Part shown: piece by piece, positions 1 to 64,000 of the stretch
Layout of the letters: every line of letters starts with the position of its first letter
How positions within the stretch are numbered: position 1 is the first letter of the stretch
Assembly (NCBI GenBank): GCA_020444515.1
Contig: JAHLKX010000004.1
Coordinates: forward strand, 310,001 to 374,000
Length of the DNA: 64,000 nt
Reading direction: 5' to 3'
Source: Bacteroidota bacterium
GTDB lineage: Bacteria > Bacteroidota > Bacteroidia > Bacteroidales > JAADJA01
Notes under the pieces: generated by a model
The model's database searches: none
Told to the model about the DNA's origin: nothing
What the model saw: the letters and a program-made list of their open reading frames with translations, nothing else
Position numbers and translations under genes: made by a program

Positions 1-1
1 A

Positions 2-64
2 AATAACGAACAATTAATGGCGAATAAAGGCAGTCTCCGGGGTGTACCGGAATTTGAACAATGA
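2..64 (+). CDS. possible 3' end of a gene entering from the left
   Basis: Only one forward frame is open at the left edge. It runs to a TGA at 62-64 and reads as about 20 soluble residues ending GVPEFEQ. The other two forward frames stop within the first 15 bases. This could be the tail of a gene that starts outside the window, but the piece is too short to assign or to rule out chance. Confidence 0.25.
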   Translation, partial: NNEQLMANKGSLRGVPEFEQ

Positions 65-519
65 CCTGTCTGAAGAGGATTAAATCAATAAGGAAGGATG
101 CCAAGTGTTTAAATAGTCTTTACAAGGTGAAAAAACAGACTGCATGTTTACTGTATAAACTTCATTAAGTTGCTGATCTGGCTGAATATTTTTCGTTGAT
201 CCACACTTACACAGCCTGCCATGATTTTGACTATGATTGTTATCGTCTTTATTTTCTGCATTTTATCCATCACTATAGAACATGATCTGAAGTCTGTTTT
301 CAACTTTTTGCATCGAATCATTATATTTCTATATCAATCAGGATATATTCTATCTACTTATAGATTCTATTCAGCTCTTGATGAAAGCGCTTCGAGATTT
401 TAACAGGAAAAGGAGCACTAAATCCGGAGTCTAAGGGTTTTTGGGTTCAGACATGCCTTCGGCAGGAACAGCTACCAGTCAAGTTAGTTGTGAATAGCTA
501 ACTCAAGAAATGCAGTAAA

Positions 520-714
520 TCACTTAACCCCGAAATGTCTTCCAACTATCGGCAATAATGTAGTAATTAACATAAGGACACCAACCAATCCGTAAATCAG
601 TTGAAGGGGTGGTTCATGTTGATATCCCATGACCAATATTTCAACAGCGATCCATATCATCAGTCCTATGGCAATGATAAAAGAAGCAACCCGGTCGATC
701 CCAATCGCTGGGAA
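520..714 (-). pseudogene. C-terminal remnant of a small integral membrane protein
   Basis: The minus strand reads 64 residues with two clear hydrophobic segments (around FIIAIGLMIWIAVEILVMG and LIYGLVGVLMLITTLLPIVG) and a basic tail ending GRHFGVK before a TGA. An in-frame TAA lies directly upstream of the first residue, so the N-terminus is missing. The first in-frame ATG (660) would give only about 46 residues and would start inside the first membrane segment. I infer a decayed gene; a genuine very short membrane protein from ATG 660 is the alternative. The family is not recognised. Confidence 0.4.
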
Positions 715-863
715 TTATTTCCCATATCAGGACACACCATTGACCGCTTTCAGGATTAAGTCCCTGATAATCTTCACTTAACAATCCAGATGGATTGTAG
801 TATGATAGTTGCTATGGTATTGTTATCCAATCAACTAACCTTTCTGTAACAAATATTACAACA

Positions 864-3185
864 ATGAAAAAAACGATCAAACACCTGGGAACAATGGTCT
901 TTATCATGTCACTGGTAATTATCAGCTGTCAGAAAAAAGACTTACTTGAAGTATCTGAGAATATGATGGATAACGGATTATTAAAGAGTACCACAACGTA
1001 TTGTGGTGATCCGTATACAGCCACATTAACTGATTTTGAGCAAACTGTAGAGGCTGGTGAGGTCATTGTGGGAAATGATGAAGATTCCGTGTATGTGACT
1101 TTTCAAGCGGGAGATGATTGGTTGCTCTACAGCACCTATCTCTATATCGGTCCTGCCGAGAATGTGCCGGGCACACTCTATCCATCCGACAGCGGTAATT
1201 TTTCGCAATGGTTGTTCCCCTATCGCATCTGGCATTCCGGGGGGACACAGGCCTATACTTTCAGTTTTAACCAGGACGAACTGGATGAATGTTTTATAGT
1301 AGTGGCCTATTCCAATGCCGAAAACACGGCTACGGGCAGTACACATATCGTATGGGGAAAAAGCAACGCCAAGAGCCTGGGATTTTATTTTGATTATTGT
1401 ATACAGGCGTGTGAACCTCCCGAAGAATGTGAGCCCTGTGAAGGAGGAATGACATCGCTGGACCTGGAATACCTGGGCAACGAACCCAATGCCATCATCA
1501 AGGTTTATAAAGATAAAGTGGAACCGAATAAACTCATTGCCGGATTTACCAATGTAAACCAGGGCGACCTCATTTCTTTCACCGGCACAGGCCCTGATAA
1601 TAAGCTGGGGGCTAAAATCAGGATCACCATCAATGGCGATAACAGCAATTATACCGAGATCCATACCAGCTGTTCGCAACCCATCTGGGCAGGCATGACC
1701 TACAATGATCTGTTTTTGATTGTCGCCGGAACCAGCAAGGATGGGGGCAATTTATGCGACCTGGGCAATATTCCGTGCGGGCCCTGTGAGAAAGGGATGA
1801 CATCACTCAGCCTGGAGTACCTGGGCAATATGGTTAATGCGAATATCAAAGTTTATAAGGATAAAGTCGAGCCGAATAAACTACTGGCTGAATTCACCGA
1901 TGTGAACATGGGGGATATCATATCCTTCATCGGAACGGGTAAGGATCATAAGCTGGGGTCGAAGATCAGGCTTACCATCAATGATGACAACAGCAATTAC
2001 ATCGAGATCCATACCAGCTGTTCACAACCCATTGCTGTGGGCATGATCTATGAAGACACCTACAAGATCACGGCCGGTACCAGCAAGGAGGGCGGTCCAT
2101 TGTGCGAGGAAGGGGCCATCCCACCGGGAGATTGTGGTGAATGTGATGGCGGCGTGACCGGCCTCAGCCTGGAGTACCTGGGCTATGTCATCGATGCAAA
2201 CATCAAAGTGTATAAGGATAAAGTAGAGCCGGATAAATTGCTGGCTGAATTCACAGATGTGAACATGGGGGATATCATATCCTTCATCGGTACGGGTAAG
2301 GATCATAAGCTGGGAGCGAAAATCAGGCTCACCATCAATGATGATAACAGCAATTATACCGAGATCCATACCAGTTGTTCGCAACCCATTTATGTGGGTA
2401 TGATCTATGAAGACACCTACAAGATCACGGCCGGTACCAGCAAGGAGGGCGGTCCATTGTGCGAGGAAGGGGCCATCCCACCGGGAGATTGTGGTGAATG
2501 TGATGGCGGCGTGACCGGCCTCAGCCTGGAGTACCTGGGCTATGTCATCGATGCAAACATCAAAGTGTATAAGGATAAAGTAGAGCCGGATAAATTGCTG
2601 GCTGAATTCACAGATGTGAACATGGGGGATATCATATCCTTCATCGGTACGGGCAAGGATCATAAGCTGGGGTCGAAAATCAGGCTTACCATCAATGATG
2701 ATAACAGCAATTATACCGAGATCCATACCAGCTGTTCACAACCCATTTATGTGGGTATGATCTATGAAGACACCTACAAGATCACGGCGGGTACCAGCAA
2801 GGAGGGCGGTCCATTGTGCGAGGAAGGGACCATCCCATCAGGAGATTGTGGTGAATGTGATGGCGGCGTGACCGGCCTCAGCCTGGAGTACCTGGGCTAT
2901 GTCATCGATGCAAACATCAAAGTGTATAAGGATAAAGTAGAGCCGGATAAATTGCTGGCTGAATTCACAGATGTGAACATGGGGGATATCATATCCTTCA
3001 TCGGTACGGGTAAGGATCATAAGCTGGGAGCGAAAATCAGGCTCACCATCAATGATGATAACAGCAATTATACAGAGATCCATACCAGCTGTTCGCAACC
3101 CATTTATGTGGGCATGATCTATGAAGACACCTATAAGATCACGGCCGGCACCAGCAAGGAGGGCGGTCCATTGTGCGAGGAATAA
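864..3185 (+). CDS. repeat-containing lipoprotein with five HTSCSQPI modules
   Basis: This 773-residue protein starts with a lipoprotein signal (hydrophobic stretch, then VIISC with Cys 22 as the lipidation site). After a ~190-residue unique N-terminal domain it carries five consecutive modules of 116-119 residues. Each begins (M/V)T-x-L-x-LEYLG, contains (I/V)KVYKDKVEP, GDxISFxGTG, LGxKIRxTIN and the signature HTSCSQPI, and ends GTSKxGGxLC. The HTSCSQPI signature resembles the DUF7467-type module of Gram-negative surface proteins (recognition only). Units 3-5 are nearly identical at DNA level with an exact 357-base period (2154, 2511, 2868); units 1 and 2 are more diverged. The last unit stops right after GGPLCEE, without the Cys-rich linker (GDCGECDGG) that joins the others. 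A strong hairpin terminator follows. Likely a surface-exposed structural or binding protein; function unknown. Confidence 0.9.
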   Translation: MKKTIKHLGTMVFIMSLVIISCQKKDLLEVSENMMDNGLLKSTTTYCGDPYTATLTDFEQTVEAGEVIVGNDEDSVYVTFQAGDDWLLYSTYLYIGPAENVPGTLYPSDSGNFSQWLFPYRIWHSGGTQAYTFSFNQDELDECFIVVAYSNAENTATGSTHIVWGKSNAKSLGFYFDYCIQACEPPEECEPCEGGMTSLDLEYLGNEPNAIIKVYKDKVEPNKLIAGFTNVNQGDLISFTGTGPDNKLGAKIRITINGDNSNYTEIHTSCSQPIWAGMTYNDLFLIVAGTSKDGGNLCDLGNIPCGPCEKGMTSLSLEYLGNMVNANIKVYKDKVEPNKLLAEFTDVNMGDIISFIGTGKDHKLGSKIRLTINDDNSNYIEIHTSCSQPIAVGMIYEDTYKITAGTSKEGGPLCEEGAIPPGDCGECDGGVTGLSLEYLGYVIDANIKVYKDKVEPDKLLAEFTDVNMGDIISFIGTGKDHKLGAKIRLTINDDNSNYTEIHTSCSQPIYVGMIYEDTYKITAGTSKEGGPLCEEGAIPPGDCGECDGGVTGLSLEYLGYVIDANIKVYKDKVEPDKLLAEFTDVNMGDIISFIGTGKDHKLGSKIRLTINDDNSNYTEIHTSCSQPIYVGMIYEDTYKITAGTSKEGGPLCEEGTIPSGDCGECDGGVTGLSLEYLGYVIDANIKVYKDKVEPDKLLAEFTDVNMGDIISFIGTGKDHKLGAKIRLTINDDNSNYTEIHTSCSQPIYVGMIYEDTYKITAGTSKEGGPLCEE
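1449..3185 (+). repeat. five in-frame tandem repeats (348-357 bp)
   Basis: Units start at 1449, 1797, 2154, 2511 and 2868. The last three periods are exactly 357 bases, and those copies differ at only scattered positions, so they arose by recent duplication inside the gene or are kept alike by recombination. The array is wholly coding and in frame. Confidence 0.95.
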
Positions 3186-3209
3186 TAGTTGAATGCTAAA
3201 TAATTTAAG

Positions 3210-3241
3210 AAGCCTTTCCACTATTCGGGAAGGCTTTTTTT
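3210..3241 (+). terminator. intrinsic terminator after the repeat lipoprotein
   Basis: A 10-bp stem AAGCCTTTCC/GGGAAGGCTT (one G-T pair), a 7-base loop and a run of T directly after the stem, 25 bases behind the stop codon. Confidence 0.85.
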
Positions 3242-3470
3242 ATTGGATTGGCAGGAGTAACTGCGGGAGTGACCAAACACGTGTTGTTGTGATAGCAAAT
3301 ATTGGCAAAATTAGATCATTGCCATGACAAACGTTCTCTAAATCTGTCCGCTACAAGCTGAAAAGATCTTTATTTGAAAACATCTTTACAAATACTTGAT
3401 TAATCTTCTGTATTTCTTACCTTTAACTACTCAAAATAAAGGATTGTTTATGTGACAAAAAATTAATGCC

Positions 3471-4190
3471 ATGAATAAACAAATACCAATCCTACTGATC
3501 GGAATTTCATTGATCATTCATACCCATGCCCAGGAATTTGATCATTCAGATAACATAACAATAAAAAGATGGTCAATCTCAGGATACATAGGATGGACAG
3601 TAGGTGGACCTTGCACTGATTTATCAGATAAACTGACTTACTATGGTTATGATGATTACTCCACAGGAGGGTGGTTTAGTTCTTCAGGTAAGGATTATCC
3701 CCGGACAGATCGCTCCACTCCTTCCTGGCTTATTGGCTTAAACTATAATTTAGGAATTCCATTTTCAATCGCAGTTCTTGGCGGGAAATCTCATCTCGGA
3801 GAAATAAGTGGACATAAATCTGATGCATTATTAAGCTTTATAAGGATTGCAAATACGGCAGCAACTTACACAACAATTTTTTCATACAACGACCATAATT
3901 TTTTTAAAATCGGTATGGGTCCCGCTTTGTTTAATGTAAAAACATGGGAACAATCTCGCGGAATTGGTGATGAAATAACGCATAATTTTCAAAAAATTGG
4001 ATTCATTGCTGAAATTAGAATACAAGTACCAAACAAATCCCAATTCTATTTTGAGCTAAATGGTCAATACAGGTATATTGGTAATGAAAGTGTCGGACCG
4101 TTTATTGATAGATATAATGAAGGTATACCTGAAATAGAAATCAACTATAATCATGGTTTTATTGGTGGTGCTTTTGGAATCCGTTTTTAA
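3471..4190 (+). CDS. exported protein of unknown function, possibly a small outer-membrane barrel
   Basis: A 239-residue protein with a signal peptide (MNKQIPILLIGISLIIHTHA, cleavage after HAQ or nearby). The mature part is rich in aromatic and glycine residues with alternating patterns (SGYIGWTVGG, FYFELNGQYRYIG) and ends GGAFGIRF, a terminal Phe typical of outer-membrane beta-barrels. I do not recognise a named family. It stands alone, about 290 bases after the lipoprotein terminator. Confidence 0.75.
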   Translation: MNKQIPILLIGISLIIHTHAQEFDHSDNITIKRWSISGYIGWTVGGPCTDLSDKLTYYGYDDYSTGGWFSSSGKDYPRTDRSTPSWLIGLNYNLGIPFSIAVLGGKSHLGEISGHKSDALLSFIRIANTAATYTTIFSYNDHNFFKIGMGPALFNVKTWEQSRGIGDEITHNFQKIGFIAEIRIQVPNKSQFYFELNGQYRYIGNESVGPFIDRYNEGIPEIEINYNHGFIGGAFGIRF

Positions 4191-4649
4191 ACTTTCATCC
4201 ATAAAGTCATAAGTCCTTTTCCTTATACCGTTATTTCATCAATCTTTTTTAATCATTTCACACGGTCAATATTTGATTTATTGAAGATACTAAAATATTC
4301 AAAAAGAATATGTATCTGAATTTGGTTACGAGAGGGCTAAAAAGATCACACCCCAACAAGATTTATCACCTGGCAAAGATGATCAATACGCTATCAAAAT
4401 CACCCCTTCAATTTGATTTTCACCATATTTTTTTCTTTAACCCAAAATCAATATCAAACCAATAAGATTTTACAGAAGTATTGTGAACATCGTTTAAAAA
4501 TTGGTTTTCGTTCATCATTGGATTTATTCTTTTCTTTTTTATCGCTATGCTTTTTAACTGAAAGAGGTGAAATTCCATTATCGGTTTTTTATTTGCTTAT
4601 CTCCAATAATTGCCTAAATTGTAACCTCAACTTTGATTAAATTTTAATC
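4191..4649. other. AT-rich region without an evident gene
   Basis: No frame here has convincing protein character. The longest (4413-4640) is a Phe/Leu/Ser-rich stretch produced by AT-rich sequence and ends just before the next gene. No hairpin terminator or palindromic repeat was found. Confidence 0.4.
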
Positions 4650-4961
4650 ATGAAGCCCACCATCGGCAAAAGAGCAGGAACATTTACATCCAGGGAAGAG
4701 AAAGATCCATTGGTGGCCAGGTATTTTGTTGAAATCAACACCCATCATAACATTTCCATGAAACGTAAATTCCTCTTTGTGGAGGACGTTCACACCGCCA
4801 TCAACATCAATACACTGGAAGAACGATTAAAGCTCAAGAAATGGCTCATTGCCCAGCTTCAAAAAGACCATTCCCAGGAAGATCTTATCAATCTCCTTTC
4901 AGATTCCATTGACAAAGACCGCCACAAACTGCAGAAGGATTTTAAAATAACCATCCTGTAA
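4650..4961 (+). CDS. small hypothetical protein (103 aa)
   Basis: The protein is charged and soluble and has normal codon usage for the window. Its middle (FLFVEDVHTAININTLEERLKLKKWLIAQLQ) and its Lys/Asp-rich C-terminal helix suggest a helical domain. It has no signal peptide, membrane segment or recognised motif. The ATG follows an AT-rich leader with no Shine-Dalgarno, as is normal in this phylum. The amino-acid composition argues for a real gene rather than chance, but no family could be assigned. Confidence 0.55.
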   Translation: MKPTIGKRAGTFTSREEKDPLVARYFVEINTHHNISMKRKFLFVEDVHTAININTLEERLKLKKWLIAQLQKDHSQEDLINLLSDSIDKDRHKLQKDFKITIL

Positions 4962-5053
4962 TTTTCTTCTCACCAAAATATTCTTAAATTTGAACTACTC
5001 GAATGAACTGCTCCAGCTACCCCGATTTTAAAATAGCCAGAAATAAAATTATA

Positions 5054-5422
5054 ATGAGTGAAAATATTATTCTAAAGAAAAATCCAAAAATTGAATTCCA
5101 AATTCTTGACACAGGATTCGAATTAATTGATGGACAAACAGAACAAAATTCTGGCTTTTACTCTTATAATGATATACAATCGATTGATTTAAATAGTGTT
5201 TGGTTTCCCAGACTGGCCAAATGGTTAAGAGTTGTTACATGGATATTAAATGGAGTTCCATATTTTCCAGATGCAAAATCTTATAAAAAAGCTAACATAA
5301 TTATCCACTTTAAAGAAACGAAACTTGGTATATGGTTGACCGATTCTTATATGGCTGATAAAGCAAAGAGGATAAAGAAGTTATTAGATGAAAAAACCAA
5401 ACACAACAATAAATATGCGTAA
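5054..5422 (+). CDS. hypothetical protein (122 aa)
   Basis: The frame is open from an ATG at 5003, but ATG 5054 (MSENIILKKN) gives a more natural start; the 17 residues before it look like read-through of leader sequence. The protein contains a mixed alpha/beta core with an amphipathic middle (WFPRLAKWLRVVTWIL) and a Lys-rich C-terminal helix. The pattern recalls PH-like YcxB-type domains, but this is only an impression. It has no signal peptide and sits alone between two unrelated plus-strand genes. Confidence 0.6.
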   Translation: MSENIILKKNPKIEFQILDTGFELIDGQTEQNSGFYSYNDIQSIDLNSVWFPRLAKWLRVVTWILNGVPYFPDAKSYKKANIIIHFKETKLGIWLTDSYMADKAKRIKKLLDEKTKHNNKYA

Positions 5423-5523
5423 TGCGAATACTTCTCATCAATATCATATTTACTTAATATCAATTGATGAATGCAGAAGGATTTAAAGCTTAAACATTAA
5501 GACAATCAAAAAATCAGGAGGTT

Positions 5524-6540
5524 ATGCACCTTTTTATCAGAAAATCACATGGACTTGTTGTCATCGTTCTTGTCATATTATGCAGCTGCGGCAACCATGA
5601 TATTGACAGCGCCATCATGAGAGAACATGCGGAAAAATTAAAAAAGACAAATTCGTTCCGGTATCCGCTTGATAACTATTTCCCAGAAACACCGGTAATT
5701 GAAACAGATCCACCCAAAGGAGAGTTGCATCATGCCGCTGAAGACAGTTTTGCGCCAGCTGGAACACCGGTGTATGCCATAGGTGATGGGATAATTAGTT
5801 ATTCCGGGAGTGCGAAAGGGTATGGATGGTTGATCATTATCGACCATCCAGTGGAGAATGTCTATTCGCTTTATGGTCACCTTAGCACCAGCAGATGGAA
5901 AAAGACTTCTGGCAATGTAAAGAAAGGGGAACTGATTGCCTACCTTGCTGAGGGTGAGGAGGGTGGAACCATGTTTTCGCATATTCATTTTGGGCTACGA
6001 ATGGGTCAAAGGTCAGACTATCCAGGATGGGGGGATAGCCGTTGGATGGCAGGTTACACAAATTCGCGTCCGGAGCTACGAGGTTGGTTTTCTCCTTCAC
6101 AAATCATAGGACAAACAGACTCAATGAGGAATTGGCACAGATATATCCGAAAACGAGAAGATATTGTCTCCGAGCGGAACATACATGCCAGCGATTTCAA
6201 GATCACATCCGGAAAGTATAACGAAAGGGAAGACCTGGATCAGATGATCAGAAAGGAGTTCGGGGACCAATATAGACTGGCAGACTGGAAAGATATCATG
6301 TCTTTCAGCACGAACATCGAAGAATGGGCCGATAGTATCGGACTTAATTCAGGAGAGGAGAATTCTTTGTTAATCTCCAATGATGGATATCGAATCTGGC
6401 TAAGTAGACAATATTACATTTCAAGGTTCAATCACAAAAAACCCAGGGATTTTCTGGCACACAGGGCAATCAAAAACAACTTTGTTTGTTTGGGATCATG
6501 GTTTGGGCTGAACAACCATGTGCTGGCGGTAAAAAAGTAG
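5524..6540 (+). CDS. M23 family metallopeptidase, lipoprotein
   Basis: A 338-residue probable peptidoglycan endopeptidase of the LytM/M23 family. A lipoprotein signal (VLVILCSC, Cys 22 lipidated) directs it to a membrane of the periplasm. The zinc site is visible: His 70 and Asp 74 in HHAAED (HxxxD), and the HIH motif at 153-155; His 119 in YGHLS is the other conserved His. The region GTPVYAIGDGII...GWLIIIDH is the usual beta core. The C-terminal 160 residues are an extension with no recognised domain, longer than in many M23 proteins. The leader contains AGGAGGTT directly before ATG, a rare Shine-Dalgarno-like stretch for this phylum. Confidence 0.9.
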   Translation: MHLFIRKSHGLVVIVLVILCSCGNHDIDSAIMREHAEKLKKTNSFRYPLDNYFPETPVIETDPPKGELHHAAEDSFAPAGTPVYAIGDGIISYSGSAKGYGWLIIIDHPVENVYSLYGHLSTSRWKKTSGNVKKGELIAYLAEGEEGGTMFSHIHFGLRMGQRSDYPGWGDSRWMAGYTNSRPELRGWFSPSQIIGQTDSMRNWHRYIRKREDIVSERNIHASDFKITSGKYNEREDLDQMIRKEFGDQYRLADWKDIMSFSTNIEEWADSIGLNSGEENSLLISNDGYRIWLSRQYYISRFNHKKPRDFLAHRAIKNNFVCLGSWFGLNNHVLAVKK

Positions 6541-6794
6541 ATTTTGCCTTAGGGTGATGGTTCACATTATCCCTCAATGAAAAAGAACAATTGAAAAAAC
6601 CATTAATAAATTTGGATTTACAATTGATTTTAAACTATATAAAAGACGGTAGCTAACAGGCTGGCATGCCTCAGAGCTGCTCGTTTCAATGTGGATAAGA
6701 ACGCAGGATGCCAGGGTTGCTGCCTCGGCGGATCATGAAATGAAGCGGCTAAGGTGCACAAAGCACAAAGTTATGGGCAATAAAAATCAATAAA

Positions 6795-7211
6795 ATGAAA
6801 AAAGGTAAAATATTAATCATAATCGATTCCATCATAAATCTGTTTCTTGGAATGGTATTACTCGCTTATTCAGAACCCATCATTAAACTATTTGGTTTGC
6901 CTGTGACCGAACAATATTTTTATCCAAACATACTGGGGGCCATTCTTTTTGGAATTGGGATAGCTTTGTACATTGAATACAGAGGGAAAGGAGATTTTAT
7001 TGGTTTGGGACTCGGTGGAGCAATAAGTATTAATATGATGGGTGGAATTGTGCTATTTGCCTGGCTTGTGTTTGGAAATATAAATACCCCCATCCACGGT
7101 AAAATTATTTTATGGGTTTTGGACATGATATTGATCGGGATAAGCATTCTGGAACTATTCGCATATCTGAAAAGAGAAAGGAAACACCCTTCAACAACAA
7201 CTGTGCAATAA
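6795..7211 (+). CDS. small integral membrane protein (four predicted segments)
   Basis: 138 residues with four hydrophobic segments (about 7-25, 45-60, 68-92 and 104-124), a cytoplasmic-type basic start (MKKGK) and a basic tail. It looks like a complete small membrane protein. No family signature or functional residues were recognised, and no partner gene lies close by. Confidence 0.7.
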   Translation: MKKGKILIIIDSIINLFLGMVLLAYSEPIIKLFGLPVTEQYFYPNILGAILFGIGIALYIEYRGKGDFIGLGLGGAISINMMGGIVLFAWLVFGNINTPIHGKIILWVLDMILIGISILELFAYLKRERKHPSTTTVQ

Positions 7212-7349
7212 AGCCCCCAAAACAGTCGTAACAAGCATTGCCAAACCTACTTATACACAATGCAATTAAAAAATTATTTACCAAAAAAATAAAAATGCTT
7301 TCTACCAATCAATGCTCAAATTCTTTTTTAAAGACAAAATTTTTATTCA

Positions 7350-8291
7350 ATGAATTATAAAAAATACATAAAAGACTCACCAATGGTCTCTGAAATTGGA
7401 CTTGGTGGATGGCAGTTAGGCCATAACTCCGGATGGAGCAATATGACTGAGGATGAAGCTGTAAAACTCGTTGAAAAATCTTTGGATTATGGTATTAATT
7501 TTTTTGACACAGCACCCAATTATGGACATGGTTCAGGTGAGGAACGATTGGGCAAAGCGCTGAAAGGTGAAGATCGCAGTAAAATTGTAATTAACACTAA
7601 ATTTGGTCATACCCACACGGGAACTTTAAATTTCAGTTCAAATTACATCAGAGAATCCCTGGAGGGCAGTCTTAGGAGATTACAGGTTGATTATCTTGAT
7701 TCCTTGATTATTCATAATCCCCCTTCCGGGTATTTGGATGGCAATAATAATGACCATTACGAGATTCTTGAACAACTCATTGATGAGGGGAAAATAAAAG
7801 CCTATGGTGCCTCCCTGGATACATATGAGGATATGAAGTTACTTATGGATACAACAAATGCTAAAGTGATTGAAGCATTTTTCAATATCCTGCATCAGGA
7901 TGCCCTAAGGGCATTTGATATGGCAAAAGAAAAAGGGGTTGATATCATTGCTAAAATTCCGCTCGATTCAGGATGGTTATCAGGAAAATACAATAGTGAA
8001 AGTACCTTTGATGATATCAGAAGTCGCTGGTCCAGTCATGATATTAAAACCAGAGCGTATCTGGTAAAAAGGGTGAAGGATATTGTTCAATCAAAACATA
8101 ATCTCGCTCAAAAAGCAATTTCGTTTTGTCTGGCATATGATGCCATCACTACGGTTATCCCCGGGAATGTAAATGCAGACCAATTAAGGATGAATGTAGC
8201 AAGTGCTGACCATCCCATGTCTATCGAACTTGTCAAAAAGTTGGAGAAATTTTACCATGATGAAGTTAAAGACCTGAACTTACCCTGGTAA
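7350..8291 (+). CDS. aldo/keto reductase
   Basis: A 313-residue NADPH-dependent oxidoreductase of the AKR superfamily, with normal length for the family. The catalytic tetrad is readable: Asp 53 and Tyr 58 in FFDTAPNYG, Lys 84 in NTKFG and His 122 in LIIHNPP. The N-terminal SEIGLGGWQLG and the C-terminal cofactor region (AYDAITTVIPG) also fit. It resembles the aldo/keto reductase subgroup with a GSGEERLG segment, often sugar- or aldehyde-acting, but the substrate cannot be read from the sequence. Single gene, cytoplasmic. Confidence 0.92.
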   Translation: MNYKKYIKDSPMVSEIGLGGWQLGHNSGWSNMTEDEAVKLVEKSLDYGINFFDTAPNYGHGSGEERLGKALKGEDRSKIVINTKFGHTHTGTLNFSSNYIRESLEGSLRRLQVDYLDSLIIHNPPSGYLDGNNNDHYEILEQLIDEGKIKAYGASLDTYEDMKLLMDTTNAKVIEAFFNILHQDALRAFDMAKEKGVDIIAKIPLDSGWLSGKYNSESTFDDIRSRWSSHDIKTRAYLVKRVKDIVQSKHNLAQKAISFCLAYDAITTVIPGNVNADQLRMNVASADHPMSIELVKKLEKFYHDEVKDLNLPW

Positions 8292-8703
8292 AGTCAATTA
8301 AAATCAAAGCTACCTGACAATCCATGAAAATAATAGCTGAAACAGAAGTAAAGTCATGGGTTGGTTTTAGCCCGCTTCAACTTTCATGTAACCTGACAGG
8401 GAAGAGACACACAATCGGCCCGATTCTTATACGAAATGTCATGGCGTATTTTGGAATTGAAAAAAAATAGAAATTCTGTTAAAATTTATAAGACTTGGAT
8501 GTGATAAACATAAAAAATATCTGATATGAAATTTAAGCCTTCATTTTCATGAAAGGCGACAGCAGAAAATTGAACAATTGTCGGAACGGCAGATCCACTG
8601 CATTGATACCTATATAGCGGCCTCCAAATGATTTAAAAACGCTCTCCAACAATAACACAATGAATGCTTATTGTATTTATATTTTATCTTTGCTATTTAA
8701 ACA
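8292..8703. other. intergenic region with a 48-codon open frame of doubtful status
   Basis: An ATG at 8324 opens a 48-residue frame ending at 8470 (it begins MKIIAETEVKSW and ends VMAYFGIEKK). The residues look protein-like, but no family is recognised and no homologue is apparent in the window. It may be a small gene or the fragment of one. The rest is AT-rich leader of the PNGase-like gene. Confidence 0.3.
8685..8692 (+). promoter_or_regulatory. candidate -7 box of the PNGase-like gene
   Basis: TATCTTTG fits the Bacteroidota -7 consensus TAnnTTTG and lies 23 bases before ATG 8716. No matching -33 TTTG at the ideal distance was found, so the call rests on one box. Confidence 0.35.
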
Positions 8704-8715
8704 ATGACAATCATC

Positions 8716-11700
8716 ATGAAAATCCTGACTCTACTCCTGGCCATGGCCTTACCCTTGATCTCCATTTCTCAATCTGTTGGTGATACCATCATCATTCCAA
8801 CAATCAATTATACACAAACGCAGAGTCCAAACGGAAGGGATACAATGATTTTATTCCCGGATAATGCCGGTCAAACCTATGAAAAGATCATATTGTCCTA
8901 TAACATGCGTTGCAAGGATGGGCTGGTTTCAAATGGGACGAATACGAACCTTGGGTGTGGCGAATGGGATTATAAATGCAATACCTATATTACTGATTCA
9001 TCCAGGGTTGATTCAATTCTGAGTTTCCAACCGTCCTATGTCATTACCCATTTTTCAGGGGACACCTTCAATTATGTGGAAGCACCAACCTTTACCCATT
9101 ACCAGCACCTGCAAAAGCTTGTTGAAATAAACAATATAATCTCGGAAAATCAGGCTGCTGTTGGATCAGGATCTCTGCCACTGGCCCATGTCCTTCCTGC
9201 GGATGGCTATTCCGGTAAATCACAGTTTGTGGTCACTGAGGCTGAATTGACCGGGGCCGGCGTTATGCAGGGCGACATAGATGGCATCATTTTAAATGCA
9301 CTCAGCGACAGTGAGGTTTCATATTTCAGGGTCAAGATGAAACATACGAACGCGACATTTTTGGACAATGCCTCACCCGAACTGGAGGATTTCACGGAAG
9401 TATATTTTGCAGATTTTTCATTTACGGCAGGGGAAAACAGGATCCAGTTTTTTACACCTTTTGAATGGGATGGGACTTCCAACATTATAGTCGAACTCTC
9501 CTTTACGAACGAATCACCTGCAAACGCATTGCTCATTGAAGGTGAAGAAACCGGCGAAAACCTGGGATTGTTTGCCATGAATGGTACCCACATCATCAAT
9601 GATATGGGCTATACTGAAGTGCCCACCGGACCTTTTTCAACCATTTCTGAAGAGATTACGGTTTCATTGTGGTGTTTTGGCAGCCCTGACTTCCTACCCG
9701 CCCCCACCAGTATTGTAAGCGGTGTGGATGATGATAATAACAGGCAACTTAATATTCATCTCCCATGGAGTAATTCAAGCATTTATTTTGATTGTGGTTT
9801 TGAAAATGGCGGGTATGATAGAATTGATAAAGCAGCCACACCGGAAGAAATAAAGGGACAATGGCATCAATGGGCCTTTACCAAAAATGCGGTAAGCGGT
9901 GAAATGAAAATTTTCCTGGATGGTGATCTCTGGCACTCGGGAACCGGCAAAACCAAATTGATCGACATACAGGATTTAATCATTGGGAACATTCACGGGG
10001 GTCCAAGACATTTTTTCGGGAAAATAGATGAATTCAGAATCTGGGATAAAGAACTCGATCAGGCCACCATTCAGGATTGGATGAACAAGGAGCTTGATAA
10101 TTCACATCCAAATTACAACAACCTGGTAGCTTATTATAAATTTGATGAAGGATTGGGAGCAACAACCGCCGATTCTTCTCCCAACGCTGAAACCGCTACA
10201 ATTCATGATTATGTGATCTGGTCGGAAGAAAGAGGAGATAAACTTTCAAGAGCGTTCAATATAACCACAGAAAGACCAAATTTAACTTTTTTACAGGGAA
10301 ACTATGACCTGACTATTACTGATCAATTGGTTACCGCGTCAGTTGAAAATATTGGAAACATTGTTCAGGGATATGAAATCATTCCAAATTACGGAACCAT
10401 GCTTCACGACAGCATAAGCGAAGTGATCAATGATCTCTACTGGCAGGCAGGTTATGAATATACCTATGATCCGGACGGTGTATTGATTGACTCAACAGAA
10501 GTATTGCCAACAGGATCATTTGAAATAACAGAATTGACCTATTATAAAAGATATCCCGCCAAATTTGAGATCATGTCGTTTGTGACACCCTATGGCATTT
10601 ATCTTGACCTGGGCATGGAAGGAAAAACCTGGTATTTTGATGTGACCGACTATGCACCCTTTCTGAAAGGATGGAAAAGACTCTCGGTAGAGCTTGGCGG
10701 GCAACGACAGGAAGATTTGGATATTCAATTTTTATATATCATAGGAACACCTCCTCGCGATGTTATTGATATTCAGCAAATCTGGCGACCAGCCAGCCAA
10801 TCATACACATCCATTATGAACGACAGGGCTTATGAACCGAGGGCAATTACGATGAACCCGAATGGCGAAAGCTTTAAGATCAGATCGGTCATTACAGGAC
10901 ACGGACAGGAAGGTGAGTTTATCGGTCGCTGGCACACCCTTAACATCGATGGAGACGATGTTGAATATCAGTGGAAAGTCTGGACGGAGTGTTCAACCAT
11001 ACCCATTTATCCGCAAGGCGGTACCTGGCTGTATGATCGTGCAGGCTGGTGCCCGGGCGATCCCAGTGACCTCTATGAATATGATATCACGGAATATGTT
11101 GCGCCGGGTGAAACGCATACCATCGATTATGGAATTACCTACGCTTCCGGGACTTCAAACTATCAGATTAGCAATCAGCTGGTCACCTATGGAGCGCCAA
11201 ATTTCAACCTGGATGCTGCCATTATCAACATTCATCAACCCAATGGTGAAATTGCCGCCTTTGAGCGCTTCAATCCTGCCTGCAGCTATCCCATTGTCGT
11301 TATCCAAAATACAGGATCAACCACACTGACTTCGCTGGATATTGAATATGCTGTTGAAGGAGGCGGATCGATGAACACTACCTGGAATGGATCCCTTGAG
11401 TTTTTGGATACAACAACAATAGAATTAACCATTCCCGATTATAATTTTTGGATAGGAACGGATAACCAATTTATTGTAAACATCAGCAATCCCAATGGGC
11501 AGGATGATGAATATATTTACAACAATACTTACCGTATCGAATTTGAAGAAGTTGACCTCTATGATGTTTCTGAAACCTTCACAATCGAATGCAAAACCAA
11601 CAACCAGGGAAACCAGACATCCTATTCTTTAACCGATTTGAATGGGAATGTAATATTGCAAATGGATAATCTGGAAAACAATACCATTTATTCCAATGAA

Positions 11701-12168
11701 GTAACCCTCGAGTTGGGCTGTTACAAACTCAGGATTGACGACAGCGGCGATAACGGCTTATATTACTGGCATACACCACAATATGGATCCGGCTATTTCA
11801 GGCTTAAAAACAGCAATGGTGTCACCGTTGAGAATTTCGAACCCGAGTTTGGCAGGTTTGCCATTTATGAATTTGGCATCGTTGATTTTACCGGAACCCA
11901 TGATGTACCAGGTCATAATAAGGTTGTGAGTATTTTCCCCAATCCAACTTCCGATAGGATCAATATAAATTTAAAAGGACTTGAAAACAGCCGGGTTTTT
12001 ATTGAAGTTTTTAATGCATCAATGGCTAAGGTTTACGAAGATCACCTTGGGGTTCATAATGCTGATGTTACTGAAAGTATCAGCCTGAAGGATCAAACAC
12101 CGGGAATGTATTTTGTGCGATTGGAATATGGTGGTAAAACCATGGTTAACAAAATAATTAAGAAATAG
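8716..12168 (+). CDS. PNGase F-like secreted protein with inserted LamG domain and T9SS tail
   Basis: About 1150 residues. The upstream ATG at 8704 is possible, but 8716 gives a clean signal peptide (MKILTLLLAMALPLISISQS). The protein resembles bacterial peptide-N-glycosidase F, which releases N-glycans from glycoproteins. CGEWDYKCNTYI matches the segment holding catalytic Asp 60 (here Asp 85), and VTPYGI...FDVTDY matches the next strand pair. GEFIGRWHT keeps the spacing of Glu 206 (here Glu 734), and DRAGWCPG (774-781) is identical to the PNGase F segment. The equivalent of PNGase F Glu 118 is not clearly seen. Between the first segment and the rest lies about 500 residues of extra sequence holding a LamG/concanavalin-like domain (about 311-486; VAYYKFDEG end motif). 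The C-terminus is a type A sorting domain (SIFPNPTSDR to the end) for type IX secretion. Confidence 0.85.
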   Translation: MKILTLLLAMALPLISISQSVGDTIIIPTINYTQTQSPNGRDTMILFPDNAGQTYEKIILSYNMRCKDGLVSNGTNTNLGCGEWDYKCNTYITDSSRVDSILSFQPSYVITHFSGDTFNYVEAPTFTHYQHLQKLVEINNIISENQAAVGSGSLPLAHVLPADGYSGKSQFVVTEAELTGAGVMQGDIDGIILNALSDSEVSYFRVKMKHTNATFLDNASPELEDFTEVYFADFSFTAGENRIQFFTPFEWDGTSNIIVELSFTNESPANALLIEGEETGENLGLFAMNGTHIINDMGYTEVPTGPFSTISEEITVSLWCFGSPDFLPAPTSIVSGVDDDNNRQLNIHLPWSNSSIYFDCGFENGGYDRIDKAATPEEIKGQWHQWAFTKNAVSGEMKIFLDGDLWHSGTGKTKLIDIQDLIIGNIHGGPRHFFGKIDEFRIWDKELDQATIQDWMNKELDNSHPNYNNLVAYYKFDEGLGATTADSSPNAETATIHDYVIWSEERGDKLSRAFNITTERPNLTFLQGNYDLTITDQLVTASVENIGNIVQGYEIIPNYGTMLHDSISEVINDLYWQAGYEYTYDPDGVLIDSTEVLPTGSFEITELTYYKRYPAKFEIMSFVTPYGIYLDLGMEGKTWYFDVTDYAPFLKGWKRLSVELGGQRQEDLDIQFLYIIGTPPRDVIDIQQIWRPASQSYTSIMNDRAYEPRAITMNPNGESFKIRSVITGHGQEGEFIGRWHTLNIDGDDVEYQWKVWTECSTIPIYPQGGTWLYDRAGWCPGDPSDLYEYDITEYVAPGETHTIDYGITYASGTSNYQISNQLVTYGAPNFNLDAAIINIHQPNGEIAAFERFNPACSYPIVVIQNTGSTTLTSLDIEYAVEGGGSMNTTWNGSLEFLDTTTIELTIPDYNFWIGTDNQFIVNISNPNGQDDEYIYNNTYRIEFEEVDLYDVSETFTIECKTNNQGNQTSYSLTDLNGNVILQMDNLENNTIYSNEVTLELGCYKLRIDDSGDNGLYYWHTPQYGSGYFRLKNSNGVTVENFEPEFGRFAIYEFGIVDFTGTHDVPGHNKVVSIFPNPTSDRININLKGLENSRVFIEVFNASMAKVYEDHLGVHNADVTESISLKDQTPGMYFVRLEYGGKTMVNKIIKK

Positions 12169-12247
12169 AAAAGCGGAATTATCCCTTTACCATTCGTTTG
12201 AGCAAGGCGTTAATAAGATTCCTTCTATCCCATCCCATTCCCTGTTT

Positions 12248-12270
12248 CGACCTCTTATGTCTAGAGGTCG
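12248..12270. other. 8-bp stem hairpin in the convergent intergenic region
   Basis: CGACCTCT and AGAGGTCG are separated by a 7-base loop. There is no T-run on either side. It may reinforce the terminator 16 bases downstream or be a short palindromic repeat. Confidence 0.5.
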
Positions 12271-12285
12271 GTATTATAGATTTAT

Positions 12286-12305
12286 AGGAGCTTTGGCTCC
12301 TTTTT
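12286..12305 (+). terminator. intrinsic terminator after the PNGase-like gene
   Basis: Stem AGGAGC/GCTCCT, loop TTTG, followed by a run of T. It lies between two convergent genes; the T-run on this strand suggests it serves the plus-strand gene. Confidence 0.7.
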
Positions 12306-12414
12306 ATTGCATTGCCTATGATATTGTGGGTTTTATTAGCAAAATCAAATCTTATGTTATAACTTTTCGTTGTACAACTTCTTTTGACAACCTACATTAT
12401 CTACATTTTTAAAA

Positions 12415-15400
12415 CTAATCTTTAACACACCTCACTGACCTGCCATCACTTTTAAGCTGGAATGCCTTACTCACAGAACTAAAATTGTATTCCATTCCTG
12501 TCCGCCATGCTGTGCCAGAATCATTTTCATCAGATGACCATAAATAGCTTCCTTTTGTTAAGCGATAAAAGTTCCCATCAGCAGAAGAACGATATCCCGC
12601 AGGTAGAGCCGTAAATCCAAAATCATCACCACCATTGCCATTATTGAGCCAACCATTGCTTGATTTTAACCTGTATCCGGCATCTGTTCCTTTCCATCCA
12701 AGTTCTTCACAATCGATATTCCCTGTATCCACAAAATCTTCTAACTCACACCATTCATCATCTGTGGGGATATGCCAACCAATTGGGCAAATTCCCTGAG
12801 TCCCTGAAATGGAGCTGTATGCCATCATTTCATCCCACTGGTACATTCCACCCATGGTATCACAATACTCAGAAAGATTGCCATAGCAGTATTTTTCTAT
12901 GATTCCATTGTCCAATTGATCTTCAATACCACATATCATTTCACCAATATTTATATTTTCAGCCATCCAACACTGATTACCAATTTGCACTGTTGTGTAG
13001 TATTTCCCATCCCGGTAATCATATAGGGGGTCGCCACAATTGAATTGGTAGTTCTCTGGTACCTGGGATTCTAATGAGGTATTTGAATAAAGAAGCTGGT
13101 TTTTATCATTGTTATTGGTATGGGCATCCAGATTTGCATCGGAGAAAAGATATCCAGATTTACCTGCTTCAACATTCCAACCGGTACTTTTATCCGTTTC
13201 ATCTACAATTCCATCTCCGTTTAAGTCTGCTGCTATCATTCCCCATGTTCCTGCGGAAAGATCTTTAGTACCTTGTATCCCATGATAATATTTATCAGGA
13301 CCGGTAGTGAAATCATATGTCATTTGATCTTCTTCCATGGTTATTGGTTGTGCACTTAAAACCCCGAGATGGTTTCTATGCCAGATTACCAGGTAATAAT
13401 CATCAGAAGGAACTATATCAAAACGGGGCAAAGTCATACCGTCCATTGCTACTATATCACCATTGGATTTCAGGAAAGCTGCTTTTCTTGTTTCTACAGC
13501 TGAACTTGTAGCATAGTCAACATAAGGTGCCTGTCTTAGTTCCAGTAAAATCCAGTCAACAATATCTGGTGAAGGAATTGTAGTAACTGATTCTGTTCCA
13601 TTGTAGTTCCAAGGTGATGTGTTATATGGTTGTGACAGGGGTATCACATCCTGTTCATTCAAAGTAGTGCTCATCATTGAACCAGTGAAAGGTCCTTCAA
13701 GCATGACCTTGATATCAGCGAAGAAACCCGGCTCCACTGTTGTTTGCCAGGTTGCCCCAGGATCACTTTCATTGCCATTGATATCAATGGTTGTCACCTT
13801 GTATTCGTTATTAGCATAGTCAAACCATGTGTCTGAAAAAGTATTAAAGATGGTTGAATTTAGGTAAAGAAAAGGATCTGAAGATGAAAGATCTCTTTTA
13901 TAAATATTAAAATGATCAAAGTCGCTATCCGGGCTCACATCCCAGTTGAGTGTTACTATGTTGTTATTAAAACTCCCTGTTAAACCGGTTGGTGCCAATG
14001 GAGGCAGGTTGTCAACCGAGTAACCCGAATCAGGTTGACATTCATAATAAATTACCGGATCACTTGTTTCCGCTATGATCTTAAAGGTAAACCATGGAAT
14101 CCCTGCTTCTGAAGAATCAGCAAGTGTGGGTGCGATATAACTATAGCTGGTTGAATAGTCTGCTGTTTTTGCTCCCATATAAGCCCATGATGATTTAGTG
14201 GCTGATACCTTTCTCCAGATGGTATAATGGGTTATTTCATTGTATGTTGGATCATCAGTCACACTTGCCTTCCAGTTAATATCAACTGTAAGGCCCTGAT
14301 CGGCTGGAACATCGCTTATTGAAAGGATTGTTGGTTCATAAGGTTCTGACTGGTTGAAGAAATGTGCACCCATATCTGTTGTTGTACCATCAGGGTCAGG
14401 ATCGGATAAAGGATCACCGGTATCTATACAAGGAGATTTGGTAGCATCATTGGTTGGGAAGTTTGCCCAGGAAAGTGAATAATCTCCATTGGCGGGATCG
14501 GTAAATAATGGGTCAGCATCGATGTTGCCATTGCCTGGCCAGCCGTTTTGGATATTGGAGTATTCGAAGTTATAAATATCAAAGTTATAACCTCCAATTT
14601 GATCCGGTGAATTTCCCCAAATAATGTTGTTCGGATAAGTCACTACAGGCGGATTGATGGTATGATCCTCAATATATATTCCACCCCCCTCAATTTCTGC
14701 ATAATTTTGGGTAATAGAAAGGTTACTGAATTGCAATTCACCTACATATTCTTCAATATAAATTCCTCCTCCGTTATTACTAACATGATTGTTAGAAATG
14801 ATACAATTCTTCATTGCCAAAGTATTATCAATGAAATTCATCCCAATTCCACCACCATTTGAAGACTCATTATTAATTATTTGTGTATTATTTATCAGGA
14901 AAGGTGAACAAGGACCATTTAAATCGGCAAAATAAATTCCGCCTCCAAATTCTGAAGCTGAATTATTTTTAATAATTGAATTTTCTATAGACCCTGATGA
15001 ATCCATATACGAGTGATAAATATAGACACCGCCACCATTTTCACTATTATTGTAACTAATTTCGCAGTTCCTAATACTTACGTAACAATCACTTGCATAA
15101 ACACCACCATTATTGTTGTTTTTTATTAAGCAATTATCTATATTTAATACGCAACCAATAGCACTAACACCTGAATTGTTATTTTCAATATTAACATTAT
15201 TCAATATTAGGTGTCCATTGCTTCCCAAATCAGATATGGATACCACAGCTCCACCATTATTAATAAATGATCCATTTGTAAGTTTTGTAACGGCGAATTC
15301 AGTCTGCAATGCTCCGTTAGGTGCATTTTTGAAAACAAAATCATTAAAAACTAATTGGAACTGATCAAATTCATTAGCATATATTTCTGACTCATCAAAC

Positions 15401-15933
15401 GTTGTATGATTTACGTTAATATGTGCACCATAAATTGAAATTACTGTTTTCTGAAATAAACTATATTCAAAATTTATTCCTTCACATAGTTCAAAATACA
15501 TCTGACTATTGGAAATTCTGCTTTTATTAAGATTTAATATTGCATCGCAATAACTCGATTCAAAATTTACCCCATCAAAACTACAATAAGAAAATGTTAA
15601 TAGATTAGTATCCAAGGAATGAAAAAATAAATTGCCCAAATATGGTTCCTTATAGATATAATTGGTATCCAAATAAAAATACACACTATCTTGTTCATTT
15701 CCATTTGCAAGTATGTGACCAATGATTTCAATATAAACATCCTGTGTAAATACAACTGTTACACCAGCCTGAATAATTAAGGTATCTCCATCTTCAATAG
15801 TTGTTGTCTCTTCAATCAAATATGGACTATTACACTTATTCCAAACTCCGCTTACATTGCCGCCATTTATAATGGTTTGGGAGAACAGAAAAATTGGGAG
15901 ACTAAAAACTAAGAAAATGGCTATTCTTTTCAT
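12415..15933 (-). CDS. secreted parallel beta-helix / dockerin-like / FISUMP multidomain protein
   Basis: About 1172 residues, starting at ATG 15933 (MKRIAIFL..., a good signal peptide); the frame is open slightly further upstream only through a TTG. Order of parts: a beta-helix region (about 50-455) with repeated GGGIYIE and NNxGGG turns, as in right-handed pectate-lyase-like folds; two FN3-like domains (about 530-735); a 220-residue module (about 738-957) ending in a dockerin-like calcium pair (DLNGDGIVDETD, DANLDAHTNNND); and a C-terminal FISUMP domain (about 971-1172: QIGNQCWMAENI, CPIGWHIPTDDEW, AGYRSSADGNFY, SVRCVKD). The 220-residue module recurs in the SGNH hydrolase at 18468-19895. 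Likely surface attached or secreted; ligand unknown. No obvious type A sorting tail is present. Confidence 0.88.
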   Translation of the reverse strand: MKRIAIFLVFSLPIFLFSQTIINGGNVSGVWNKCNSPYLIEETTTIEDGDTLIIQAGVTVVFTQDVYIEIIGHILANGNEQDSVYFYLDTNYIYKEPYLGNLFFHSLDTNLLTFSYCSFDGVNFESSYCDAILNLNKSRISNSQMYFELCEGINFEYSLFQKTVISIYGAHINVNHTTFDESEIYANEFDQFQLVFNDFVFKNAPNGALQTEFAVTKLTNGSFINNGGAVVSISDLGSNGHLILNNVNIENNNSGVSAIGCVLNIDNCLIKNNNNGGVYASDCYVSIRNCEISYNNSENGGGVYIYHSYMDSSGSIENSIIKNNSASEFGGGIYFADLNGPCSPFLINNTQIINNESSNGGGIGMNFIDNTLAMKNCIISNNHVSNNGGGIYIEEYVGELQFSNLSITQNYAEIEGGGIYIEDHTINPPVVTYPNNIIWGNSPDQIGGYNFDIYNFEYSNIQNGWPGNGNIDADPLFTDPANGDYSLSWANFPTNDATKSPCIDTGDPLSDPDPDGTTTDMGAHFFNQSEPYEPTILSISDVPADQGLTVDINWKASVTDDPTYNEITHYTIWRKVSATKSSWAYMGAKTADYSTSYSYIAPTLADSSEAGIPWFTFKIIAETSDPVIYYECQPDSGYSVDNLPPLAPTGLTGSFNNNIVTLNWDVSPDSDFDHFNIYKRDLSSSDPFLYLNSTIFNTFSDTWFDYANNEYKVTTIDINGNESDPGATWQTTVEPGFFADIKVMLEGPFTGSMMSTTLNEQDVIPLSQPYNTSPWNYNGTESVTTIPSPDIVDWILLELRQAPYVDYATSSAVETRKAAFLKSNGDIVAMDGMTLPRFDIVPSDDYYLVIWHRNHLGVLSAQPITMEEDQMTYDFTTGPDKYYHGIQGTKDLSAGTWGMIAADLNGDGIVDETDKSTGWNVEAGKSGYLFSDANLDAHTNNNDKNQLLYSNTSLESQVPENYQFNCGDPLYDYRDGKYYTTVQIGNQCWMAENINIGEMICGIEDQLDNGIIEKYCYGNLSEYCDTMGGMYQWDEMMAYSSISGTQGICPIGWHIPTDDEWCELEDFVDTGNIDCEELGWKGTDAGYRLKSSNGWLNNGNGGDDFGFTALPAGYRSSADGNFYRLTKGSYLWSSDENDSGTAWRTGMEYNFSSVSKAFQLKSDGRSVRCVKD

Positions 15934-16136
15934 AGGTTGGTTAAGTTTGATCAATCAGTTAAAGAGGGTAAGCAAATATAAGAAAAGTTTAAGCAATGTA
16001 AAATAAATGAATATGGAACCTGGATTTCGATTTAATAAAATTCTTTTTAGGTAATAATTAGTTGAAGAGATTTGTAAAGCTCCTAAATTTGATATAAATA
16101 CTTATTGCGTACATTTACTGATCAAATCATTGTTCA

Positions 16137-16766
16137 ATGAATAAATTAATATTTGAATTGGATCAAAAAAAAGGCAACTCTCAAAGAAATAAATATCCTC
16201 AAACTATAGGAGAAAAGCTATTTTGGTCTTTAGCAAATATAAAAATGGCAGAACAAGCATTAAAAGAAAAGAAATTAAAATACAATGATGTCTACAATGT
16301 TCGAACATGCATTTATGAGGGTTTACTTAATGATATTAAAGAGAAAAGAACAAAAGCAAGCAAAGATTTCTTAGAGGATGAAAAATTAAAGATTAAACTA
16401 CCATATGTTTGCTATTATTGTGGGGAAACCAATCAAACTATATTGGAAACTGATCATATGATTCCAGTAAAAAAAGGAGGGCCAAACGATGGTGAGAATC
16501 TAATTCCTGCTTGTAAACATTGCAACAGTTCAAAAGGGGCTATGGATATGCTTGAATGGATGAATAAAAAAAGCATTAATCCAACAGTCATAGTATTACG
16601 AAGGTATGTTAAGCTTGCTATCAAATATTGTAAAGAAAATAATCTACTTGAAATTCCCGCAGATGATCACATCGATTTAAACTTACCTTTTTCTTTTGAT
16701 TTAATTCCAATAAGACTTCCCAAACCAGGAGATATAAAAATGTTTGTTACTGACTACGATAAATAA
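16137..16766 (+). CDS. HNH endonuclease domain protein
   Basis: 209 residues. The HNH fold is clear in the middle: CYYC (Cys 92, Cys 95), ETDHMIPVKKGG with Asp 106/His 107, then ENLIPACKHCNSSKG with Asn 121, Cys 126, Cys 129 and Asn 130. Two CxxC pairs hold a structural zinc and the His coordinates the catalytic metal. The flanking N- and C-terminal regions are helical and unassigned. The gene is much richer in A+T than its neighbours and sits beside tRNA genes with decayed copies, which hints at acquisition by transfer. No methylase or partner gene is adjacent, so it is unlikely to be a classical restriction pair. Confidence 0.85.
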   Translation: MNKLIFELDQKKGNSQRNKYPQTIGEKLFWSLANIKMAEQALKEKKLKYNDVYNVRTCIYEGLLNDIKEKRTKASKDFLEDEKLKIKLPYVCYYCGETNQTILETDHMIPVKKGGPNDGENLIPACKHCNSSKGAMDMLEWMNKKSINPTVIVLRRYVKLAIKYCKENNLLEIPADDHIDLNLPFSFDLIPIRLPKPGDIKMFVTDYDK

Positions 16767-16796
16767 ATTGTTTCAACCCTGTTTTAACCAACACAA

Positions 16797-16829
16797 ATAA
16801 AAAAGCCTTACTTCCTAATGTAAGCTTTT
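16797..16829 (+). terminator. weak hairpin after the HNH gene
   Basis: AAAAGCCTTAC pairs with GTAAGCTTTT across an 8-base loop, with one bulged C, flanked by A-run and T-run. It may act in both directions. Confidence 0.4.
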
Positions 16830-17009
16830 CGAAGAGTTTATTATGGTTAGGAGTTGGTATACTTCATCCTTTTATGATAATACTAAAGAAATGGCTATTA
16901 GCCACCAATGAAAGATTGATTGATAATTAAGGAAAGGATGTATACTAAAATGTAAACCAAACAAAAAAAGAGTTACAACATTGCGTCATAACTCTTTCAT
17001 TTTCAACTG

Positions 17010-17084
17010 TCGGGGTGGCAGGATTCGAACCTGCGACCTCCTGCTCCCAAAGCAGGCGCGCTAACCGGACTACGCTACACCCCG
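17010..17084 (-). tRNA. tRNA-Pro(TGG)
   Basis: 75 bases on the minus strand with a 7-bp acceptor stem (CGGGGTG/CACCCCG), an anticodon arm with loop TTTGGGA (anticodon TGG at 17047-17049), a T loop GGTTCGAATCC and discriminator A. No CCA is encoded. All arms pair, so it is judged functional. Confidence 0.95.
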
Positions 17085-17130
17085 TGTATTAATTAAATTA
17101 TAAAGTAAATAAAAGAACCAAATACTTTCC

Positions 17131-17212
17131 CGGAACCTGCGACCTTCCCAACTCATTGTCGGGGCGCGCTAACCGGATAGAGTTTATCCGCCAATCGGCG
17201 GACTACACCCCG
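17131..17212 (-). pseudogene. decayed tRNA-Pro copy 1 with palindromic inserts
   Basis: Matches the neighbouring tRNA-Pro in the acceptor 5' strand (CGGGGTGTAG), the D-arm side (TCCGGTTAGCGCGC) and the 5' T-arm (GGTCGCAGGTTC). The D-arm is split by an insert containing the perfect palindrome TCCGCC-AATC-GGCGGA (17187-17202). The anticodon stem-loop is replaced by a different hairpin (CCCGAC/GTTGGG arms in the RNA sense), and the 3' half of the T-arm and acceptor is lost. It cannot form a normal tRNA. Confidence 0.8.
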
Positions 17213-17269
17213 TTTATTTTAAATCCAAAAATCAAATAACGAATTCCAAAATACCTTAACTCAGTTTTC

Positions 17270-17350
17270 CGATCCTGCGTCCTTCCCGAATGACAAAGTC
17301 GGGACGCGATGACCGGATGGAGTTTATCCCGATCTTATATCGGGCTACAC
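17270..17350 (-). pseudogene. decayed tRNA-Pro copy 2 with palindromic inserts
   Basis: More diverged than copy 1 but with the same architecture. The anticodon arm is replaced by a CCCGA/TCGGG hairpin (17285-17303), and the D-arm is interrupted by CCCGAT-CTTAT-ATCGGG (17328-17344). Both copies share GAGTTTAT next to the D-arm insert. It is probably a duplicate of copy 1, or of a common ancestor, in which the hairpins were later exchanged. Confidence 0.7.
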
Positions 17351-17421
17351 ATTCAATATTGTCTATTTCAATAAACAAATAACAAAAACTAAACTCCTTC
17401 GCTGAAGCTTCGGAGTTTAAG

Positions 17422-17511
<90 letters not shown>

Positions 17512-17593
17512 AATTACTATTGAATTCTGTGTTTAGCTTCCAATTCGTTTCAAATGAACGATCGCTTTAATTCAAAATTTATAAGAACTTTTT

Positions 17594-17641
17594 CGACAGT
17601 TTAGCATCCGCCAACTGGCGGATCAGCCACTTTTCCAACTC
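17594..17641 (-). pseudogene. fragment of tRNA-Ser with a palindromic insert
   Basis: CGACAGTTTAGC and CAGCCACT match the anticodon-arm and D-arm sides of the adjacent tRNA-Ser. The 13 bases that normally lie between them are replaced by the 18-base palindrome ATCCGCC-AACT-GGCGGAT (17606-17623). The rest of the tRNA is unrecognisable. Confidence 0.65.
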
Positions 17642-17770
17642 TTCAGGTTCAGTCAACCACTCAACAGATTTTCACCTGCTCCCCCTCGTTTAAGGGAGTG
17701 CAAAAATATAAAATTAATCTTTCTGTCAAGGATTTTAATCGCAAAATTTATATGCTCCGTCAGAAATTTA

Positions 17771-17778
17771 TAATTTTG
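17771..17778 (+). promoter_or_regulatory. candidate -7 box of yggS
   Basis: TAATTTTG fits TAnnTTTG and lies 16 bases before the ATG. No -33 box at the ideal distance was found. Confidence 0.35.
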
Positions 17779-17794
17779 CTTCAAACATTGGGCT

Positions 17795-18466
17795 ATGTGT
17801 ATTCATGATAAGTTGAACGAAATCCTCAACGCCATTCCCGGCCATGTTAAGCTGGTGGCTGTTTCCAAAACCAAACCGGCAGAAGATATTTTGGCAGTTT
17901 ATCGGGAGGGTCATAAGATCTTCGGAGAAAATAAAGCCCAGGAACTGATCCAAAAACAACCTTCACTGCCCGATGATATCCAGTGGCATTTTATTGGTCA
18001 CCTCCAGCGCAACAAAGTAAAATACCTGGTTCCTTTTGTTAAGCTGATCCATGGTGTTGATAGTTACCGGCTACTCCGTGAGATCAATAAAGAAGCTGCC
18101 AAAGCTGATCGGGTCATCGACTGTCTTCTTCAATTTCATATCGCCTCCGAAGAAACCAAGTTTGGCCTCGACTACCATGAAGCAGAAGAAATTCTGGAAT
18201 CAGAAGATTTCAAAACCTTTCAGAACGTCAGAGTCTGCGGTGTGATGGGCATGGCCACCTTTACCGAGGATGAAATAAAAATCCGCCGGGAATTCAAAAA
18301 CCTGAAACAAATTTTTGATAAGCTCAAAAAATCTTACTTTCCATCGCATGAATATTTCCGGGAAATCTCAGCAGGTATGTCCAATGATTATCCCATTGCC
18401 ATTGAAGAAGGCAGCACCATCATTAGAGTGGGCAGCCTTATTTTTGGAGAAAGAAATTATGGATAA
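17795..18466 (+). CDS. yggS: YggS family pyridoxal phosphate homeostasis protein
   Basis: A 223-residue PLP-binding protein with an alanine-racemase-like barrel fold, known to keep free PLP and amino-acid pools in balance and without a clear catalytic role. The PLP lysine is Lys 25 in VAVSKTKP. Other family marks are FGENKAQE, WHFIGHLQRNK, VDSYRLL, VCGVMGMATF, SAGMSNDYPIAIEEGSTIIRVGSLIFGERNY. Length is normal. It converges with the SGNH hydrolase gene, with only one base between the stop codons. Confidence 0.95.
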   Translation: MCIHDKLNEILNAIPGHVKLVAVSKTKPAEDILAVYREGHKIFGENKAQELIQKQPSLPDDIQWHFIGHLQRNKVKYLVPFVKLIHGVDSYRLLREINKEAAKADRVIDCLLQFHIASEETKFGLDYHEAEEILESEDFKTFQNVRVCGVMGMATFTEDEIKIRREFKNLKQIFDKLKKSYFPSHEYFREISAGMSNDYPIAIEEGSTIIRVGSLIFGERNYG

Positions 18467-18467
18467 G

Positions 18468-19895
18468 CTATTTTGCAATTGGAACCTGGCTTGAAGCTCC
18501 TTCATTGATTTTCCAATACTCGTTTTTATCCACATTATCCACTTGAACATCCAGGTTTAGATCGCCTGCATTGTATCCCTGCAGACCTGCCTCTGGTGTC
18601 CATGCTGTTGAATAATCTGCTGTATTGATCACCCCATCGGCATTGACATCCCCGGCAACCATCAGAGCCACTCCTCCCCCACCAGCTTTCAAGGCCAGTG
18701 ATCCACCAAAAGCCTGGTTAACATCTGTGGTGAAGTCCCAACTGTAAACACCTCCTGTCTCGGTAAGGGCCGATGCTGATAGGATGGATAAATGATTCCG
18801 CTGATGAACCACAACAAAAAGATTTTCAGCGATCTCCACCGGAAACCGGACCTCTTCAGAACCATCCAGGTTTACAATCTTGCCATCCGCATTCACAAAG
18901 CAAGCTTTCTGAGCAATGATGGTGCTTTCATAAGCAGTGGCCGCATCCGTTGCATCTCTTAATTCCAGTAACACCCAGTCAACAATGTCAACTGGCATGG
19001 AGGTAAACGATTCGAGACCGGCATAATTCCAGGGTGCCGAATTAAAAGGCTGAGCAAGCGGAAGATCAGCGTTGATCAGGGCATTCATGTTCGTTCCGTT
19101 AAAAGGTCCTTCCAGCATGATATCCACATCCACATTGATCCCGATTAATGCATCCATGATGGCATCCCGCCATTTTTGAGCCATTTTTTCTTCACCGGAT
19201 GCATTGGGGTGAACGCCATCACTTTGGTTATCAGCAACAGGATCATAACCCGAAAACTGATCAACAATGATAATCGGCGAATTGGGATCATATTTGTCAA
19301 TGGCAATTTGAGGGATCTGTGCATTGATAAGCGGTATCTTCCAGGAATGATCCGGGTCAGAGGTTGGAATCAGCAGGGCAAGCAATATGATCATATTGGG
19401 ATTATCAGCCCGGAGGGTATCAACGATCGCTTTCAGTTCGCCAATGGTAATATTAATGGCACCAGTGCCTCCGGTACTTTGAAACATATCATTGGTTCCG
19501 AGATGGACCAGGGCGATATCGGGGGTATAACTCATCAACCAATCCGATAAACTTCCTGAACCGCGGCAACCCGCACTGCTGCCATCCCCTTGGAGCACTT
19601 CATCACAGCGCCAGCCCCAGTGACCTTCATGGTCCATATCAAAGGACTGGCCGAGATAATCAGGAAAAGTTGGTGTACCACAGAGATAATGATCGGTATG
19701 AGAACCGACGAAATCAAAATCCAAACCGTCATCCAAAAGCTTTTTCCATAAAGGATAGCGATAGCTTTGATAAACATTGCTGGCCTGGGTAATGGAATTT
19801 CCAAGGGGCAGGATCTGCAGGGTCTGCGACTTCACCTCCTGGTTGAAAGCCATTATCAAGACTGCGGTAATAAACGTTAGTATGAATTTTTGCAT
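18468..19895 (-). CDS. SGNH/GDSL hydrolase with C-terminal dockerin-like module
   Basis: 475 residues with a signal peptide (cleavage near EVKSQ). The hydrolase part (25-252) keeps the block I nucleophile Ser 34 in LGNSITQ, Asn 135 in HLGTNDMF, and the Asp 226/His 229 pair in SDGVHPNASG. Such enzymes are esterases, often deacetylating sugars. Residues 255-475 form the same module found in the beta-helix/FISUMP protein: LEGPFNG, QPFNSAPWNY, DIVDWVLLELRDA, HQRNHLSILSA, then a calcium-repeat pair DVNADGVINTAD and DLNLDVQVDNVD. The module probably serves adhesion or display rather than catalysis. Substrate unknown. Confidence 0.88.
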   Translation of the reverse strand: MQKFILTFITAVLIMAFNQEVKSQTLQILPLGNSITQASNVYQSYRYPLWKKLLDDGLDFDFVGSHTDHYLCGTPTFPDYLGQSFDMDHEGHWGWRCDEVLQGDGSSAGCRGSGSLSDWLMSYTPDIALVHLGTNDMFQSTGGTGAINITIGELKAIVDTLRADNPNMIILLALLIPTSDPDHSWKIPLINAQIPQIAIDKYDPNSPIIIVDQFSGYDPVADNQSDGVHPNASGEEKMAQKWRDAIMDALIGINVDVDIMLEGPFNGTNMNALINADLPLAQPFNSAPWNYAGLESFTSMPVDIVDWVLLELRDATDAATAYESTIIAQKACFVNADGKIVNLDGSEEVRFPVEIAENLFVVVHQRNHLSILSASALTETGGVYSWDFTTDVNQAFGGSLALKAGGGGVALMVAGDVNADGVINTADYSTAWTPEAGLQGYNAGDLNLDVQVDNVDKNEYWKINEGASSQVPIAK

Positions 19896-20085
19896 ATTTT
19901 TCGGTCGATTAGGATTTAAACAATACTTCTTAAAAACTCCTTCAAAGAGATTTTGTTCACTCTAAAAAACTGCTGTACACCCCTTAATAATTAGTGATTG
20001 TTTTTTGGTCGGAGGCTATTTGAAAGCCTGCGGTCGGCAAAATTAACAATAAATTGGAAACAAAAAAAAGAAATAAAAGCCCGCA

Positions 20086-21453
20086 TCAGAAGGTTTCCCC
20101 GGTAAGGATGGTCACCGAACCTTTGTAAACGTCGTTGGAAAACTCGCCTTCACATTGCAAGATATAGTAATAAATACCATCCGCTAATCCTTCACCATTC
20201 CAGTCATTCTGATAATCATCAACTTCAAATACCTTTTCCCCCCATCGGTTAAAAATGATCAGCCTGGTACTGATATAATATTCACTCAGATCAAAGTCAT
20301 CTTCCTTACCATTGTATACACTTTTGGTCTCATCCCCAGAATCTGTCCCAGTATCTTCCCAAATCTCAAAATATTCATTTTGTAAATCGCCATTGGGTGT
20401 AAATACGGAGGATATTTTAAGCTTGACCGGCTTCACCTCTACCATAATGGTATCGGTACCTTCGCATTCATAAAAGGTTCTGAATTTCAATACAACCGTA
20501 AATGATCCGGTATTCTGATAAGTATGCGTAGGTGAAAGTAAAACCGATCGGGTGCTATCGCCAAAATTCCATTCCCACCAGTTCAGGTAAAACGTGTCAA
20601 CGCCCAGGCTATCGTAGAGGGGATTTTCGTACGAGAAATTGATATACGGTTTTTGAAGATAAACCGTATCGGTTGGATTGGCACTGAGGATCAGATCAGG
20701 CAGAGGATGGGCTTTCACATTGAAGGTATCTTTCAGGAAGCAGCCAATCGTATCGGTGATGGTAATTTTTTTATCCCCATCGGTCAGTCCTATGGCAAAG
20801 GATGGATCCTCAAAAAGGGGTATGGCCTCGGCCGGCCATTCATAATCATAGGGTGGATATCCCCCACTCACCTCCAGTTTGATCTTGGCTTTATCTTCAC
20901 CCGGACAACCAATGCTGGTTTGAATTACCGAATCCAATAAAATGATGGGTTCAACTTCCACAAATACGCTATCGGTGCAAAAATAAACCGGATCATCGGG
21001 ATCAGATATTTCGGCGTACCATGTTTGAGATTCACGGGGCCAAAGAATAATGGAATCCGCTTCTTCCATCGCATCCGTCCACAGATAATGATAAAAAGGA
21101 TCACTCCCCTGCAACATCAGGGTATCACCACAGGTGATCAGGGTATCGCTCTGGATGATTTTGGCCATCACAAAAAGAATGGTAAACTCATCGGTAAAAA
21201 CAAGGGTGTCGGCCTGATATACCGAAACCGAATACAGACCGGGAAAACTGAACCAGGCTGTTTGAGAAGTATAACCGTTGCTCCATTCATACACTTCATA
21301 CCCGCTTCCAGCATCAAGCATCAAACTATCCACCTGACAGGTGCGAATGGTATCGGGGAACAGGGTGTTTTGAGCCAACGTACTGAAAGATAATACGCTC
21401 AAGCATAAAAATAATAACCCCTGTAGATACTTCCTGAATGAAATTTTAAGCAT
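20086..21453 (-). CDS. PKD-containing protein with gliding-type (CHU_C) T9SS sorting domain
   Basis: 455 residues; signal peptide to about LSFSTLAQ. The middle contains Ig/SprB-like segments and one PKD-like domain (WEWNFGDSTRSV...PTHTYQNTGSFTVVLKF). The last ~95 residues are a type B (CHU_C) sorting domain: SSVFTPNGDLQNEYFEIW, LIIFNRWGEKVFE, WNGEGLADGIYYYIL, YKGSVTIL. Substrates with this tail are exported by the type IX system and are often adhesins on the cell surface. No enzymatic domain is visible. Confidence 0.9.
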   Translation of the reverse strand: MLKISFRKYLQGLLFLCLSVLSFSTLAQNTLFPDTIRTCQVDSLMLDAGSGYEVYEWSNGYTSQTAWFSFPGLYSVSVYQADTLVFTDEFTILFVMAKIIQSDTLITCGDTLMLQGSDPFYHYLWTDAMEEADSIILWPRESQTWYAEISDPDDPVYFCTDSVFVEVEPIILLDSVIQTSIGCPGEDKAKIKLEVSGGYPPYDYEWPAEAIPLFEDPSFAIGLTDGDKKITITDTIGCFLKDTFNVKAHPLPDLILSANPTDTVYLQKPYINFSYENPLYDSLGVDTFYLNWWEWNFGDSTRSVLLSPTHTYQNTGSFTVVLKFRTFYECEGTDTIMVEVKPVKLKISSVFTPNGDLQNEYFEIWEDTGTDSGDETKSVYNGKEDDFDLSEYYISTRLIIFNRWGEKVFEVDDYQNDWNGEGLADGIYYYILQCEGEFSNDVYKGSVTILTGETF

Positions 21454-21723
21454 TGTTTAACCGATATCTTCCGTGTGAATCTGGCAAAAACTGATCAATT
21501 AACGCACAAAGATGGCTAAAATTTTAAAATCTCCGATTTTGTCCGGGATTATATTATGAACAGAACCGGCCATTCTTTCAGAAATCTTTGGTTAACAATC
21601 TCGTTTTCAAGACATAAAGTCAGTCATCATCATTGAATAGTGTCAATTTATCCGGTTTTGATACGTATGGTTTGCTGGCAGATAATTTGATCAGTTGATT
21701 CCGACTTATAAAAGGAAAATCAT

Positions 21724-24315
21724 ATGAATTTAAATAATTTCACGATAAAATCACAGGAGGCGATTCAGAAGGCCCAGGAAATGGCGGCCGGTAATCAGCA
21801 CCAGGTCATTGAGAATATCCATATCCTCAAAGCACTGATGACAGTAGATGAAAATGTCATTCCGCTATTGCTAAAAAAATTGGATGTAAATACAGTGGTC
21901 CTGAACCAGGCGATTGACAAGGTCATTGAAGGTTTACCAAAGGTTGCCGGAGGTGAACAATATTTAAGCCGCGAAGCAAATGCGGCACTGCAAAAAGCAA
22001 CACGATATCTAAAGGATTTTAATGACCAGTATGTATCGGTGGAACACCTGTTGTTGGGAATATTTTCGGGGAATGATACGGCGGCCAAATTATTGAAAGA
22101 TAATGGCATCACAGAAAAAGATTTAATCAATGGGATCCGGCAACTGCGCAAGGGATCAACGGTCAATACACAATCTGCCGAAGATACCTTTAATGCACTC
22201 AACCGGTATGCAAAAAACCTGAATGAAATGGCACGTTCAGGATCACTTGATCCTGTCATTGGGCGTGATGAAGAGATCCGTCGGATACTGCAAATCCTGT
22301 CGCGTCGGACAAAAAACAATCCCATCCTCATCGGTGAACCCGGCGTTGGAAAAACAGCCATCGCCGAAGGTCTGGCTCACCGCATTATCAATGGCGATGT
22401 ACCTGAAAACCTCAAATCAAAGTTAATTTTCTCACTGGATATGGCTGCCCTCATTGCCGGTGCCAAATACAAGGGTGAATTTGAGGAACGATTGAAGAGT
22501 GTTGTTAAGGAAGTGGTCAACTCGGAAGGTGAAATCGTACTCTTTATTGATGAGATCCACACACTGGTCGGTGCGGGAGCCAGTGAAGGAGCCATGGATG
22601 CCGCCAATATTCTCAAGCCTGCACTTGCCCGTGGTGAACTGAGAGCCATTGGTGCAACCACTCTTAAAGAATACCAGAAATATTTTGAGAAGGATAAAGC
22701 CCTGGAGCGAAGATTCCAGATCGTACTGGTCAATGAACCCGATACCCTTTCGGCCATTTCTATATTGCGGGGACTGAAAGAACGATACGAAAATCACCAT
22801 CATGTCAGAATCAAAGATGAAGCGATCATCGCAGCGGTAGAACTTTCGCAAAGGTATATCAGCGACCGTTTCCTTCCCGACAAAGCCATTGACCTGATCG
22901 ATGAAGCAGCTTCCAAATTGAGGCTGGAGATCAACTCTCTGCCTGAAAACCTGGAGATCCTGGAACGAAGGATCAAACAACTTGAAATCGAGCGCGAGGC
23001 CATTAAAAGAGAAAAAGATGAGTCTAAACTTAAAAGCCTGAACAGCGAACTGGCCAATCTGACGGAGGAACGGAATCATCTTTATGGTAAATGGAAAGCC
23101 GAAAAGGAACTGGCTGAACAAATTCAGCATGCTAAAAAAGAGATCGAAGATCAGAAATATGAAGCAGAACAAGCCGAGCGGGAAGGCAATTACGGCAAAG
23201 TAGCAGAAATCCGTTATGGCAAGATCAAATCACTGGAAGATACCATTGAAAACTTGCGAAATAAGCTGACCGATATTCAGTCCGATAGTCCCATGATCAA
23301 TGAGGAGATCGGGTCGGAAGAAATTGCCGAAATCGTTGCACGCTGGACCGGGATTCCAGTTAGTAAAATGCTTCAGAGTGAACGGGAAAAACTATTGCAC
23401 CTCGAAGATGATCTGCACAAACGGGTTGTTGGTCAGGATGAAGCCATTGGTGCCGTAGCAGATGCCATCCGCCGAAGCAGGGCGGGCCTGCAAGATAGTA
23501 AAAGACCGGTCGGATCCTTCATTTTTTTGGGTACCACCGGGGTGGGAAAAACAGAACTGGCAAGGGCACTGGCTGAATTCCTGTTCAATGATGAAAACTC
23601 CATGATCCGTATTGATATGTCGGAATACCAGGAGCGTCACTCAGTATCGCGGCTCATCGGTGCACCCCCGGGGTATGTCGGATACGACGAAAGCGGGCAG
23701 CTGTCCGAAGCCGTTCGACGCAAACCCTATGCTGTCGTTTTACTCGATGAAATAGAAAAAGCACATCCGGATGTTTTCAATATCCTGCTGCAGGTTCTGG
23801 ATGATGGCCGACTGACCGACAATAAAGGTCGACTGGTCGACTTTAAAAATACCATCATCATCATGACATCCAATGCCGGATCACAAATCATTCAAAAAAA
23901 CCTTGAAAATGTGGACCTGGAATCACAAGAAGAATTGTTTGAAAAAACAAGGCGGGAAGTATTTACAATGTTGAAAACCATGATCCGACCTGAATTTCTA
24001 AACCGGATCGATGAAATAATCATGTTCAAGCCTCTCAGCAAAGAGGAGATCAAGGACATAGTGAAGCTGCAAATTGGATTGCTACAACGAATGCTGTCCA
24101 AAAATCAGATTCGAATCGAAGCGGATGATGCGGCCATCAATTACATTGCAGATGCCGGATTCGATCCGCAATTTGGGGCCCGACCGGTGAAAAGGATGAT
24201 TCAGAAAAACATCATGAATGAATTATCAAAAATGATCCTGGCAGGTACCATCACAAAAGATTCTGATATCCTCATTACACTGAAAGACAATGAGCTCCGC
24301 TTCGTGAATGTATAA
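21724..24315 (+). CDS. clpB: ATP-dependent chaperone ClpB
   Basis: An 863-residue disaggregase that resolubilises aggregated proteins together with DnaK. Order: N-domain repeats (1-145); AAA+ module 1 with Walker A GEPGVGKT (204-211), pore loop [10 protein letters not shown] and Walker B VLFIDEIH; a coiled-coil middle domain (about 405-530) as in ClpB rather than ClpA; AAA+ module 2 with Walker A GTTGVGKT (603-610), pore loop [10 protein letters not shown] and Walker [11 protein letters not shown]. Full length. A single gene with about 270 bases of leader, in which I could not identify a convincing heat-shock operator. Confidence 0.97.
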
Positions 24316-24460
24316 AAATTGTATTTTTAAGTGCATTTTAAAGAATGCAGCGAAACTTAATACCTTCTTAAGGGTATAAATTGACATAATGTCGCGCTGG
24401 GCTGCATTATTTAAAAACATGACATACATTTATTTACAAATTCAACAACGAAGATAAATC

Positions 24461-25216
24461 ATGATCCGACAAAAGAATTTCAAATTCATCGTCCTGGCGG
24501 TATTTTTGTTTGGTACCGTCACATTTTCTTTTGCACAGCTTTCTGCCGGAGGTAAGTTAGGTGTCAACCTCGCAAATTTAAGCGGTAGTTCTGTCCAAAA
24601 TAACAGTATGCTAATCGGATACAATGTAGGTGGTTTTGTTAATCTCAGTATGGAAGATTACATATCTTCTGATTTTGGTGAGATATTTAGCATCCAGGCC
24701 GAATTAAGTGTTCAGACCAAAGGAACACAAGCAGATTACTTTTTTATTGTGCCTGAAGACCCTACATCAACCATCCTTACTGTTGAAAATGTACCACAAA
24801 ACTTTACCTATGTAGAAGTTCCTGTTCTCGCTAAATTCACCTTTCCAACAGGCAGAAAAAGTGATTTATCTGTTTTTGCAGAGGCAGGTCCTTTTGTGGG
24901 TGCCTTATTTGGAGTAACCATCGATGGTAAAAAATCGCGGGATGATGACAACGATAAACAAACCGACCCCCGTAAATTCAGGGAAGAATATTCAGGTTAT
25001 GATTTTGGTGTAGCTGCAGGAGCTGGACTGATGTATCAGTTGCCTTTTGGAGGTCGCACACAACCCTGGTCAGCTATTTTCAACTTCCGGTATAGTTTGG
25101 GGTTGTCCAACATTGGAGAGTTTAAAGAAAAAACCATTGACATGCCGGAATCTGCACTCGAAGATATTAAAACAAATGCAATGGGCATCCTGTTGGGAAT
25201 TGCCTACAAATTTTAG
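24461..25216 (+). CDS. outer-membrane beta-barrel protein (PorT/OMP_b-brl type)
   Basis: 251 residues with a signal peptide (VFLFGTVTFSFAQ). The mature part has a barrel pattern: GGKLGVNLANLSG at the start, repeated amphipathic strands (FVEVPVLAKF-type, FAEAGPFVGALFG, DFGVAAGAGLMYQLPF, FNFRYSLGLSNIG) and a C-terminal ILLGIAYKF ending in Phe. This fits the porin-like 'outer membrane beta-barrel' family common in Bacteroidota. Function unknown. A strong terminator follows. Confidence 0.85.
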   Translation: MIRQKNFKFIVLAVFLFGTVTFSFAQLSAGGKLGVNLANLSGSSVQNNSMLIGYNVGGFVNLSMEDYISSDFGEIFSIQAELSVQTKGTQADYFFIVPEDPTSTILTVENVPQNFTYVEVPVLAKFTFPTGRKSDLSVFAEAGPFVGALFGVTIDGKKSRDDDNDKQTDPRKFREEYSGYDFGVAAGAGLMYQLPFGGRTQPWSAIFNFRYSLGLSNIGEFKEKTIDMPESALEDIKTNAMGILLGIAYKF

Positions 25217-25238
25217 TAAAGGGTAAACTTTTTCGGAG

Positions 25239-25268
25239 AGCGACCTGAAATCAGGTCGCTTTTTTTAT
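25239..25268 (+). terminator. intrinsic terminator after the barrel protein gene
   Basis: Stem AGCGACCTG/CAGGTCGCT (9 bp), loop AAAT, T-run of eight with one A. Confidence 0.9.
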
Positions 25269-25273
25269 TTTTG
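25266..25273 (+). promoter_or_regulatory. candidate -7 box of the transketolase operon
   Basis: TATTTTTG fits TAnnTTTG. It overlaps the T-tail of the preceding terminator and lies 29 bases before ATG 25303. Confidence 0.35.
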
Positions 25274-25302
25274 TCATGTAATCCCGTTTCTTGACTGTGT
25301 AC

Positions 25303-26118
25303 ATGAATGAACTCAAACAAATTGCCAGGAACATCCGGATCGACATCATCAAAAGCATTGCTGAAGCCGGATCAGGTCATACTGGTGGCTCACTGGGCCT
25401 GACAGATATTTTCACAGCCCTGTATTTTAAAATTCTTCATCATAAACCCTCAGAGCCGCAATGGGATGATCGGGACCGATTGATCCTTTCCATAGGCCAT
25501 GTTGCTCCGGTATTGTATGCCACACTGGCGCATGCCGGCTATTTCCCGGTTCAGGAGCTTCAAACCCTCAGGAAACTGGGTTCTCGCCTGCAAGGTCATC
25601 CTGGTCGCGATCACGGACTTCCCGGAATTGAATTGTCCGCTGGCTCCCTGGGTCAGGGACTCTCTGTGGCCGTTGGAATGGCCCTGACCGCCAAAATGGA
25701 TAAAAAGAACTGGCGGGTTTATTCCATTCACGGTGATGGAGAAATGCAGGAAGGATCGATCTGGGAGGCAGCCATGAGCGCTGCTCATTACAAACTGGAT
25801 AATCTCATCGCCATTATTGACAGAAATGGCGTTCAGATCGATGGGAAAACAAAAGATGTAATGGACATGGATCCCCTGCAGGATAAATGGGAATCTTTCG
25901 GATGGCGGGTACTGAATTGTAACGGCCATGATTTTGAGGAGATTCAGCAAGCTTTCACCCAGGCACAGGCTACCCAATCCAAACCAACTGTTATCATTGC
26001 CCGGACCATCATGGGTAAAGGGGTTCGACAAATTGAAGGAGATTATCACTGGCATGGTAAAGCACCTTCAAAGGAGGAAGCTGATAATTTTATTCAAGAG
26101 ATCTTAAAAGCATCATGA
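25303..26118 (+). CDS. transketolase, N-terminal subunit
   Basis: 271 residues. The frame is open from a TTG at 25291, but ATG 25303 (MNELKQIARNIRIDII) is the likely start. It carries the thiamine-diphosphate-binding half of transketolase (pentose phosphate pathway): GHTGGSLG, SIGHVAPVLYA, LSAGSLGQGLS, and the ThDP motif GDGEMQEGSIWEAA...N. The stop overlaps the next gene's start by 4 bases (ATGA), so the two halves are translationally coupled and together form one enzyme. Confidence 0.95.
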   Translation: MNELKQIARNIRIDIIKSIAEAGSGHTGGSLGLTDIFTALYFKILHHKPSEPQWDDRDRLILSIGHVAPVLYATLAHAGYFPVQELQTLRKLGSRLQGHPGRDHGLPGIELSAGSLGQGLSVAVGMALTAKMDKKNWRVYSIHGDGEMQEGSIWEAAMSAAHYKLDNLIAIIDRNGVQIDGKTKDVMDMDPLQDKWESFGWRVLNCNGHDFEEIQQAFTQAQATQSKPTVIIARTIMGKGVRQIEGDYHWHGKAPSKEEADNFIQEILKAS

Positions 26119-27083
26119 TGCATTTTGAAAACAGAGGAAACAAAGCTACCCGACTCGGATTCGGAGAAGGGGTATTGGAGGCAGCCCGCAGAGATTCCCG
26201 TGTTGTTGGCATCGGAGCTGATATTACCGGATCAGTGAGCATGGATCTTTTTGCAAAAGCATTTCCTGAGCGTTTTTTCTCTCTCGGAATAGCCGAACAA
26301 AATTGCATGGGTGTTGCTACCGGTCTTGCCCTCTCCGGAAAAGTTCCGGTTTTCTCAACATATGGTGTATTTGCAGCACTCCGCACAACGGATCAGATCA
26401 GGATCTCGGTATGCTATAACAATGTGCATGTTGTTATAGGTGGAGCCCATGCAGGTATTTCCGTCGGCCCCGACGGAGCTACACACCAGGCACTGGAAGA
26501 TATTGCCATTATGCGGGTTCTACCCAATATGACGGTTCTCTCCCCCTGTGATGCAACGCAGACCATTATTGCAGTCCAGCGAGCCATTGGTAATATGAAA
26601 GGACCTGTGTATATTCGTTTTGGCAGGGAACCCGTACCTGAATTTACACATGAGCATCAGGAATTTCAAATTGGCAAGGGGCAGCAGCTTAAAGATGGAA
26701 ATGACATCTCCATCCTGGCAACCGGACACATGGTTTGGGAAGCTCTGCAGGCCGCCTATCAACTGCAGCAGGAAGGTATCCATGCCAGGGTGATCAATAT
26801 CCATACAATCAAACCCATTGATGAAGAGATCATCCTTCAAGCCGCCCATGAAACGAAAGCCATTATTACAGTAGAAGAGCATCAGATCATGGGTGGATTT
26901 GGGAGCGCTGTGGCCGAAGTTATTGTAAAGAACCATCCGGTACCCATGGATTTTGTAGGGATAAATGATTCATTTGGTGAATCAGGTAAACCGGATGAGT
27001 TGATGAAATTGTACGGCCTTACACGAGAAACAATAATGACCAAAACCCAATCCTTATTCTACAAAAAAGAGACTTTCATTTAA
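26115..27083 (+). CDS. transketolase, C-terminal subunit
   Basis: 322 residues, the pyrimidine-binding and C-terminal half of transketolase. It shows GIAEQNCMGVATGLALSG with the conserved Glu, TYGVFAALRTTDQIRI, GGAHAGISVGPDGATHQALEDI and YIRFGREPVP. It pairs with the N-terminal subunit encoded just upstream. Split transketolases are known in many bacteria and archaea; DXS-like or pyruvate dehydrogenase E1-like roles are less likely given the gene pair. Confidence 0.95.
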   Translation: MMHFENRGNKATRLGFGEGVLEAARRDSRVVGIGADITGSVSMDLFAKAFPERFFSLGIAEQNCMGVATGLALSGKVPVFSTYGVFAALRTTDQIRISVCYNNVHVVIGGAHAGISVGPDGATHQALEDIAIMRVLPNMTVLSPCDATQTIIAVQRAIGNMKGPVYIRFGREPVPEFTHEHQEFQIGKGQQLKDGNDISILATGHMVWEALQAAYQLQQEGIHARVINIHTIKPIDEEIILQAAHETKAIITVEEHQIMGGFGSAVAEVIVKNHPVPMDFVGINDSFGESGKPDELMKLYGLTRETIMTKTQSLFYKKETFI

Positions 27084-27190
27084 ATCGGCATTTTCAGGCA
27101 TGCGACTGGCAATGTAATGGACTGATTTACAGTCACATTTTCTAATTTGAATATTCTTTACAATTGTTCGTGAACATTTGACTCAGTGTT

Positions 27191-27222
27191 TTGTTTAATA
27201 TATACAAGCAAACGTTAAACAA
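27191..27222 (+). promoter_or_regulatory. inverted-repeat operator TTGTTTAA-N16-TTAAACAA before yceI
   Basis: Two perfect 8-base half-sites separated by 16 bases, ending 18 bases before the yceI ATG. The same half-sites with the same spacing occur before the Lacal_2735 operon (37840-37871), and a decayed version precedes the Lacal_2735 pseudogene. I infer a binding site for a dimeric regulator. Confidence 0.75.
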
Positions 27223-27240
27223 TATATAAAATTAAAAACT

Positions 27241-27780
27241 ATGGAAACAACAACACTAACTAAATGGAAAGCGGATATAGCGCACTCAGAAGTAGAATTT
27301 AAAGCAAAGCATCTGGTTATCTCCACTGTGACGGGGCGTTTCAATGAATTTGATGCAGGTTTGGAATCGGAAGATGACGATCTGGAAAATGCTATGGCCT
27401 GGTTCAAAGCCGAAGTTAACAGCATTTCTACCGGTGTACCTGATCGTGACACCCACTTGAAATCAGCTGATTTTTTTGATGCGGAGAAGTATCCTCATAT
27501 CAAATTTGAGTCAACAAAGTTCACCAAGAGGAGTGAAAATCAATATGAAATGACCGGAAACCTTACCATGAGAGATATCACCCGGGAGGTTGTTTTGAAT
27601 GTGGAATATGGTGGAACAATGGTAGATCCCTGGGGAAATACGAAAGCAGGATTTGAAATCACCGGCAAAATAAATCGTCATGATTTCGGATTAAAATGGA
27701 ATGCCGTCACTGAAGCCGGAGGGCTTGTGGTAGGAGAAGCTATCAAGTTGGCTCTGAACATTCAAATGATGAAAAATTAA
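27241..27780 (+). CDS. YceI family protein
   Basis: 179 residues with the lipocalin-like YceI fold that binds isoprenoid-type lipids: KWKADIAHSEVEFKAKHLVISTVTGRFNEFD, DTHLKSADFFDAEKYPHIKFES, LTMRDITREVVL, AGFEITGKINRHDFGL. There is no signal peptide, so unlike E. coli YceI this version should be cytoplasmic. It is preceded by the inverted-repeat operator and followed by a strong terminator, so it is a single-gene unit. The shared operator suggests control together with the Lacal_2735-SRPBCC-CIA30 operon. Confidence 0.93.
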   Translation: METTTLTKWKADIAHSEVEFKAKHLVISTVTGRFNEFDAGLESEDDDLENAMAWFKAEVNSISTGVPDRDTHLKSADFFDAEKYPHIKFESTKFTKRSENQYEMTGNLTMRDITREVVLNVEYGGTMVDPWGNTKAGFEITGKINRHDFGLKWNAVTEAGGLVVGEAIKLALNIQMMKN

Positions 27781-27808
27781 ATACAATTTAGGGTTTGTAT
27801 TTAACTGT

Positions 27809-27836
27809 GCCCCATCATTTGCGGTGGGGCTTTTTT
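27809..27836 (+). terminator. intrinsic terminator after yceI
   Basis: Stem GCCCCATC/GGTGGGGC (one G-T pair), 6-base loop, six T. Confidence 0.9.
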
Positions 27837-28030
27837 ATTTTGTATCCTAAAGAAAATGGATACACCACCAAACTGCTTATCAATAAGCGGGTTCAAAAAT
27901 GTTATTATCTTCATCCCGAACCATTTACCGTGCCCATAAATGGCCCTAAACAGAGGTCAAATATTTCCACCCCCCATTCCGGATTGGAATTGAGGTATGT
28001 TTCAAAAATGAAAGGTATTTTTTCCCGCTG

Positions 28031-29689
28031 TCAGGAAGTTGGTTCCACATCATTCTGCTTCTGTTTTTGCTTTTTCGCATAATAAAACGAAAGACCAATG
28101 GAAACGACCGCCAGGACTAACAGAGCAATCACCCTGAATGCCAATTCGATGCGCGCCAGGTCAACAATAAAAAGGTAGATGGCAGCTGAGAACATGGTTG
28201 CCAGTGCCATGTAACGATATTTAACATTGTGCAATAACAGGCTAAAAACAAAATATAGCATTGCAGCACCGGCCCATGAAACGGTAATGTATTGATCGGC
28301 TACTGCATGATAAAGGGTAAAGAGGACCATAAAAAAAGCCAGGATCAAATAAAAATTTCGAATGTAATCGGTACGAATGGTCAATCTTTCTTTTTTCCAG
28401 TTCAAAATTCTGGCAGTTGCCAGTGCTACAATCGAAAATGAAACATTCATGCTTGTCATAAGCGGTGAAGTGGACAGGTAAACCATCAATAAAACAACGA
28501 ATAAGAGACTGTTCATCATGACGATGAACCTGCTCCGGAACCAGATGGCCATCGAGACAACCAATAAGCTCTGTATGGCCAGCAGGAAGTAGGCCCGTGG
28601 AAATCCATAAAAACCATAGATCGTAACGCTCAATGTCACGAAACCGAATAAAGCATAGAGCGCAGCAATCATTTTCCGGTGTGTCCTTACCTGGAGAATG
28701 ATGGAATAAACAAGACAATACAGGGCTACTGAACCTGTAAGGGCGACATAGGTATCCTTGAAAAACGCCAGGATAAAAAGGGCCACCACAAAGGCAAAAC
28801 CAATTCCATTAAACAGGATGGTACCGATAATGCCGTTGTCGGTATATTGGGTTTCCCTCTCTGGTATCAGTGCTATGAATGAAAGAATGGCTGCACTGAT
28901 AAATATGTATATAAAACCAGAGTAATGTTCCTTTATGATCACCAATTCGTGTCCCATAAAAGGATTGTTGAACATCCATAATACATTAATCAGATAGACC
29001 AAAAAAACCGCCAGATAAATCAATCGGATCCAACCATATCGATACAATAAGAAAACACTTCCAAGCGCGATGATCGATGCCAGCGTCAACTCAACATGTG
29101 TTTTATCACTGAGAATGGAGCACACGGTAATCAATATGAAGGATAAACCGGCCAGGGTCACATGCTTGATTCGGATCGCTTCAATCATAACAATTACAGG
29201 GACCAGTAGAAGAATAAAAAGCGCCAAATTACTGTGGGGGATAACCGGTTCGGGGGTAAAAAAGTGTAACTTCAGGATCACATAAAAAGCCAGAACATAG
29301 CCATTTAATTGAAAGATCTTTGCCATATAAGGATTGGATTCCTTTAGATAACGGGCCAGAAAAAATATGCCAGAAACGGCCACAATGCCAAAAACAGGTG
29401 CAATGAGTTTGAATCCTTGCAACTGCAAATATTGCACGAAAAATGTAATGCCGAAAAACAAAACGACATTGCCGAGCCAGGCCAGCCCGAATTCACCAAA
29501 ATGCGATTCCAGTCCGGCATCAGCTTTTCCACCAAAATTAAACCTTAATCCGTTGTCCGGCTCCTCCGGATTATCCAATTGCGCATCTGATCTTTCGGGA
29601 GATGATTCCAGTTGGGCAACACGATTCTCCAAAAGCGTTAATCTCTTTAAAAGTTCTTGAAAGCGGTCATTGTCCTGTAGCTGAGCCAT
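28031..29689 (-). CDS. DUF2339-type polytopic membrane protein
   Basis: 552 residues. The N-terminal 60 are soluble with a short coiled coil (LLKRLTLLENRVAQLES), followed by GLESHFGEFGLAWLGNVVLFFGITFFVQY and then a nearly continuous series of about 16 membrane segments. The N-terminal pattern (coiled coil, then 'E..lG..wl...G...l..G..ff..y') fits DUF2339 membrane proteins of unknown function. It lies downstream of the NrfD-type operon on the same strand with a 70-base gap, so co-transcription is possible. Confidence 0.8.
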   Translation of the reverse strand: MAQLQDNDRFQELLKRLTLLENRVAQLESSPERSDAQLDNPEEPDNGLRFNFGGKADAGLESHFGEFGLAWLGNVVLFFGITFFVQYLQLQGFKLIAPVFGIVAVSGIFFLARYLKESNPYMAKIFQLNGYVLAFYVILKLHFFTPEPVIPHSNLALFILLLVPVIVMIEAIRIKHVTLAGLSFILITVCSILSDKTHVELTLASIIALGSVFLLYRYGWIRLIYLAVFLVYLINVLWMFNNPFMGHELVIIKEHYSGFIYIFISAAILSFIALIPERETQYTDNGIIGTILFNGIGFAFVVALFILAFFKDTYVALTGSVALYCLVYSIILQVRTHRKMIAALYALFGFVTLSVTIYGFYGFPRAYFLLAIQSLLVVSMAIWFRSRFIVMMNSLLFVVLLMVYLSTSPLMTSMNVSFSIVALATARILNWKKERLTIRTDYIRNFYLILAFFMVLFTLYHAVADQYITVSWAGAAMLYFVFSLLLHNVKYRYMALATMFSAAIYLFIVDLARIELAFRVIALLVLAVVSIGLSFYYAKKQKQKQNDVEPTS

Positions 29690-29759
29690 AATGGTTATAT
29701 TTTAGTTATCACAAGTCGAAATATCATTCTTTATACCAGGGCCTGGTGATCAAAGGAAA

Positions 29760-30959
29760 TCATGCCGGCTCTGCAGGTACTTTTTTCCAGGGGGGTAAGA
29801 GCCACAGCAGAAAAGCCAGAATAATAAAGGGGATAATGATCCAGGCCATCGACCATAAAAGTCCTTCAGAACCTGCAATTCTGATTTTATAATCGGTGAA
29901 ACCATAAAAACTCTTTGAAAATAATTGCCCTCCGATAACCACATTCCAGCGCATAAAGAAAATCCCGAGCAATACCAGGAGGCTGCTGACAAGATATATT
30001 ACACGCCGTGTAAACTCCCTGGGTTTATAAAACTGCAATATCCCCAGTACTATCAGTGGAATGATGGTTCCTAAAAATATTTGGAAAATAAAAAATGTAA
30101 GAAACAGGGGACCGTGAACCAACAAGGACAATATTTCGAAGGACTCTTCAGCCTCATAGATCCGGTGGATCTGATCCAATCCTTCCAGGGTAAAATCGAG
30201 GATCAGGATGTAAAACAAATATTTGGCAATGGTATCCAGGGCTTTCATATCAATTTTTTGTTTCCTGATATATGAAACTGCCATATAAATGAAAAGTACC
30301 AGGGCAATGCCCGAGACCATGGCAGAGAAGAGAAAAATGACAGGCATCATAACGGTCGACCACCAGGGATTGGCTTTGATCGATCCGAATATAAAACCTA
30401 CATATCCATGCAGTAGAAAAGCAGAGGGGATCCCCACCACGGTGATGAAATATCCAATTTTATCATCCCATTTCACCGTTTTCGGACTGATATCATTCAC
30501 GCCCAGTGTAAGAATCTTATATATCCGGGCTTTAAACCCTTTCTCCTGTCTTGCCCAAATTACCATATCGCGCCGATAATCAAACCAGATTTCCAGTAAT
30601 AGCACGACCATTAAATACCACAGATAAACAAATCCAAAGATCGCCATGGCTGAAGTAGAATGAGGTGTGCTCAATATTTCATATGCTCGAAGCGGATGGC
30701 CTAAATGACTGACCAGCGGCATGGTTGCTACCAGCAAAAATGCCAGTGCGGTGAGCAAAGCCAGTTCATAGGTAGGTTTTAACACCTTTACATTAAAAAC
30801 CCTTTCGAGGGAAGCCAGGATAAAAGCACCAGCAACCAGCCCTGTAATATACGGATACAAAACGATGAGCAAACCCCATTGCAAATCCAGTTCATTGGGA
30901 TAGATAAATCCCTGAACCTGGGATAACATTTCATATAGATATTGGTAATGTTGTTCCAT
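29760..30959 (-). CDS. NrfD/PsrC-type membrane subunit
   Basis: 399 residues with about ten membrane segments. It resembles the NrfD/PsrC quinone-interacting membrane anchor of molybdopterin or cytochrome redox complexes: an N-terminal PYITGLVAGAFILAS, SHLGHPLRAYEIL and WWSTVMMPVIFLFSAMVSG are typical. It should exchange electrons between the quinone pool and the Fe-S protein encoded directly upstream (1-base gap). It is the third gene of a cytochrome-FeS-NrfD operon. Confidence 0.88.
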   Translation of the reverse strand: MEQHYQYLYEMLSQVQGFIYPNELDLQWGLLIVLYPYITGLVAGAFILASLERVFNVKVLKPTYELALLTALAFLLVATMPLVSHLGHPLRAYEILSTPHSTSAMAIFGFVYLWYLMVVLLLEIWFDYRRDMVIWARQEKGFKARIYKILTLGVNDISPKTVKWDDKIGYFITVVGIPSAFLLHGYVGFIFGSIKANPWWSTVMMPVIFLFSAMVSGIALVLFIYMAVSYIRKQKIDMKALDTIAKYLFYILILDFTLEGLDQIHRIYEAEESFEILSLLVHGPLFLTFFIFQIFLGTIIPLIVLGILQFYKPREFTRRVIYLVSSLLVLLGIFFMRWNVVIGGQLFSKSFYGFTDYKIRIAGSEGLLWSMAWIIIPFIILAFLLWLLPPWKKVPAEPA

Positions 30960-30960
30960 A

Positions 30961-31728
30961 TTATCTAACCTCCGCGCTTAGTGCATTATAATATAATTTA
31001 CTTCCTGTATTTAAATGTGGCTTCAGGACCAGGCAATTATGATTTTTCATAAACGAATAAAGTTCACCTTCCTGATCATTCAAATCACCCAGTATCCTGG
31101 CATGGGTGGGGCAAACTTCAACACATGCTGTAGTTTTACCTTTGGATATGCGATGATAACATAGGGTACATTTATCAACCACATTTTTCTCCGGGTGAAT
31201 ATAACGACATCCATAAGGACAGGCCTGAACGCAGTAACGGCAACCTATGCAATAGGATTCATCTACCAGGACCACCCCATCAGGACTATCGTAAGTTGCA
31301 CCTACAGGGCAGGCCTGAACACATGGTGATTTGTGGCAATGGTTGCACATTTTGGGCACAAAAAAAGCTTTAAAAATATCCGCTTCAGGAACCGTTTGCT
31401 TGAATCCGTTAATGCCGCCATTGGGTGATTCAACCTTAACTGATCCGTCATTTTTGATGGTGTATTGCTCAACCCATGTACGAAAATAAAAAGGCTCTTT
31501 GGGGACATCATTTTCCAGTTTACAGGCATTGGCGCATCGGCCGCAACCAATGCATTTTTCAATATCAATACCATATCCCCACCATGGTTTGGTCGGATCT
31601 TCAGGCCTTTCGGTGGCAAAAATGACAGCATTGAAAGGATTAACAATTCCGGTAGCCAACAGCCCCCCGGCGGCAGCAGCAGCTTTGATGAATTTTCTTC
31701 TCGATTGTTTTACTCTGCAATTTCCCAT
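30961..31728 (-). CDS. Tat-exported ferredoxin-type subunit (DmsB/NrfC-like, four 4Fe-4S)
   Basis: 255 residues with a Tat signal (SRRKFIKAAAAAGG, twin Arg 10-11), so it is exported folded. Four cysteine sets for [4Fe-4S] clusters are visible: CIGCGRCANAC, CNHCHKSPCVQACP, CIGCRYCVQACPYGC and CTLCYHRISKGKTTACVEVCP. It acts as the electron wire between the tetraheme cytochrome and the NrfD subunit. Its start overlaps the end of the cytochrome gene by 19 bases. No catalytic molybdopterin or nitrite-reductase subunit is present nearby. Confidence 0.93.
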   Translation of the reverse strand: MGNCRVKQSRRKFIKAAAAAGGLLATGIVNPFNAVIFATERPEDPTKPWWGYGIDIEKCIGCGRCANACKLENDVPKEPFYFRTWVEQYTIKNDGSVKVESPNGGINGFKQTVPEADIFKAFFVPKMCNHCHKSPCVQACPVGATYDSPDGVVLVDESYCIGCRYCVQACPYGCRYIHPEKNVVDKCTLCYHRISKGKTTACVEVCPTHARILGDLNDQEGELYSFMKNHNCLVLKPHLNTGSKLYYNALSAEVR

Positions 31729-32159
31729 GGTAAATGTGGATTATGACATTCAATACATTTTTGATCAGGATTATGATCGGCCAGGTCAACTTGGGCGATC
31801 TTGTCCACTCGGGTTAAATTAGTGGCGTGGCAAAGCCCACAATGTTCCCTTTGATCGGGAATAATGAGCTGTCCAGCCTTAGGATTATCATAGTGTACCA
31901 TTCCCGGGCCATGACAAATTTCGCACGATAAGCCAGCATGCATATCTGATTCCATTTCCAGGGCCTTGTCGTCATGGCACTCAGCACATGCATCCCGTCC
32001 GGCATATTGCAGGGACAAATCCTTATTTTCCGCTACCGAATTGAAACGGTAATGACCCTGCTCACCAAATGATTCAGGGACCAGCAAGTACCGTCCGAGC
32101 AGGAAAAGAAAAATAAAAATAGCAAATAAAGGTATCAGCGTTTTGAGTTGCGGTGGCAT
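31710..32159 (-). CDS. membrane-anchored tetraheme cytochrome c
   Basis: 149 residues with an uncleaved N-terminal hydrophobic anchor (LIPLFAIFIFLFLLGRYLL) and four CxxCH heme sites at residues 58, 79, 107 and 135 (CAECH, CEICH, CGLCH, CIECH). The domain should lie in the periplasm. As first gene of the operon it could receive or deliver electrons for the Fe-S/NrfD pair. It is short compared with NrfH or NapC, and the spacing of the heme sites does not identify a specific family. Confidence 0.9.
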   Translation of the reverse strand: MPPQLKTLIPLFAIFIFLFLLGRYLLVPESFGEQGHYRFNSVAENKDLSLQYAGRDACAECHDDKALEMESDMHAGLSCEICHGPGMVHYDNPKAGQLIIPDQREHCGLCHATNLTRVDKIAQVDLADHNPDQKCIECHNPHLPWEIAE

Positions 32160-32438
32160 ATTATTTTGGATTAATTGATTCGTAAATATAAATCTAGATA
32201 TGTTAATTTGTCAAATAATTGGGTATGATATAAAACAGTTTTTCCCTATCAATATAAATTCTAAATAGCAGCAATCCTCTAGCATTCCAGGGGCAGAGAA
32301 CCATTTTCAGCAGATCATTTTTCAGATTTAAACCTGTTCATTGTAACCTGGCATGTTTCCAATCGTCACATTATCTGAAGAATGATAGGTGACTGCACCA
32401 TTCTTTTAACGAATCGAATCATTTTAAACCATCATACT

Positions 32439-34865
32439 ATGCTGACCAAGCTATTTAACTACAGCATCCGAGCATTGAAAAAACAAAAGACCTATGTCCT
32501 CATCAATATTCTGGGCCTGGCCATTGGCCTTGCCTGTAGTCTCATTATCATATTATTTATAAACTACGAGCTTAGCTTTGATCAATTCAATGTAAATAAA
32601 GACAGGTTGTACAGGGTAATTCTGAATGGTAAAATAGGAGGACAGGAAGTTACTGTAACCTCAACAGCTTCACCTATCGGGCCCGCCATGCATGATGAAT
32701 TTCCGGAAGTTGAGAATTTTCTCAGGATGAACAGCTGGGGAGAGACCATCATCCGGCATAATGATGACCGGTTTATCGAAGATTTTTTTATGGAAGCCGA
32801 TTCATCGTTTTTCGAATTTTTCTCAATTCCCCTGCTACAAGGAAATATAAAAACAGTACTCAATGAACCACATACAGCGGTATTATCGGAAAGTACGGCG
32901 AATAAGATCTTTGGCGAGGTAAACCCCGTGAATCAACTGCTTAGCATTGGGAATGATACTACCTATTATAAAATAACCGGTATTTATGCCGATATTCCTG
33001 AAACCTCCCATTTCAAAGCAAATGCGATCGGATCATTCATGACAAACCGACGGGCTAATGATAATCAGTGGCTCGCGAATAGTTTTAGCACCTATGTGCT
33101 ATTATATCCAAATACTGATCCCGGCACTGTCGATGACCGGTTTGCTTCCCTGATCGAAAAACATGTTGGTCCCGAAATTGTCAGGTTCATTGGTATCAGC
33201 ATCCAGGAGTTTTTAGCGCAAGGTAACAAATACAACTACTTTCTGCAGAAGCTCACCGACATCCATCTTGATCCCAGCATCGAACAGGATTTCAAACCAG
33301 CCAATGATCCGAAATATCTATGGATATTTGGTAGTATTGCCGTTCTGATCATCATCATTGCTTCCATTAACTTTATGAACCTGTCGACTGCACAGGCAGG
33401 TAAAAGGGCCAAAGAAGTCGGCATCAAAAAAGTAAGTGGATCCACAAGGGGTCTTTTGATAGCGCAGTTTCTGATTGAAACCATTATTTTATCCCTGCTT
33501 GCCCTCTTGCTTACCATTTTTATAACCCAAATGTCACTTCCCTATTTTAACAAGCTCCTTGGGATTCACTTAAGCATGGGTTATTTCAGTAACTGGTTTA
33601 CTATCCCTGCCCTGATCATCGGGGCCACTATCATTGGACTGATTGCCGGAAGTTATCCTGCCTTTTATCTTTCGGCATTCAATCCCTACATGGTGTTAAA
33701 GGGCATGCGGGTTGGTAACCGTAAAGGTTTTAAACTGAGAAGTGTTTTGGTCGTCTTACAATTTTCTATTTCCATTATTCTGATCGTTGGCACGCTGATC
33801 ATGTTCAGGCAAATTAATTTTATGCTGAATAAGGATCTTGGTTTTGATAAAGAGCATGTTCTTGTTTTGCGCGAAGCCAGTACGCTGGGTAAAAAAGTCA
33901 ATAGTTTTAAAGATGAAATAAATCAAATACCAGGGGTATTGAGTGTGGCTGCTTCCACTGCTGTTCCGGGACATAATAATAACAACAATGGCTACATGGT
34001 AAAAGGCAGGCCCGAAGATTCCTTTTTGCTACAGACCAATTGGGTTGATTATGACTACCTGGAAACCTATGGTTTGGAATTGGCTTCCGGTCGCTTTTTT
34101 GATAAGAAATTTGCTACTGACAAGGAAGCTTGTGTGGTCAACGAAAACGCCGTTCATCATTATTCTTTTGACGATCCGTTTTCAGTTCGTTTCCTGAATC
34201 CACCGGATGACGAAAATGAAGAAATGAAATATATGCCAATCATTGGCGTTGTTCACGACTTTCATTTTGAGTCATTAAAAAGCGACATTGCGCCGCACAT
34301 TATGCGATTTAAAAATGAAGATAACAACTGGGGGTATATCAGCATCAAACTTTCTCCAAATGCCGGCTCTGAAACTATAGAAGCTATTGAACGCACATGG
34401 GAATCTTTTGCAAATAATGATCCCATGCAATACTTTTTTATGGATAAGGATTTTGATCGTTTGTATAAAGAAGAGCAACAGAACGGACAACTGGCAATAG
34501 TTTTTTCGATACTTGCCATTTTTATTGCATCATTGGGATTATATGGTCTTACTTCCTTTACCGTTCAGCAAAGAACAAAAGAGATTGGCGTACGAAAAAC
34601 CTTTGGCGCTTCCTTAAACAATTTATGGTTCCTGGTTTCCAAAGAGATCATGATCCTGGTGCTGATCTCAACTGCTATTGCATGGCCACTCATTTACTGG
34701 GTAGCGGATAACTGGCTCCAAAACTATCATTACCGAATACATTTGAGGGTAATTGACTTTCTGACCGGATTCATCATTGCCCTGATTATTGCACTGGCCA
34801 CAACCAGCTACAGAACCATTAAAACGGCCCTGGTAAATCCTTCTGAATCGCTGAGGTATGAATGA
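32439..34865 (+). CDS. ABC transporter permease (MacB/FtsX type)
   Basis: About 808 residues from ATG 32439 (MLTKLFNYSIRALKKQKTYVLINILGLAIGLACS); the ATG at 32382 adds an unlikely leader. Two MacB-type periplasmic domains alternate with two FtsX-like membrane units: first TM near residue 22-42, FtsX unit 1 about 294-420 (RAKEVGIKKVSGSTRG), second periplasmic domain about 440-680, FtsX unit 2 about 683-800 (RTKEIGVRKTFGAS). Double-FtsX permeases of this kind are frequent in Bacteroidota and usually pair with a separate ATPase. None is adjacent here, so the partner must be encoded elsewhere. The substrate cannot be read. Confidence 0.93.
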   Translation: MLTKLFNYSIRALKKQKTYVLINILGLAIGLACSLIIILFINYELSFDQFNVNKDRLYRVILNGKIGGQEVTVTSTASPIGPAMHDEFPEVENFLRMNSWGETIIRHNDDRFIEDFFMEADSSFFEFFSIPLLQGNIKTVLNEPHTAVLSESTANKIFGEVNPVNQLLSIGNDTTYYKITGIYADIPETSHFKANAIGSFMTNRRANDNQWLANSFSTYVLLYPNTDPGTVDDRFASLIEKHVGPEIVRFIGISIQEFLAQGNKYNYFLQKLTDIHLDPSIEQDFKPANDPKYLWIFGSIAVLIIIIASINFMNLSTAQAGKRAKEVGIKKVSGSTRGLLIAQFLIETIILSLLALLLTIFITQMSLPYFNKLLGIHLSMGYFSNWFTIPALIIGATIIGLIAGSYPAFYLSAFNPYMVLKGMRVGNRKGFKLRSVLVVLQFSISIILIVGTLIMFRQINFMLNKDLGFDKEHVLVLREASTLGKKVNSFKDEINQIPGVLSVAASTAVPGHNNNNNGYMVKGRPEDSFLLQTNWVDYDYLETYGLELASGRFFDKKFATDKEACVVNENAVHHYSFDDPFSVRFLNPPDDENEEMKYMPIIGVVHDFHFESLKSDIAPHIMRFKNEDNNWGYISIKLSPNAGSETIEAIERTWESFANNDPMQYFFMDKDFDRLYKEEQQNGQLAIVFSILAIFIASLGLYGLTSFTVQQRTKEIGVRKTFGASLNNLWFLVSKEIMILVLISTAIAWPLIYWVADNWLQNYHYRIHLRVIDFLTGFIIALIIALATTSYRTIKTALVNPSESLRYE

Positions 34866-34953
34866 TTATTTTAATATAGGAACAAGGATGATGCGAGTTT
34901 AATTGATTTAAGGATAGTTTAATAATTCCAATTCATCAATTCTTTTTCTGATC

Positions 34954-36453
34954 TTACTCGCTTTTCACAAACTTCAAAAGAATGTCATTTCCATCATTAG
35001 CTGAAATACAGAGGAAATACAACCCTTGAGTGAAAGAAGAAATATCGATTCGAATTTGAACGTCAGTCTTTGACAATGTTTGATAAAAGATTGATTGACC
35101 TTTGCTATCCAAAATCGTTAAACGGTTTGCTCTCATATCAGTCACATCAAGAATGATCTCTTTCTGTGCCGGATTCGGATACAACCGTTGTTGCCAATCG
35201 AAATTTGTCTCTATACCCGTACATGGATCAATCAATACTTCAAATATGGCGGACGTACCCTCACACTCAGGTGAACTCTCCGTTACCACAACTGTTCCTT
35301 CACCTGCAGCACCCCATTCAACAACGATTTCAGATGTTCCGGCTCCACTGATAATTTCACCGCCACTAACCTCCCAGTCATAGGTATTACCTTCGTTATA
35401 AAGCGTTGAATAGGTTTCCGCATGACCTGCACAAACCGTTTCAGGACCCTGAACTTCAGGGGTTGGTTTCCCGAAAACACTAATGTAGTCGGTCATGGTA
35501 ACGGTATTTGAACCTGATCCATTGGATACTTCAAGGGTCACATCATATTGACCTTCATTGGTGTAGGCGACCACGGGATTTTGATCGGTAGATGTAGCCG
35601 GATCACCTCCCTCGAAAGTCCATAACCATGAATCAGGATTTCCCATTGACTCATCTGTAAAGTTGATGATTTCGTCTTCGCAAATTTCTGTTGCATTTGC
35701 TGTAAAGCCTGCTGTAAGCATAACCGGGGGTCGAACAGCAATGGTTCCGGTCCATATATCAACAGAACCAACGAGTGTATTGGCTCCGGTTGTTAAATCC
35801 ACGGTCCACAGTTCATTATCTAACTCAAACACATTATAAGAAACCATAAACATTGTTTGTGTTTCAGGATCAAAGTCAAGTCCATGGTGTGGTAAACCTG
35901 AGACAGCCATATTAAAATCACCGATGTACGTTGCTTGTCCGTTGGTTTTATCAATGGAATAGAACTTTCTTACCAGGAAAATGGCAAACATCTGGCCGGT
36001 ATCATCAAAAGCAATACCTGTTACCCCATCCTCAATCATCCCGGAACCAATGATAGTGGTTGCGCCTGTTTCGAGATCAAGGGTATAAAATGTACTTGAA
36101 TTTCCGTCAGTACTGCATACATACATCGTCCCGTCAGTCGGATCATTTGCCATTCCGGTCCAGAACTCCGAACCCGATGGCGTTATGGAAGTAATAAATG
36201 TTGCAGTAGCATCGGTGGTATCCAGTATATACAAACCATTATCGGCACCACTAATGGCATAAAGTACACCATCACTGCTAAAATCAGAAGCTCCTATCTG
36301 GTTTTGTGTTGTGCCGATAAGTATTGCATTGGATGGATTTGTCAGATCCCGTTTGTAAAAATCACCGAAAAAATTGGGAAGAAAGCCAGTTTGACCGAAA
36401 ACCGAAAAGGAGAGCAAGATCGAGACAAATAAAGTAGTATAGGCCTTTTTCAT
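34954..36453 (-). CDS. T9SS-secreted PKD-domain protein with propeller-like N-terminal half
   Basis: 499 residues; signal peptide ends at SFSVFGQ. Residues 20-240 contain repeated short 'YxIDxxTGxAtxIG' blades (LYILDTTDATATFI, FYTLDLETGATTIIG, FYSIDKTNGQATYIG, LWTVDLTTGANTLVG), suggesting a beta-propeller-like fold. A PKD domain follows (TANATEICEDEIINFTDES...VAYTNEGQYDVTLEVSN), then an Ig-like region, and a type A sorting domain (LYPNPAQKEIILDV...GLYFLCI). Probably secreted or surface attached; binding partner unknown. Confidence 0.88.
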   Translation of the reverse strand: MKKAYTTLFVSILLSFSVFGQTGFLPNFFGDFYKRDLTNPSNAILIGTTQNQIGASDFSSDGVLYAISGADNGLYILDTTDATATFITSITPSGSEFWTGMANDPTDGTMYVCSTDGNSSTFYTLDLETGATTIIGSGMIEDGVTGIAFDDTGQMFAIFLVRKFYSIDKTNGQATYIGDFNMAVSGLPHHGLDFDPETQTMFMVSYNVFELDNELWTVDLTTGANTLVGSVDIWTGTIAVRPPVMLTAGFTANATEICEDEIINFTDESMGNPDSWLWTFEGGDPATSTDQNPVVAYTNEGQYDVTLEVSNGSGSNTVTMTDYISVFGKPTPEVQGPETVCAGHAETYSTLYNEGNTYDWEVSGGEIISGAGTSEIVVEWGAAGEGTVVVTESSPECEGTSAIFEVLIDPCTGIETNFDWQQRLYPNPAQKEIILDVTDMRANRLTILDSKGQSIFYQTLSKTDVQIRIDISSFTQGLYFLCISANDGNDILLKFVKSE

Positions 36454-36592
36454 GATAGTATTTTAGGATATTGAAGATTTTATATGACAAAGATAAGAAA
36501 TGTCATAGTGATCCAAAAGGCTATCATTTCCTAGGTAGAAAAGAGATAAAGATGAAGAAACTATACTTGAGGCCTGGGTTCCATTGATTGAT

Positions 36593-37138
36593 TTATTTAT
36601 AAAGTTTAACCCAATCGATATCCACGGTAAACTCACCAAATTGATAATCTGCTATCAACATACCAAATTGAGCGATATCCTTTGAGTTCAGTTCCGGCAT
36701 ACCACTTAGGGTTCTGCCCCTGAAAGTAGGTTCGAATTCTGTGAAGGGAATTTTATATTCCTTCCAAACATTTTTTCCAGTTTGAATTTTTGCCTGATAG
36801 GCATAGCCATCAAAGTTGCGATTGGTCCTGAATCGAATGCTATAAATGTTTCCATCACCCTTCACACGAACTGAAACTCCTTCAAACTGCGTGTCATCAT
36901 CAATTTGGATGACCGATCTGATGGATGCAAAACCACCGTTGTTATCAGGGGATAATGTTCCACTAAATGTAATGGTGCCATCATCATTAAATACCATTTG
37001 ACTATCTGAGCGTCCGCCCATCACGTCATCGTTAACGATGTACCATTTACCCGACGATTCTTCAGATTGAAAGTCAAATACAATGTGATCTGCGCTGACC
37101 ATGAGTGTAGTAATTAAGATAATAATGAATGTTTTCAT
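36593..37138 (-). CDS. CIA30 family protein
   Basis: 181 residues with an N-terminal hydrophobic stretch that may be a signal peptide (MKTFIIILITTLMVSA). The body fits the CIA30 domain (named for a mitochondrial complex I assembly factor; also seen in bacterial NAD-binding proteins): WYIVNDDVMGGRSDSQMVF, FSGTLSPDNNGGFASIRSV, WKEYKIPFTEFEPTFRGR, IAQFGMLIADYQFGEFTVDIDWVKLY. It is the third gene of a compact operon, one base after the SRPBCC gene. Role unknown; the operon context suggests stress or light response. Confidence 0.88.
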   Translation of the reverse strand: MKTFIIILITTLMVSADHIVFDFQSEESSGKWYIVNDDVMGGRSDSQMVFNDDGTITFSGTLSPDNNGGFASIRSVIQIDDDTQFEGVSVRVKGDGNIYSIRFRTNRNFDGYAYQAKIQTGKNVWKEYKIPFTEFEPTFRGRTLSGMPELNSKDIAQFGMLIADYQFGEFTVDIDWVKLYK

Positions 37139-37139
37139 A

Positions 37140-37646
37140 CTAAATTGCTTGCATTTTTACTTCGGACGGCTTTGAAACGGAACGGTAATCACCAAATCTT
37201 TGCTTGATGGCCTTTGAGCGGAACGAAAAAATTTCTTTGAGTTTGTTTTTAATGAGTAAAGCATTGGCTATGCTTCCCAGAAATCCGAAAGGCGGTTTAT
37301 AACTTACAATATCTTTCATCAAAACCCCATTTTCAATGGGCTCGATAAAATGCTCATGATGCCACATAGCATAGGGTCCGACACGTTGCTCATCCACAAA
37401 ATACTGCCGGTCTTTCACATGGGTAATTTCAGTTACCCATGTAGTTTTAATCCCAAATACCGGTTTGACAATGTAACTGATGATCATCCCCGGGTACATC
37501 TTTTCAGGTAGTCCTTTTGAGGTAATATCAAATCCCATGTATTCCGGTGTTATTTTTTTGAGATTGGCTGGCGATGAAATAAAATCCCATACTTCCTCTA
37601 TGGAAGCATTGACTTTTAGTTCTTGTTTAAATTGATAAAATCCCAT
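37140..37646 (-). CDS. SRPBCC family protein
   Basis: 168 residues with the START-like/SRPBCC lipid-binding fold: FKQELKVNASIEEVWDFISSPANLKKITPEYMGFDI, PGMIISYIVKPVFGIKTTWVTEITHV, YFVDEQRVGPYAMWHHEHFIEP and GVLMKDIVSYKPPFG are the usual pattern. In many Bacteroidota such proteins lie next to photolyase-type genes (general recollection, not testable here). It begins 2 bases after the Lacal_2735 gene and is followed by CIA30 after 1 base. Confidence 0.92.
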   Translation of the reverse strand: MGFYQFKQELKVNASIEEVWDFISSPANLKKITPEYMGFDITSKGLPEKMYPGMIISYIVKPVFGIKTTWVTEITHVKDRQYFVDEQRVGPYAMWHHEHFIEPIENGVLMKDIVSYKPPFGFLGSIANALLIKNKLKEIFSFRSKAIKQRFGDYRSVSKPSEVKMQAI

Positions 37647-37648
37647 GA

Positions 37649-37822
37649 CTAAGCGGCTGTTTCTAATGCTTCAATCTCTTTTAAAACACGATCGGCTTCA
37701 GCTGACTTTTCGTCACTGGCCTTCCGATTGACGGCTGATAATCGATATGCTTCCTCCAGCAAACGCTGGTATTTCTTTTGAAGAGTTTTCTTTTTCGAGT
37801 TTTTTCCAAATAATCCAAACAT
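37649..37822 (-). CDS. Lacal_2735-type small protein
   Basis: 57 residues, starting MFGLFGKNSKKK and continuing with a highly charged helical hairpin (YQRLLEEAYRLSAVNRKASDE, AEADRVLKEIEALE). This is the pattern of the Lacal_2735/DUF6435 family of small Bacteroidota proteins of unknown function. It is the first gene of the operon with SRPBCC and CIA30. The inverted-repeat operator ends 17 bases before its start. A frameshifted paralogue, including its decayed operator, lies at 52350-52540. Confidence 0.88.
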   Translation of the reverse strand: MFGLFGKNSKKKTLQKKYQRLLEEAYRLSAVNRKASDEKSAEADRVLKEIEALETAA

Positions 37823-37839
37823 GATTCTTTAATTTTATT

Positions 37840-37871
37840 TTGTTTAATATTTAATGTCTATAGTTAAACAA
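37840..37871 (-). promoter_or_regulatory. inverted-repeat operator TTGTTTAA-N16-TTAAACAA before the Lacal_2735 operon
   Basis: Perfect half-sites and 16-base spacer, identical in geometry to the site before yceI. Read in the gene direction both sites also share TATA and ACA in the left half of the spacer, and both lie 17-18 bases before the ATG, so the element may overlap the promoter itself. Confidence 0.75.
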
Positions 37872-38175
37872 TTTATTTCATGAAAGGTTTGAAAAAACTA
37901 AATTCTTTTTTCTAAGACAAATGAAATAACCTACCTGAGCCAGAAGATATGAGAAATATAACAATGAATTTTTTTGAAAAAACTTTATTTAAGGCCAGAC
38001 CGATCTGTTTACCAAATCAATAAACCCTTAATAAAAAGTGTTGCTGTTATGTTAAAGAATGCTGGATATGATCGCTAAAAATAAATTCCTTTTTAAATTT
38101 TAAAAACATATAAAAATTTTGCTTTTTGCACATATGTTCATTATTTTTGCAGAATAATATTTATAAATGTAAAAG
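37872..38175. other. divergent intergenic region, AT-rich
   Basis: It separates the Lacal_2735 operon from the plus-strand DUF134 cluster. Apart from the operator on the left and the -7 box on the right I see no further feature. Confidence 0.5.
38152..38159 (+). promoter_or_regulatory. candidate -7 box of the DUF134 cluster
   Basis: TATTTTTG fits TAnnTTTG and lies 16 bases before ATG 38176. A TTTG occurs at 38125-38128, 23 bases upstream instead of the ideal 19. Confidence 0.4.
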
Positions 38176-38619
38176 ATGCCGCGTCCAAAAAACGAGCGAA
38201 AAGTTCAAAGCCCGCCTCTTTTCAGTCAGTTCAAACCGGTTGGCGTATCCGCCAGAATGCTCAATCAGATTTTATTGTCACTGGATGAGTATGAAGCCTT
38301 TCGTCTGGCTGATAACATGGGCTTATCCCATGCTGAAGCTGCTGAAGAAATGGAAATCTCAAGATCGACTTTTACCCGCCTGATTGAAGCAGCGAGAAAA
38401 AAGATAGCAGCCTTAATCGTCAACGGGAACCTGTTATTCATTGAGGGCGGTAATGTTCATTTCCGGAAGAATATTATTCGATGCCTAAGTTGTGAACATA
38501 TGTTCGATACAAAAATAGATTCATCAATTACCGATTGTCCGGTATGTCATTCAACCAACTTGCTCAATCTTGCCGGTGGGTTCGGACATGGTAAATGCTG
38601 TTCAAACAGATACAGATAA
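38176..38619 (+). CDS. DUF134 (UPF0251) family DNA-binding protein with zinc-ribbon tail
   Basis: 147 residues. MPRPKN at the start, FKPVGVSARMLNQILLSLDEYEAFRLAD and GLSHAEAAEEMEISRSTFTRLIEAARKKIAALIVNG match the DUF134 helix-turn-helix family, thought to be transcription regulators. The C-terminal part adds a zinc ribbon (CLSCEHMF...DCPVCHS) and a GHGKCC end. In other genomes DUF134 genes stand beside NifX-like and DUF5320 genes, as here, so it probably regulates this cluster. First gene of the run. Confidence 0.92.
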   Translation: MPRPKNERKVQSPPLFSQFKPVGVSARMLNQILLSLDEYEAFRLADNMGLSHAEAAEEMEISRSTFTRLIEAARKKIAALIVNGNLLFIEGGNVHFRKNIIRCLSCEHMFDTKIDSSITDCPVCHSTNLLNLAGGFGHGKCCSNRYR

Positions 38620-38632
38620 CATTAAAAAAGAA

Positions 38633-38640
38633 AGGAGGTG
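38633..38640 (+). promoter_or_regulatory. strong Shine-Dalgarno before the DUF5320 gene
   Basis: AGGAGGTG, three bases before ATG 38644. Such strong sites are uncommon in this phylum. The GTG at 38638 is part of this site and should not be taken as the start. Confidence 0.7.
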
Positions 38641-38643
38641 AAA

Positions 38644-38946
38644 ATGCCAAAAGGTAATGGAACAGGGCCAATGGGAAAGGGACCAAAAACAGGAAGAGGA
38701 TTAGGATTTTGCACTGGAAATGACATGGCTGGATTTCAGTATTCTCCACCAGGTTTTGGAAGAAGATTGGGCACAAATCGCGGAAGGAGATGGGGAAGAG
38801 GATCTGGTTTCGGTTTTGGTCGTTTCAGGGGTGAAACGCATCCTCAGGTTTCTACAGAAACATTGCTTGAAAACGAAGCAAGGATTCTGAGAGATCAGTT
38901 AGCGTCAGTCGAAAAACAACTCTCTGAACTTAAAAAAAAAGACTGA
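38644..38946 (+). CDS. DUF5320 family protein
   Basis: 100 residues. The N-terminal MPKGNGTGPMGKGPKTGRGLGFC, rich in Gly and Pro, is diagnostic for DUF5320, and is followed by a Gly/Arg/Phe-rich middle (FGRRLGTNRGRRWGRGSGFGFG) and a C-terminal coiled coil (LLENEARILRDQLASVEKQLSELKKK). Proteins of this type accompany NifX/MinD-like genes in anaerobes; their function is unknown. The gene has its own terminator, so it can be expressed separately with the DUF134 gene. Confidence 0.9.
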   Translation: MPKGNGTGPMGKGPKTGRGLGFCTGNDMAGFQYSPPGFGRRLGTNRGRRWGRGSGFGFGRFRGETHPQVSTETLLENEARILRDQLASVEKQLSELKKKD

Positions 38947-38953
38947 CTAAAAT

Positions 38954-38994
38954 CAAGCAGGCTTCACTTTATTGAGCCTGCTTGTTCTTTTTTA
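38954..38994 (+). terminator. intrinsic terminator after DUF5320
   Basis: Stem CAAGCAGGCT/AGCCTGCTTG (10 bp), 11-base loop, T-rich tail. It separates the first two genes of the cluster from the following ones. Confidence 0.85.
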
Positions 38995-39013
38995 AAACAA
39001 AAAAATAACAATA

Positions 39014-39238
39014 ATGAATACAACTGGAAAAGGATCAGGCAGGGGCTATGGAAGCAGTTCCGGCAATGATGGCGGAAAGGGTCGCAATAAGGGCGGGGCA
39101 TTTGGACCGGGAGGCTTTTGCATTTGCACGAAATGTGGCGAAAAAGTCCCTCATCAAAAAGGTGTAAAATGCACCACACTAAAATGCCCGAAATGCAACC
39201 ATGTCATGATACGGGAAGAGTTACTAAAGAAAAAATAA
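39014..39238 (+). CDS. small zinc-ribbon/rubredoxin-like protein
   Basis: 74 residues: a Gly/Ser/Lys-rich start (GKGSGRGYGSSSGNDGGKGRNKGG), then a metal-binding domain with CICTKCGEKVPH, KCTTLKCPKCNHVM. The two Cys pairs fit a zinc ribbon, or less likely an iron site. The low-complexity start resembles the neighbouring DUF5320 protein. Found among Fe-S/NifX-type genes; function unknown. Confidence 0.82.
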   Translation: MNTTGKGSGRGYGSSSGNDGGKGRNKGGAFGPGGFCICTKCGEKVPHQKGVKCTTLKCPKCNHVMIREELLKKK

Positions 39239-39257
39239 ATCAAAGACATTAGAAGAT

Positions 39258-39596
39258 ATGAAAAAATTATTTGCCGTTCCCACGATTGGGAAGCAGCTTT
39301 GCGCCCACTTTGGCCACTGCGAAGCATTTGCCCTGATTGAAACAGACCATCAGAAAATTGTAAACGTTGAATACCATACCCCGCCGGTTCATCAACCTGG
39401 CACCTATCCCAGGTTTTTAGCTGATAAAGGGGTCAGTACCATCATTTCGGGAGGAATGGGTATCAAAGCCCAGGAAATATTTGCCCAGAACAATATCGAA
39501 GTTTTTACGGGAATTGATTCTGAAAATCCTGAGGATCTTGTAATACAATATTTAAATGGTCAGCTTGAAAGTCGAGAAAACCTCTGCGATCATTAG
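39258..39596 (+). CDS. NifX/NifB-type dinitrogenase cofactor domain protein (copy 1)
   Basis: 112 residues of the 'dinitrogenase iron-molybdenum cofactor biosynthesis' fold, a small domain that carries Fe-S or metal clusters. Marks: VPTIGKQLCAHFGHCEAFALIE, the ADKGVSTIISGGMGIKAQEIF core and the C-terminal YLNGQLESRENLCDH. The His-Phe-Gly-His-Cys stretch and the Cys-Asp-His end could bind metal. It shares its tail with the protein at 46958-47293. There are no nitrogenase structural genes here, so a nitrogenase role is unlikely. Followed after 11 bases by the first MinD-type ATPase. Confidence 0.92.
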   Translation: MKKLFAVPTIGKQLCAHFGHCEAFALIETDHQKIVNVEYHTPPVHQPGTYPRFLADKGVSTIISGGMGIKAQEIFAQNNIEVFTGIDSENPEDLVIQYLNGQLESRENLCDH

Positions 39597-39607
39597 TCAT
39601 TTATTGT

Positions 39608-40471
39608 ATGAAAATTGCCATTGCAAGCGGTAAAGGGGGAACCGGGAAAACTACATTATCCAGCAATCTGGCTAGTTATTTGGCTGAACATAGAGAAGTC
39701 GTTTTAACAGATATGGATGTTGAGGAACCGAATTCCGGATTATTTATCCAGGCAGATCTTAAGCACGAAGAAGATAAATTCAAGATGGTGCCTCAATGGG
39801 TTGAAGATAAGTGCACTTTGTGCGGGATTTGTCAAAAAGTATGTAACTTCCATGCAGTGATCCAACTGGGAACGATGATCATGGTTTTACCTGAACTTTG
39901 CCATGGTTGTTATGCCTGTTCCGAATTATGCCCTGAGTCAGCACTACCCATGATTCCCAAAAAAATGGGAAAACTGATTGAATTCAGAAGCGATAATTTG
40001 CATTTTATTGAAAGCAGACTGGATATTGGTGAAGAACAGGCAGTGCCACTGATCAGGCAAACCAGGAATTATATCGATAAAACATTTCCTGATGAGGTCA
40101 TTAAGATCTACGATGCGCCTCCCGGCACTTCATGCCCTGTCATCGAAGTAACCAAAGATGCAGATTTTGTCATCCTGATCACCGAACCCACTCCGTTCGG
40201 ATTCCATGACCTGAAACTTGCAGTGGAAACCATGAGGAAGCTGGATAAATCATTTGGTGTGGTGATCAATCGCGACGGAATAGGCAACAACGATGTAATG
40301 GATTATAGCGAAGCTGAAAAGATCCCTTTGCTCGCTAAAATACCCAACGACCGGATCATTGCTGAGTTCTATTCAAAAGGGCAACTCATTTACAAAGAAG
40401 TCCCGGCTTTTCGGCATGAACTTGACGGGATCATCGCCTACATCAAAACCTTAAAAGACCTCAAACAATAA
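39608..40471 (+). CDS. MinD-superfamily P-loop ATPase with inserted ferredoxin domain (copy 1)
   Basis: 287 residues of the Mrp/NBP35/CooC-like group (COG1149 type). The deviant Walker A is GKGGTGKTT (Lys 9, Lys 14), with switch DMDVEEPN and DAPPGTSCPVIE. Inserted at about 65-112 is a two-cluster ferredoxin with Cys 69/72/75/79 and 98/101/104/108. Relatives load or insert Fe-S or metal clusters using ATP. The stop overlaps the next gene's start by one base (TAATG), implying that both ATPases are made together. Confidence 0.94.
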   Translation: MKIAIASGKGGTGKTTLSSNLASYLAEHREVVLTDMDVEEPNSGLFIQADLKHEEDKFKMVPQWVEDKCTLCGICQKVCNFHAVIQLGTMIMVLPELCHGCYACSELCPESALPMIPKKMGKLIEFRSDNLHFIESRLDIGEEQAVPLIRQTRNYIDKTFPDEVIKIYDAPPGTSCPVIEVTKDADFVILITEPTPFGFHDLKLAVETMRKLDKSFGVVINRDGIGNNDVMDYSEAEKIPLLAKIPNDRIIAEFYSKGQLIYKEVPAFRHELDGIIAYIKTLKDLKQ

Positions 40472-41352
40472 TGAAGGAAATCGTTGTGATATCAGGAAAA
40501 GGGGGGACTGGTAAAACATCTCTGACAGCATCATTTGCTTACCTCGGAGGAGAGGATGTTATCGTTGCCGATTGTGATGTGGATGCAGCTGATATGCACC
40601 TGTTGCTTGAACCCGATTTTGAGGAAAAGGAAGATTTTTACAGCGGGGAACTGGCCTACATAAAACAGGATCAATGCATTCGCTGCGGAAAGTGTGCAAA
40701 GGTTTGTCGTTATGATGCCATTTTAACGATTCATAATGTTTTTACAGTTGATTCGCTAAGCTGCGAGGGTTGTGGTTATTGTGCCCGAATTTGCCCTACA
40801 AACGCAATCATCAACAGAAAGCCCATAGCCGGCACATGGTACATTTCCAATATAAAAACCGGCAGTATCATGGTTCATGCAAAGTTGGGTATCGGAGCTG
40901 ATAATTCGGGGAAATTGGTGGCCAAAGTAAAGGCCGAGGCAAAGGAGATTGCTGAAGATGAATTTAAAGATTATGTCATTGTTGATGGTTCTCCCGGAAT
41001 TGGATGCCCGGTAGTTTCTTCCCTTTCAGGAGCCAGTTTTGTTGTGATCGTGACAGAGCCTTCGGTCTCGGGTTTACATGATTTAAAAAGAGTGTATGAA
41101 CTGATTCAGAAATTTAAAATTAAGGCCGGTTGCCTAATCAATAAATCGGACATTAATCCAAAGTTAACCGAAGAGATAGAAACATTCCTTCGAATTGAAA
41201 ATATCGAACATATAGCAAATTTACCCTATGACGAAGATTTTACGAAAGCCATGACCAATGGACAAACCATTGTAGAATACTCCAATGGCCATTTAAAGGA
41301 AATGATAGATAAAAGCTGGAATAAAATAAAACAATTGGTAACCAATAATTAA
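40471..41352 (+). CDS. MinD-superfamily P-loop ATPase with inserted ferredoxin domain (copy 2)
   Basis: 293 residues, paralogue of the preceding protein. GKGGTGKTS (Lys 10, Lys 15), DCDVDAAD, DGSPGIGCPVV, and eight cysteines at exactly the same residue numbers (69, 72, 75, 79, 98, 101, 104, 108). The two probably form a heterodimer, since such ATPases act as dimers sandwiching ATP (inference). A NifX-like gene follows after 5 bases. Confidence 0.94.
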   Translation: MKEIVVISGKGGTGKTSLTASFAYLGGEDVIVADCDVDAADMHLLLEPDFEEKEDFYSGELAYIKQDQCIRCGKCAKVCRYDAILTIHNVFTVDSLSCEGCGYCARICPTNAIINRKPIAGTWYISNIKTGSIMVHAKLGIGADNSGKLVAKVKAEAKEIAEDEFKDYVIVDGSPGIGCPVVSSLSGASFVVIVTEPSVSGLHDLKRVYELIQKFKIKAGCLINKSDINPKLTEEIETFLRIENIEHIANLPYDEDFTKAMTNGQTIVEYSNGHLKEMIDKSWNKIKQLVTNN

Positions 41353-41357
41353 TCGAA

Positions 41358-41687
41358 ATGAAAATAGCATTTACAACCCAGGGTACCACATGGAATTCAG
41401 CAATGGATCCCCGATTTGGAAGAACGGAGTTTCTTTTGATGTACGATGAAGAAAAAGATGAATTAACGCATTATGATAACCGTGATACAGCCAAAGATGC
41501 GCACGGCGCAGGACCTAAAACAGCTCAAAAATTATTTGAGCTCAACCCAGAGGTTTTAATTACTGGAAATGGACCTGGTGGTAATGCAGCTGCAGTATTG
41601 GAAAAAACCGGGATCAAAATCATTGTTGGAGCGACCGATATGACGGCTCAAGAAGCCTATGACAAATACAAAAAAGGTGAATTGTAG
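41358..41687 (+). CDS. NifX/NifB-type dinitrogenase cofactor domain protein (copy 2)
   Basis: 109 residues of the same superfamily as copy 1 but of another subgroup: MKIAFTTQGTTWNSAMDPRFGRTEFLLMYDEEKDEL, GAGPKTAQKLFELNPEVLITGNGPGGNA and DMTAQEAYDKYKKGEL. It lacks the Cys-Asp-His tail. It is the last gene of the tight ATPase block and probably exchanges clusters with the two ATPases. Confidence 0.92.
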   Translation: MKIAFTTQGTTWNSAMDPRFGRTEFLLMYDEEKDELTHYDNRDTAKDAHGAGPKTAQKLFELNPEVLITGNGPGGNAAAVLEKTGIKIIVGATDMTAQEAYDKYKKGEL

Positions 41688-41787
41688 GATAGATTAGGTG
41701 CTGTCTTAATCCTATGTAGAGTCAGGAATAATAACTGAAATATAATATTGCCGTGCTTTTGTGGCTATTAAAAACCGGATTTGCTTT

Positions 41788-42483
41788 TTAACCCCGGCGG
41801 CTTATTTCTTTTAATTTTTCTTTGTCTAAAATTTTAATTTGCTTCCCATTGAGATCAATGATCTTGTCATCTTTTAGTTCCTTCAGCAACCTGACCGTGC
41901 TTTCGGTTGAAAGGCCGGCAAAATCGGCAATATCTTTCCTGGATAAATGCATAAATAAAGTATCTTCCAGAAGGCTTTGTTCATATAAGTAGATCAAGGT
42001 ATCGGCTAGCCGCCCTGGCATTTGTTTATTGCCAAGACTTTGAATTTTTTTGAACAGTTGTTTTTCATTCTCGCAGTACCATTTAATGATCTCCGAAGCA
42101 AAACTTCCATTTTTAATCAGCAACTTCCTGAAACTGTCTTTTTCAAGCAGGCACATATAAGAATCTTTAAGGGCCACCGTGGAATAATTATAAATGTTAT
42201 CCCCATATATTGATGACAGTCCTATAAATTCCGAAGTTTTTAAAATTTTTAAATTGATGTTTTTATTGTGTGGTGTATCCAGGTATAATTTTACCAGGCC
42301 ATCAGAAATGTATAAAACATACGATGCAAATGCTCCCTGTTTGCAAATATTTTCCCCTTTCCGATATAAGATCTGCGTTTTGTTTTGATTGATAAAATCA
42401 AGTTCTGAAGGGATCAATGTTTTAAAACATCTTGCACTCTTTGTGCATTCGCGACAACTAACCGATTCGGAAATATCAAGCAT
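41788..42483 (-). CDS. FNR-type Crp family regulator with a complete 4Fe-4S cysteine set
   Basis: 231 residues from ATG 42483; the frame is open to 42537 only through a TTG. N-terminal cysteines 10, 13 and 19 (SCRECTKSARC) have the C-x2-C-x5-C spacing of E. coli FNR (20, 23, 29). A fourth, Cys 111 (DSYMCLLEK), lies 92 residues further on (93 in FNR). A cNMP-like barrel, a dimer helix and a C-terminal helix-turn-helix (LSRKDIADFAGLSTESTVRLLKEL) follow. In the recognition helix Glu and Arg of the FNR motif are kept, while the Ser is Val. It should sense oxygen through a labile cluster. It is transcribed away from the flavoprotein gene, with a palindromic site between them. Confidence 0.92.
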   Translation of the reverse strand: MLDISESVSCRECTKSARCFKTLIPSELDFINQNKTQILYRKGENICKQGAFASYVLYISDGLVKLYLDTPHNKNINLKILKTSEFIGLSSIYGDNIYNYSTVALKDSYMCLLEKDSFRKLLIKNGSFASEIIKWYCENEKQLFKKIQSLGNKQMPGRLADTLIYLYEQSLLEDTLFMHLSRKDIADFAGLSTESTVRLLKELKDDKIIDLNGKQIKILDKEKLKEISRRG

Positions 42484-42563
42484 AAGGAATTTCTTACAAG
42501 CTTTGGGTTCAACAGCTACCAATCTTCTATCGAACAAAAATAGAATTTATATCAATCAAATTA

Positions 42564-42577
42564 TTGAATAATCTCAA
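42564..42577. promoter_or_regulatory. FNR/CRP-type palindrome TTGA-N6-TCAA
   Basis: TTGA ATAATC TCAA matches the core of the FNR consensus (TTGAT-N4-ATCAA) in both half-sites. It lies 81 bases before the FNR-type gene's ATG and 89 bases before the flavoprotein's ATG, on the opposite strand, near the middle of their shared leader. Possible autoregulation and control of the flavoprotein. Confidence 0.55.
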
Positions 42578-42666
42578 TGATTTTGGAAAGACAAACACAT
42601 CTAAACCATATCCATATTTAGTTGCTTACAATTAATTTTGCTTTGTTTAAAAAATCAATATACAAA

Positions 42667-44031
42667 ATGAAAATTTACGATGTAATTATTATTGGAGCAG
42701 GGCCATCAGGAATTGTGGTCGGAGCAACGGCAAAAAAACAAAATCCTGATAAATCGATGTTAATGATCATGGAAGAACAGAAAGGCCTGGTTCCTTGTGG
42801 CATACCATATATTTTTCATAAACTGGATGGTGTGGATAAAAATGTGATGGGACCAAAACCGTTTGCGGATTTGGGTGGTGAGATCCTGATTGATCCTGTT
42901 ATTGACGTAAACCTTTCTCAAAAAGAAGTAACGGTGAAGTCGGGAACAAAATACAATTACGATAAGCTGATATTCGCTACCGGATCCACGCCTGTTATTC
43001 CAACTTTTATAAAAGGCTATGACCTGAAAGGGGTTGAATATGTTAAAAAAAGTTACAGTTATATCAATGAGCTCAAAAGAAAAACAGATAAAGCCAAAAA
43101 TATTGTCATTGTTGGCGGTGGATTTATTGGAGCAGAAGTTGCTGAGCAGCTAGCATTGCATCCCGAAAAATCAATTACGATCGTTGAAAGCAAGCCATTC
43201 TGTTTTAACAAAGCTTTTTCGGAGGAACTCAGCAAAATTGCTACCCAAAAATTAAGGGAAACCAGGATCAATGTCTTTACTTCAACGACAGTGAATGAGG
43301 TGGTAGGAGAAAATGGAAAAGTTACCGGTGTATTGCTCAGCAACGATAAATTTATTAAAGCTGATCTGGTTATCATGTCCATTGGATATGTTCCCAATAC
43401 CGAAATTGCAAAAAAAGCAGGACTGGAATTAAACATTGAAGGTGCCATTAAGGTTGACAATTTTGAAAGGACTTCCGTCAAAGATGTGTGTGCCATAGGT
43501 GACTGTTCTCAAACACTGGGATTTATCACAGGGAAATTGGACCATATCATGCTGGCGTCAACTGCTACTGCAGAGGCGAGGGTATTGGGTTACAATTTAT
43601 TCGGCATCAAAATAAATCGTTGTTGTTCGGGCACAATTGCAATTTTTTCAACCGAGATTAATGGTCTGTCAATGGCTGCAACAGGGGTAAATGAAAATAA
43701 TGCACGAGAATTTAATATTGATGTCGTATCAGCAGAGTTTAGTGATTTTGACAGGCACCCCACAAGCTTTAGCGATACCTCATCCTTAACGGTAAAATTG
43801 TATGCTTCTCCATCTGATGGCTCGGTCCTGGGAGGAGAAGTCTGGGGTGGAAAATCAGCAGGAGAGATCATCAATCTGATTGGTTTGGCCATACAAAAAA
43901 AGGTCACCGTTTACGAATTAATCTCTTATCAAATAGGAACCCACCCATTATTAACGTCAGCTCCGACAAAGTATGTACTAATCAAGGCTGCAGAAGGGAT
44001 TATTACAAAACTTCAACATTCATCAAATTAG
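42667..44031 (+). CDS. CoA-disulfide reductase/NADH oxidase-like flavoprotein
   Basis: 454 residues from ATG 42667; the TTG at 42622 is not needed. FAD motif GAGPSG (10-15), redox cysteine Cys 44 in VPCGIPY, second dinucleotide motif GGGFIGAEVAEQL, and CAIGDC near FAD. The single active cysteine and C-terminal dimerisation domain fit the group containing CoA-disulfide reductase, NADH oxidase and persulfide reductases. It may reduce O2, peroxide or (CoA-)polysulfide. Its place beside the FNR-type regulator suggests an oxygen or sulfur defence role. Confidence 0.9.
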   Translation: MKIYDVIIIGAGPSGIVVGATAKKQNPDKSMLMIMEEQKGLVPCGIPYIFHKLDGVDKNVMGPKPFADLGGEILIDPVIDVNLSQKEVTVKSGTKYNYDKLIFATGSTPVIPTFIKGYDLKGVEYVKKSYSYINELKRKTDKAKNIVIVGGGFIGAEVAEQLALHPEKSITIVESKPFCFNKAFSEELSKIATQKLRETRINVFTSTTVNEVVGENGKVTGVLLSNDKFIKADLVIMSIGYVPNTEIAKKAGLELNIEGAIKVDNFERTSVKDVCAIGDCSQTLGFITGKLDHIMLASTATAEARVLGYNLFGIKINRCCSGTIAIFSTEINGLSMAATGVNENNAREFNIDVVSAEFSDFDRHPTSFSDTSSLTVKLYASPSDGSVLGGEVWGGKSAGEIINLIGLAIQKKVTVYELISYQIGTHPLLTSAPTKYVLIKAAEGIITKLQHSSN

Positions 44032-44074
44032 CCATTCATTGATAATATTAAGATGACATATAAATAATAAAACC

Positions 44075-44779
44075 ATGGAAACAAATAATTTGATTAAAGT
44101 TTGTGGCTCCATAACGAAAAAGGAATCATTGATCCCTTTATCCCATAACATCCTTAAAAACACTTGCGTAGCGGAAGCAAACCGACCCTATGCAGGTTAT
44201 TATGGAGCGGTTTCTGACCAACCGAAACCGAACTCATTATTTCTATTTACAAGTCATTACTATTCTTTAGAAGAAATTTTGCGATTTGCGCAAAATATTG
44301 ATTCGTGCTATATGGAAAAAGTCAATGTTGCAGCAGCATATCTGGACTTCATTCATCACAAATATTCCGCTATCCGCGTAAAATATTTCCCTGATTATGA
44401 ACACATTCATTTGCTGCAGAGCTGTTGCATTAAAGAAGGAGTTGAGTTTGCTAAAAAGGTCCGCATCTCTGATTTTGCCATGGTCAGGGTAAACAAATGC
44501 TTCGTATTGGAAGAGGTAGAAAAAGAGATATTTATCGACCAAAAAGAACACAATAAAGGATACATAACCATTCCAAAGCAAATTTCTGAACAAGAATTTT
44601 CAGAAATTTTAGTCCATATCAGAAACAATGCCGACTGCAAACTTTTCGATGCTGCCATGGGCGCCATGATTATCAATTCAAGGGCTAAAGATATAATAAG
44701 GATCTACGCTGAAAATATCAATGTTCAATTATTGCGCTGTATAAAAGAAAGATTCGAACATGCAATATTATCACGATAG
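44075..44779 (+). CDS. hypothetical protein in the redox cluster (234 aa)
   Basis: A soluble protein without signal peptide. Residues 1-60 contain VCGSITKKESLIPLSHNILKNTCVAEA and PYAGYYGAV; the middle is alpha/beta with several cysteines (IDSCYME, LLQSCCIKEG, RVNKCFVLEE); the C-terminal half has helices (EQEFSEILVHIRNNADCKLFDAAMG). I do not recognise a family. Codon use and position (44 bases after the flavoprotein gene) support a real gene of the same transcription unit. Confidence 0.75.
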   Translation: METNNLIKVCGSITKKESLIPLSHNILKNTCVAEANRPYAGYYGAVSDQPKPNSLFLFTSHYYSLEEILRFAQNIDSCYMEKVNVAAAYLDFIHHKYSAIRVKYFPDYEHIHLLQSCCIKEGVEFAKKVRISDFAMVRVNKCFVLEEVEKEIFIDQKEHNKGYITIPKQISEQEFSEILVHIRNNADCKLFDAAMGAMIINSRAKDIIRIYAENINVQLLRCIKERFEHAILSR

Positions 44780-44844
44780 CGTTTTCCTGAAATTTGAATA
44801 AAAAGAATATGAACTGATGATTTGCTATATAAAAATATATAATT

Positions 44845-45237
44845 ATGAATGTCACATACCTCTGTCCACACTGCCGCGGTGCAATTAATGCCGGGAACAA
44901 TATCATATTATCCGCCAAAACCGATATGAATAAAGTGGGCCTCATATTATTGCATGAAGAAATCGGCAATTATACCAGTAAAATAAGTGCCTCATTATCC
45001 ATAACAAAAGGTGAAGTTGTAGATTTATTCTGCCCCATTTGCCATGAAAGTTTAAATATACCTTCGAAAGACGCACTGGCAAAATATATCAGAATAGATG
45101 AAAACTGTAATGAATGCCATATCATTATTTCGAGGAGATATGGGGAAAAAATAACATTTAAAGTAAATGAAGATAAACATATAGAAACCTATGGTGAAAA
45201 AATAAGCAGGTTTATAGATCCAGAATGGTTTCTTTAA
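44845..45237 (+). CDS. zinc-ribbon protein of unknown function (130 aa)
   Basis: Three CxxC knuckles: CPHC (7-10), CPIC (around 64) and CNEC (around 88), separated by strands, and a C-terminal segment (ISRFIDPEWF). A metal-binding protein, probably zinc; no known family recognised. It is located among redox genes and may be a stress-related partner. Confidence 0.75.
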   Translation: MNVTYLCPHCRGAINAGNNIILSAKTDMNKVGLILLHEEIGNYTSKISASLSITKGEVVDLFCPICHESLNIPSKDALAKYIRIDENCNECHIIISRRYGEKITFKVNEDKHIETYGEKISRFIDPEWFL

Positions 45238-45336
45238 ATTCAGGGATTAACAATGATTCTGATAAACTGATAGATTATCATCCCTTAAATCATATTAAAA
45301 ATAAGCGGTTTTAAAAATGCCAAAAAAATACAAATA

Positions 45337-45939
45337 GTGAAACAATATGACTTATTTGAGCGCATCGAAAAGCAGGACGCCATTGATATTCTGAATGGTC
45401 AGATCAGGACTTGTAGAGGTTGTAAACTACATATAACCAGAAAGCATGCACTATCAGGGGAAGGGAATATCGATGCACGCATCATGTTCATTGCACTTGC
45501 TCCGGGAATAAAAGAAGATGCACAAAATCGTATGTTCATTGGCCCATCCGGGCAAATTTTTAATAAGTTGTTAATGGCTTCCGGCATTGACAGGAAATTG
45601 GTGTTTATGACAAACCTGGTAAAATGTATGTTACCACAGAACCGGAAACCAGAAAAGGATGAAATTAAAGCATGCAGTCAATTTCTGGATCGGGAAATTT
45701 CAATCATTCGTCCAGAAGTTATTGTCCCTTTAGGTTTATATGCAACACAAGCAATTTTAACAAAATTTCATACTGAATCCGGTGCAGCAGGATTGAGTTT
45801 TTCTAAAATGAATGGCCATTTAGTGATTTCAGATCGGCAAAAGATATTCCCTTTACCCCATCCAGCCGCACTTCTTTATAATCCTTCATTTGAATCGTCA
45901 ACAATCGATAAATATAAAAAATTGCATTCCTATTTATAA
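45337..45939 (+). CDS. uracil-DNA glycosylase family protein (4Fe-4S type)
   Basis: 200 residues with a GTG start (45337); no upstream ATG exists in frame. Cysteines 26/29 (CRGC) and 97/113 (C-x15-C) form the 4Fe-4S set of family 4 uracil-DNA glycosylases. The active-site segment reads ALAPGIKEDAQNRMFIGPSGQIFNKLL where the family has GEAPGxxED...GxPFVGxAG, and the second motif is PLPHPAALL instead of HPSP. These changes, with Leu-Ala in place of Gly-Glu, suggest a divergent member that may use another substrate. Confidence 0.85.
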   Translation: MKQYDLFERIEKQDAIDILNGQIRTCRGCKLHITRKHALSGEGNIDARIMFIALAPGIKEDAQNRMFIGPSGQIFNKLLMASGIDRKLVFMTNLVKCMLPQNRKPEKDEIKACSQFLDREISIIRPEVIVPLGLYATQAILTKFHTESGAAGLSFSKMNGHLVISDRQKIFPLPHPAALLYNPSFESSTIDKYKKLHSYL

Positions 45940-46019
45940 TTCATCAACAATATGATCCTCTTTTAGCCATGATAAAGTCAGACTTAGAAAAACGAAATAA
46001 AGAATCAATTAATTGAACC

Positions 46020-46961
46020 ATGTATACCCATCTTTTCGGACCGGTTCCATCACGAAGACTCGGAATATCATTGGGAGTGGATCTTGTCCCGCATAAAGTA
46101 TGCTCTCTCAACTGCCTGTATTGCGAGGTAGGGGCCACAACAAAACTGACACTGGAAAGAAAAGAATACATCCTTTATGATCAAATCATTGAAGAATTAA
46201 ATCATTATTTTGCTCATCATCCTGATCCTGATTATATAACCTTCTCTGGCTCGGGAGAACCGACACTCAATATAAAAACAGGTAAAATCATCGATTTCAT
46301 CAAACAAAACAAACCGGAGCTTCCTGTAGCCGTGCTAACCAATGGCACATTGCTTTCGGATAAAAATGTCCGTGATGAATTGAAGTCGGCAGATGTGGTG
46401 TTGCCATCACTGGATGCTGCAACGGAAAAAACATTCCAAACAATTAACCGGCCTGCACCTCATCTTCATATCAAAAAATATATCCAGGGAATCATCGATT
46501 TCAGAAATGAATTTTCAGGCCAGCTATGGCTGGAAATATTTATTGCACCCGGATACAATGACAACACCAATGATTTAAATGCCCTTAAAAAAGCGATTCT
46601 GGATATTCAACCAGATCGCATTCAATTAAATACACTGGATCGGCCAGGAACAATAGCAGATATCAAACCAGCCACCCATGAGGATTTAAATAAAATTATT
46701 GACTTCTGGAAGCTGAAGAATGTTGAAATTATTGCTGCAGGTCCTGAGAGGAGAACCATTCAATCATACCGCGAAGATGCTGAATCTGCAATATTAACGA
46801 CCATAAAAAGAAGACCCTGCACGCTTGATGATCTGGAAAAAATTCTTGGATTGCATAAAAATGAAATCAATAAATACCTTGATGTTTTGGAAGCAGATAG
46901 AAAAATTGAGTCGATTCGGTTGAAAAGGGGCTTGTTTTATCAAATTCTAAATAGACCATGA
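46020..46961 (+). CDS. radical SAM protein
   Basis: 313 residues with the cluster motif CSLNCLYC (Cys 28, 32, 35) and the SAM-binding GSGEPTLN. MYTHLFGPVPSRRLGISLGVDL at the start is shared by COG0731-type radical SAM proteins. The C-terminal 80 residues form a winged-helix-like extension (CTLDDLEKILGLHKNEINKYLDVLEADRKIESI). Reaction unknown. It overlaps the following NifX-like gene by 4 bases (ATGA), so both are likely made together, recalling the NifB arrangement in which a radical SAM domain is fused to a NifX-like domain. Confidence 0.92.
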   Translation: MYTHLFGPVPSRRLGISLGVDLVPHKVCSLNCLYCEVGATTKLTLERKEYILYDQIIEELNHYFAHHPDPDYITFSGSGEPTLNIKTGKIIDFIKQNKPELPVAVLTNGTLLSDKNVRDELKSADVVLPSLDAATEKTFQTINRPAPHLHIKKYIQGIIDFRNEFSGQLWLEIFIAPGYNDNTNDLNALKKAILDIQPDRIQLNTLDRPGTIADIKPATHEDLNKIIDFWKLKNVEIIAAGPERRTIQSYREDAESAILTTIKRRPCTLDDLEKILGLHKNEINKYLDVLEADRKIESIRLKRGLFYQILNRP

Positions 46962-47293
46962 AAATATTAGCATTACCGGTACTCGAAAATGAATTGAGTC
47001 CGCATTTTGGACTTTGTTCACACTTTATTTTCTATTTTCTAAAAAATGGGGAATTGTTTAAAGAAGAATTAATTTCTGCTCCTGCTCATTTACCCGATTC
47101 AATTCCAAATTGGCTGATTCAAAAAGGGGTAACCGATGTCATTGCAGCCGGTATTGGGTTAAAACCGATTGAAATTTTAAGCCAACATAAAATTAATGTA
47201 TTTGTGGGTGTAAGATTGAATGATCCAAAGGCCCTGTTAATGGAATACCTCAATGGCACCCTGGAAACCAATGGTAATTTGTGCGATCATTGA
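46958..47293 (+). CDS. NifX/NifB-type dinitrogenase cofactor domain protein (copy 3)
   Basis: 111 residues; close relative of copy 1: LPVLENELSPHFGLC, QKGVTDVIAAGIGLKPIEILSQHKINVFVGV and the shared end MEYLNGTLETNGNLCDH. It is translationally coupled to the radical SAM gene. Possibly the cluster carrier for that enzyme. Confidence 0.9.
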   Translation: MKILALPVLENELSPHFGLCSHFIFYFLKNGELFKEELISAPAHLPDSIPNWLIQKGVTDVIAAGIGLKPIEILSQHKINVFVGVRLNDPKALLMEYLNGTLETNGNLCDH

Positions 47294-47339
47294 TTAGTTT
47301 TTCGAAACAAGCACACCGCCATTATAAAATCAAAAATGA

Positions 47340-47747
47340 ATGATACAATCGGAGAAAAAAATCAGGATAAGGTATGATGAAGTGGATAAAATGGGCTATG
47401 TATACCATGGAAACTATGCAAAGTATTTTCATGTTAGCAGGACACACTTGTTGCGAAAACTTGGGATATGTGATAAAACCCTGGAAAAACAACATATCAT
47501 TATGCCTGTAATTGAGATGAATATTCAATACCTAAAACCGGTCCATTATGATGACTTGATCAAAATAGAAACAACTTTCAAAGAACTAACCGGGATAAGG
47601 TTAAAGTTTGATCATATTGTTTACAATCCGGGTGGAGAGATCATAAATAAAGCACAGAGCACCCTTGCTTTCGTCAATAGCAACACCCATAGAGCTATAC
47701 GAATTCCCGATAAGATATTCAATAAGCTGAAAACAATTTCTAATTAA
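47340..47747 (+). CDS. acyl-CoA thioesterase (YbgC/4HBT family)
   Basis: 135 residues with the hot-dog fold marks: RIRYDEVDKMGYVYHGNYAKYFHVSRTHLLRKLGI, with the catalytic Asp in YDEVDKMG, and MNIQYLKPVHYDDLIKIET. Hydrolyses acyl-CoA thioesters; chain length not predictable. Followed after 11 bases by the trans-sulfuration gene. Confidence 0.92.
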   Translation: MIQSEKKIRIRYDEVDKMGYVYHGNYAKYFHVSRTHLLRKLGICDKTLEKQHIIMPVIEMNIQYLKPVHYDDLIKIETTFKELTGIRLKFDHIVYNPGGEIINKAQSTLAFVNSNTHRAIRIPDKIFNKLKTISN

Positions 47748-47758
47748 AAAAAGATAAC

Positions 47759-48946
47759 ATGAATACAGAAAATTTAGGATTTAATTCAAAATTGATCCAT
47801 GCCGGAGATTACCAGGATGAATTAGGAAGTGCCGTTACGCCGATTTATCAAACTTCAACCTTTTCGTTTAAAAACGCACAACATGGGGCAGATTTATTTG
47901 CCGGAAAAGAAAAAGGGTATATCTATACGCGAATCGGAAATCCCACCATAGAAGTTCTTGAAAAAAAACTGGCAGAACTTGAAAACGGATATGGCGGTGT
48001 TGCACTGGCTTCAGGAATGGCTGCTGTTTCAACGGTATATATGTCAATTTTAAAACAAGGTGACCACATGATCAGCACCGGTGCCGTTTATGGCCCAAGC
48101 CGGGGCGTAATGGAAACCCATTTTTCAAAATTTGGGGTTGACTATTCCTACATTGACACCTCTGACCTCCGGTTACTGGAGGAAACCATCAAACCCAATA
48201 CCCGGTTGTTATACCTGGAAACGCCCGCGAATCCGACCATTCAATTGACTGACATTCAAAAAGCTTCAGAAATAGCACATAAAAATAATATCCTGGTTTG
48301 TGTTGACAATACATTCTGCAGCCCCTACCTTCAAAGACCCCTGGATCTGGGGGCCGATATTGTCCTGCATTCATTAACTAAATTTATCAATGGGCACGCT
48401 GATATTGTTGGCGGAGCTGTGATTGCAAAAAAGGAAGACTTATACCACACCATTCGAAAAGCCATGGTGTATATGGGTGGAAATATGGATCCGCATCAGG
48501 CTTATATGGTCATCAGGGGTGTAAAAACCCTATCCCTTCGAGTGGATAAGGCGCAGGAAAGTGCCATGAAAATTGCCGAATTTCTCGAAAGTCATCCAAA
48601 AATTGAATGGATAAAATACCCGGGTTTAACATCATTTCCACAGCATGAATTGGCCAAAAAACAAATGAGTGGATTTGGCAGCATGCTCAGCTTTGGTCTG
48701 AAAGGTGGCTATGAATCCGGGAAAACGCTCATGGATAATGTTCACCTTGCAACACTGGCTGTTTCACTTGGAGGTGTTGAAACGCTGATTCAGCATCCCG
48801 CTTCCATGACACATGCAGGCGTTTCAAAGGCAGATAAATTGGCAGCGCACATCACCGATGGCCTTGTTCGATATTCCGTTGGTATTGAAAATGTTGAAGA
48901 TTTAATGGATGATCTGAAGCAGGCCCTGGATAAAATTCATAGTTGA
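47759..48946 (+). CDS. PLP-dependent trans-sulfuration enzyme (methionine gamma-lyase / cystathionine gamma-lyase type)
   Basis: 395 residues, full length for the Cys/Met metabolism PLP family. YTRIGNPT, LASGMAAVST, DNTFCSPYLQRPLDLGADIVLHSLTKFINGHADIVGG (PLP Lys in SLTKF) and SLGGVETLIQHPASMTHAGV are readable. The position of the active-site Cys of classical methionine gamma-lyases (AxYGC) is Pro here (VYGPSRG), so methionine lyase, cystathionine gamma-synthase and gamma-lyase all stay possible. Its product H2S or homocysteine would fit a sulfur-handling cluster. Its stop overlaps the cobalamin adenosyltransferase start by one base. Confidence 0.92.
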   Translation: MNTENLGFNSKLIHAGDYQDELGSAVTPIYQTSTFSFKNAQHGADLFAGKEKGYIYTRIGNPTIEVLEKKLAELENGYGGVALASGMAAVSTVYMSILKQGDHMISTGAVYGPSRGVMETHFSKFGVDYSYIDTSDLRLLEETIKPNTRLLYLETPANPTIQLTDIQKASEIAHKNNILVCVDNTFCSPYLQRPLDLGADIVLHSLTKFINGHADIVGGAVIAKKEDLYHTIRKAMVYMGGNMDPHQAYMVIRGVKTLSLRVDKAQESAMKIAEFLESHPKIEWIKYPGLTSFPQHELAKKQMSGFGSMLSFGLKGGYESGKTLMDNVHLATLAVSLGGVETLIQHPASMTHAGVSKADKLAAHITDGLVRYSVGIENVEDLMDDLKQALDKIHS

Positions 48947-49461
48947 TGAAAGGATACGTTCATGTATACACCGGCAATGGGAAGGGTAAAACAACGGCTG
49001 CTTTTGGTCTGGCAATGAGGGCAGCAGGTTCCGGTAAGAAAGTTTTTATTGGTCAGTTTGTAAAAGGTAAACCTTATAGCGAAAACTTAGCCATTTCCAA
49101 TTGCTTGAAAAACATAACCGTCAAACAATACGGACTGGATTGTTTTATTATCAATGATCCAACTCAGGAAGATGCCAAAGCAGCCGAAAAAGGATTGGAG
49201 GAAATAAAGAAAATAGTTCAAAAAGGTCAACATACCCTGGTTGTTTTGGATGAAATGAATATCGCATTGTACTATAAATTGATTCAAACAGATGATGTAG
49301 TTGAGCTTATAAAAAACAAACCTGACCATGTTGAACTCGTCATTACCGGAAGGTATGCGCCTGCTGAGATCATTGAAATGGCTGACCTGGTTACAGAGAT
49401 GAAAGAAATAAAACATTATTATCAGCAGGGAATTGAAGCCAGAAAAGGAATTGAATACTAA
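48946..49461 (+). CDS. cob(I)alamin adenosyltransferase (BtuR/CobA type)
   Basis: 171 residues from ATG 48946 (the TTG at 48943 is not the start). Walker A GNGKGKTT, FVKGKPYSE, VVLDEMNIALYYKL and VELVITGRYAP are the family marks. It transfers adenosyl from ATP to cob(I)alamin. It has no cobalamin-synthesis neighbours; its coupling to the trans-sulfuration gene (one-base overlap) is unusual. Confidence 0.93.
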   Translation: MKGYVHVYTGNGKGKTTAAFGLAMRAAGSGKKVFIGQFVKGKPYSENLAISNCLKNITVKQYGLDCFIINDPTQEDAKAAEKGLEEIKKIVQKGQHTLVVLDEMNIALYYKLIQTDDVVELIKNKPDHVELVITGRYAPAEIIEMADLVTEMKEIKHYYQQGIEARKGIEY

Positions 49462-49481
49462 ATAATTATAACATGAAATGA

Positions 49482-49536
49482 GCATAAACTTTTTTAATCA
49501 TAATATACCCACTGGAATGATTAAAAAAGTTTGTGC
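49482..49536. repeat. long imperfect inverted repeat (19-bp arms) between btuR-type and CGGC genes
   Basis: Fifteen consecutive pairs (49486-49500 with 49518-49532, AAACTTTTTTAATCA arms) plus four outer pairs (one T-G), around a 17-base loop. It is AT-rich, with T-runs inside the arms. It may work as a two-way terminator or mRNA stabiliser. Confidence 0.7.
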
Positions 49537-49610
49537 GAAAGCGAAGCGGTTCCATGTGTTCTGAAATTTTGGAATAGCTTCATTATCAGTAATTACAAAA
49601 TTTTAAACAG

Positions 49611-50060
49611 ATGAAAAATAAAACAAAAATCGGGATCATTATCTGCGACCGATACAGAAGCTGTGCTGGTGGTAAATGTTTCAGAGCTTTACAAAACCGT
49701 GAAGGCGCATTTGATATTTACAAAAAAGAGGAAGATGTGGAATTGGTTGGTTATACCACCTGCAATGGATGCCCGGGTGGCAACATCGAATACGCCCCGG
49801 AAGAAATGAAAAAAAACGGGGCAGAGGTGATCCACCTGGCAACAGGATTGGTCGTTGGTTACCCGCCCTGTCCCTATATTCATGACTTTAAAAGTTTTAT
49901 AGAAGAAAAGTACGGTTTAAAGGTAGTTTTAGGAACCCATCCTATTCCTGAAAAATATTTTAAAACCCATACAAAGCTGGGCACGTGGAACAGCTCCGAA
50001 TGGCAGGAACTCATTCAACCAACGGTTTCAACCGAGCCCGTAAGATTGGCCTATAATTAA
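49611..50060 (+). CDS. CGGC domain protein
   Basis: 149 residues. It contains CDRYRSCAGGKCFRAL and CNGCPGGNIEYAPEEMKKNGAEVIHLATG, then PPCPYIHDFKSFIEEKYGLKVVLGTHPIP, the pattern of CGGC-domain proteins. Multiple cysteines suggest a metal or Fe-S site. Function unknown; last gene of the redox run. Confidence 0.85.
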   Translation: MKNKTKIGIIICDRYRSCAGGKCFRALQNREGAFDIYKKEEDVELVGYTTCNGCPGGNIEYAPEEMKKNGAEVIHLATGLVVGYPPCPYIHDFKSFIEEKYGLKVVLGTHPIPEKYFKTHTKLGTWNSSEWQELIQPTVSTEPVRLAYN

Positions 50061-50376
50061 AAGGAGGCCATTTCTGAGAATATTTTCATCGCCTATATTT
50101 AAACATTAATTGGAACTGGTATTATAAGCGCACTGTTGACTTGAGCAGATAATTGTAGTTTAGTTAAATGTACTGATGAACTGGATGATAATAAAAGAAA
50201 TTATAAAATATCTAGACAACCTTTATATATATTTGAAAAATTCTTAACTTAGAACTCTCTTTTAATAGGATTGGATAAACCAAACATCAATTCTTTTCCA
50301 TACTCGGACTGCTCATTAAGAGAACTTTGTGTGAATAGACTATCAATACATTGAATTATTTCTAAATTATAATAAA
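50061..50376. other. intergenic leader of the first adhesin gene
   Basis: AT-rich, no gene or clear hairpin seen. Confidence 0.5.
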
Positions 50377-52116
50377 ATGAAAAAAATTATTCTCTTTTCG
50401 TTTTTTGTATTTGCTGGTTTAACAGGCAACACACAAGCACCGCAGTCGTTCAAGTATCAGGCAGTCGTACGTGACAATGCAGGTGAAATCATTGCCAATC
50501 AACCTGTTTCATTCAGGATACTCGTTGTACAGGATTTCCCTTCAGGAGATTCTGTTTATGTTGAAACACATGAAGTAACAACCAATCAGTTCGGGATCGC
50601 GAACCTTGAAATTGGCATGGGTACGATTGAATCAGGAATCTTCAGTGACATTGATTGGGGTTCTGCAGAATTTTTCCTGAAGATTTATGTTGATCCGTCA
50701 GGCGGAGTGAACTATGAATACCTGGGAACCACTCAACTCTTATCCGTACCCTACGCACTTTATGCGGAAAATGGCGGTGAATGGAGCAGGAATGGGGATA
50801 ATATCTTTTTTAATGAAGGTAATGTGGGAATTGGAACCAATTCTCCCCAAAATAAACTGGATGTAAATGGAAGCATAAATTCAAACAACACATTTAAGAT
50901 TAACAATGGCGATGTTCTTAAATTAGTTCCTGGATATGGGACCATTTATATTGGCCAATCCACTTCATTTCAAAATCCTTTAAATTATTACACAACCTTA
51001 GTTGGAGAAGCAGCCGGATCTTATTTGGATAATGATAACTACAATACTTATATTGGATCAGGGACTGGCTATATGGCCCACGGAAACGGCAATTCAGGTT
51101 TAGGCACTTTTGCAGCAAATCAAATGGCAGGTAGTCAAAATACTTCTGTTGGCTTTCGAGCTTTTGGAAGAATGGATACCGATACTAGTAGGGGAAATAA
51201 TAATACTATGATTGGTTCTCTAAGTGGAGCTCATCTCTTAAATGCAAATGATAATGTTTATATTGGATATCGATCAGGCTCCCTAAATACAGATGGAAGT
51301 GATAATATATTTATAGGTAGTAATTCCGGATTTCAAAGTTCATCAAGTCATTCTGTCTTTATAGGTAAAGATGCCGGGTCATCAATAATTGGAGATAACT
51401 TATTATTTATAGATAATTCAAACAGCAATTGTCCACTGATCTATGGTGAATTCGACAATGACATCCTCGGATTTAACGGGAAAGTAGGGATTGGCACCAT
51501 GGATCCCGGAGCATTTGACCTGAAAGTCATCGGAAATTCTGAACTCAATGGAGACCTGGATGTAACGGGTATGATTACCGGTGATGGCTCCGGATTGGCA
51601 AACCTGCCGGAGGATAATGACTGGATTATATCAGGAAATGATATGTATGCCAGTATTTCCGGTAATGTCGGAATTGGTTATAGCGCACCGGCTTCCAAAC
51701 TACATTTGTTTTCTGTTGATTGGGATGACCATCTCATTATTGAGCGGGCGGGCAATCCAAGAGGCCATATCTCCCTGGGAAGTAATAATATGGTTCTCTG
51801 GGTAGGTAGTGGCAGTGGTTTATATGTGAACTCAGCTGGAAATATTGGGGTTGGAGTTACACCGGTCGAAAAACTGCAGATTGATGGAGCTTTGCTCCTG
51901 GGGAATACAACAAATTCCAACGCTGGAACCATTCGTTGGACAGGCAGCGATTTTGAAGGTTATGATGGTTCCTCTTGGTTATCTTTAACTTCCGGATCAA
52001 AAAATGATAATCTGCAAGAAGAGATTATGTCTATTTCTAAAATCGTAAAGGAGCAAAAAATTCTTATCGAAAAACTACAGAATGAAATCGAAGAACTAAA
52101 GAATGAGAAAATATAA
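50377..52116 (+). CDS. secreted tail-fibre/adhesin-like protein with YadA-like repeats
   Basis: 579 residues with a signal peptide (ending GLTGNTQA). Residues 20-140 form a conserved N-terminal beta domain (APQSFKYQAVVRDNAGE, VSFRILV, TQLLSVPYALYAE) shared with the protein at 52794-55286. Then come short repeats of the type 'N..xG..A' (NTYIGSGTGYMAHG, NSGLGTFAANQMAG, NTSVGFRAFGRMD, NTMIGSLSGAHL), as in trimeric YadA heads, a 'YGEFDNDILGFNGKVGIGT' joint, and a C-terminal coiled coil (LQEEIMSISKIVKEQKILIEKLQNEIEELK). No S74 chaperone domain is present. Likely trimeric surface fibre. Confidence 0.85.
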   Translation: MKKIILFSFFVFAGLTGNTQAPQSFKYQAVVRDNAGEIIANQPVSFRILVVQDFPSGDSVYVETHEVTTNQFGIANLEIGMGTIESGIFSDIDWGSAEFFLKIYVDPSGGVNYEYLGTTQLLSVPYALYAENGGEWSRNGDNIFFNEGNVGIGTNSPQNKLDVNGSINSNNTFKINNGDVLKLVPGYGTIYIGQSTSFQNPLNYYTTLVGEAAGSYLDNDNYNTYIGSGTGYMAHGNGNSGLGTFAANQMAGSQNTSVGFRAFGRMDTDTSRGNNNTMIGSLSGAHLLNANDNVYIGYRSGSLNTDGSDNIFIGSNSGFQSSSSHSVFIGKDAGSSIIGDNLLFIDNSNSNCPLIYGEFDNDILGFNGKVGIGTMDPGAFDLKVIGNSELNGDLDVTGMITGDGSGLANLPEDNDWIISGNDMYASISGNVGIGYSAPASKLHLFSVDWDDHLIIERAGNPRGHISLGSNNMVLWVGSGSGLYVNSAGNIGVGVTPVEKLQIDGALLLGNTTNSNAGTIRWTGSDFEGYDGSSWLSLTSGSKNDNLQEEIMSISKIVKEQKILIEKLQNEIEELKNEKI

Positions 52117-52301
52117 GGATAGCCTTTATTTGTATACAAGATGGCCTTGATCTATCCAACGGAATGAATTCTGGATGAATAATTATGTTAGAAGTTAAAA
52201 GTTGAAGATTGGATAAAACCGATTACACACCTTGCTAAGGAAAGGAACTGAAGGATATCAGCTGATAAATCGACCTGTGTCAATCTGCCATGTCAGCGTC
52301 A
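52117..52301. other. intergenic segment with a Bacteroidota-type repeat-like stretch
   Basis: Bases 52261-52301 (CTGTGTCAATCTG...GTCAGCGTCATCAGCG) resemble the 'CTGTG..AATCTG..CGTCATC' type of short intergenic repeat found again at 55349-55397. No gene seen. Confidence 0.4.
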
Positions 52302-52540
52302 TCAGCGTCCCATCGTAAAAACCATCTCCCCTTCCCCGATCAAGTCCGAAAAATACACGATTGGCTTCAGCTGACTTTTCGTCATAGGCCTTACGATTTA
52401 TGGTTGATAATCGATACGCTTCCCGGAACAGGCCCTGGTAGTTCCTTTCCAGAGATTTCTTTTTTTGATTTTTGTACGAATAATCCAAACATGACAAATA
52501 GATTTTTTGCTTAATGTTTAATTTTCATAATTAAAAGAAG
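52302..52540 (-). pseudogene. mosaic pseudogene: dead Lacal_2735 copy joined to the tail of a GH92 gene
   Basis: From ATG 52492 the minus strand begins MFGLF like the intact 57-residue gene at 37649-37822. An extra A in a seven-A run shifts the frame, after which the family sequence continues in the next frame (LERNYQGLFREAYRLSTINRKAYDEKSAEANRV). After about 52352 homology stops and the strand continues with a copy of the last ~17 codons of the GH92 gene (FSDLIGEGEMVFTMG, stop at 52302; compare YSELIGGGEMVFWMK). The leader also matches that of the intact gene, including a decayed operator (52507-52538). Confidence 0.75.
52507..52538 (-). promoter_or_regulatory. decayed copy of the TTGTTTAA-N16-TTAAACAA operator
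   Basis: TTGCTTAA-N16-TTAAAAGA: same spacing as the two intact sites, with one mismatch in one half-site and two in the other, in the leader of the dead Lacal_2735 copy. Confidence 0.6.
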
Positions 52541-52753
52541 CTTTCAATGAAAAGCTTGAAAAAATAAATTTTTACAATTTGGATTAGGTCAAAAGACCAA
52601 ACAAAGAGGCAAAAAGTCGTGCAATAAAAGTTTTGGCAATCAGTACATCATTTTTCGGGACATTTATTTTTATAACGAACGCAAACACGGGCAGCAATTA
52701 TGATATTTATTACTCATAAATAAAATAATAAGGTACATATGTATTTTATTGTT

Positions 52754-52761
52754 TACATTTG
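52754..52761 (+). promoter_or_regulatory. candidate -7 box of the second adhesin gene
   Basis: TACATTTG fits TAnnTTTG and lies 32 bases before the ATG. Confidence 0.4.
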
Positions 52762-52793
52762 GAAAGTTGTATTAACCAATAATATCTCCTTCT

Positions 52794-55286
52794 ATGAAAA
52801 AAATTGCCTTTATAATCCTGCTAGCCCTTATTGCCTTTAAACCTATCTTAAGTCAATCTCCGCAAGCTTTTAAATACCAGGCCGTAGCCAGGGACAATGC
52901 CGGGAACAGCTTATCAAATCAACTGGTCTCATTTAGGATGTCAGTCCTGCAAGGAAGTGCAACGGGTACTTCCGTTTATACAGAAACCCATCAAACCACC
53001 ACAAATGGTTTTGGTCTTGCCAACCTGGAAATTGGAAACGGATCAGCAGTGTCAGGAAGTTTCGGATCAATTGACTGGTCGACCGGCATCTATTTTTTAA
53101 AAATCGAAATGGATCCATCAGGCGGTTCAAGTTACCAGTTGATGGGGTCTTCACAATTGCTTTCGGTACCTTATGCCTTATATTCTGAAAACACAGCAAA
53201 TCCCGGGGATAATGACTGGACTGTTTCAGGGAATGATATGTATTCAAATGCTACGGGAAATGTAGCCATTGGCACAACAATAAATAGCACTTATGCTAAA
53301 CTGAGTGTGGGTGGCCATATTGCCATCGTTAATTCAGGGCGCTCAGTTTTTATCGGCAATGGTGCAGGATTAAATGATGATTTAGTGCTTAATGATAATG
53401 TTTTTATTGGGGATGAAGCAGGATCATCAAATACAACGGGTAGTCAGAATATTGCCTTAGGAAGAGGCACATTCGGTAATAATATTTCTGGTTTTGAAAA
53501 TACGGCACTGGGTTCTGGAGCTATGTACGATAATATCGATGGAACTTATAATACTGCCTTAGGGCGCCATGCCCTTTACAGCAATACATCTGGCTCTAAA
53601 AATGTAGCTTTGGGATACCGGGCTTCATATGCGAATGAATTAGGAGCCAGCAACACTGCAATCGGCTCTGCTGCTCTTCAATTAATAGATGGAAGTAATA
53701 ATACCGCTATTGGTTTTGAAGCGGGAAAATCGTTGATTGGTACAACTATGAACGGTGGCGTATTTCTGGGATACCAGGCAGGAAAAAATGAAATTACAAG
53801 CAACAAACTTTACATTGAAAATTCAGCATCTGCCACCCCATTGATTTACGGTGAGTTTGATAACGATATTGTAGGAATTAACGGCCATTTGGGAGTTGGC
53901 ACCATGTCTCCCAGCTCGACGCTTGATGTGGCAGGTCATATTACTGTGAGTAACACCGGAAATTCTGTATTTATTGGACAGGACGCGGGATTGAACGATG
54001 ATTTTACGGCAAACAATAATGTATTTATTGGATATTTGAGCGGAACAACCAATACCTCAGGATATTCAAATTCAGCTTTAGGAGAATACTCAATGAATAA
54101 AAACACCAATGGTTTTTATAATACAGCTGTCGGGTCCTATGCCTTGTATGAAAATACAATTGGAGTTTGGAACACTGCAATTGGAAGAAACTCAATGAAG
54201 TCGAATATTAATGGGACTGGAAATGTAGCCATTGGAGGAGCCGCATTGGCTAGTAATGAGACTGGTGATAATAATACAATCATTGGTGCAAGTGCTGGAT
54301 CTGGTGCTCCAGATCTCGATGGATGTGTTTTTATTGGACATGGAGCAGGATCTGAAGAATACAGCGACAACAGACTGCACATTGGGAATTCATACAATCC
54401 TTTAATTTATGGGGAATTCGACAATGACATTCTGAGTGTGAATGGGAAACTTGGTATTGCTACTGAAACTCCTGCAGTTCAGTTTCAGGTGGTCGGCGGC
54501 ACCGATGCTTCTCTGGCAAGCGGTGGTTATCTTGTAACAGGAAGCACAACCGGTGAAAATATTGTGATGGACGAGAATGAGATCATGGCCAGGAACAATG
54601 GTGTTGCAAATACACTGCATCTGCAAAGGGACGGAGGAAGTCTGAGTTTGCATTATGGACTTGCAGCCACCAGCCAGGTTTATGTTAGCTCAAGTGGATG
54701 GACAGGGATTGGCACCAACGCGCCCAATACAAAATTGAATGTGAACACCGCAACCGGAGAAGATGCATTTCGTGTACAAATCAATTATTCTACAAAATTA
54801 CTGGTGACTTCAGGAGGTGCTGTTGTGGTTGGCTATAACAACTCCTCTCCAACGTTTGCCCTTCAACTTCAGAACAGTTCCACTGATTTACTGGGCCGTG
54901 GCCTGGCTTACTCATGGACCATATACAGCGACGACCGCCTCAAAAGCAATCAAAAGCAACTCGAATACGGCCTCAAAGAGGTGATGCAACTTCAGCCTAA
55001 AAGCTACGATCATCATTCTTCAGATGTAAACGAAGAAGGGATTGTGGCATTTGCAGGTTCGCAAAAAGAAGCAACCATTGGATTCATTGCGCAGGAAGTT
55101 CAGCAAATTATACCGGAAGCTGTTTATGAACCGGAAGATGATTCAAAAAACCTATGGGGTATGGATTATGAGAAGCTGATCCCAGTCCTTACAAAGGCCA
55201 TACAGGAGCAGCAAGCGATGATTGAGCAGCAGCAGGGAATGATTGAAGCGCTGCAGTCGGAAGTGAATAACCTTAAAAGCCAGTAA
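52794..55286 (+). CDS. tail-fibre/adhesin-like protein with S74 intramolecular chaperone domain
   Basis: 830 residues. Signal peptide, then the N-terminal domain shared with the protein at 50377-52116 (SPQAFKYQAVARDNAGN ... SQLLSVPYALYSE). Two tandem ~200-residue blocks follow, each beginning with VFIGxGAGLNDD-type sequence and running through YadA-like repeats (NTALGRHALYSNTSG, NVALGYRASYANE, NTAVGSYALYENT) to LIYGEFDNDI. The C-terminus is a Peptidase S74-type chaperone: SDDRLKSNQ with Ser 712 and Lys 717, GFIAQEVQQIIPEAVYE and a Gln-rich coiled coil. S74 domains fold trimeric fibres and often cut themselves off, so a trimeric surface fibre is likely. Confidence 0.88.
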   Translation: MKKIAFIILLALIAFKPILSQSPQAFKYQAVARDNAGNSLSNQLVSFRMSVLQGSATGTSVYTETHQTTTNGFGLANLEIGNGSAVSGSFGSIDWSTGIYFLKIEMDPSGGSSYQLMGSSQLLSVPYALYSENTANPGDNDWTVSGNDMYSNATGNVAIGTTINSTYAKLSVGGHIAIVNSGRSVFIGNGAGLNDDLVLNDNVFIGDEAGSSNTTGSQNIALGRGTFGNNISGFENTALGSGAMYDNIDGTYNTALGRHALYSNTSGSKNVALGYRASYANELGASNTAIGSAALQLIDGSNNTAIGFEAGKSLIGTTMNGGVFLGYQAGKNEITSNKLYIENSASATPLIYGEFDNDIVGINGHLGVGTMSPSSTLDVAGHITVSNTGNSVFIGQDAGLNDDFTANNNVFIGYLSGTTNTSGYSNSALGEYSMNKNTNGFYNTAVGSYALYENTIGVWNTAIGRNSMKSNINGTGNVAIGGAALASNETGDNNTIIGASAGSGAPDLDGCVFIGHGAGSEEYSDNRLHIGNSYNPLIYGEFDNDILSVNGKLGIATETPAVQFQVVGGTDASLASGGYLVTGSTTGENIVMDENEIMARNNGVANTLHLQRDGGSLSLHYGLAATSQVYVSSSGWTGIGTNAPNTKLNVNTATGEDAFRVQINYSTKLLVTSGGAVVVGYNNSSPTFALQLQNSSTDLLGRGLAYSWTIYSDDRLKSNQKQLEYGLKEVMQLQPKSYDHHSSDVNEEGIVAFAGSQKEATIGFIAQEVQQIIPEAVYEPEDDSKNLWGMDYEKLIPVLTKAIQEQQAMIEQQQGMIEALQSEVNNLKSQ

Positions 55287-55348
55287 CCGGACTTCTTGAA
55301 TTGAATTTTTTGGAATGAATTGGGAACACAGATGATGCTGATTTAGCT

Positions 55349-55416
55349 GATGACCGCAGATCATTCATCTATAAATATCTGTCCGATCCGCGTCATCCCT
55401 GCCTGTCGGTAGGCAG
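55349..55416. repeat. imperfect inverted repeat with adjacent GC-rich palindrome
   Basis: GATGACCGCAGAT (55349-) and ATCTG..CGCGTCATC (to 55397) form an imperfect inverted repeat. Directly behind it lies the perfect palindrome CTGCCT-GTCGGT-AGGCAG (55399-55416), similar in build to those near the tRNA genes. Located between two convergent genes. Confidence 0.6.
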
Positions 55417-55428
55417 ACGTGTTCTATT

Positions 55429-57705
55429 TTATTTCATCCAAAACACCATCTCCCCTCCCCCAATCAACTCCGAATAATTTACGAACGGGCCATCCAGCCT
55501 ATGGCCATTCAAAGTCACCGATTTCACATGCACATTTTCGGGGGATTGATTTTCGGTTTTAATAGTCAACGTTTTGCCGTTTCCCAAATCAATTACTGCT
55601 GATTTAACTAGCGGGCTCCCCAGCGCATACGTATCCGAACCGGGACAAATCGGGTAAAATCCCAACGCACTGAAAATATACCAGGCACTCATTTGGCCGC
55701 AGTCATCATTGCCGCAGAGGCCGTCGGGGGCATTGCGGTACATGGTGTTGCATATCATGCGCACCCGTTCCTGTGTTTTTTCGGGATGACCGGTGTAGTT
55801 ATATAGGTAAGGAATGTGATGCCCCGGCTCGTTGCCATGAACATAAAGTCCAATAATTCCATCCCGCGTTATATCTTCATTGGCTTCAATATGTTTGTCA
55901 TCGAGTTGCAGCGTAAACAACTGATCCAGCATTTTCGTGAATTTCTTTTTGCCGCCGTATAGTTCAACCAGCGCCTCCGGATCCTGTGGTATGTATAATC
56001 CATAATTCCAGGCATTGCCCTCAATGAAACCCTGCCCATGGGTATCCAGCGGATCAAATGCTTTCCTGAAAGTTCCGTCCGATAATTTGGGTCGCATGAA
56101 TCCGATCTCCGGATCAAACACATGTTTATAATTTTGGGAACGATTCATAAACTGATCATAAACCTCTTTGTTGCCGGCTTTTTTCGCGATCTGCGCAATG
56201 GCCCAGTCGTCGTAAGCATATTCGAGTGTTTTACTTACAGAACTGCCGTTTTTATCTTCCGGCACATAACCCATTTCCATATAATATTCCAATCCATCAT
56301 AAGGTTTGTATTCGGCGGTTTGCACGCAGGCATTCAGTGCCCGGTTAATATCGCAGGTAAAAATATTTTTTTCAATGGCATCCGAAATGACCGGCACGCT
56401 GTGATACCCGATCATGCACCAGTTTTCGTTGCTGTAATGCGACCAAACCGGCAGCATGGGATGCACACTCTGATCGAAGTGGGCCAGCATCGAGTGGACC
56501 ATGTTGTTGTTCCGTTGAGGTTGGATAAGGTTGTAAAGCGGATGCAAGGCTCGATAGGTATCCCACAATGAAAAGATGGTGTAGTTCGTAAATCCTTCGG
56601 ATTGATGAATATTCTGATCGAGGCCGCGATATTGCCCATCCACATCTTCATAGATCACCGGACTGATGAAAGCGTGGTACATGGCTGTGTAAAAAACCGT
56701 TTTATCATCAGGAGTCATGGTTTTGATCTTGATCTTAGAAAGTTCCTTGTTCCATTTTTCTTTGGCTTCTGCTCTCACCTTTCCAAAATTCCAACCAGGA
56801 ATCTCATTCTGCAGATTTTTGATAGCGCCTTCTGTACTTACTGCAGAAATAGCAAATTTTACTTTGAGTTGTTCATGCTCTTCAATCTTAAAATCGAAAT
56901 GCGCCCTTATTTTTCGGCCGGCCATTTCGGGGAAGTTTTCCTCTTCATTAAATTTCCTGTAAAATCCGCGATAGACTGATTCATCATACTTCTTATGACC
57001 GTAGCTTTTCATCGGTTTACTGAACACCATGGCAAAATAAACCGTTCGGGTCCTTGCCCAACCTGAAGTTTGGCGATAGCCTGTCACAAGCGTATCATTC
57101 TCCACCCTCACAAAAGTCCATACATCTTTGCCATCATAATTATAAATCCCATTGATCAGGTCGAGGATGATGTGGGCGTCATCGGTTTCAGGGATTGAAT
57201 ACTGGTGAAAGCCCACCCGTTCGGTAGCTGTTAGTTCGCAGGTGATGTTGTCTTCAGTAAGTTTTACCCGGTAATAGCCCGGCTCAGCAGTTTCAGTTTC
57301 CTTATTATAAGTTGAACGGTAACCCTCTTCAGGATGAACTTGTGTACCAGGATTTAATTGGAGTGCTCCAGTTGTTGGCATAATTAAAAAATCCCCCAGG
57401 TCGGAATGACCGGTACCACTAAAATGGGTATGACTAAATCCGACAATGGTCGGATCATTGTATTGATAACCAGCGCAATATTCATAGACTTTTTTGTTAT
57501 ACCGGTTATTTTCTTCATCCCAATAGCCAATTGTATCGGTATCCGGGCTCAACTGCACCATCCCAAAAGGCGCACAGGCACCGGGAAAAGTATGACCCAT
57601 GCGCTGGGTTCCGATAAATGGATTGACAAATTTAGTTAAGTCGGTTTGGGCAACCAATTGAATGGTTAACCCAAATGCAAGAAAGCTAATTACAATTTTT
57701 CGCAT
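55429..57705 (-). CDS. GH92 family alpha-mannosidase
   Basis: 758 residues, signal peptide to VAQ. GH92 enzymes are Ca2+-dependent exo-alpha-mannosidases that trim N-glycan mannose. Readable marks: FVNPFIGTQRMGHTFPGACAPFGMVQLSPDT, GFSHTHFSGTGHSDLGDFLI, SLWDTYRALHPLYNLIQP, VHGNEPGHHIPYLYNY (catalytic acid Glu 626) and CGNDDCGQMSAWYIFSALGFYPICPG (Asp 667/668). Together with the PNGase F-like protein it suggests use of host or algal glycoproteins. A copy of its last codons occurs in the pseudogene at 52302. Confidence 0.96.
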   Translation of the reverse strand: MRKIVISFLAFGLTIQLVAQTDLTKFVNPFIGTQRMGHTFPGACAPFGMVQLSPDTDTIGYWDEENNRYNKKVYEYCAGYQYNDPTIVGFSHTHFSGTGHSDLGDFLIMPTTGALQLNPGTQVHPEEGYRSTYNKETETAEPGYYRVKLTEDNITCELTATERVGFHQYSIPETDDAHIILDLINGIYNYDGKDVWTFVRVENDTLVTGYRQTSGWARTRTVYFAMVFSKPMKSYGHKKYDESVYRGFYRKFNEEENFPEMAGRKIRAHFDFKIEEHEQLKVKFAISAVSTEGAIKNLQNEIPGWNFGKVRAEAKEKWNKELSKIKIKTMTPDDKTVFYTAMYHAFISPVIYEDVDGQYRGLDQNIHQSEGFTNYTIFSLWDTYRALHPLYNLIQPQRNNNMVHSMLAHFDQSVHPMLPVWSHYSNENWCMIGYHSVPVISDAIEKNIFTCDINRALNACVQTAEYKPYDGLEYYMEMGYVPEDKNGSSVSKTLEYAYDDWAIAQIAKKAGNKEVYDQFMNRSQNYKHVFDPEIGFMRPKLSDGTFRKAFDPLDTHGQGFIEGNAWNYGLYIPQDPEALVELYGGKKKFTKMLDQLFTLQLDDKHIEANEDITRDGIIGLYVHGNEPGHHIPYLYNYTGHPEKTQERVRMICNTMYRNAPDGLCGNDDCGQMSAWYIFSALGFYPICPGSDTYALGSPLVKSAVIDLGNGKTLTIKTENQSPENVHVKSVTLNGHRLDGPFVNYSELIGGGEMVFWMK

Positions 57706-57790
57706 ACCTGATTTATTCTATTTTAAAGTAAAAGTAATATAACTTACTATTTCCATAGTGATCTAAATGTTTTAATAATTTTTATAACCA

Positions 57791-57824
57791 CAAAAAAAGG
57801 CCGGCTGAAAATTCAGCCGGCCTT
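57791..57824 (-). terminator. intrinsic terminator after the FN3/T9SS gene
   Basis: Stem AAGGCCGGCTGA/TCAGCCGGCCTT (12 bp), loop AAAT, followed on the minus strand by seven T. Confidence 0.92.
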
Positions 57825-57853
57825 AAAACTTTTAGTTTATCCCGGTATCATGA

Positions 57854-59092
57854 TTATTGCACCAAAATCCTTTTAGATATTGAACCTTTGATGGTTTCCA
57901 TTTGAACGACATAAAGACCAGCAGGTAAATCAATTACACTTATTCTAAAATTTTTTGCGCTCAGGGTTTGTTGATATAAAACTTTTCCTGTCTGACTATA
58001 TATTTTAACCCCGTCTATCAAAAATTCTGAATTGATATTTAATACATTTGAAACCGGGTTCGGATAAAGTTTTGTACCTGAAGCTATTTCATTTTCAACA
58101 TTCGAAATAATCAGTTCAACCATTACCTCATTGGATGGATCGGATTCAGCGCCATCATATACTGCAGTAACATAATAAGAATGGATGCCGGCAGGAATTT
58201 CCTCATGCGCATAATAAGGATCCTCTGTAAACATCAATAGCTCATATTCACCGGCATCAAGTCGATGGTAAATGTTATATCCCAAAAGACCGGCCATGGG
58301 CAAATTATTATCCGGTTGATCCCAGTTAAGAACCACATTATTAGCCAGAAGCTGGCTCACAAGGTTGGTTGGTTCAGGTGTAGTGAGTACAACCTCAACC
58401 TGGTTGGAAGAATCGGATTCACCCTCATTGTATACTGCTATTACATAATAACTGTGCGAACCTGCTGCCGTAACGTTCTGGTGGGTAAAACTATTTGAAA
58501 CAGTGGTTTCCAGCAGTTCAAAAGCGCTTTCACCCATTTTATAATATACTTTGTAGTTTGTTGGATTCGCCATGCCACCATTACCCAAAACAGGTTCATT
58601 CCAGGTGAGGAAAATATCATTGTCAACCACCTCTGTCTGCAGTGCAGTGGGAGGAGGAGTTAAATTCTCTTTGACCAAAAAAATAGTCCCTACTTCCGGA
58701 TGGGGTTCGGGGTCATCCCAATAGTTGTAATGCATTTCAAGGGTGTCATTCTGAAAATATACGACTTCATAAAAAAAATGATCATAAAAATATTGTCCTC
58801 CCCAGGCTGTACCAAGATACCACCAGTGCATCCTGTTTGAAGCAACCTGATACTCGCATTGTTGGGTATTGGGATATAGTGTTGGCATCAATGCACCTGA
58901 GGATTCAGTGTAAAAGCCATTCGACTCCATTGTCATCGTCATGGGAATTGTGGCCCCGCTGGTTGAAGGGCTCTTAATGGTTCCATGCCAGGTACCTACA
59001 AAATCTTCGTAAGTGTATTCCTGTGCTTCGCTAACAGTATCCAAAAGGATAAACAGAATAGTAAATAAGTTTATCAGCGTAAATTTTTTCAT
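57854..59092 (-). CDS. T9SS-secreted FN3-domain protein
   Basis: 412 residues with a signal peptide (to VSEAQ). Residues 25-140 are a lipocalin-like domain (YEDFVGTWHGTIKSP, FYTESSGALMP) of unknown function, followed by two fibronectin type III domains (about 145-235 and 240-325), and a type A sorting tail (KLYPNPVSNVLNINSEF...LPAGLYVVQM). Secreted or surface bound; no catalytic residues recognised. Confidence 0.85.
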   Translation of the reverse strand: MKKFTLINLFTILFILLDTVSEAQEYTYEDFVGTWHGTIKSPSTSGATIPMTMTMESNGFYTESSGALMPTLYPNTQQCEYQVASNRMHWWYLGTAWGGQYFYDHFFYEVVYFQNDTLEMHYNYWDDPEPHPEVGTIFLVKENLTPPPTALQTEVVDNDIFLTWNEPVLGNGGMANPTNYKVYYKMGESAFELLETTVSNSFTHQNVTAAGSHSYYVIAVYNEGESDSSNQVEVVLTTPEPTNLVSQLLANNVVLNWDQPDNNLPMAGLLGYNIYHRLDAGEYELLMFTEDPYYAHEEIPAGIHSYYVTAVYDGAESDPSNEVMVELIISNVENEIASGTKLYPNPVSNVLNINSEFLIDGVKIYSQTGKVLYQQTLSAKNFRISVIDLPAGLYVVQMETIKGSISKRILVQ

Positions 59093-59437
59093 TTCTAGTT
59101 CAATTAATGGTTAATCATGCCGCAAAACAAGTGCTGTGTTATCATGAAAACATAGCAGAAAGCTTTAAATTTAGCAATACCTTAAAACCTATTGGTTTGG
59201 AAAATGTTCAATTTCTTTTTTGTCAAAGACGAATTTTCGATAAAAAATAATGCGGTAGCTTATTGTGAAAAGCTTAAATAATAAGAATGAAAAAACAATT
59301 GTTTCCAGATATGAATCTATGACTATTCCATGAAAACGTTACCTCATCAATTTATCCAACTAATAAAAACTTAAAATTTGTGTGGATTAATTAATTTTAA
59401 TGGCTACCAACAAAAATGCTTATTTTAGCATTCGGAG
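59093..59437. other. divergent intergenic region between T9SS gene and sensor gene
   Basis: AT-rich, no gene or repeat recognised; presumably holds both promoters. Confidence 0.5.
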
Positions 59438-62320
59438 ATGAAAACAAAAAATATTCCCGTCTATTTTAGGCTTCTTTTATCTGGCATTTTACTGGTCATG
59501 GTTCATTTTACGGTAGTTGCCCAGATCAATAACATTGGAACGCCTTTTATTACAAATTACAGCCGAAATGATTTTAAAGCCGGTCAGCAAAGCTGGATGA
59601 TTGATCAGGCACCGGATGGCCGCTTATATTTTGCCAACAATGACGGTCTACTGGAATTTGATGGCATTAATTGGGAGTTGTACCCCCTTCCAAAAAGAAT
59701 TATTGTCAGAAGCATTTATACCGCCCCTGAAGGAAGAATATACGTAGGTGGTTATAATGAATTTGGCTTTTTTGAGCCCGATTCTCTGGGGCATTTGACT
59801 TATCAATCCTATAATTCTTTATTAGAACCTGAGGATCGAAATTTTGATGAAATCTGGCGGATACACCATACCCCCGATGGAATCATATTTCAATCTTATA
59901 AGCAGATCATTATCATAAAAAACGGAAAAGCCAACGTGATCAAAGCTCCCGGAATTTTTCATTTTTCCTATTTTGTAAACGGGCAATTGTATGTCGTTGA
60001 TCTTGAAAAAGGGATATTACGATATTCCATGGGAAGTTTTTACCCCTTGATTGGTACAGATTTATTAATCGGAAAAGAAATCTGGGCAATTTTACCCTAT
60101 GCCAATAAGCTATTGTTTGCCACAGCTGATCAGGGTCTCTTCCTGTATGATGGAAATCAATTACAGGAATGGTCGAATCAGGCATCCGCTTATTTGAAAC
60201 AAAATCAGGTTTATTCAGCCATCGTTTTTGATGACATTCATTTTGCATTTGGGACCATATCCAACGGACTATTAATTTGCACGAAAGAGGGCAGGCCTGT
60301 CCAGAAAATCAATCGAACGACAGGGTTAATAAACAATACCATTTTAAACCTGCTGAAAGATAATGCGGGGAATTTATGGTTAGGAACGGATAACGGCATT
60401 GACTATGTAGAGATCAATTCGCCCCTCAGTATTTTATCTTATTCCTATGGTCTCAGCGCGGGTTATACTTCAGTGTTGCACAATGGAATTTTATACCTCG
60501 GTACAAATCAGGGAGTATTTTATCAATCCTGGGATTCATTTCAATCAACTGATGATGATGAATTTCGTTTTATTAAAAATGTCAGTGATCAGGTGTGGAC
60601 GTTAAAGGTAATTGATAACCAATTGTTATGCGGAACCCACAGTGGAACCTTTATAATTGATGGTTCTGTCGCTCGAAATATTTCAACCATTCAAGGAGGA
60701 TGGAATTATCGCCAACATCCTACTCACAGTAATTTGATGATTGGAGGAACCTATTCGGGGATGGTTTTGTTTGAAAAACAAAACGGCCGGTGGGTTCAAA
60801 AACAAAAGATTAATGGATTTAGTGAATCATCAAGGATTTTCGAAATTGAGGAAGACGGTAGCATTTGGATGAGTCATGGCTTCAAAGGACTGTACCATAT
60901 TTTTCTGAACACCAGCATGGACAGTATTGTAAAGGTAGACTTTTATGAAAAAAATATCAATGTTGTCCAACTCAAGGATAAAGTCTTTTTTGTAGCACCA
61001 GATGGATTATATCTCTACAATAGCTCCACTGATTCCTTTGATAAAGCAGCATTCATGAACGATGTAAAATCGTGGAAAAACCTTGTTTCTCTGAAAGAAG
61101 ATGATGAAGGAAACATTTGGTATTTCGAAGGCAATGAAACAGGTGTTTTGAGAATTCAGGAGGATGGCGCATATACCGACATCAACCTGCCTTTTAGACA
61201 ATTAAAAGGGAAATTAATCGGTGGGTTTGAATTTGTATATTCCATTGAAAATGATCATGTTTTATTTGGTGCCAGTGATGGATTTATTCATTACAACCCT
61301 GGAATATCCAAAAACTACCAAAAATCTTTTAATGTCTACATCAATAAAGTTAGCTTTATAAATCCTGATTCATTGATTTATTTAGGACACCATACCGAAT
61401 CTTATGCCCATACTCCACATCTTGATTTTCGCAATAATAGTTTCTATTTTTCCTTTGCAGCCAATGATTTTGAAAATCCCAAAGGAATTGTTTATGCCAC
61501 TTACCTGGAGGGATATGACAATGGTTGGACCGAGTTTGAAAATAGAAATACAAGGGAATTTACCAATCTATGGGAGGGCGATTATATTTTTCATGTTAAA
61601 GCAAGAAATATTTATGGCACTGAAACAGAGCCGGTGTCATTTAGCTTTTCCATTGATCCACCCTGGCAGAGATCAACCTTTGCGATTCTAATTTACATTG
61701 TTATCGGATTGATTTTAATGGGATTAACAATACTTTTAATAAAGAAAAAAATTGATCGTTCCAAGCTTAAAGAAGCTAAGCTGCAACAGGAGAAATTTAA
61801 GGAAAGGGAAGATAAACTGCAACGCGAAACCCTGGAGGCCGAGAAGGAAATCATTCGCTTGAGAAATGAAAAACTCAGGCAACAGATGACCATGAAAGAT
61901 AAAGAATTGGCGAATGCCACCCTGGAAATGATCCAGAAAAATAAACTGCTTAATAAGATTAAAGGCGACCTTAAAAAAATTACGACCAGCACCCATGATG
62001 CAGAATTGAAAAACCAGGTACAAACATTGACCAAAAGAATCAACAAAGAGCTGGACACGGAAAAACAATGGGAAGTTTTTGAGACCCACTTTGAGAATGT
62101 CCATGAAGCATTTCTCAAAAGATTAAAAACAGCCTATCCTGAATTAAGTCCTCGTGAGTTGAAACTATGCGCCTATTTGAGAATGAATATTTCGAGCAAG
62201 GAAATCGCTGCATTAATGAATATCTCAACAAGAGGAGTTGAAATAAGCCGATACCGTTTAAGGAAAAAGCTTCAACTAAGTCGCAATGAAAATCTTACCG
62301 AATTCATCCTGACATTTTAA
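59438..62320 (+). CDS. membrane sensor-regulator: Reg_prop/Y_Y_Y periplasmic domain, TM, coiled coil, LuxR-type HTH
   Basis: 960 residues; signal peptide at the start. Residues 40-640 are a periplasmic two-propeller-type region with repeated 'G.lwlGT..GI' blades (NLWLGTDNGIDYVE, YLGTNQGVFY); 640-740 a Y_Y_Y domain (YATYLEGYDNGWTEFENRNTREFTNLWEGDYIFHVKARN); one membrane segment (about 746-768); a Gln/Glu/Lys-rich coiled coil; and a C-terminal HTH (LSPRELKLCAYLRMNISSKEIAALMNISTRGVEISRYRLRKKL). There is no histidine kinase or receiver domain. Unlike hybrid two-component systems, ligand binding must be coupled directly to the DNA-binding end. It precedes susC and probably controls it. Confidence 0.92.
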   Translation: MKTKNIPVYFRLLLSGILLVMVHFTVVAQINNIGTPFITNYSRNDFKAGQQSWMIDQAPDGRLYFANNDGLLEFDGINWELYPLPKRIIVRSIYTAPEGRIYVGGYNEFGFFEPDSLGHLTYQSYNSLLEPEDRNFDEIWRIHHTPDGIIFQSYKQIIIIKNGKANVIKAPGIFHFSYFVNGQLYVVDLEKGILRYSMGSFYPLIGTDLLIGKEIWAILPYANKLLFATADQGLFLYDGNQLQEWSNQASAYLKQNQVYSAIVFDDIHFAFGTISNGLLICTKEGRPVQKINRTTGLINNTILNLLKDNAGNLWLGTDNGIDYVEINSPLSILSYSYGLSAGYTSVLHNGILYLGTNQGVFYQSWDSFQSTDDDEFRFIKNVSDQVWTLKVIDNQLLCGTHSGTFIIDGSVARNISTIQGGWNYRQHPTHSNLMIGGTYSGMVLFEKQNGRWVQKQKINGFSESSRIFEIEEDGSIWMSHGFKGLYHIFLNTSMDSIVKVDFYEKNINVVQLKDKVFFVAPDGLYLYNSSTDSFDKAAFMNDVKSWKNLVSLKEDDEGNIWYFEGNETGVLRIQEDGAYTDINLPFRQLKGKLIGGFEFVYSIENDHVLFGASDGFIHYNPGISKNYQKSFNVYINKVSFINPDSLIYLGHHTESYAHTPHLDFRNNSFYFSFAANDFENPKGIVYATYLEGYDNGWTEFENRNTREFTNLWEGDYIFHVKARNIYGTETEPVSFSFSIDPPWQRSTFAILIYIVIGLILMGLTILLIKKKIDRSKLKEAKLQQEKFKEREDKLQRETLEAEKEIIRLRNEKLRQQMTMKDKELANATLEMIQKNKLLNKIKGDLKKITTSTHDAELKNQVQTLTKRINKELDTEKQWEVFETHFENVHEAFLKRLKTAYPELSPRELKLCAYLRMNISSKEIAALMNISTRGVEISRYRLRKKLQLSRNENLTEFILTF

Positions 62321-62480
62321 AGTTTATAATCACCAATGACCTTAATGTTAAATTAAGGTGCTATATGTTACTCATAATGTGAATTTTAAAAATATTTTGA
62401 TGTATTTTTGATGTAATGTATTTTTAATTTGATGAAATTTTGTTGATCCATTTAATTAGGATCATGACCTACATCATTTC

Positions 62481-62488
62481 TATATTTG
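62481..62488 (+). promoter_or_regulatory. candidate -7 box of susC
   Basis: TATATTTG fits TAnnTTTG, 58 bases before the ATG. Confidence 0.4.
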
Positions 62489-62546
62489 AAGCAAAATTTA
62501 TACTTTTCAGAAAATGACAGCTTACTTACACTAAAATTAAATTCAG

Positions 62547-64000
62547 ATGAAGAAAGTCTACTCATTTATTTTAATGTTTTTGTTCCTTGGGGTTGTCAGT
62601 GCCTATTCGCAGGGCATTTCCGTATCAGGTACAATTATCTCTGCGGATGATAAGATGACACTGCCCGGCGTAACGGTATTATTGAAGGGCACAACCAATG
62701 GAACAACGACCGACATCGATGGAAATTATGTTATCAATAATGTTCCGCCTGACGGAACATTGGTGTATTCCTTTGTCGGCATGGTCACGCAGGAAATACC
62801 TGTAAACAACCAAACAAAAATCAATGTTGTTTTAGAAACAGAAACCTTTGGTCTCGATGAGGTGGTCGTAATCGGTTACGGTACCGTTAGGAAAGAAGAC
62901 GTAACGGGCGCAGTATCGGTGGTAGGTTCAGAATCCATTGAACAAATCAGACCGGTAAAGGCTGAAGAAGCCTTGCAGGGAACTGTTAGTGGTGTTAATG
63001 TAACGCCACAATCAGGTGCACCGGGTGCAGGCCTTGATATTCGTATTCGAGGTGTTTCGACAAATGGTGATCCCTCTCCGGTTGTGATCATTGATGGTTA
63101 TGTTGGTGACCTAAATACCATTAACCCGGACGACATCGAAACGATGACCGTTTTGAAGGATGCCCAGGCTGCAATTTATGGAACAGTCGGTGCCAATGGT
63201 ATTATTTTGATCACCACAAAATCAGGTAAGAAGAATGCAGCGACCTCGGTTAGCTTTAACAGTTCTTATGGAATCCAGGAAACAACCCGTAAGTTGCCTG
63301 TACTGAATGCAACAGAATATGCGGTATTGCTCAATGAAAGCTATGCCGCCAATGGACAGGAAATCCCTTATCAGGATATTTCAGCTTTAGGTGTTGGAAC
63401 AGACTGGCAAAGTGAACTTTTCCAAACAGCACCCATCATTGATAACAACCTAAGGGTTTCGGGAGGTTCAGATAAAGTAGTTTATTCACTCAGTGCTTCT
63501 GATCTTCGCCAGGATGGTATTATTGGTGGCGATAAAACAGGATACAATAGAACGACAGGCAGGATGAGTCTTGGTGCTGACATTTCAAAATGGTTGAAAT
63601 TTAACACTGCGCTCACCTATTCATACATCGATAGAAAATCGATCAATGATTTTGGCCTGGGCTCGGTCTTATTTAATGCAGTGAATTTACCGGCAACAGT
63701 GCCCGCTTTTAATCCAAACGGCAGTTTTTATCTTGCACCTGACAATGTGGGTATAGAAATCATCAATCCACTCCAACAAATTGCCGATACATACAATGAT
63801 TACAATATTGGTAAACTTACCGGGAATGCAAGTCTCGAAGCCAGTTTTGCACAGCATTTTACGGCCACAGCCAGAATTGGTGTAAATACTTCGAATGCTA
63901 AATTCAAGTCATTCTCTAAAGAAGTTTATTATGGTGAAGGAAAGGTGTTTAATAATAACAGAAGCAGTGTTTATCAGAACAGAGAAAACTTCAATGACTA
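62547..64000 (+). CDS. SusC/RagA-type TonB-linked outer-membrane receptor (3' part beyond the window)
   Basis: 484 codons are visible and the frame is open to the edge. Signal peptide to AYSQ, a carboxypeptidase-regulatory-like domain (about 25-105: ISGTIISADDKMTLPGVTVLLKGTT-type) and the diagnostic plug start GLDEVVVIGYGT, followed by ALQGTVSGVNV, IRIRGVSTNGDPSPVVIIDG and VLKDAQAAIYGTVGANGIILITTKSGK. It imports oligosaccharides or peptides bound by a SusD-type lipoprotein, expected just beyond the edge. Likely regulated by the upstream Y_Y_Y/LuxR sensor. Confidence 0.95.
   Translation, partial: MKKVYSFILMFLFLGVVSAYSQGISVSGTIISADDKMTLPGVTVLLKGTTNGTTTDIDGNYVINNVPPDGTLVYSFVGMVTQEIPVNNQTKINVVLETETFGLDEVVVIGYGTVRKEDVTGAVSVVGSESIEQIRPVKAEEALQGTVSGVNVTPQSGAPGAGLDIRIRGVSTNGDPSPVVIIDGYVGDLNTINPDDIETMTVLKDAQAAIYGTVGANGIILITTKSGKKNAATSVSFNSSYGIQETTRKLPVLNATEYAVLLNESYAANGQEIPYQDISALGVGTDWQSELFQTAPIIDNNLRVSGGSDKVVYSLSASDLRQDGIIGGDKTGYNRTTGRMSLGADISKWLKFNTALTYSYIDRKSINDFGLGSVLFNAVNLPATVPAFNPNGSFYLAPDNVGIEIINPLQQIADTYNDYNIGKLTGNASLEASFAQHFTATARIGVNTSNAKFKSFSKEVYYGEGKVFNNNRSSVYQNRENFND

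Follow-up and report, generated by a model that had tools for sequence, protein, structure and literature searches.

The window considered here, meaning the whole 64,000-nucleotide stretch of Bacteroidota DNA that was analysed, holds two perfect copies of one inverted motif and a decayed third copy, each lying shortly before a gene or the remnant of one (positions are those of the window unless given as genome contig coordinates).

27191..27222, + strand: candidate operator 1, TTGTTTAA-N16-TTAAACAA, perfect (0 mismatches), ending 18 bases before the yceI ATG (27241, +)
27241..27780, + strand: yceI, YceI-like domain (PF04264, family search E 9e-47), probable target gene
36593..37138, - strand: CIA30-domain protein (PF08547, E 3.1e-43), third gene of a probable operon
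37140..37646, - strand: SRPBCC-type gene (PF03364, polyketide cyclase/lipid transport, E 1.5e-5, barely over the cut-off)
37649..37822, - strand: Lacal_2735 family protein, 57 aa (NF033487, E 9.4e-22, over the cut-off), first gene of the probable operon
37840..37871, - strand: candidate operator 2, the same TTGTTTAA-N16-TTAAACAA, perfect (0 mismatches), ending 17 bases before the Lacal_2735 ATG (37822, -)
52300..52494 (approximate limits), - strand: Lacal_2735 copy, frameshifted and truncated, behind the decayed site
52507..52538, - strand: decayed candidate operator, N16, 3 mismatches (pattern scan of the window)

The first-pass annotation of this DNA had described two perfect, identically spaced sites ending 17-18 bases before start codons, and a decayed N16 version before a dead Lacal_2735 copy, all of which we found to be as described. 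Two finer points did not survive. The TATA and ACA that were read as common to both spacers do not line up, being shifted by one base from one site to the other, and a comparison of spacers showed them to be no common feature among other sites of the family. Similarly, the fixed distance to the ATG is incidental, as the gap between site and start codon varies in this family between 0 and well over 100 bases. We therefore reject any functional meaning for the shared spacer letters or for the 17-18 base distance.

Distribution and architecture of the sites

The 5 Mb genome contains six perfect N16 sites, against none for a reversed-pattern control and a composition-only expectation of 0.01 to 0.05, and in the other 147 genomes there are 39 perfect sites versus three for the control. 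Thus, the view that such sites go far beyond chance is borne out, and the motif is not frequent at random positions, the circumstance that had been named as counting against it. It should be noted that the excess disappears across the genome once up to three mismatches are allowed (138 sites versus 148 for the control), so weak matches carry no meaning by themselves; N17 sites at two mismatches are also without excess in the source genome (9 versus 9).

Besides the two in the window, there is one perfect site each upstream of crtI, folE, a fasciclin gene, and a gene of unknown function. Sites with one mismatch are found before an SDR gene, before a gene pair for geranylgeranyl reductase and HMG-CoA reductase, before an ECF sigma gene and, with an N17 spacer, before a ferritin-photolyase pair, to name some of them. 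Two genes for MerR proteins with a B12-binding domain (see below) also have sites upstream, one with one mismatch and the other with two. By family search, the site-bearing genes comprise crtI, a synthase-like gene, idi, lycopene cyclase, folE, geranylgeranyl reductase/HMG-CoA reductase, fasciclins, SDR, and ferritin-photolyase. The light, isoprenoid, or oxidative-stress theme originally suggested from the window is thus seen in the carotenoid, isoprenoid, pterin (folE), and ferritin-photolyase genes that carry the same sites, and the proposed whole-genome scan for sites near photolyase, carotenoid, and MerR genes turned up all three kinds.

Retention of the spacing before orthologous genes, on which the annotation had staked its case, is seen for several but not all of those compared. 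The yceI ortholog in genome G006 has a one-mismatch N16 site 11 bp before its ATG, the Lacal_2735-SRPBCC-CIA30 orthologs in G014 keep the site spacing, and SRPBCC homologues in G109, G136, and G105 (another family, 46-52% identical) have perfect sites 9, 9, and 21 bp upstream. However, the yceI site in G009 has three mismatches, and a 45%-identical homologue in G005 has no site.

The half-sites, TGTTTAA and TTAAACA, are inverted and lie 24-25 bp apart, centre to centre. Each includes one TnnACA element, and these elements form an inverted pair separated by 18-19 bp (the 8-mers themselves by N16-17). The two halves of the dyad are equally conserved (84 sites). In 1.41 Mb of sequence from 80 loci, we found 11, 29, and 49 N16 sites and 1, 10, and 19 N17 sites at 0, 1, and 2 mismatches, respectively, whereas other spacers from 4 to 33 gave only 0-1, 0-3, and 0-17. 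The 80 named loci were selected for merR, so the nearness of sites to merR within them is partly by design. Across 41 genomes, N16 accounts for 22 of the 36 exact pairs with spacers of 6-30.

The sites also relate to promoters. Among 137 sites, the -7 box TAnnTTTG occurs at -5, +5, and +16 of the site in 18, 16, and 11 cases, compared with 5.3, 1.1, and 0.16 in shuffles (identical flanks were counted once here, for start distances, and in the -7 box comparison of f29 with the window's genus below). A TTG lies 18-21 bases upstream of the box in 11 of the 16 cases at +5, in only 3 of the 18 at -5, and in only 4 of the 11 at +16. Sites in front of sigma genes often share bases with an ordinary -7 box, and in 15 sigma loci there are site pairs 61-66 bp apart; the promoter comparison of three sigma groups used N16 sites only. 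A general helical phasing of tandem sites is unsupported, given spacings of 21, 35-49, 59, 62-65, 79, 89, 114, and 120. Among the 14 perfect sites found before genes other than sigma in the window's genus, 13 have no -7 box at any of these three positions, a count that requires a gene of at least 70 aa and so leaves out the window's Lacal_2735 site (its gene encodes 57 aa), in which no -7 box is apparent by eye. The contrast with family f29, which may be the Flavobacteriaceae (12 of 30 perfect sites there versus 1 of 14 at non-sigma genes in the window's genus; Fisher p 0.035), is only suggestive. Besides the palindrome, no clear promoter motif was found at target genes of the window's genus.

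MerR-B12 proteins as candidate readers

The first-pass annotation had envisaged a MerR-type dimer as the reader and found none encoded in the window. A MerR-type reader is indeed available, as two genes elsewhere in the genome (C1:228903-229784 and C6:79345-80241) encode MerR proteins with a B12-binding domain, here MerR1 and MerR2; these are probably CarH-like, however, rather than plain metal- or drug-responsive MerR dimers. Both copies have an N-terminal MerR DNA-binding domain (PF13411, E 1.5e-14 and 1.2e-15). As for the C-terminal part, which in CarH has a four-helix bundle and a Rossmann B12-binding domain, PF02607 is over the cut-off in both copies; in the family search, PF02310 fell below the cut-off in MerR1 (0.0064) and was unlisted for MerR2. 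The best PDB sequence matches of MerR1 are to Thermus thermophilus CarH (3whp, an entry named merely as a probable regulator, E 1.2e-15; 5c8d, E 1.4e-15). Its AlphaFold model (pLDDT 89.6) has the CarH structure 5c8e as best fold match (E 1.3e-15) and matches the CarH cobalamin-domain chains with a TMt of about 0.8. The NCBIfam CarH equivalog model NF052513 is the best family match for both proteins, with scores (91.5 and 88.2 bits) below its 400-bit cut-off, and we thus term them CarH-like rather than members of that equivalog.

The Wx9EH motif, which caps the adenosyl group, is present in both copies, and in the aligned columns of 89 homologues the W is found in 89, the E in 85, and the H in 85. 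Both copies have the cobalt-ligand His, as do 82 of the 89 homologues (the other seven have Gln). The ExHxxG motif reads EYHEIG in MerR1 and QWHEMG in MerR2, which keeps the His and Gly and replaces Glu by Gln. Alignment A2 includes 30 of 36 MerR rows (L056, L061, L066, L105, L112, and L128 were left out).

Importantly, all 18 genomes with perfect sites, of 148 surveyed, carry a MerR-B12 protein, and none of the 116 merR-less genomes has a perfect site. The reverse does not hold, in that 14 of the 32 MerR genomes have none, and among same-genus genomes, many of them incomplete, perfect N16 sites occur in only 6 of 16. (The same 148 genomes are assumed across the three surveys, from equal counts.) In family f29, MerR is present in 14 of 14 genomes and sites in 12 of 14. 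In the four f29 loci that were read, merR adjoins a gene of the crtI type (51% identical in the one compared). Of the 32 f29 sites inspected, 12 lie before genes without any obvious connection to light, as judged by eye.

In our view, the window sites are probably operators belonging to a light regulon that spans the genome and has a CarH/LitR-type repressor as its reader. Such a reader would combine a winged-helix DNA-binding domain of the MerR type with a domain for binding adenosylcobalamin. By analogy with the CarH family, in the dark a B12-loaded oligomer would bind the inverted half-site pairs, which overlap promoters and start points, and repress transcription; in light, the cobalt-carbon bond would break, the oligomer fall apart, and the genes come on. 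The set so switched on would include the carotenoid, isoprenoid, pterin, ferritin-photolyase, fasciclin, YceI, Lacal_2735-SRPBCC-CIA30, and ECF sigma genes.

Other explanations of the sites

It is conceivable, though unlikely, that the MerR proteins read the sites and sense no light, being B12-independent or responsive to some other signal, and that a partner such as the ECF sigma factor carries a light or redox signal. According to the portions of the literature available, CarA and class II LitR are B12-independent relatives, and the Gln in the ExHxxG motif of MerR2 and in place of the ligand His in seven homologues could be taken in this sense, as could the nearest NCBIfam model of the sigma factor, sigma_PG0214 (a match below cut-off). 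Arguing for light sensing instead are the prevalence of the ligand His and of the capping W, E, and H across the homologues, a cobalamin adenosyltransferase encoded in the genome, and the photolyase and carotenoid genes among the targets.

The palindrome might instead serve as the -35/-10 promoter for the ECF sigma factor whose gene neighbours that of MerR1, with a sigma-driven regulon and an accidental dyad, and this we consider very improbable. A spacer of N16-17 is usual for ECF promoters, and both N16 and N17 are in use here; furthermore, 49 of 53 sigma loci have a site with up to two mismatches before a sigma-sized ORF. An argument from MerR loci that lack sigma failed, as a sigma ortholog (48-55% identical) is found elsewhere in 11 of 12 such genomes. 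What does tell sigma and MerR apart is how each co-occurs with sites in the 148 genomes (sigma counted at E<=1e-30; relatedness uncorrected): perfect sites are present in 6 of 15 genomes with both, 12 of 17 with MerR only, 0 of 4 with sigma only, and 0 of 112 with neither. In addition, no sigma was detected at E<=1e-25 in any of the 14 f29 genomes, including the 12 with MerR and sites. The sites thus track the MerR protein rather than sigma. Also against a sigma promoter are the equal, not asymmetric, conservation of the halves, the ordinary -7 box that often overlaps the site before sigma genes, and the position of the site in 11 loci, where it ends 0-2 bases before the sigma ATG and so lies too close to promote that gene.

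Still less credible is another reader, for example the TetR-family protein whose gene is divergent from crtI and shares its intergenic region and operator. A TetR-like gene (PF17931) also lies behind a site in G077, but the lack of perfect sites in merR-less genomes points to MerR, and TetR dimers usually bind shorter dyads. Chance AT-rich palindromes can be practically dismissed, for although the AT content of the window is 60% and the control yields weak matches just as often, perfect sites are in excess both here and in the other genomes, the spacing is fixed with other spacers at background, and sites are kept before several orthologs.

Known light-responsive regulators and implications

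The closest known system is CarH (class I LitR) of T. thermophilus and Bacillus megaterium, which has the same MerR winged helix, adenosylcobalamin domain, and Wx9EH, and shares ExHxxG with MerR1 (MerR2 has Gln for Glu). Its operators overlap promoters, and its recognition element is TnnACA, according to the parts available of PMC9304148 and PMC8156234. The type of regulator is known, and it is the operator that differs: known CarH operators consist of 11-bp direct repeats, nnnnTnnACAn, three or four in tandem, whereas the sites here, TGTTTAA-N16/17-TTAAACA, are inverted pairs. The targets are also many, scattered, and mostly outside the crt cluster, unlike those of CarH in these two species.

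In Pseudomonas, as described in the accessible text of PMC9758184, the class II LitR proteins PplR1/PmlR2 use paired T(G/A)TACA-N12-TGTA(C/T)A sites, one over the -35 and the other between start point and ATG; light induces folE, photolyase, and other genes; and class II LitR is thought not to bind B12, with PmlR2 acting with a LOV protein. The elements are 12 bp apart there, compared with 18-19 bp here. The Myxococcus xanthus CarA/CarH operator at the crt promoter (about 55 bp in the partial account available, with inverted repeats over a primary-sigma promoter and cooperative dimers) is comparable with the site pairs in the 15 sigma loci, except that one crt operator is described in M. xanthus, whereas here the ECF sigma gene itself carries operator-like sites. 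For Chryseobacterium lacus (Bacteroidetes), the available part of a 2020 study (PMC7064467) reports that crt genes rise in light; its authors detected neither car nor lit genes in the strain and describe the mechanism as unknown. Our literature search, which covered few subscription papers, turned up no account of this operator or regulon among the matches listed, and those listed for the motif strings were unrelated papers only. The terms Bacteroid-, Flavobacter-, Cytophag-, and operator do not occur in PMC11796333.

Taking these observations jointly, we tentatively suggest, as a real possibility, that a single B12-gated light regulon, repressed in the dark and with an operator grammar of its own, is in use across much of Bacteroidota. 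Inverted TnnACA half-sites 24-25 bp apart would be placed in steps of about one helical turn from the -7 box (-5, +5, +16), either singly or in pairs about 63 bp apart. Beyond carotenoids and photolyase, the regulon may gate membrane and lipid functions (YceI, SRPBCC, CIA30, Lacal_2735, SOUL, and fasciclins) and, in at least one f29 genome, even the rhodopsin-blh pair. Where a lineage has the ECF sigma factor, CarH would repress both the sigma gene and the targets of sigma, forming a coherent feed-forward loop.

The analysis provides a defined candidate operator together with a candidate photoreceptor and a list of genes, and would place the little-understood YceI, Lacal_2735, SRPBCC, CIA30, fasciclin, and SOUL families in a light programme. 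It would also add another operator geometry for a photoreceptor family that is used in optogenetics, as noted in the available text of PMC9614035. If true, this reading would explain how many bacteria of the group switch on their light defences.

Inverted-repeat sites and the genes behind them

The first-pass annotation proposed a regulon with a MerR-type reader from two perfect operators (window positions 27191-27222, before yceI, and 37840-37871, before Lacal_2735-SRPBCC-CIA30) and a decayed third site (52507-52538), and all three positions were confirmed. The site is an inverted pair of half-sites, TGTTTAA and TTAAACA, with a spacer of 16 (N16) or 17 (N17) bases. The 5.0 Mb draft genome, in which the window is contig C11:310001-374000, has six perfect N16 sites versus none for the same pattern read backwards, with 0.01-0.05 expected from composition alone. 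At up to three mismatches there is no excess over this control (138 versus 148 sites genome-wide). Thus, strong sites are real, but weak ones need context to be trusted. In the other 147 genomes, the perfect sites number 39 versus three for the control.

When the spacer is allowed to range from 6 to 30, exact half-site pairs occur at 36 places in 41 genomes, and 22 of these (counted from the list) are N16. In 1.41 Mb surrounding 80 MerR-B12 genes of named genomes, there are 11, 29 and 49 N16 sites and 1, 10 and 19 N17 sites at zero, one and two mismatches, versus 0-1, 0-3 and 0-17 for each other spacer from 4 to 33. Both halves are conserved alike at every position (84 sites), as expected for a symmetric reader protein.

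Genes behind the sites in the window's genome
yceI: perfect site
Lacal_2735-SRPBCC-CIA30: perfect site
Carotenoid run (crtI, phytoene/squalene-synthase-like gene, idi, crtZ-like gene, lycopene-cyclase-domain gene): perfect site
folE (GTP cyclohydrolase I): perfect site
Fasciclin gene: perfect site, and a second 38 bp on with one mismatch
Small secreted protein without family: perfect site
MerR2 gene (contig C6:79345-80241; MerR and B12-binding_2 domains): one mismatch
Second fasciclin gene: one mismatch
SDR gene: one mismatch
Divergent geranylgeranyl reductase-MenG / HMG-CoA reductase: one mismatch
Stretch between the MerR1 gene (contig C1:228903-229784) and the ECF sigma gene: one mismatch
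Outer-membrane-type protein: one mismatch, 148 bp away
Divergent secreted-protein pair (contig C13, read by eye): one mismatch
Ferritin gene, then photolyase gene: one-mismatch N17 site 11 bp upstream of the ferritin ATG
MerR1, ECF sigma gene and adjoining large secreted gene: two-mismatch sites directly upstream of each

In the carotenoid run, crtI scores above its NCBIfam cut-off, the phytoene/squalene-synthase-like gene scores under its cut-offs, and the crtZ-like gene has no NCBIfam match. Mevalonate-type ORFs, read by eye, come next on the HMG-CoA reductase side. The remaining two-mismatch sites lie within coding DNA and were taken for chance. No site lies near the genome's second photolyase-type gene (contig C3, PF04244).

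Several neighbors were noted in passing. Reading the ORF list by eye places a run of small genes beside operator 2 (38176-41687), encoding iron-sulfur Mrp-like ATPases and dinitrogenase-cofactor-like proteins and followed by a Crp/Fnr-type gene (41788-42537). The same reading gives ORFs for an NrfD-like membrane protein, a 4Fe-4S protein and cytochrome-type proteins at 29760-32159. In locus L019, a TetR-family gene (9216-9791, + strand), transcribed divergently from crtI with the operator common to both, matches EF-hand PF00036 (E 1.8e-7), which is unusual in the TetR family. ECF sigma relatives in loci L144 and L147-L152 adjoin, by eye, SDR, GAF-like and small pterin-aldolase-like ORFs, the last echoing the folE target.

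A probable CarH-like reader

MerR1 and MerR2 are 45% identical, and both match the MerR and B12-binding_2 families. The top PDB matches of MerR1 are 3whp, annotated as a probable regulator (E 1.2e-15), and 5c8d, a CarH entry (E 1.4e-15); the two share one aligned sequence. Its AlphaFold model, built from 30 homologues (pLDDT 89.6), has as first structural match 5c8e, CarH with adenosylcobalamin and DNA. Both copies keep Wx9EH and the cobalt-ligand His, which over 89 homologues are conserved in 89 (W), 85 (E), 85 (H) and 82 (ligand His). The NCBIfam CarH equivalog is their best family match, yet far under cut-off, so we term the proteins CarH-like. The genome also encodes a cobalamin adenosyltransferase.

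In seven homologues, all labelled Saprospiraceae (loci L106, L118, L119, L123-L126), the ligand His is Gln, and these loci have no intergenic N16/N17 site at up to two mismatches. Could these, going by their sequence, be natural B12-blind MerR forms?

CarH reads nnnnTnnACAn in direct repeats, with an unusually plastic operator design and domains connected via a flexible linker (PMC9304148, PMC8156234), and Pseudomonas LitR recognises T(G/A)TACA-N12-TGTA(C/T)A, with one site over -35 and the other between the start point and the ATG (PMC9758184). The half-site TTAAACA contains the CarH element TnnACA, so the same element recurs here, although as an inverted pair 18-19 bp apart rather than as direct repeats.

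Which protein the sites follow

An ECF sigma gene is present in 53 of 80 loci, all chosen for merR, and in 49 of the 53 a site precedes a sigma-sized ORF; an intergenic site is found in 11 of the 27 loci without sigma. Among 148 genomes, 32 have MerR (E<=1e-20), including all 18 with a perfect site. With sigma counted at E<=1e-30, perfect sites occur in 6/15 genomes with both proteins, 12/17 with MerR only, 0/4 with sigma only and 0/112 with neither. Relaxing this to 1e-25 gives 72 sigma-positive genomes, most additions being 35-41% identical and from other classes; at either threshold, the perfect site is absent from every merR-less genome. Within the window's class, the split is 18/30 with MerR versus 0/7 without (p 0.005 for 0/7, kinship ignored). 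In a different family (f29), MerR is found in 14/14 genomes, sigma (E<=1e-25) in none of the 14, and sites in 12; merR adjoins a crtI-type gene in all four loci read, and at least one gene of each pair has a site ahead of it (one of the four was compared, at 51% identity). The 148-genome split and the f29 pattern indicate that the sites follow the MerR protein.

Of the window's own targets, yceI (E<=1e-20) is in 4 of 17 genus genomes, own included, and the SRPBCC gene (E<=1e-15) in three. Before the yceI ortholog of G006 (76%), the N16 site carries one mismatch and lies 11 bp ahead of the ATG; before that of G009 (71%) it carries three mismatches, and a more distant homologue (G005, 45%) has no site upstream. 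Genome G014 retains a one-mismatch site 15 bp ahead of the Lacal_2735 start of Lacal_2735-SRPBCC-CIA30; in-frame stops in its Lacal_2735 and SRPBCC copies (L184, G014:C25) reflect either decay or assembly error. In G009, the SRPBCC gene adjoins the sigma-merR locus, where there are several sites, which ties the operon in the window to that regulator locus. Perfect sites stand 9-21 bp ahead of SRPBCC homologues (46-52% identical) in three f29 genomes. In locus L130 of a same-genus genome, genes for a SOUL haem-binding protein and a fasciclin diverge from perfect sites at 1596-1627 and 1642-1673, 46 bp apart.

Promoter overlap and the proposed regulon

TAnnTTTG is the Bacteroidetes -7 box consensus, and it frequently overlaps the site before sigma genes. 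It starts at -5, +5 and +16 in 18, 16 and 11 of 137 oriented N16 sites, versus 5.3, 1.1 and 0.16 in shuffles preserving the half-sites. These offsets are separated by 10 and 11 bp, about one turn apiece. A TTG lies 19 bases upstream of the box in 8/16 cases at +5; support is weaker at -5 (3/18, within 18-20) and +16 (4/11, at 19-20). Paired sites 61-66 bp apart occur in 15 sigma loci, mainly Cytophagales-type, and in 11 loci the site ends 0-2 bases ahead of the sigma ATG. Box overlap, paired sites and sites abutting the ATG are what a promoter-access repressor would look like. The box is found at 1/14 non-sigma sites in the window's genus versus 12/30 f29 sites (p 0.035). The non-sigma targets of the window's genus perhaps use the ECF sigma, in which case CarH, sigma and targets would form a feed-forward loop.

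Fasciclin genes lie downstream of sites in seven f29 loci tested; at 12 of 32 f29 sites read by eye, the genes have no evident light link. Among the open-licence PMC matches listed, none was seen to describe this operator family or regulon. Taken as a whole, the analysis makes it likely that the sites form one family of operators serving a light regulon of the CarH type, with predicted binding and predicted roles for B12 and light. In genome G140, a perfect site (1545-1576 of locus L207, G140:C1:462300-465400) separates genes for a rhodopsin (PF01036) and a beta-carotene 15,15'-dioxygenase (PF15461); this position suggests that the same switch may control even the light-driven pump.
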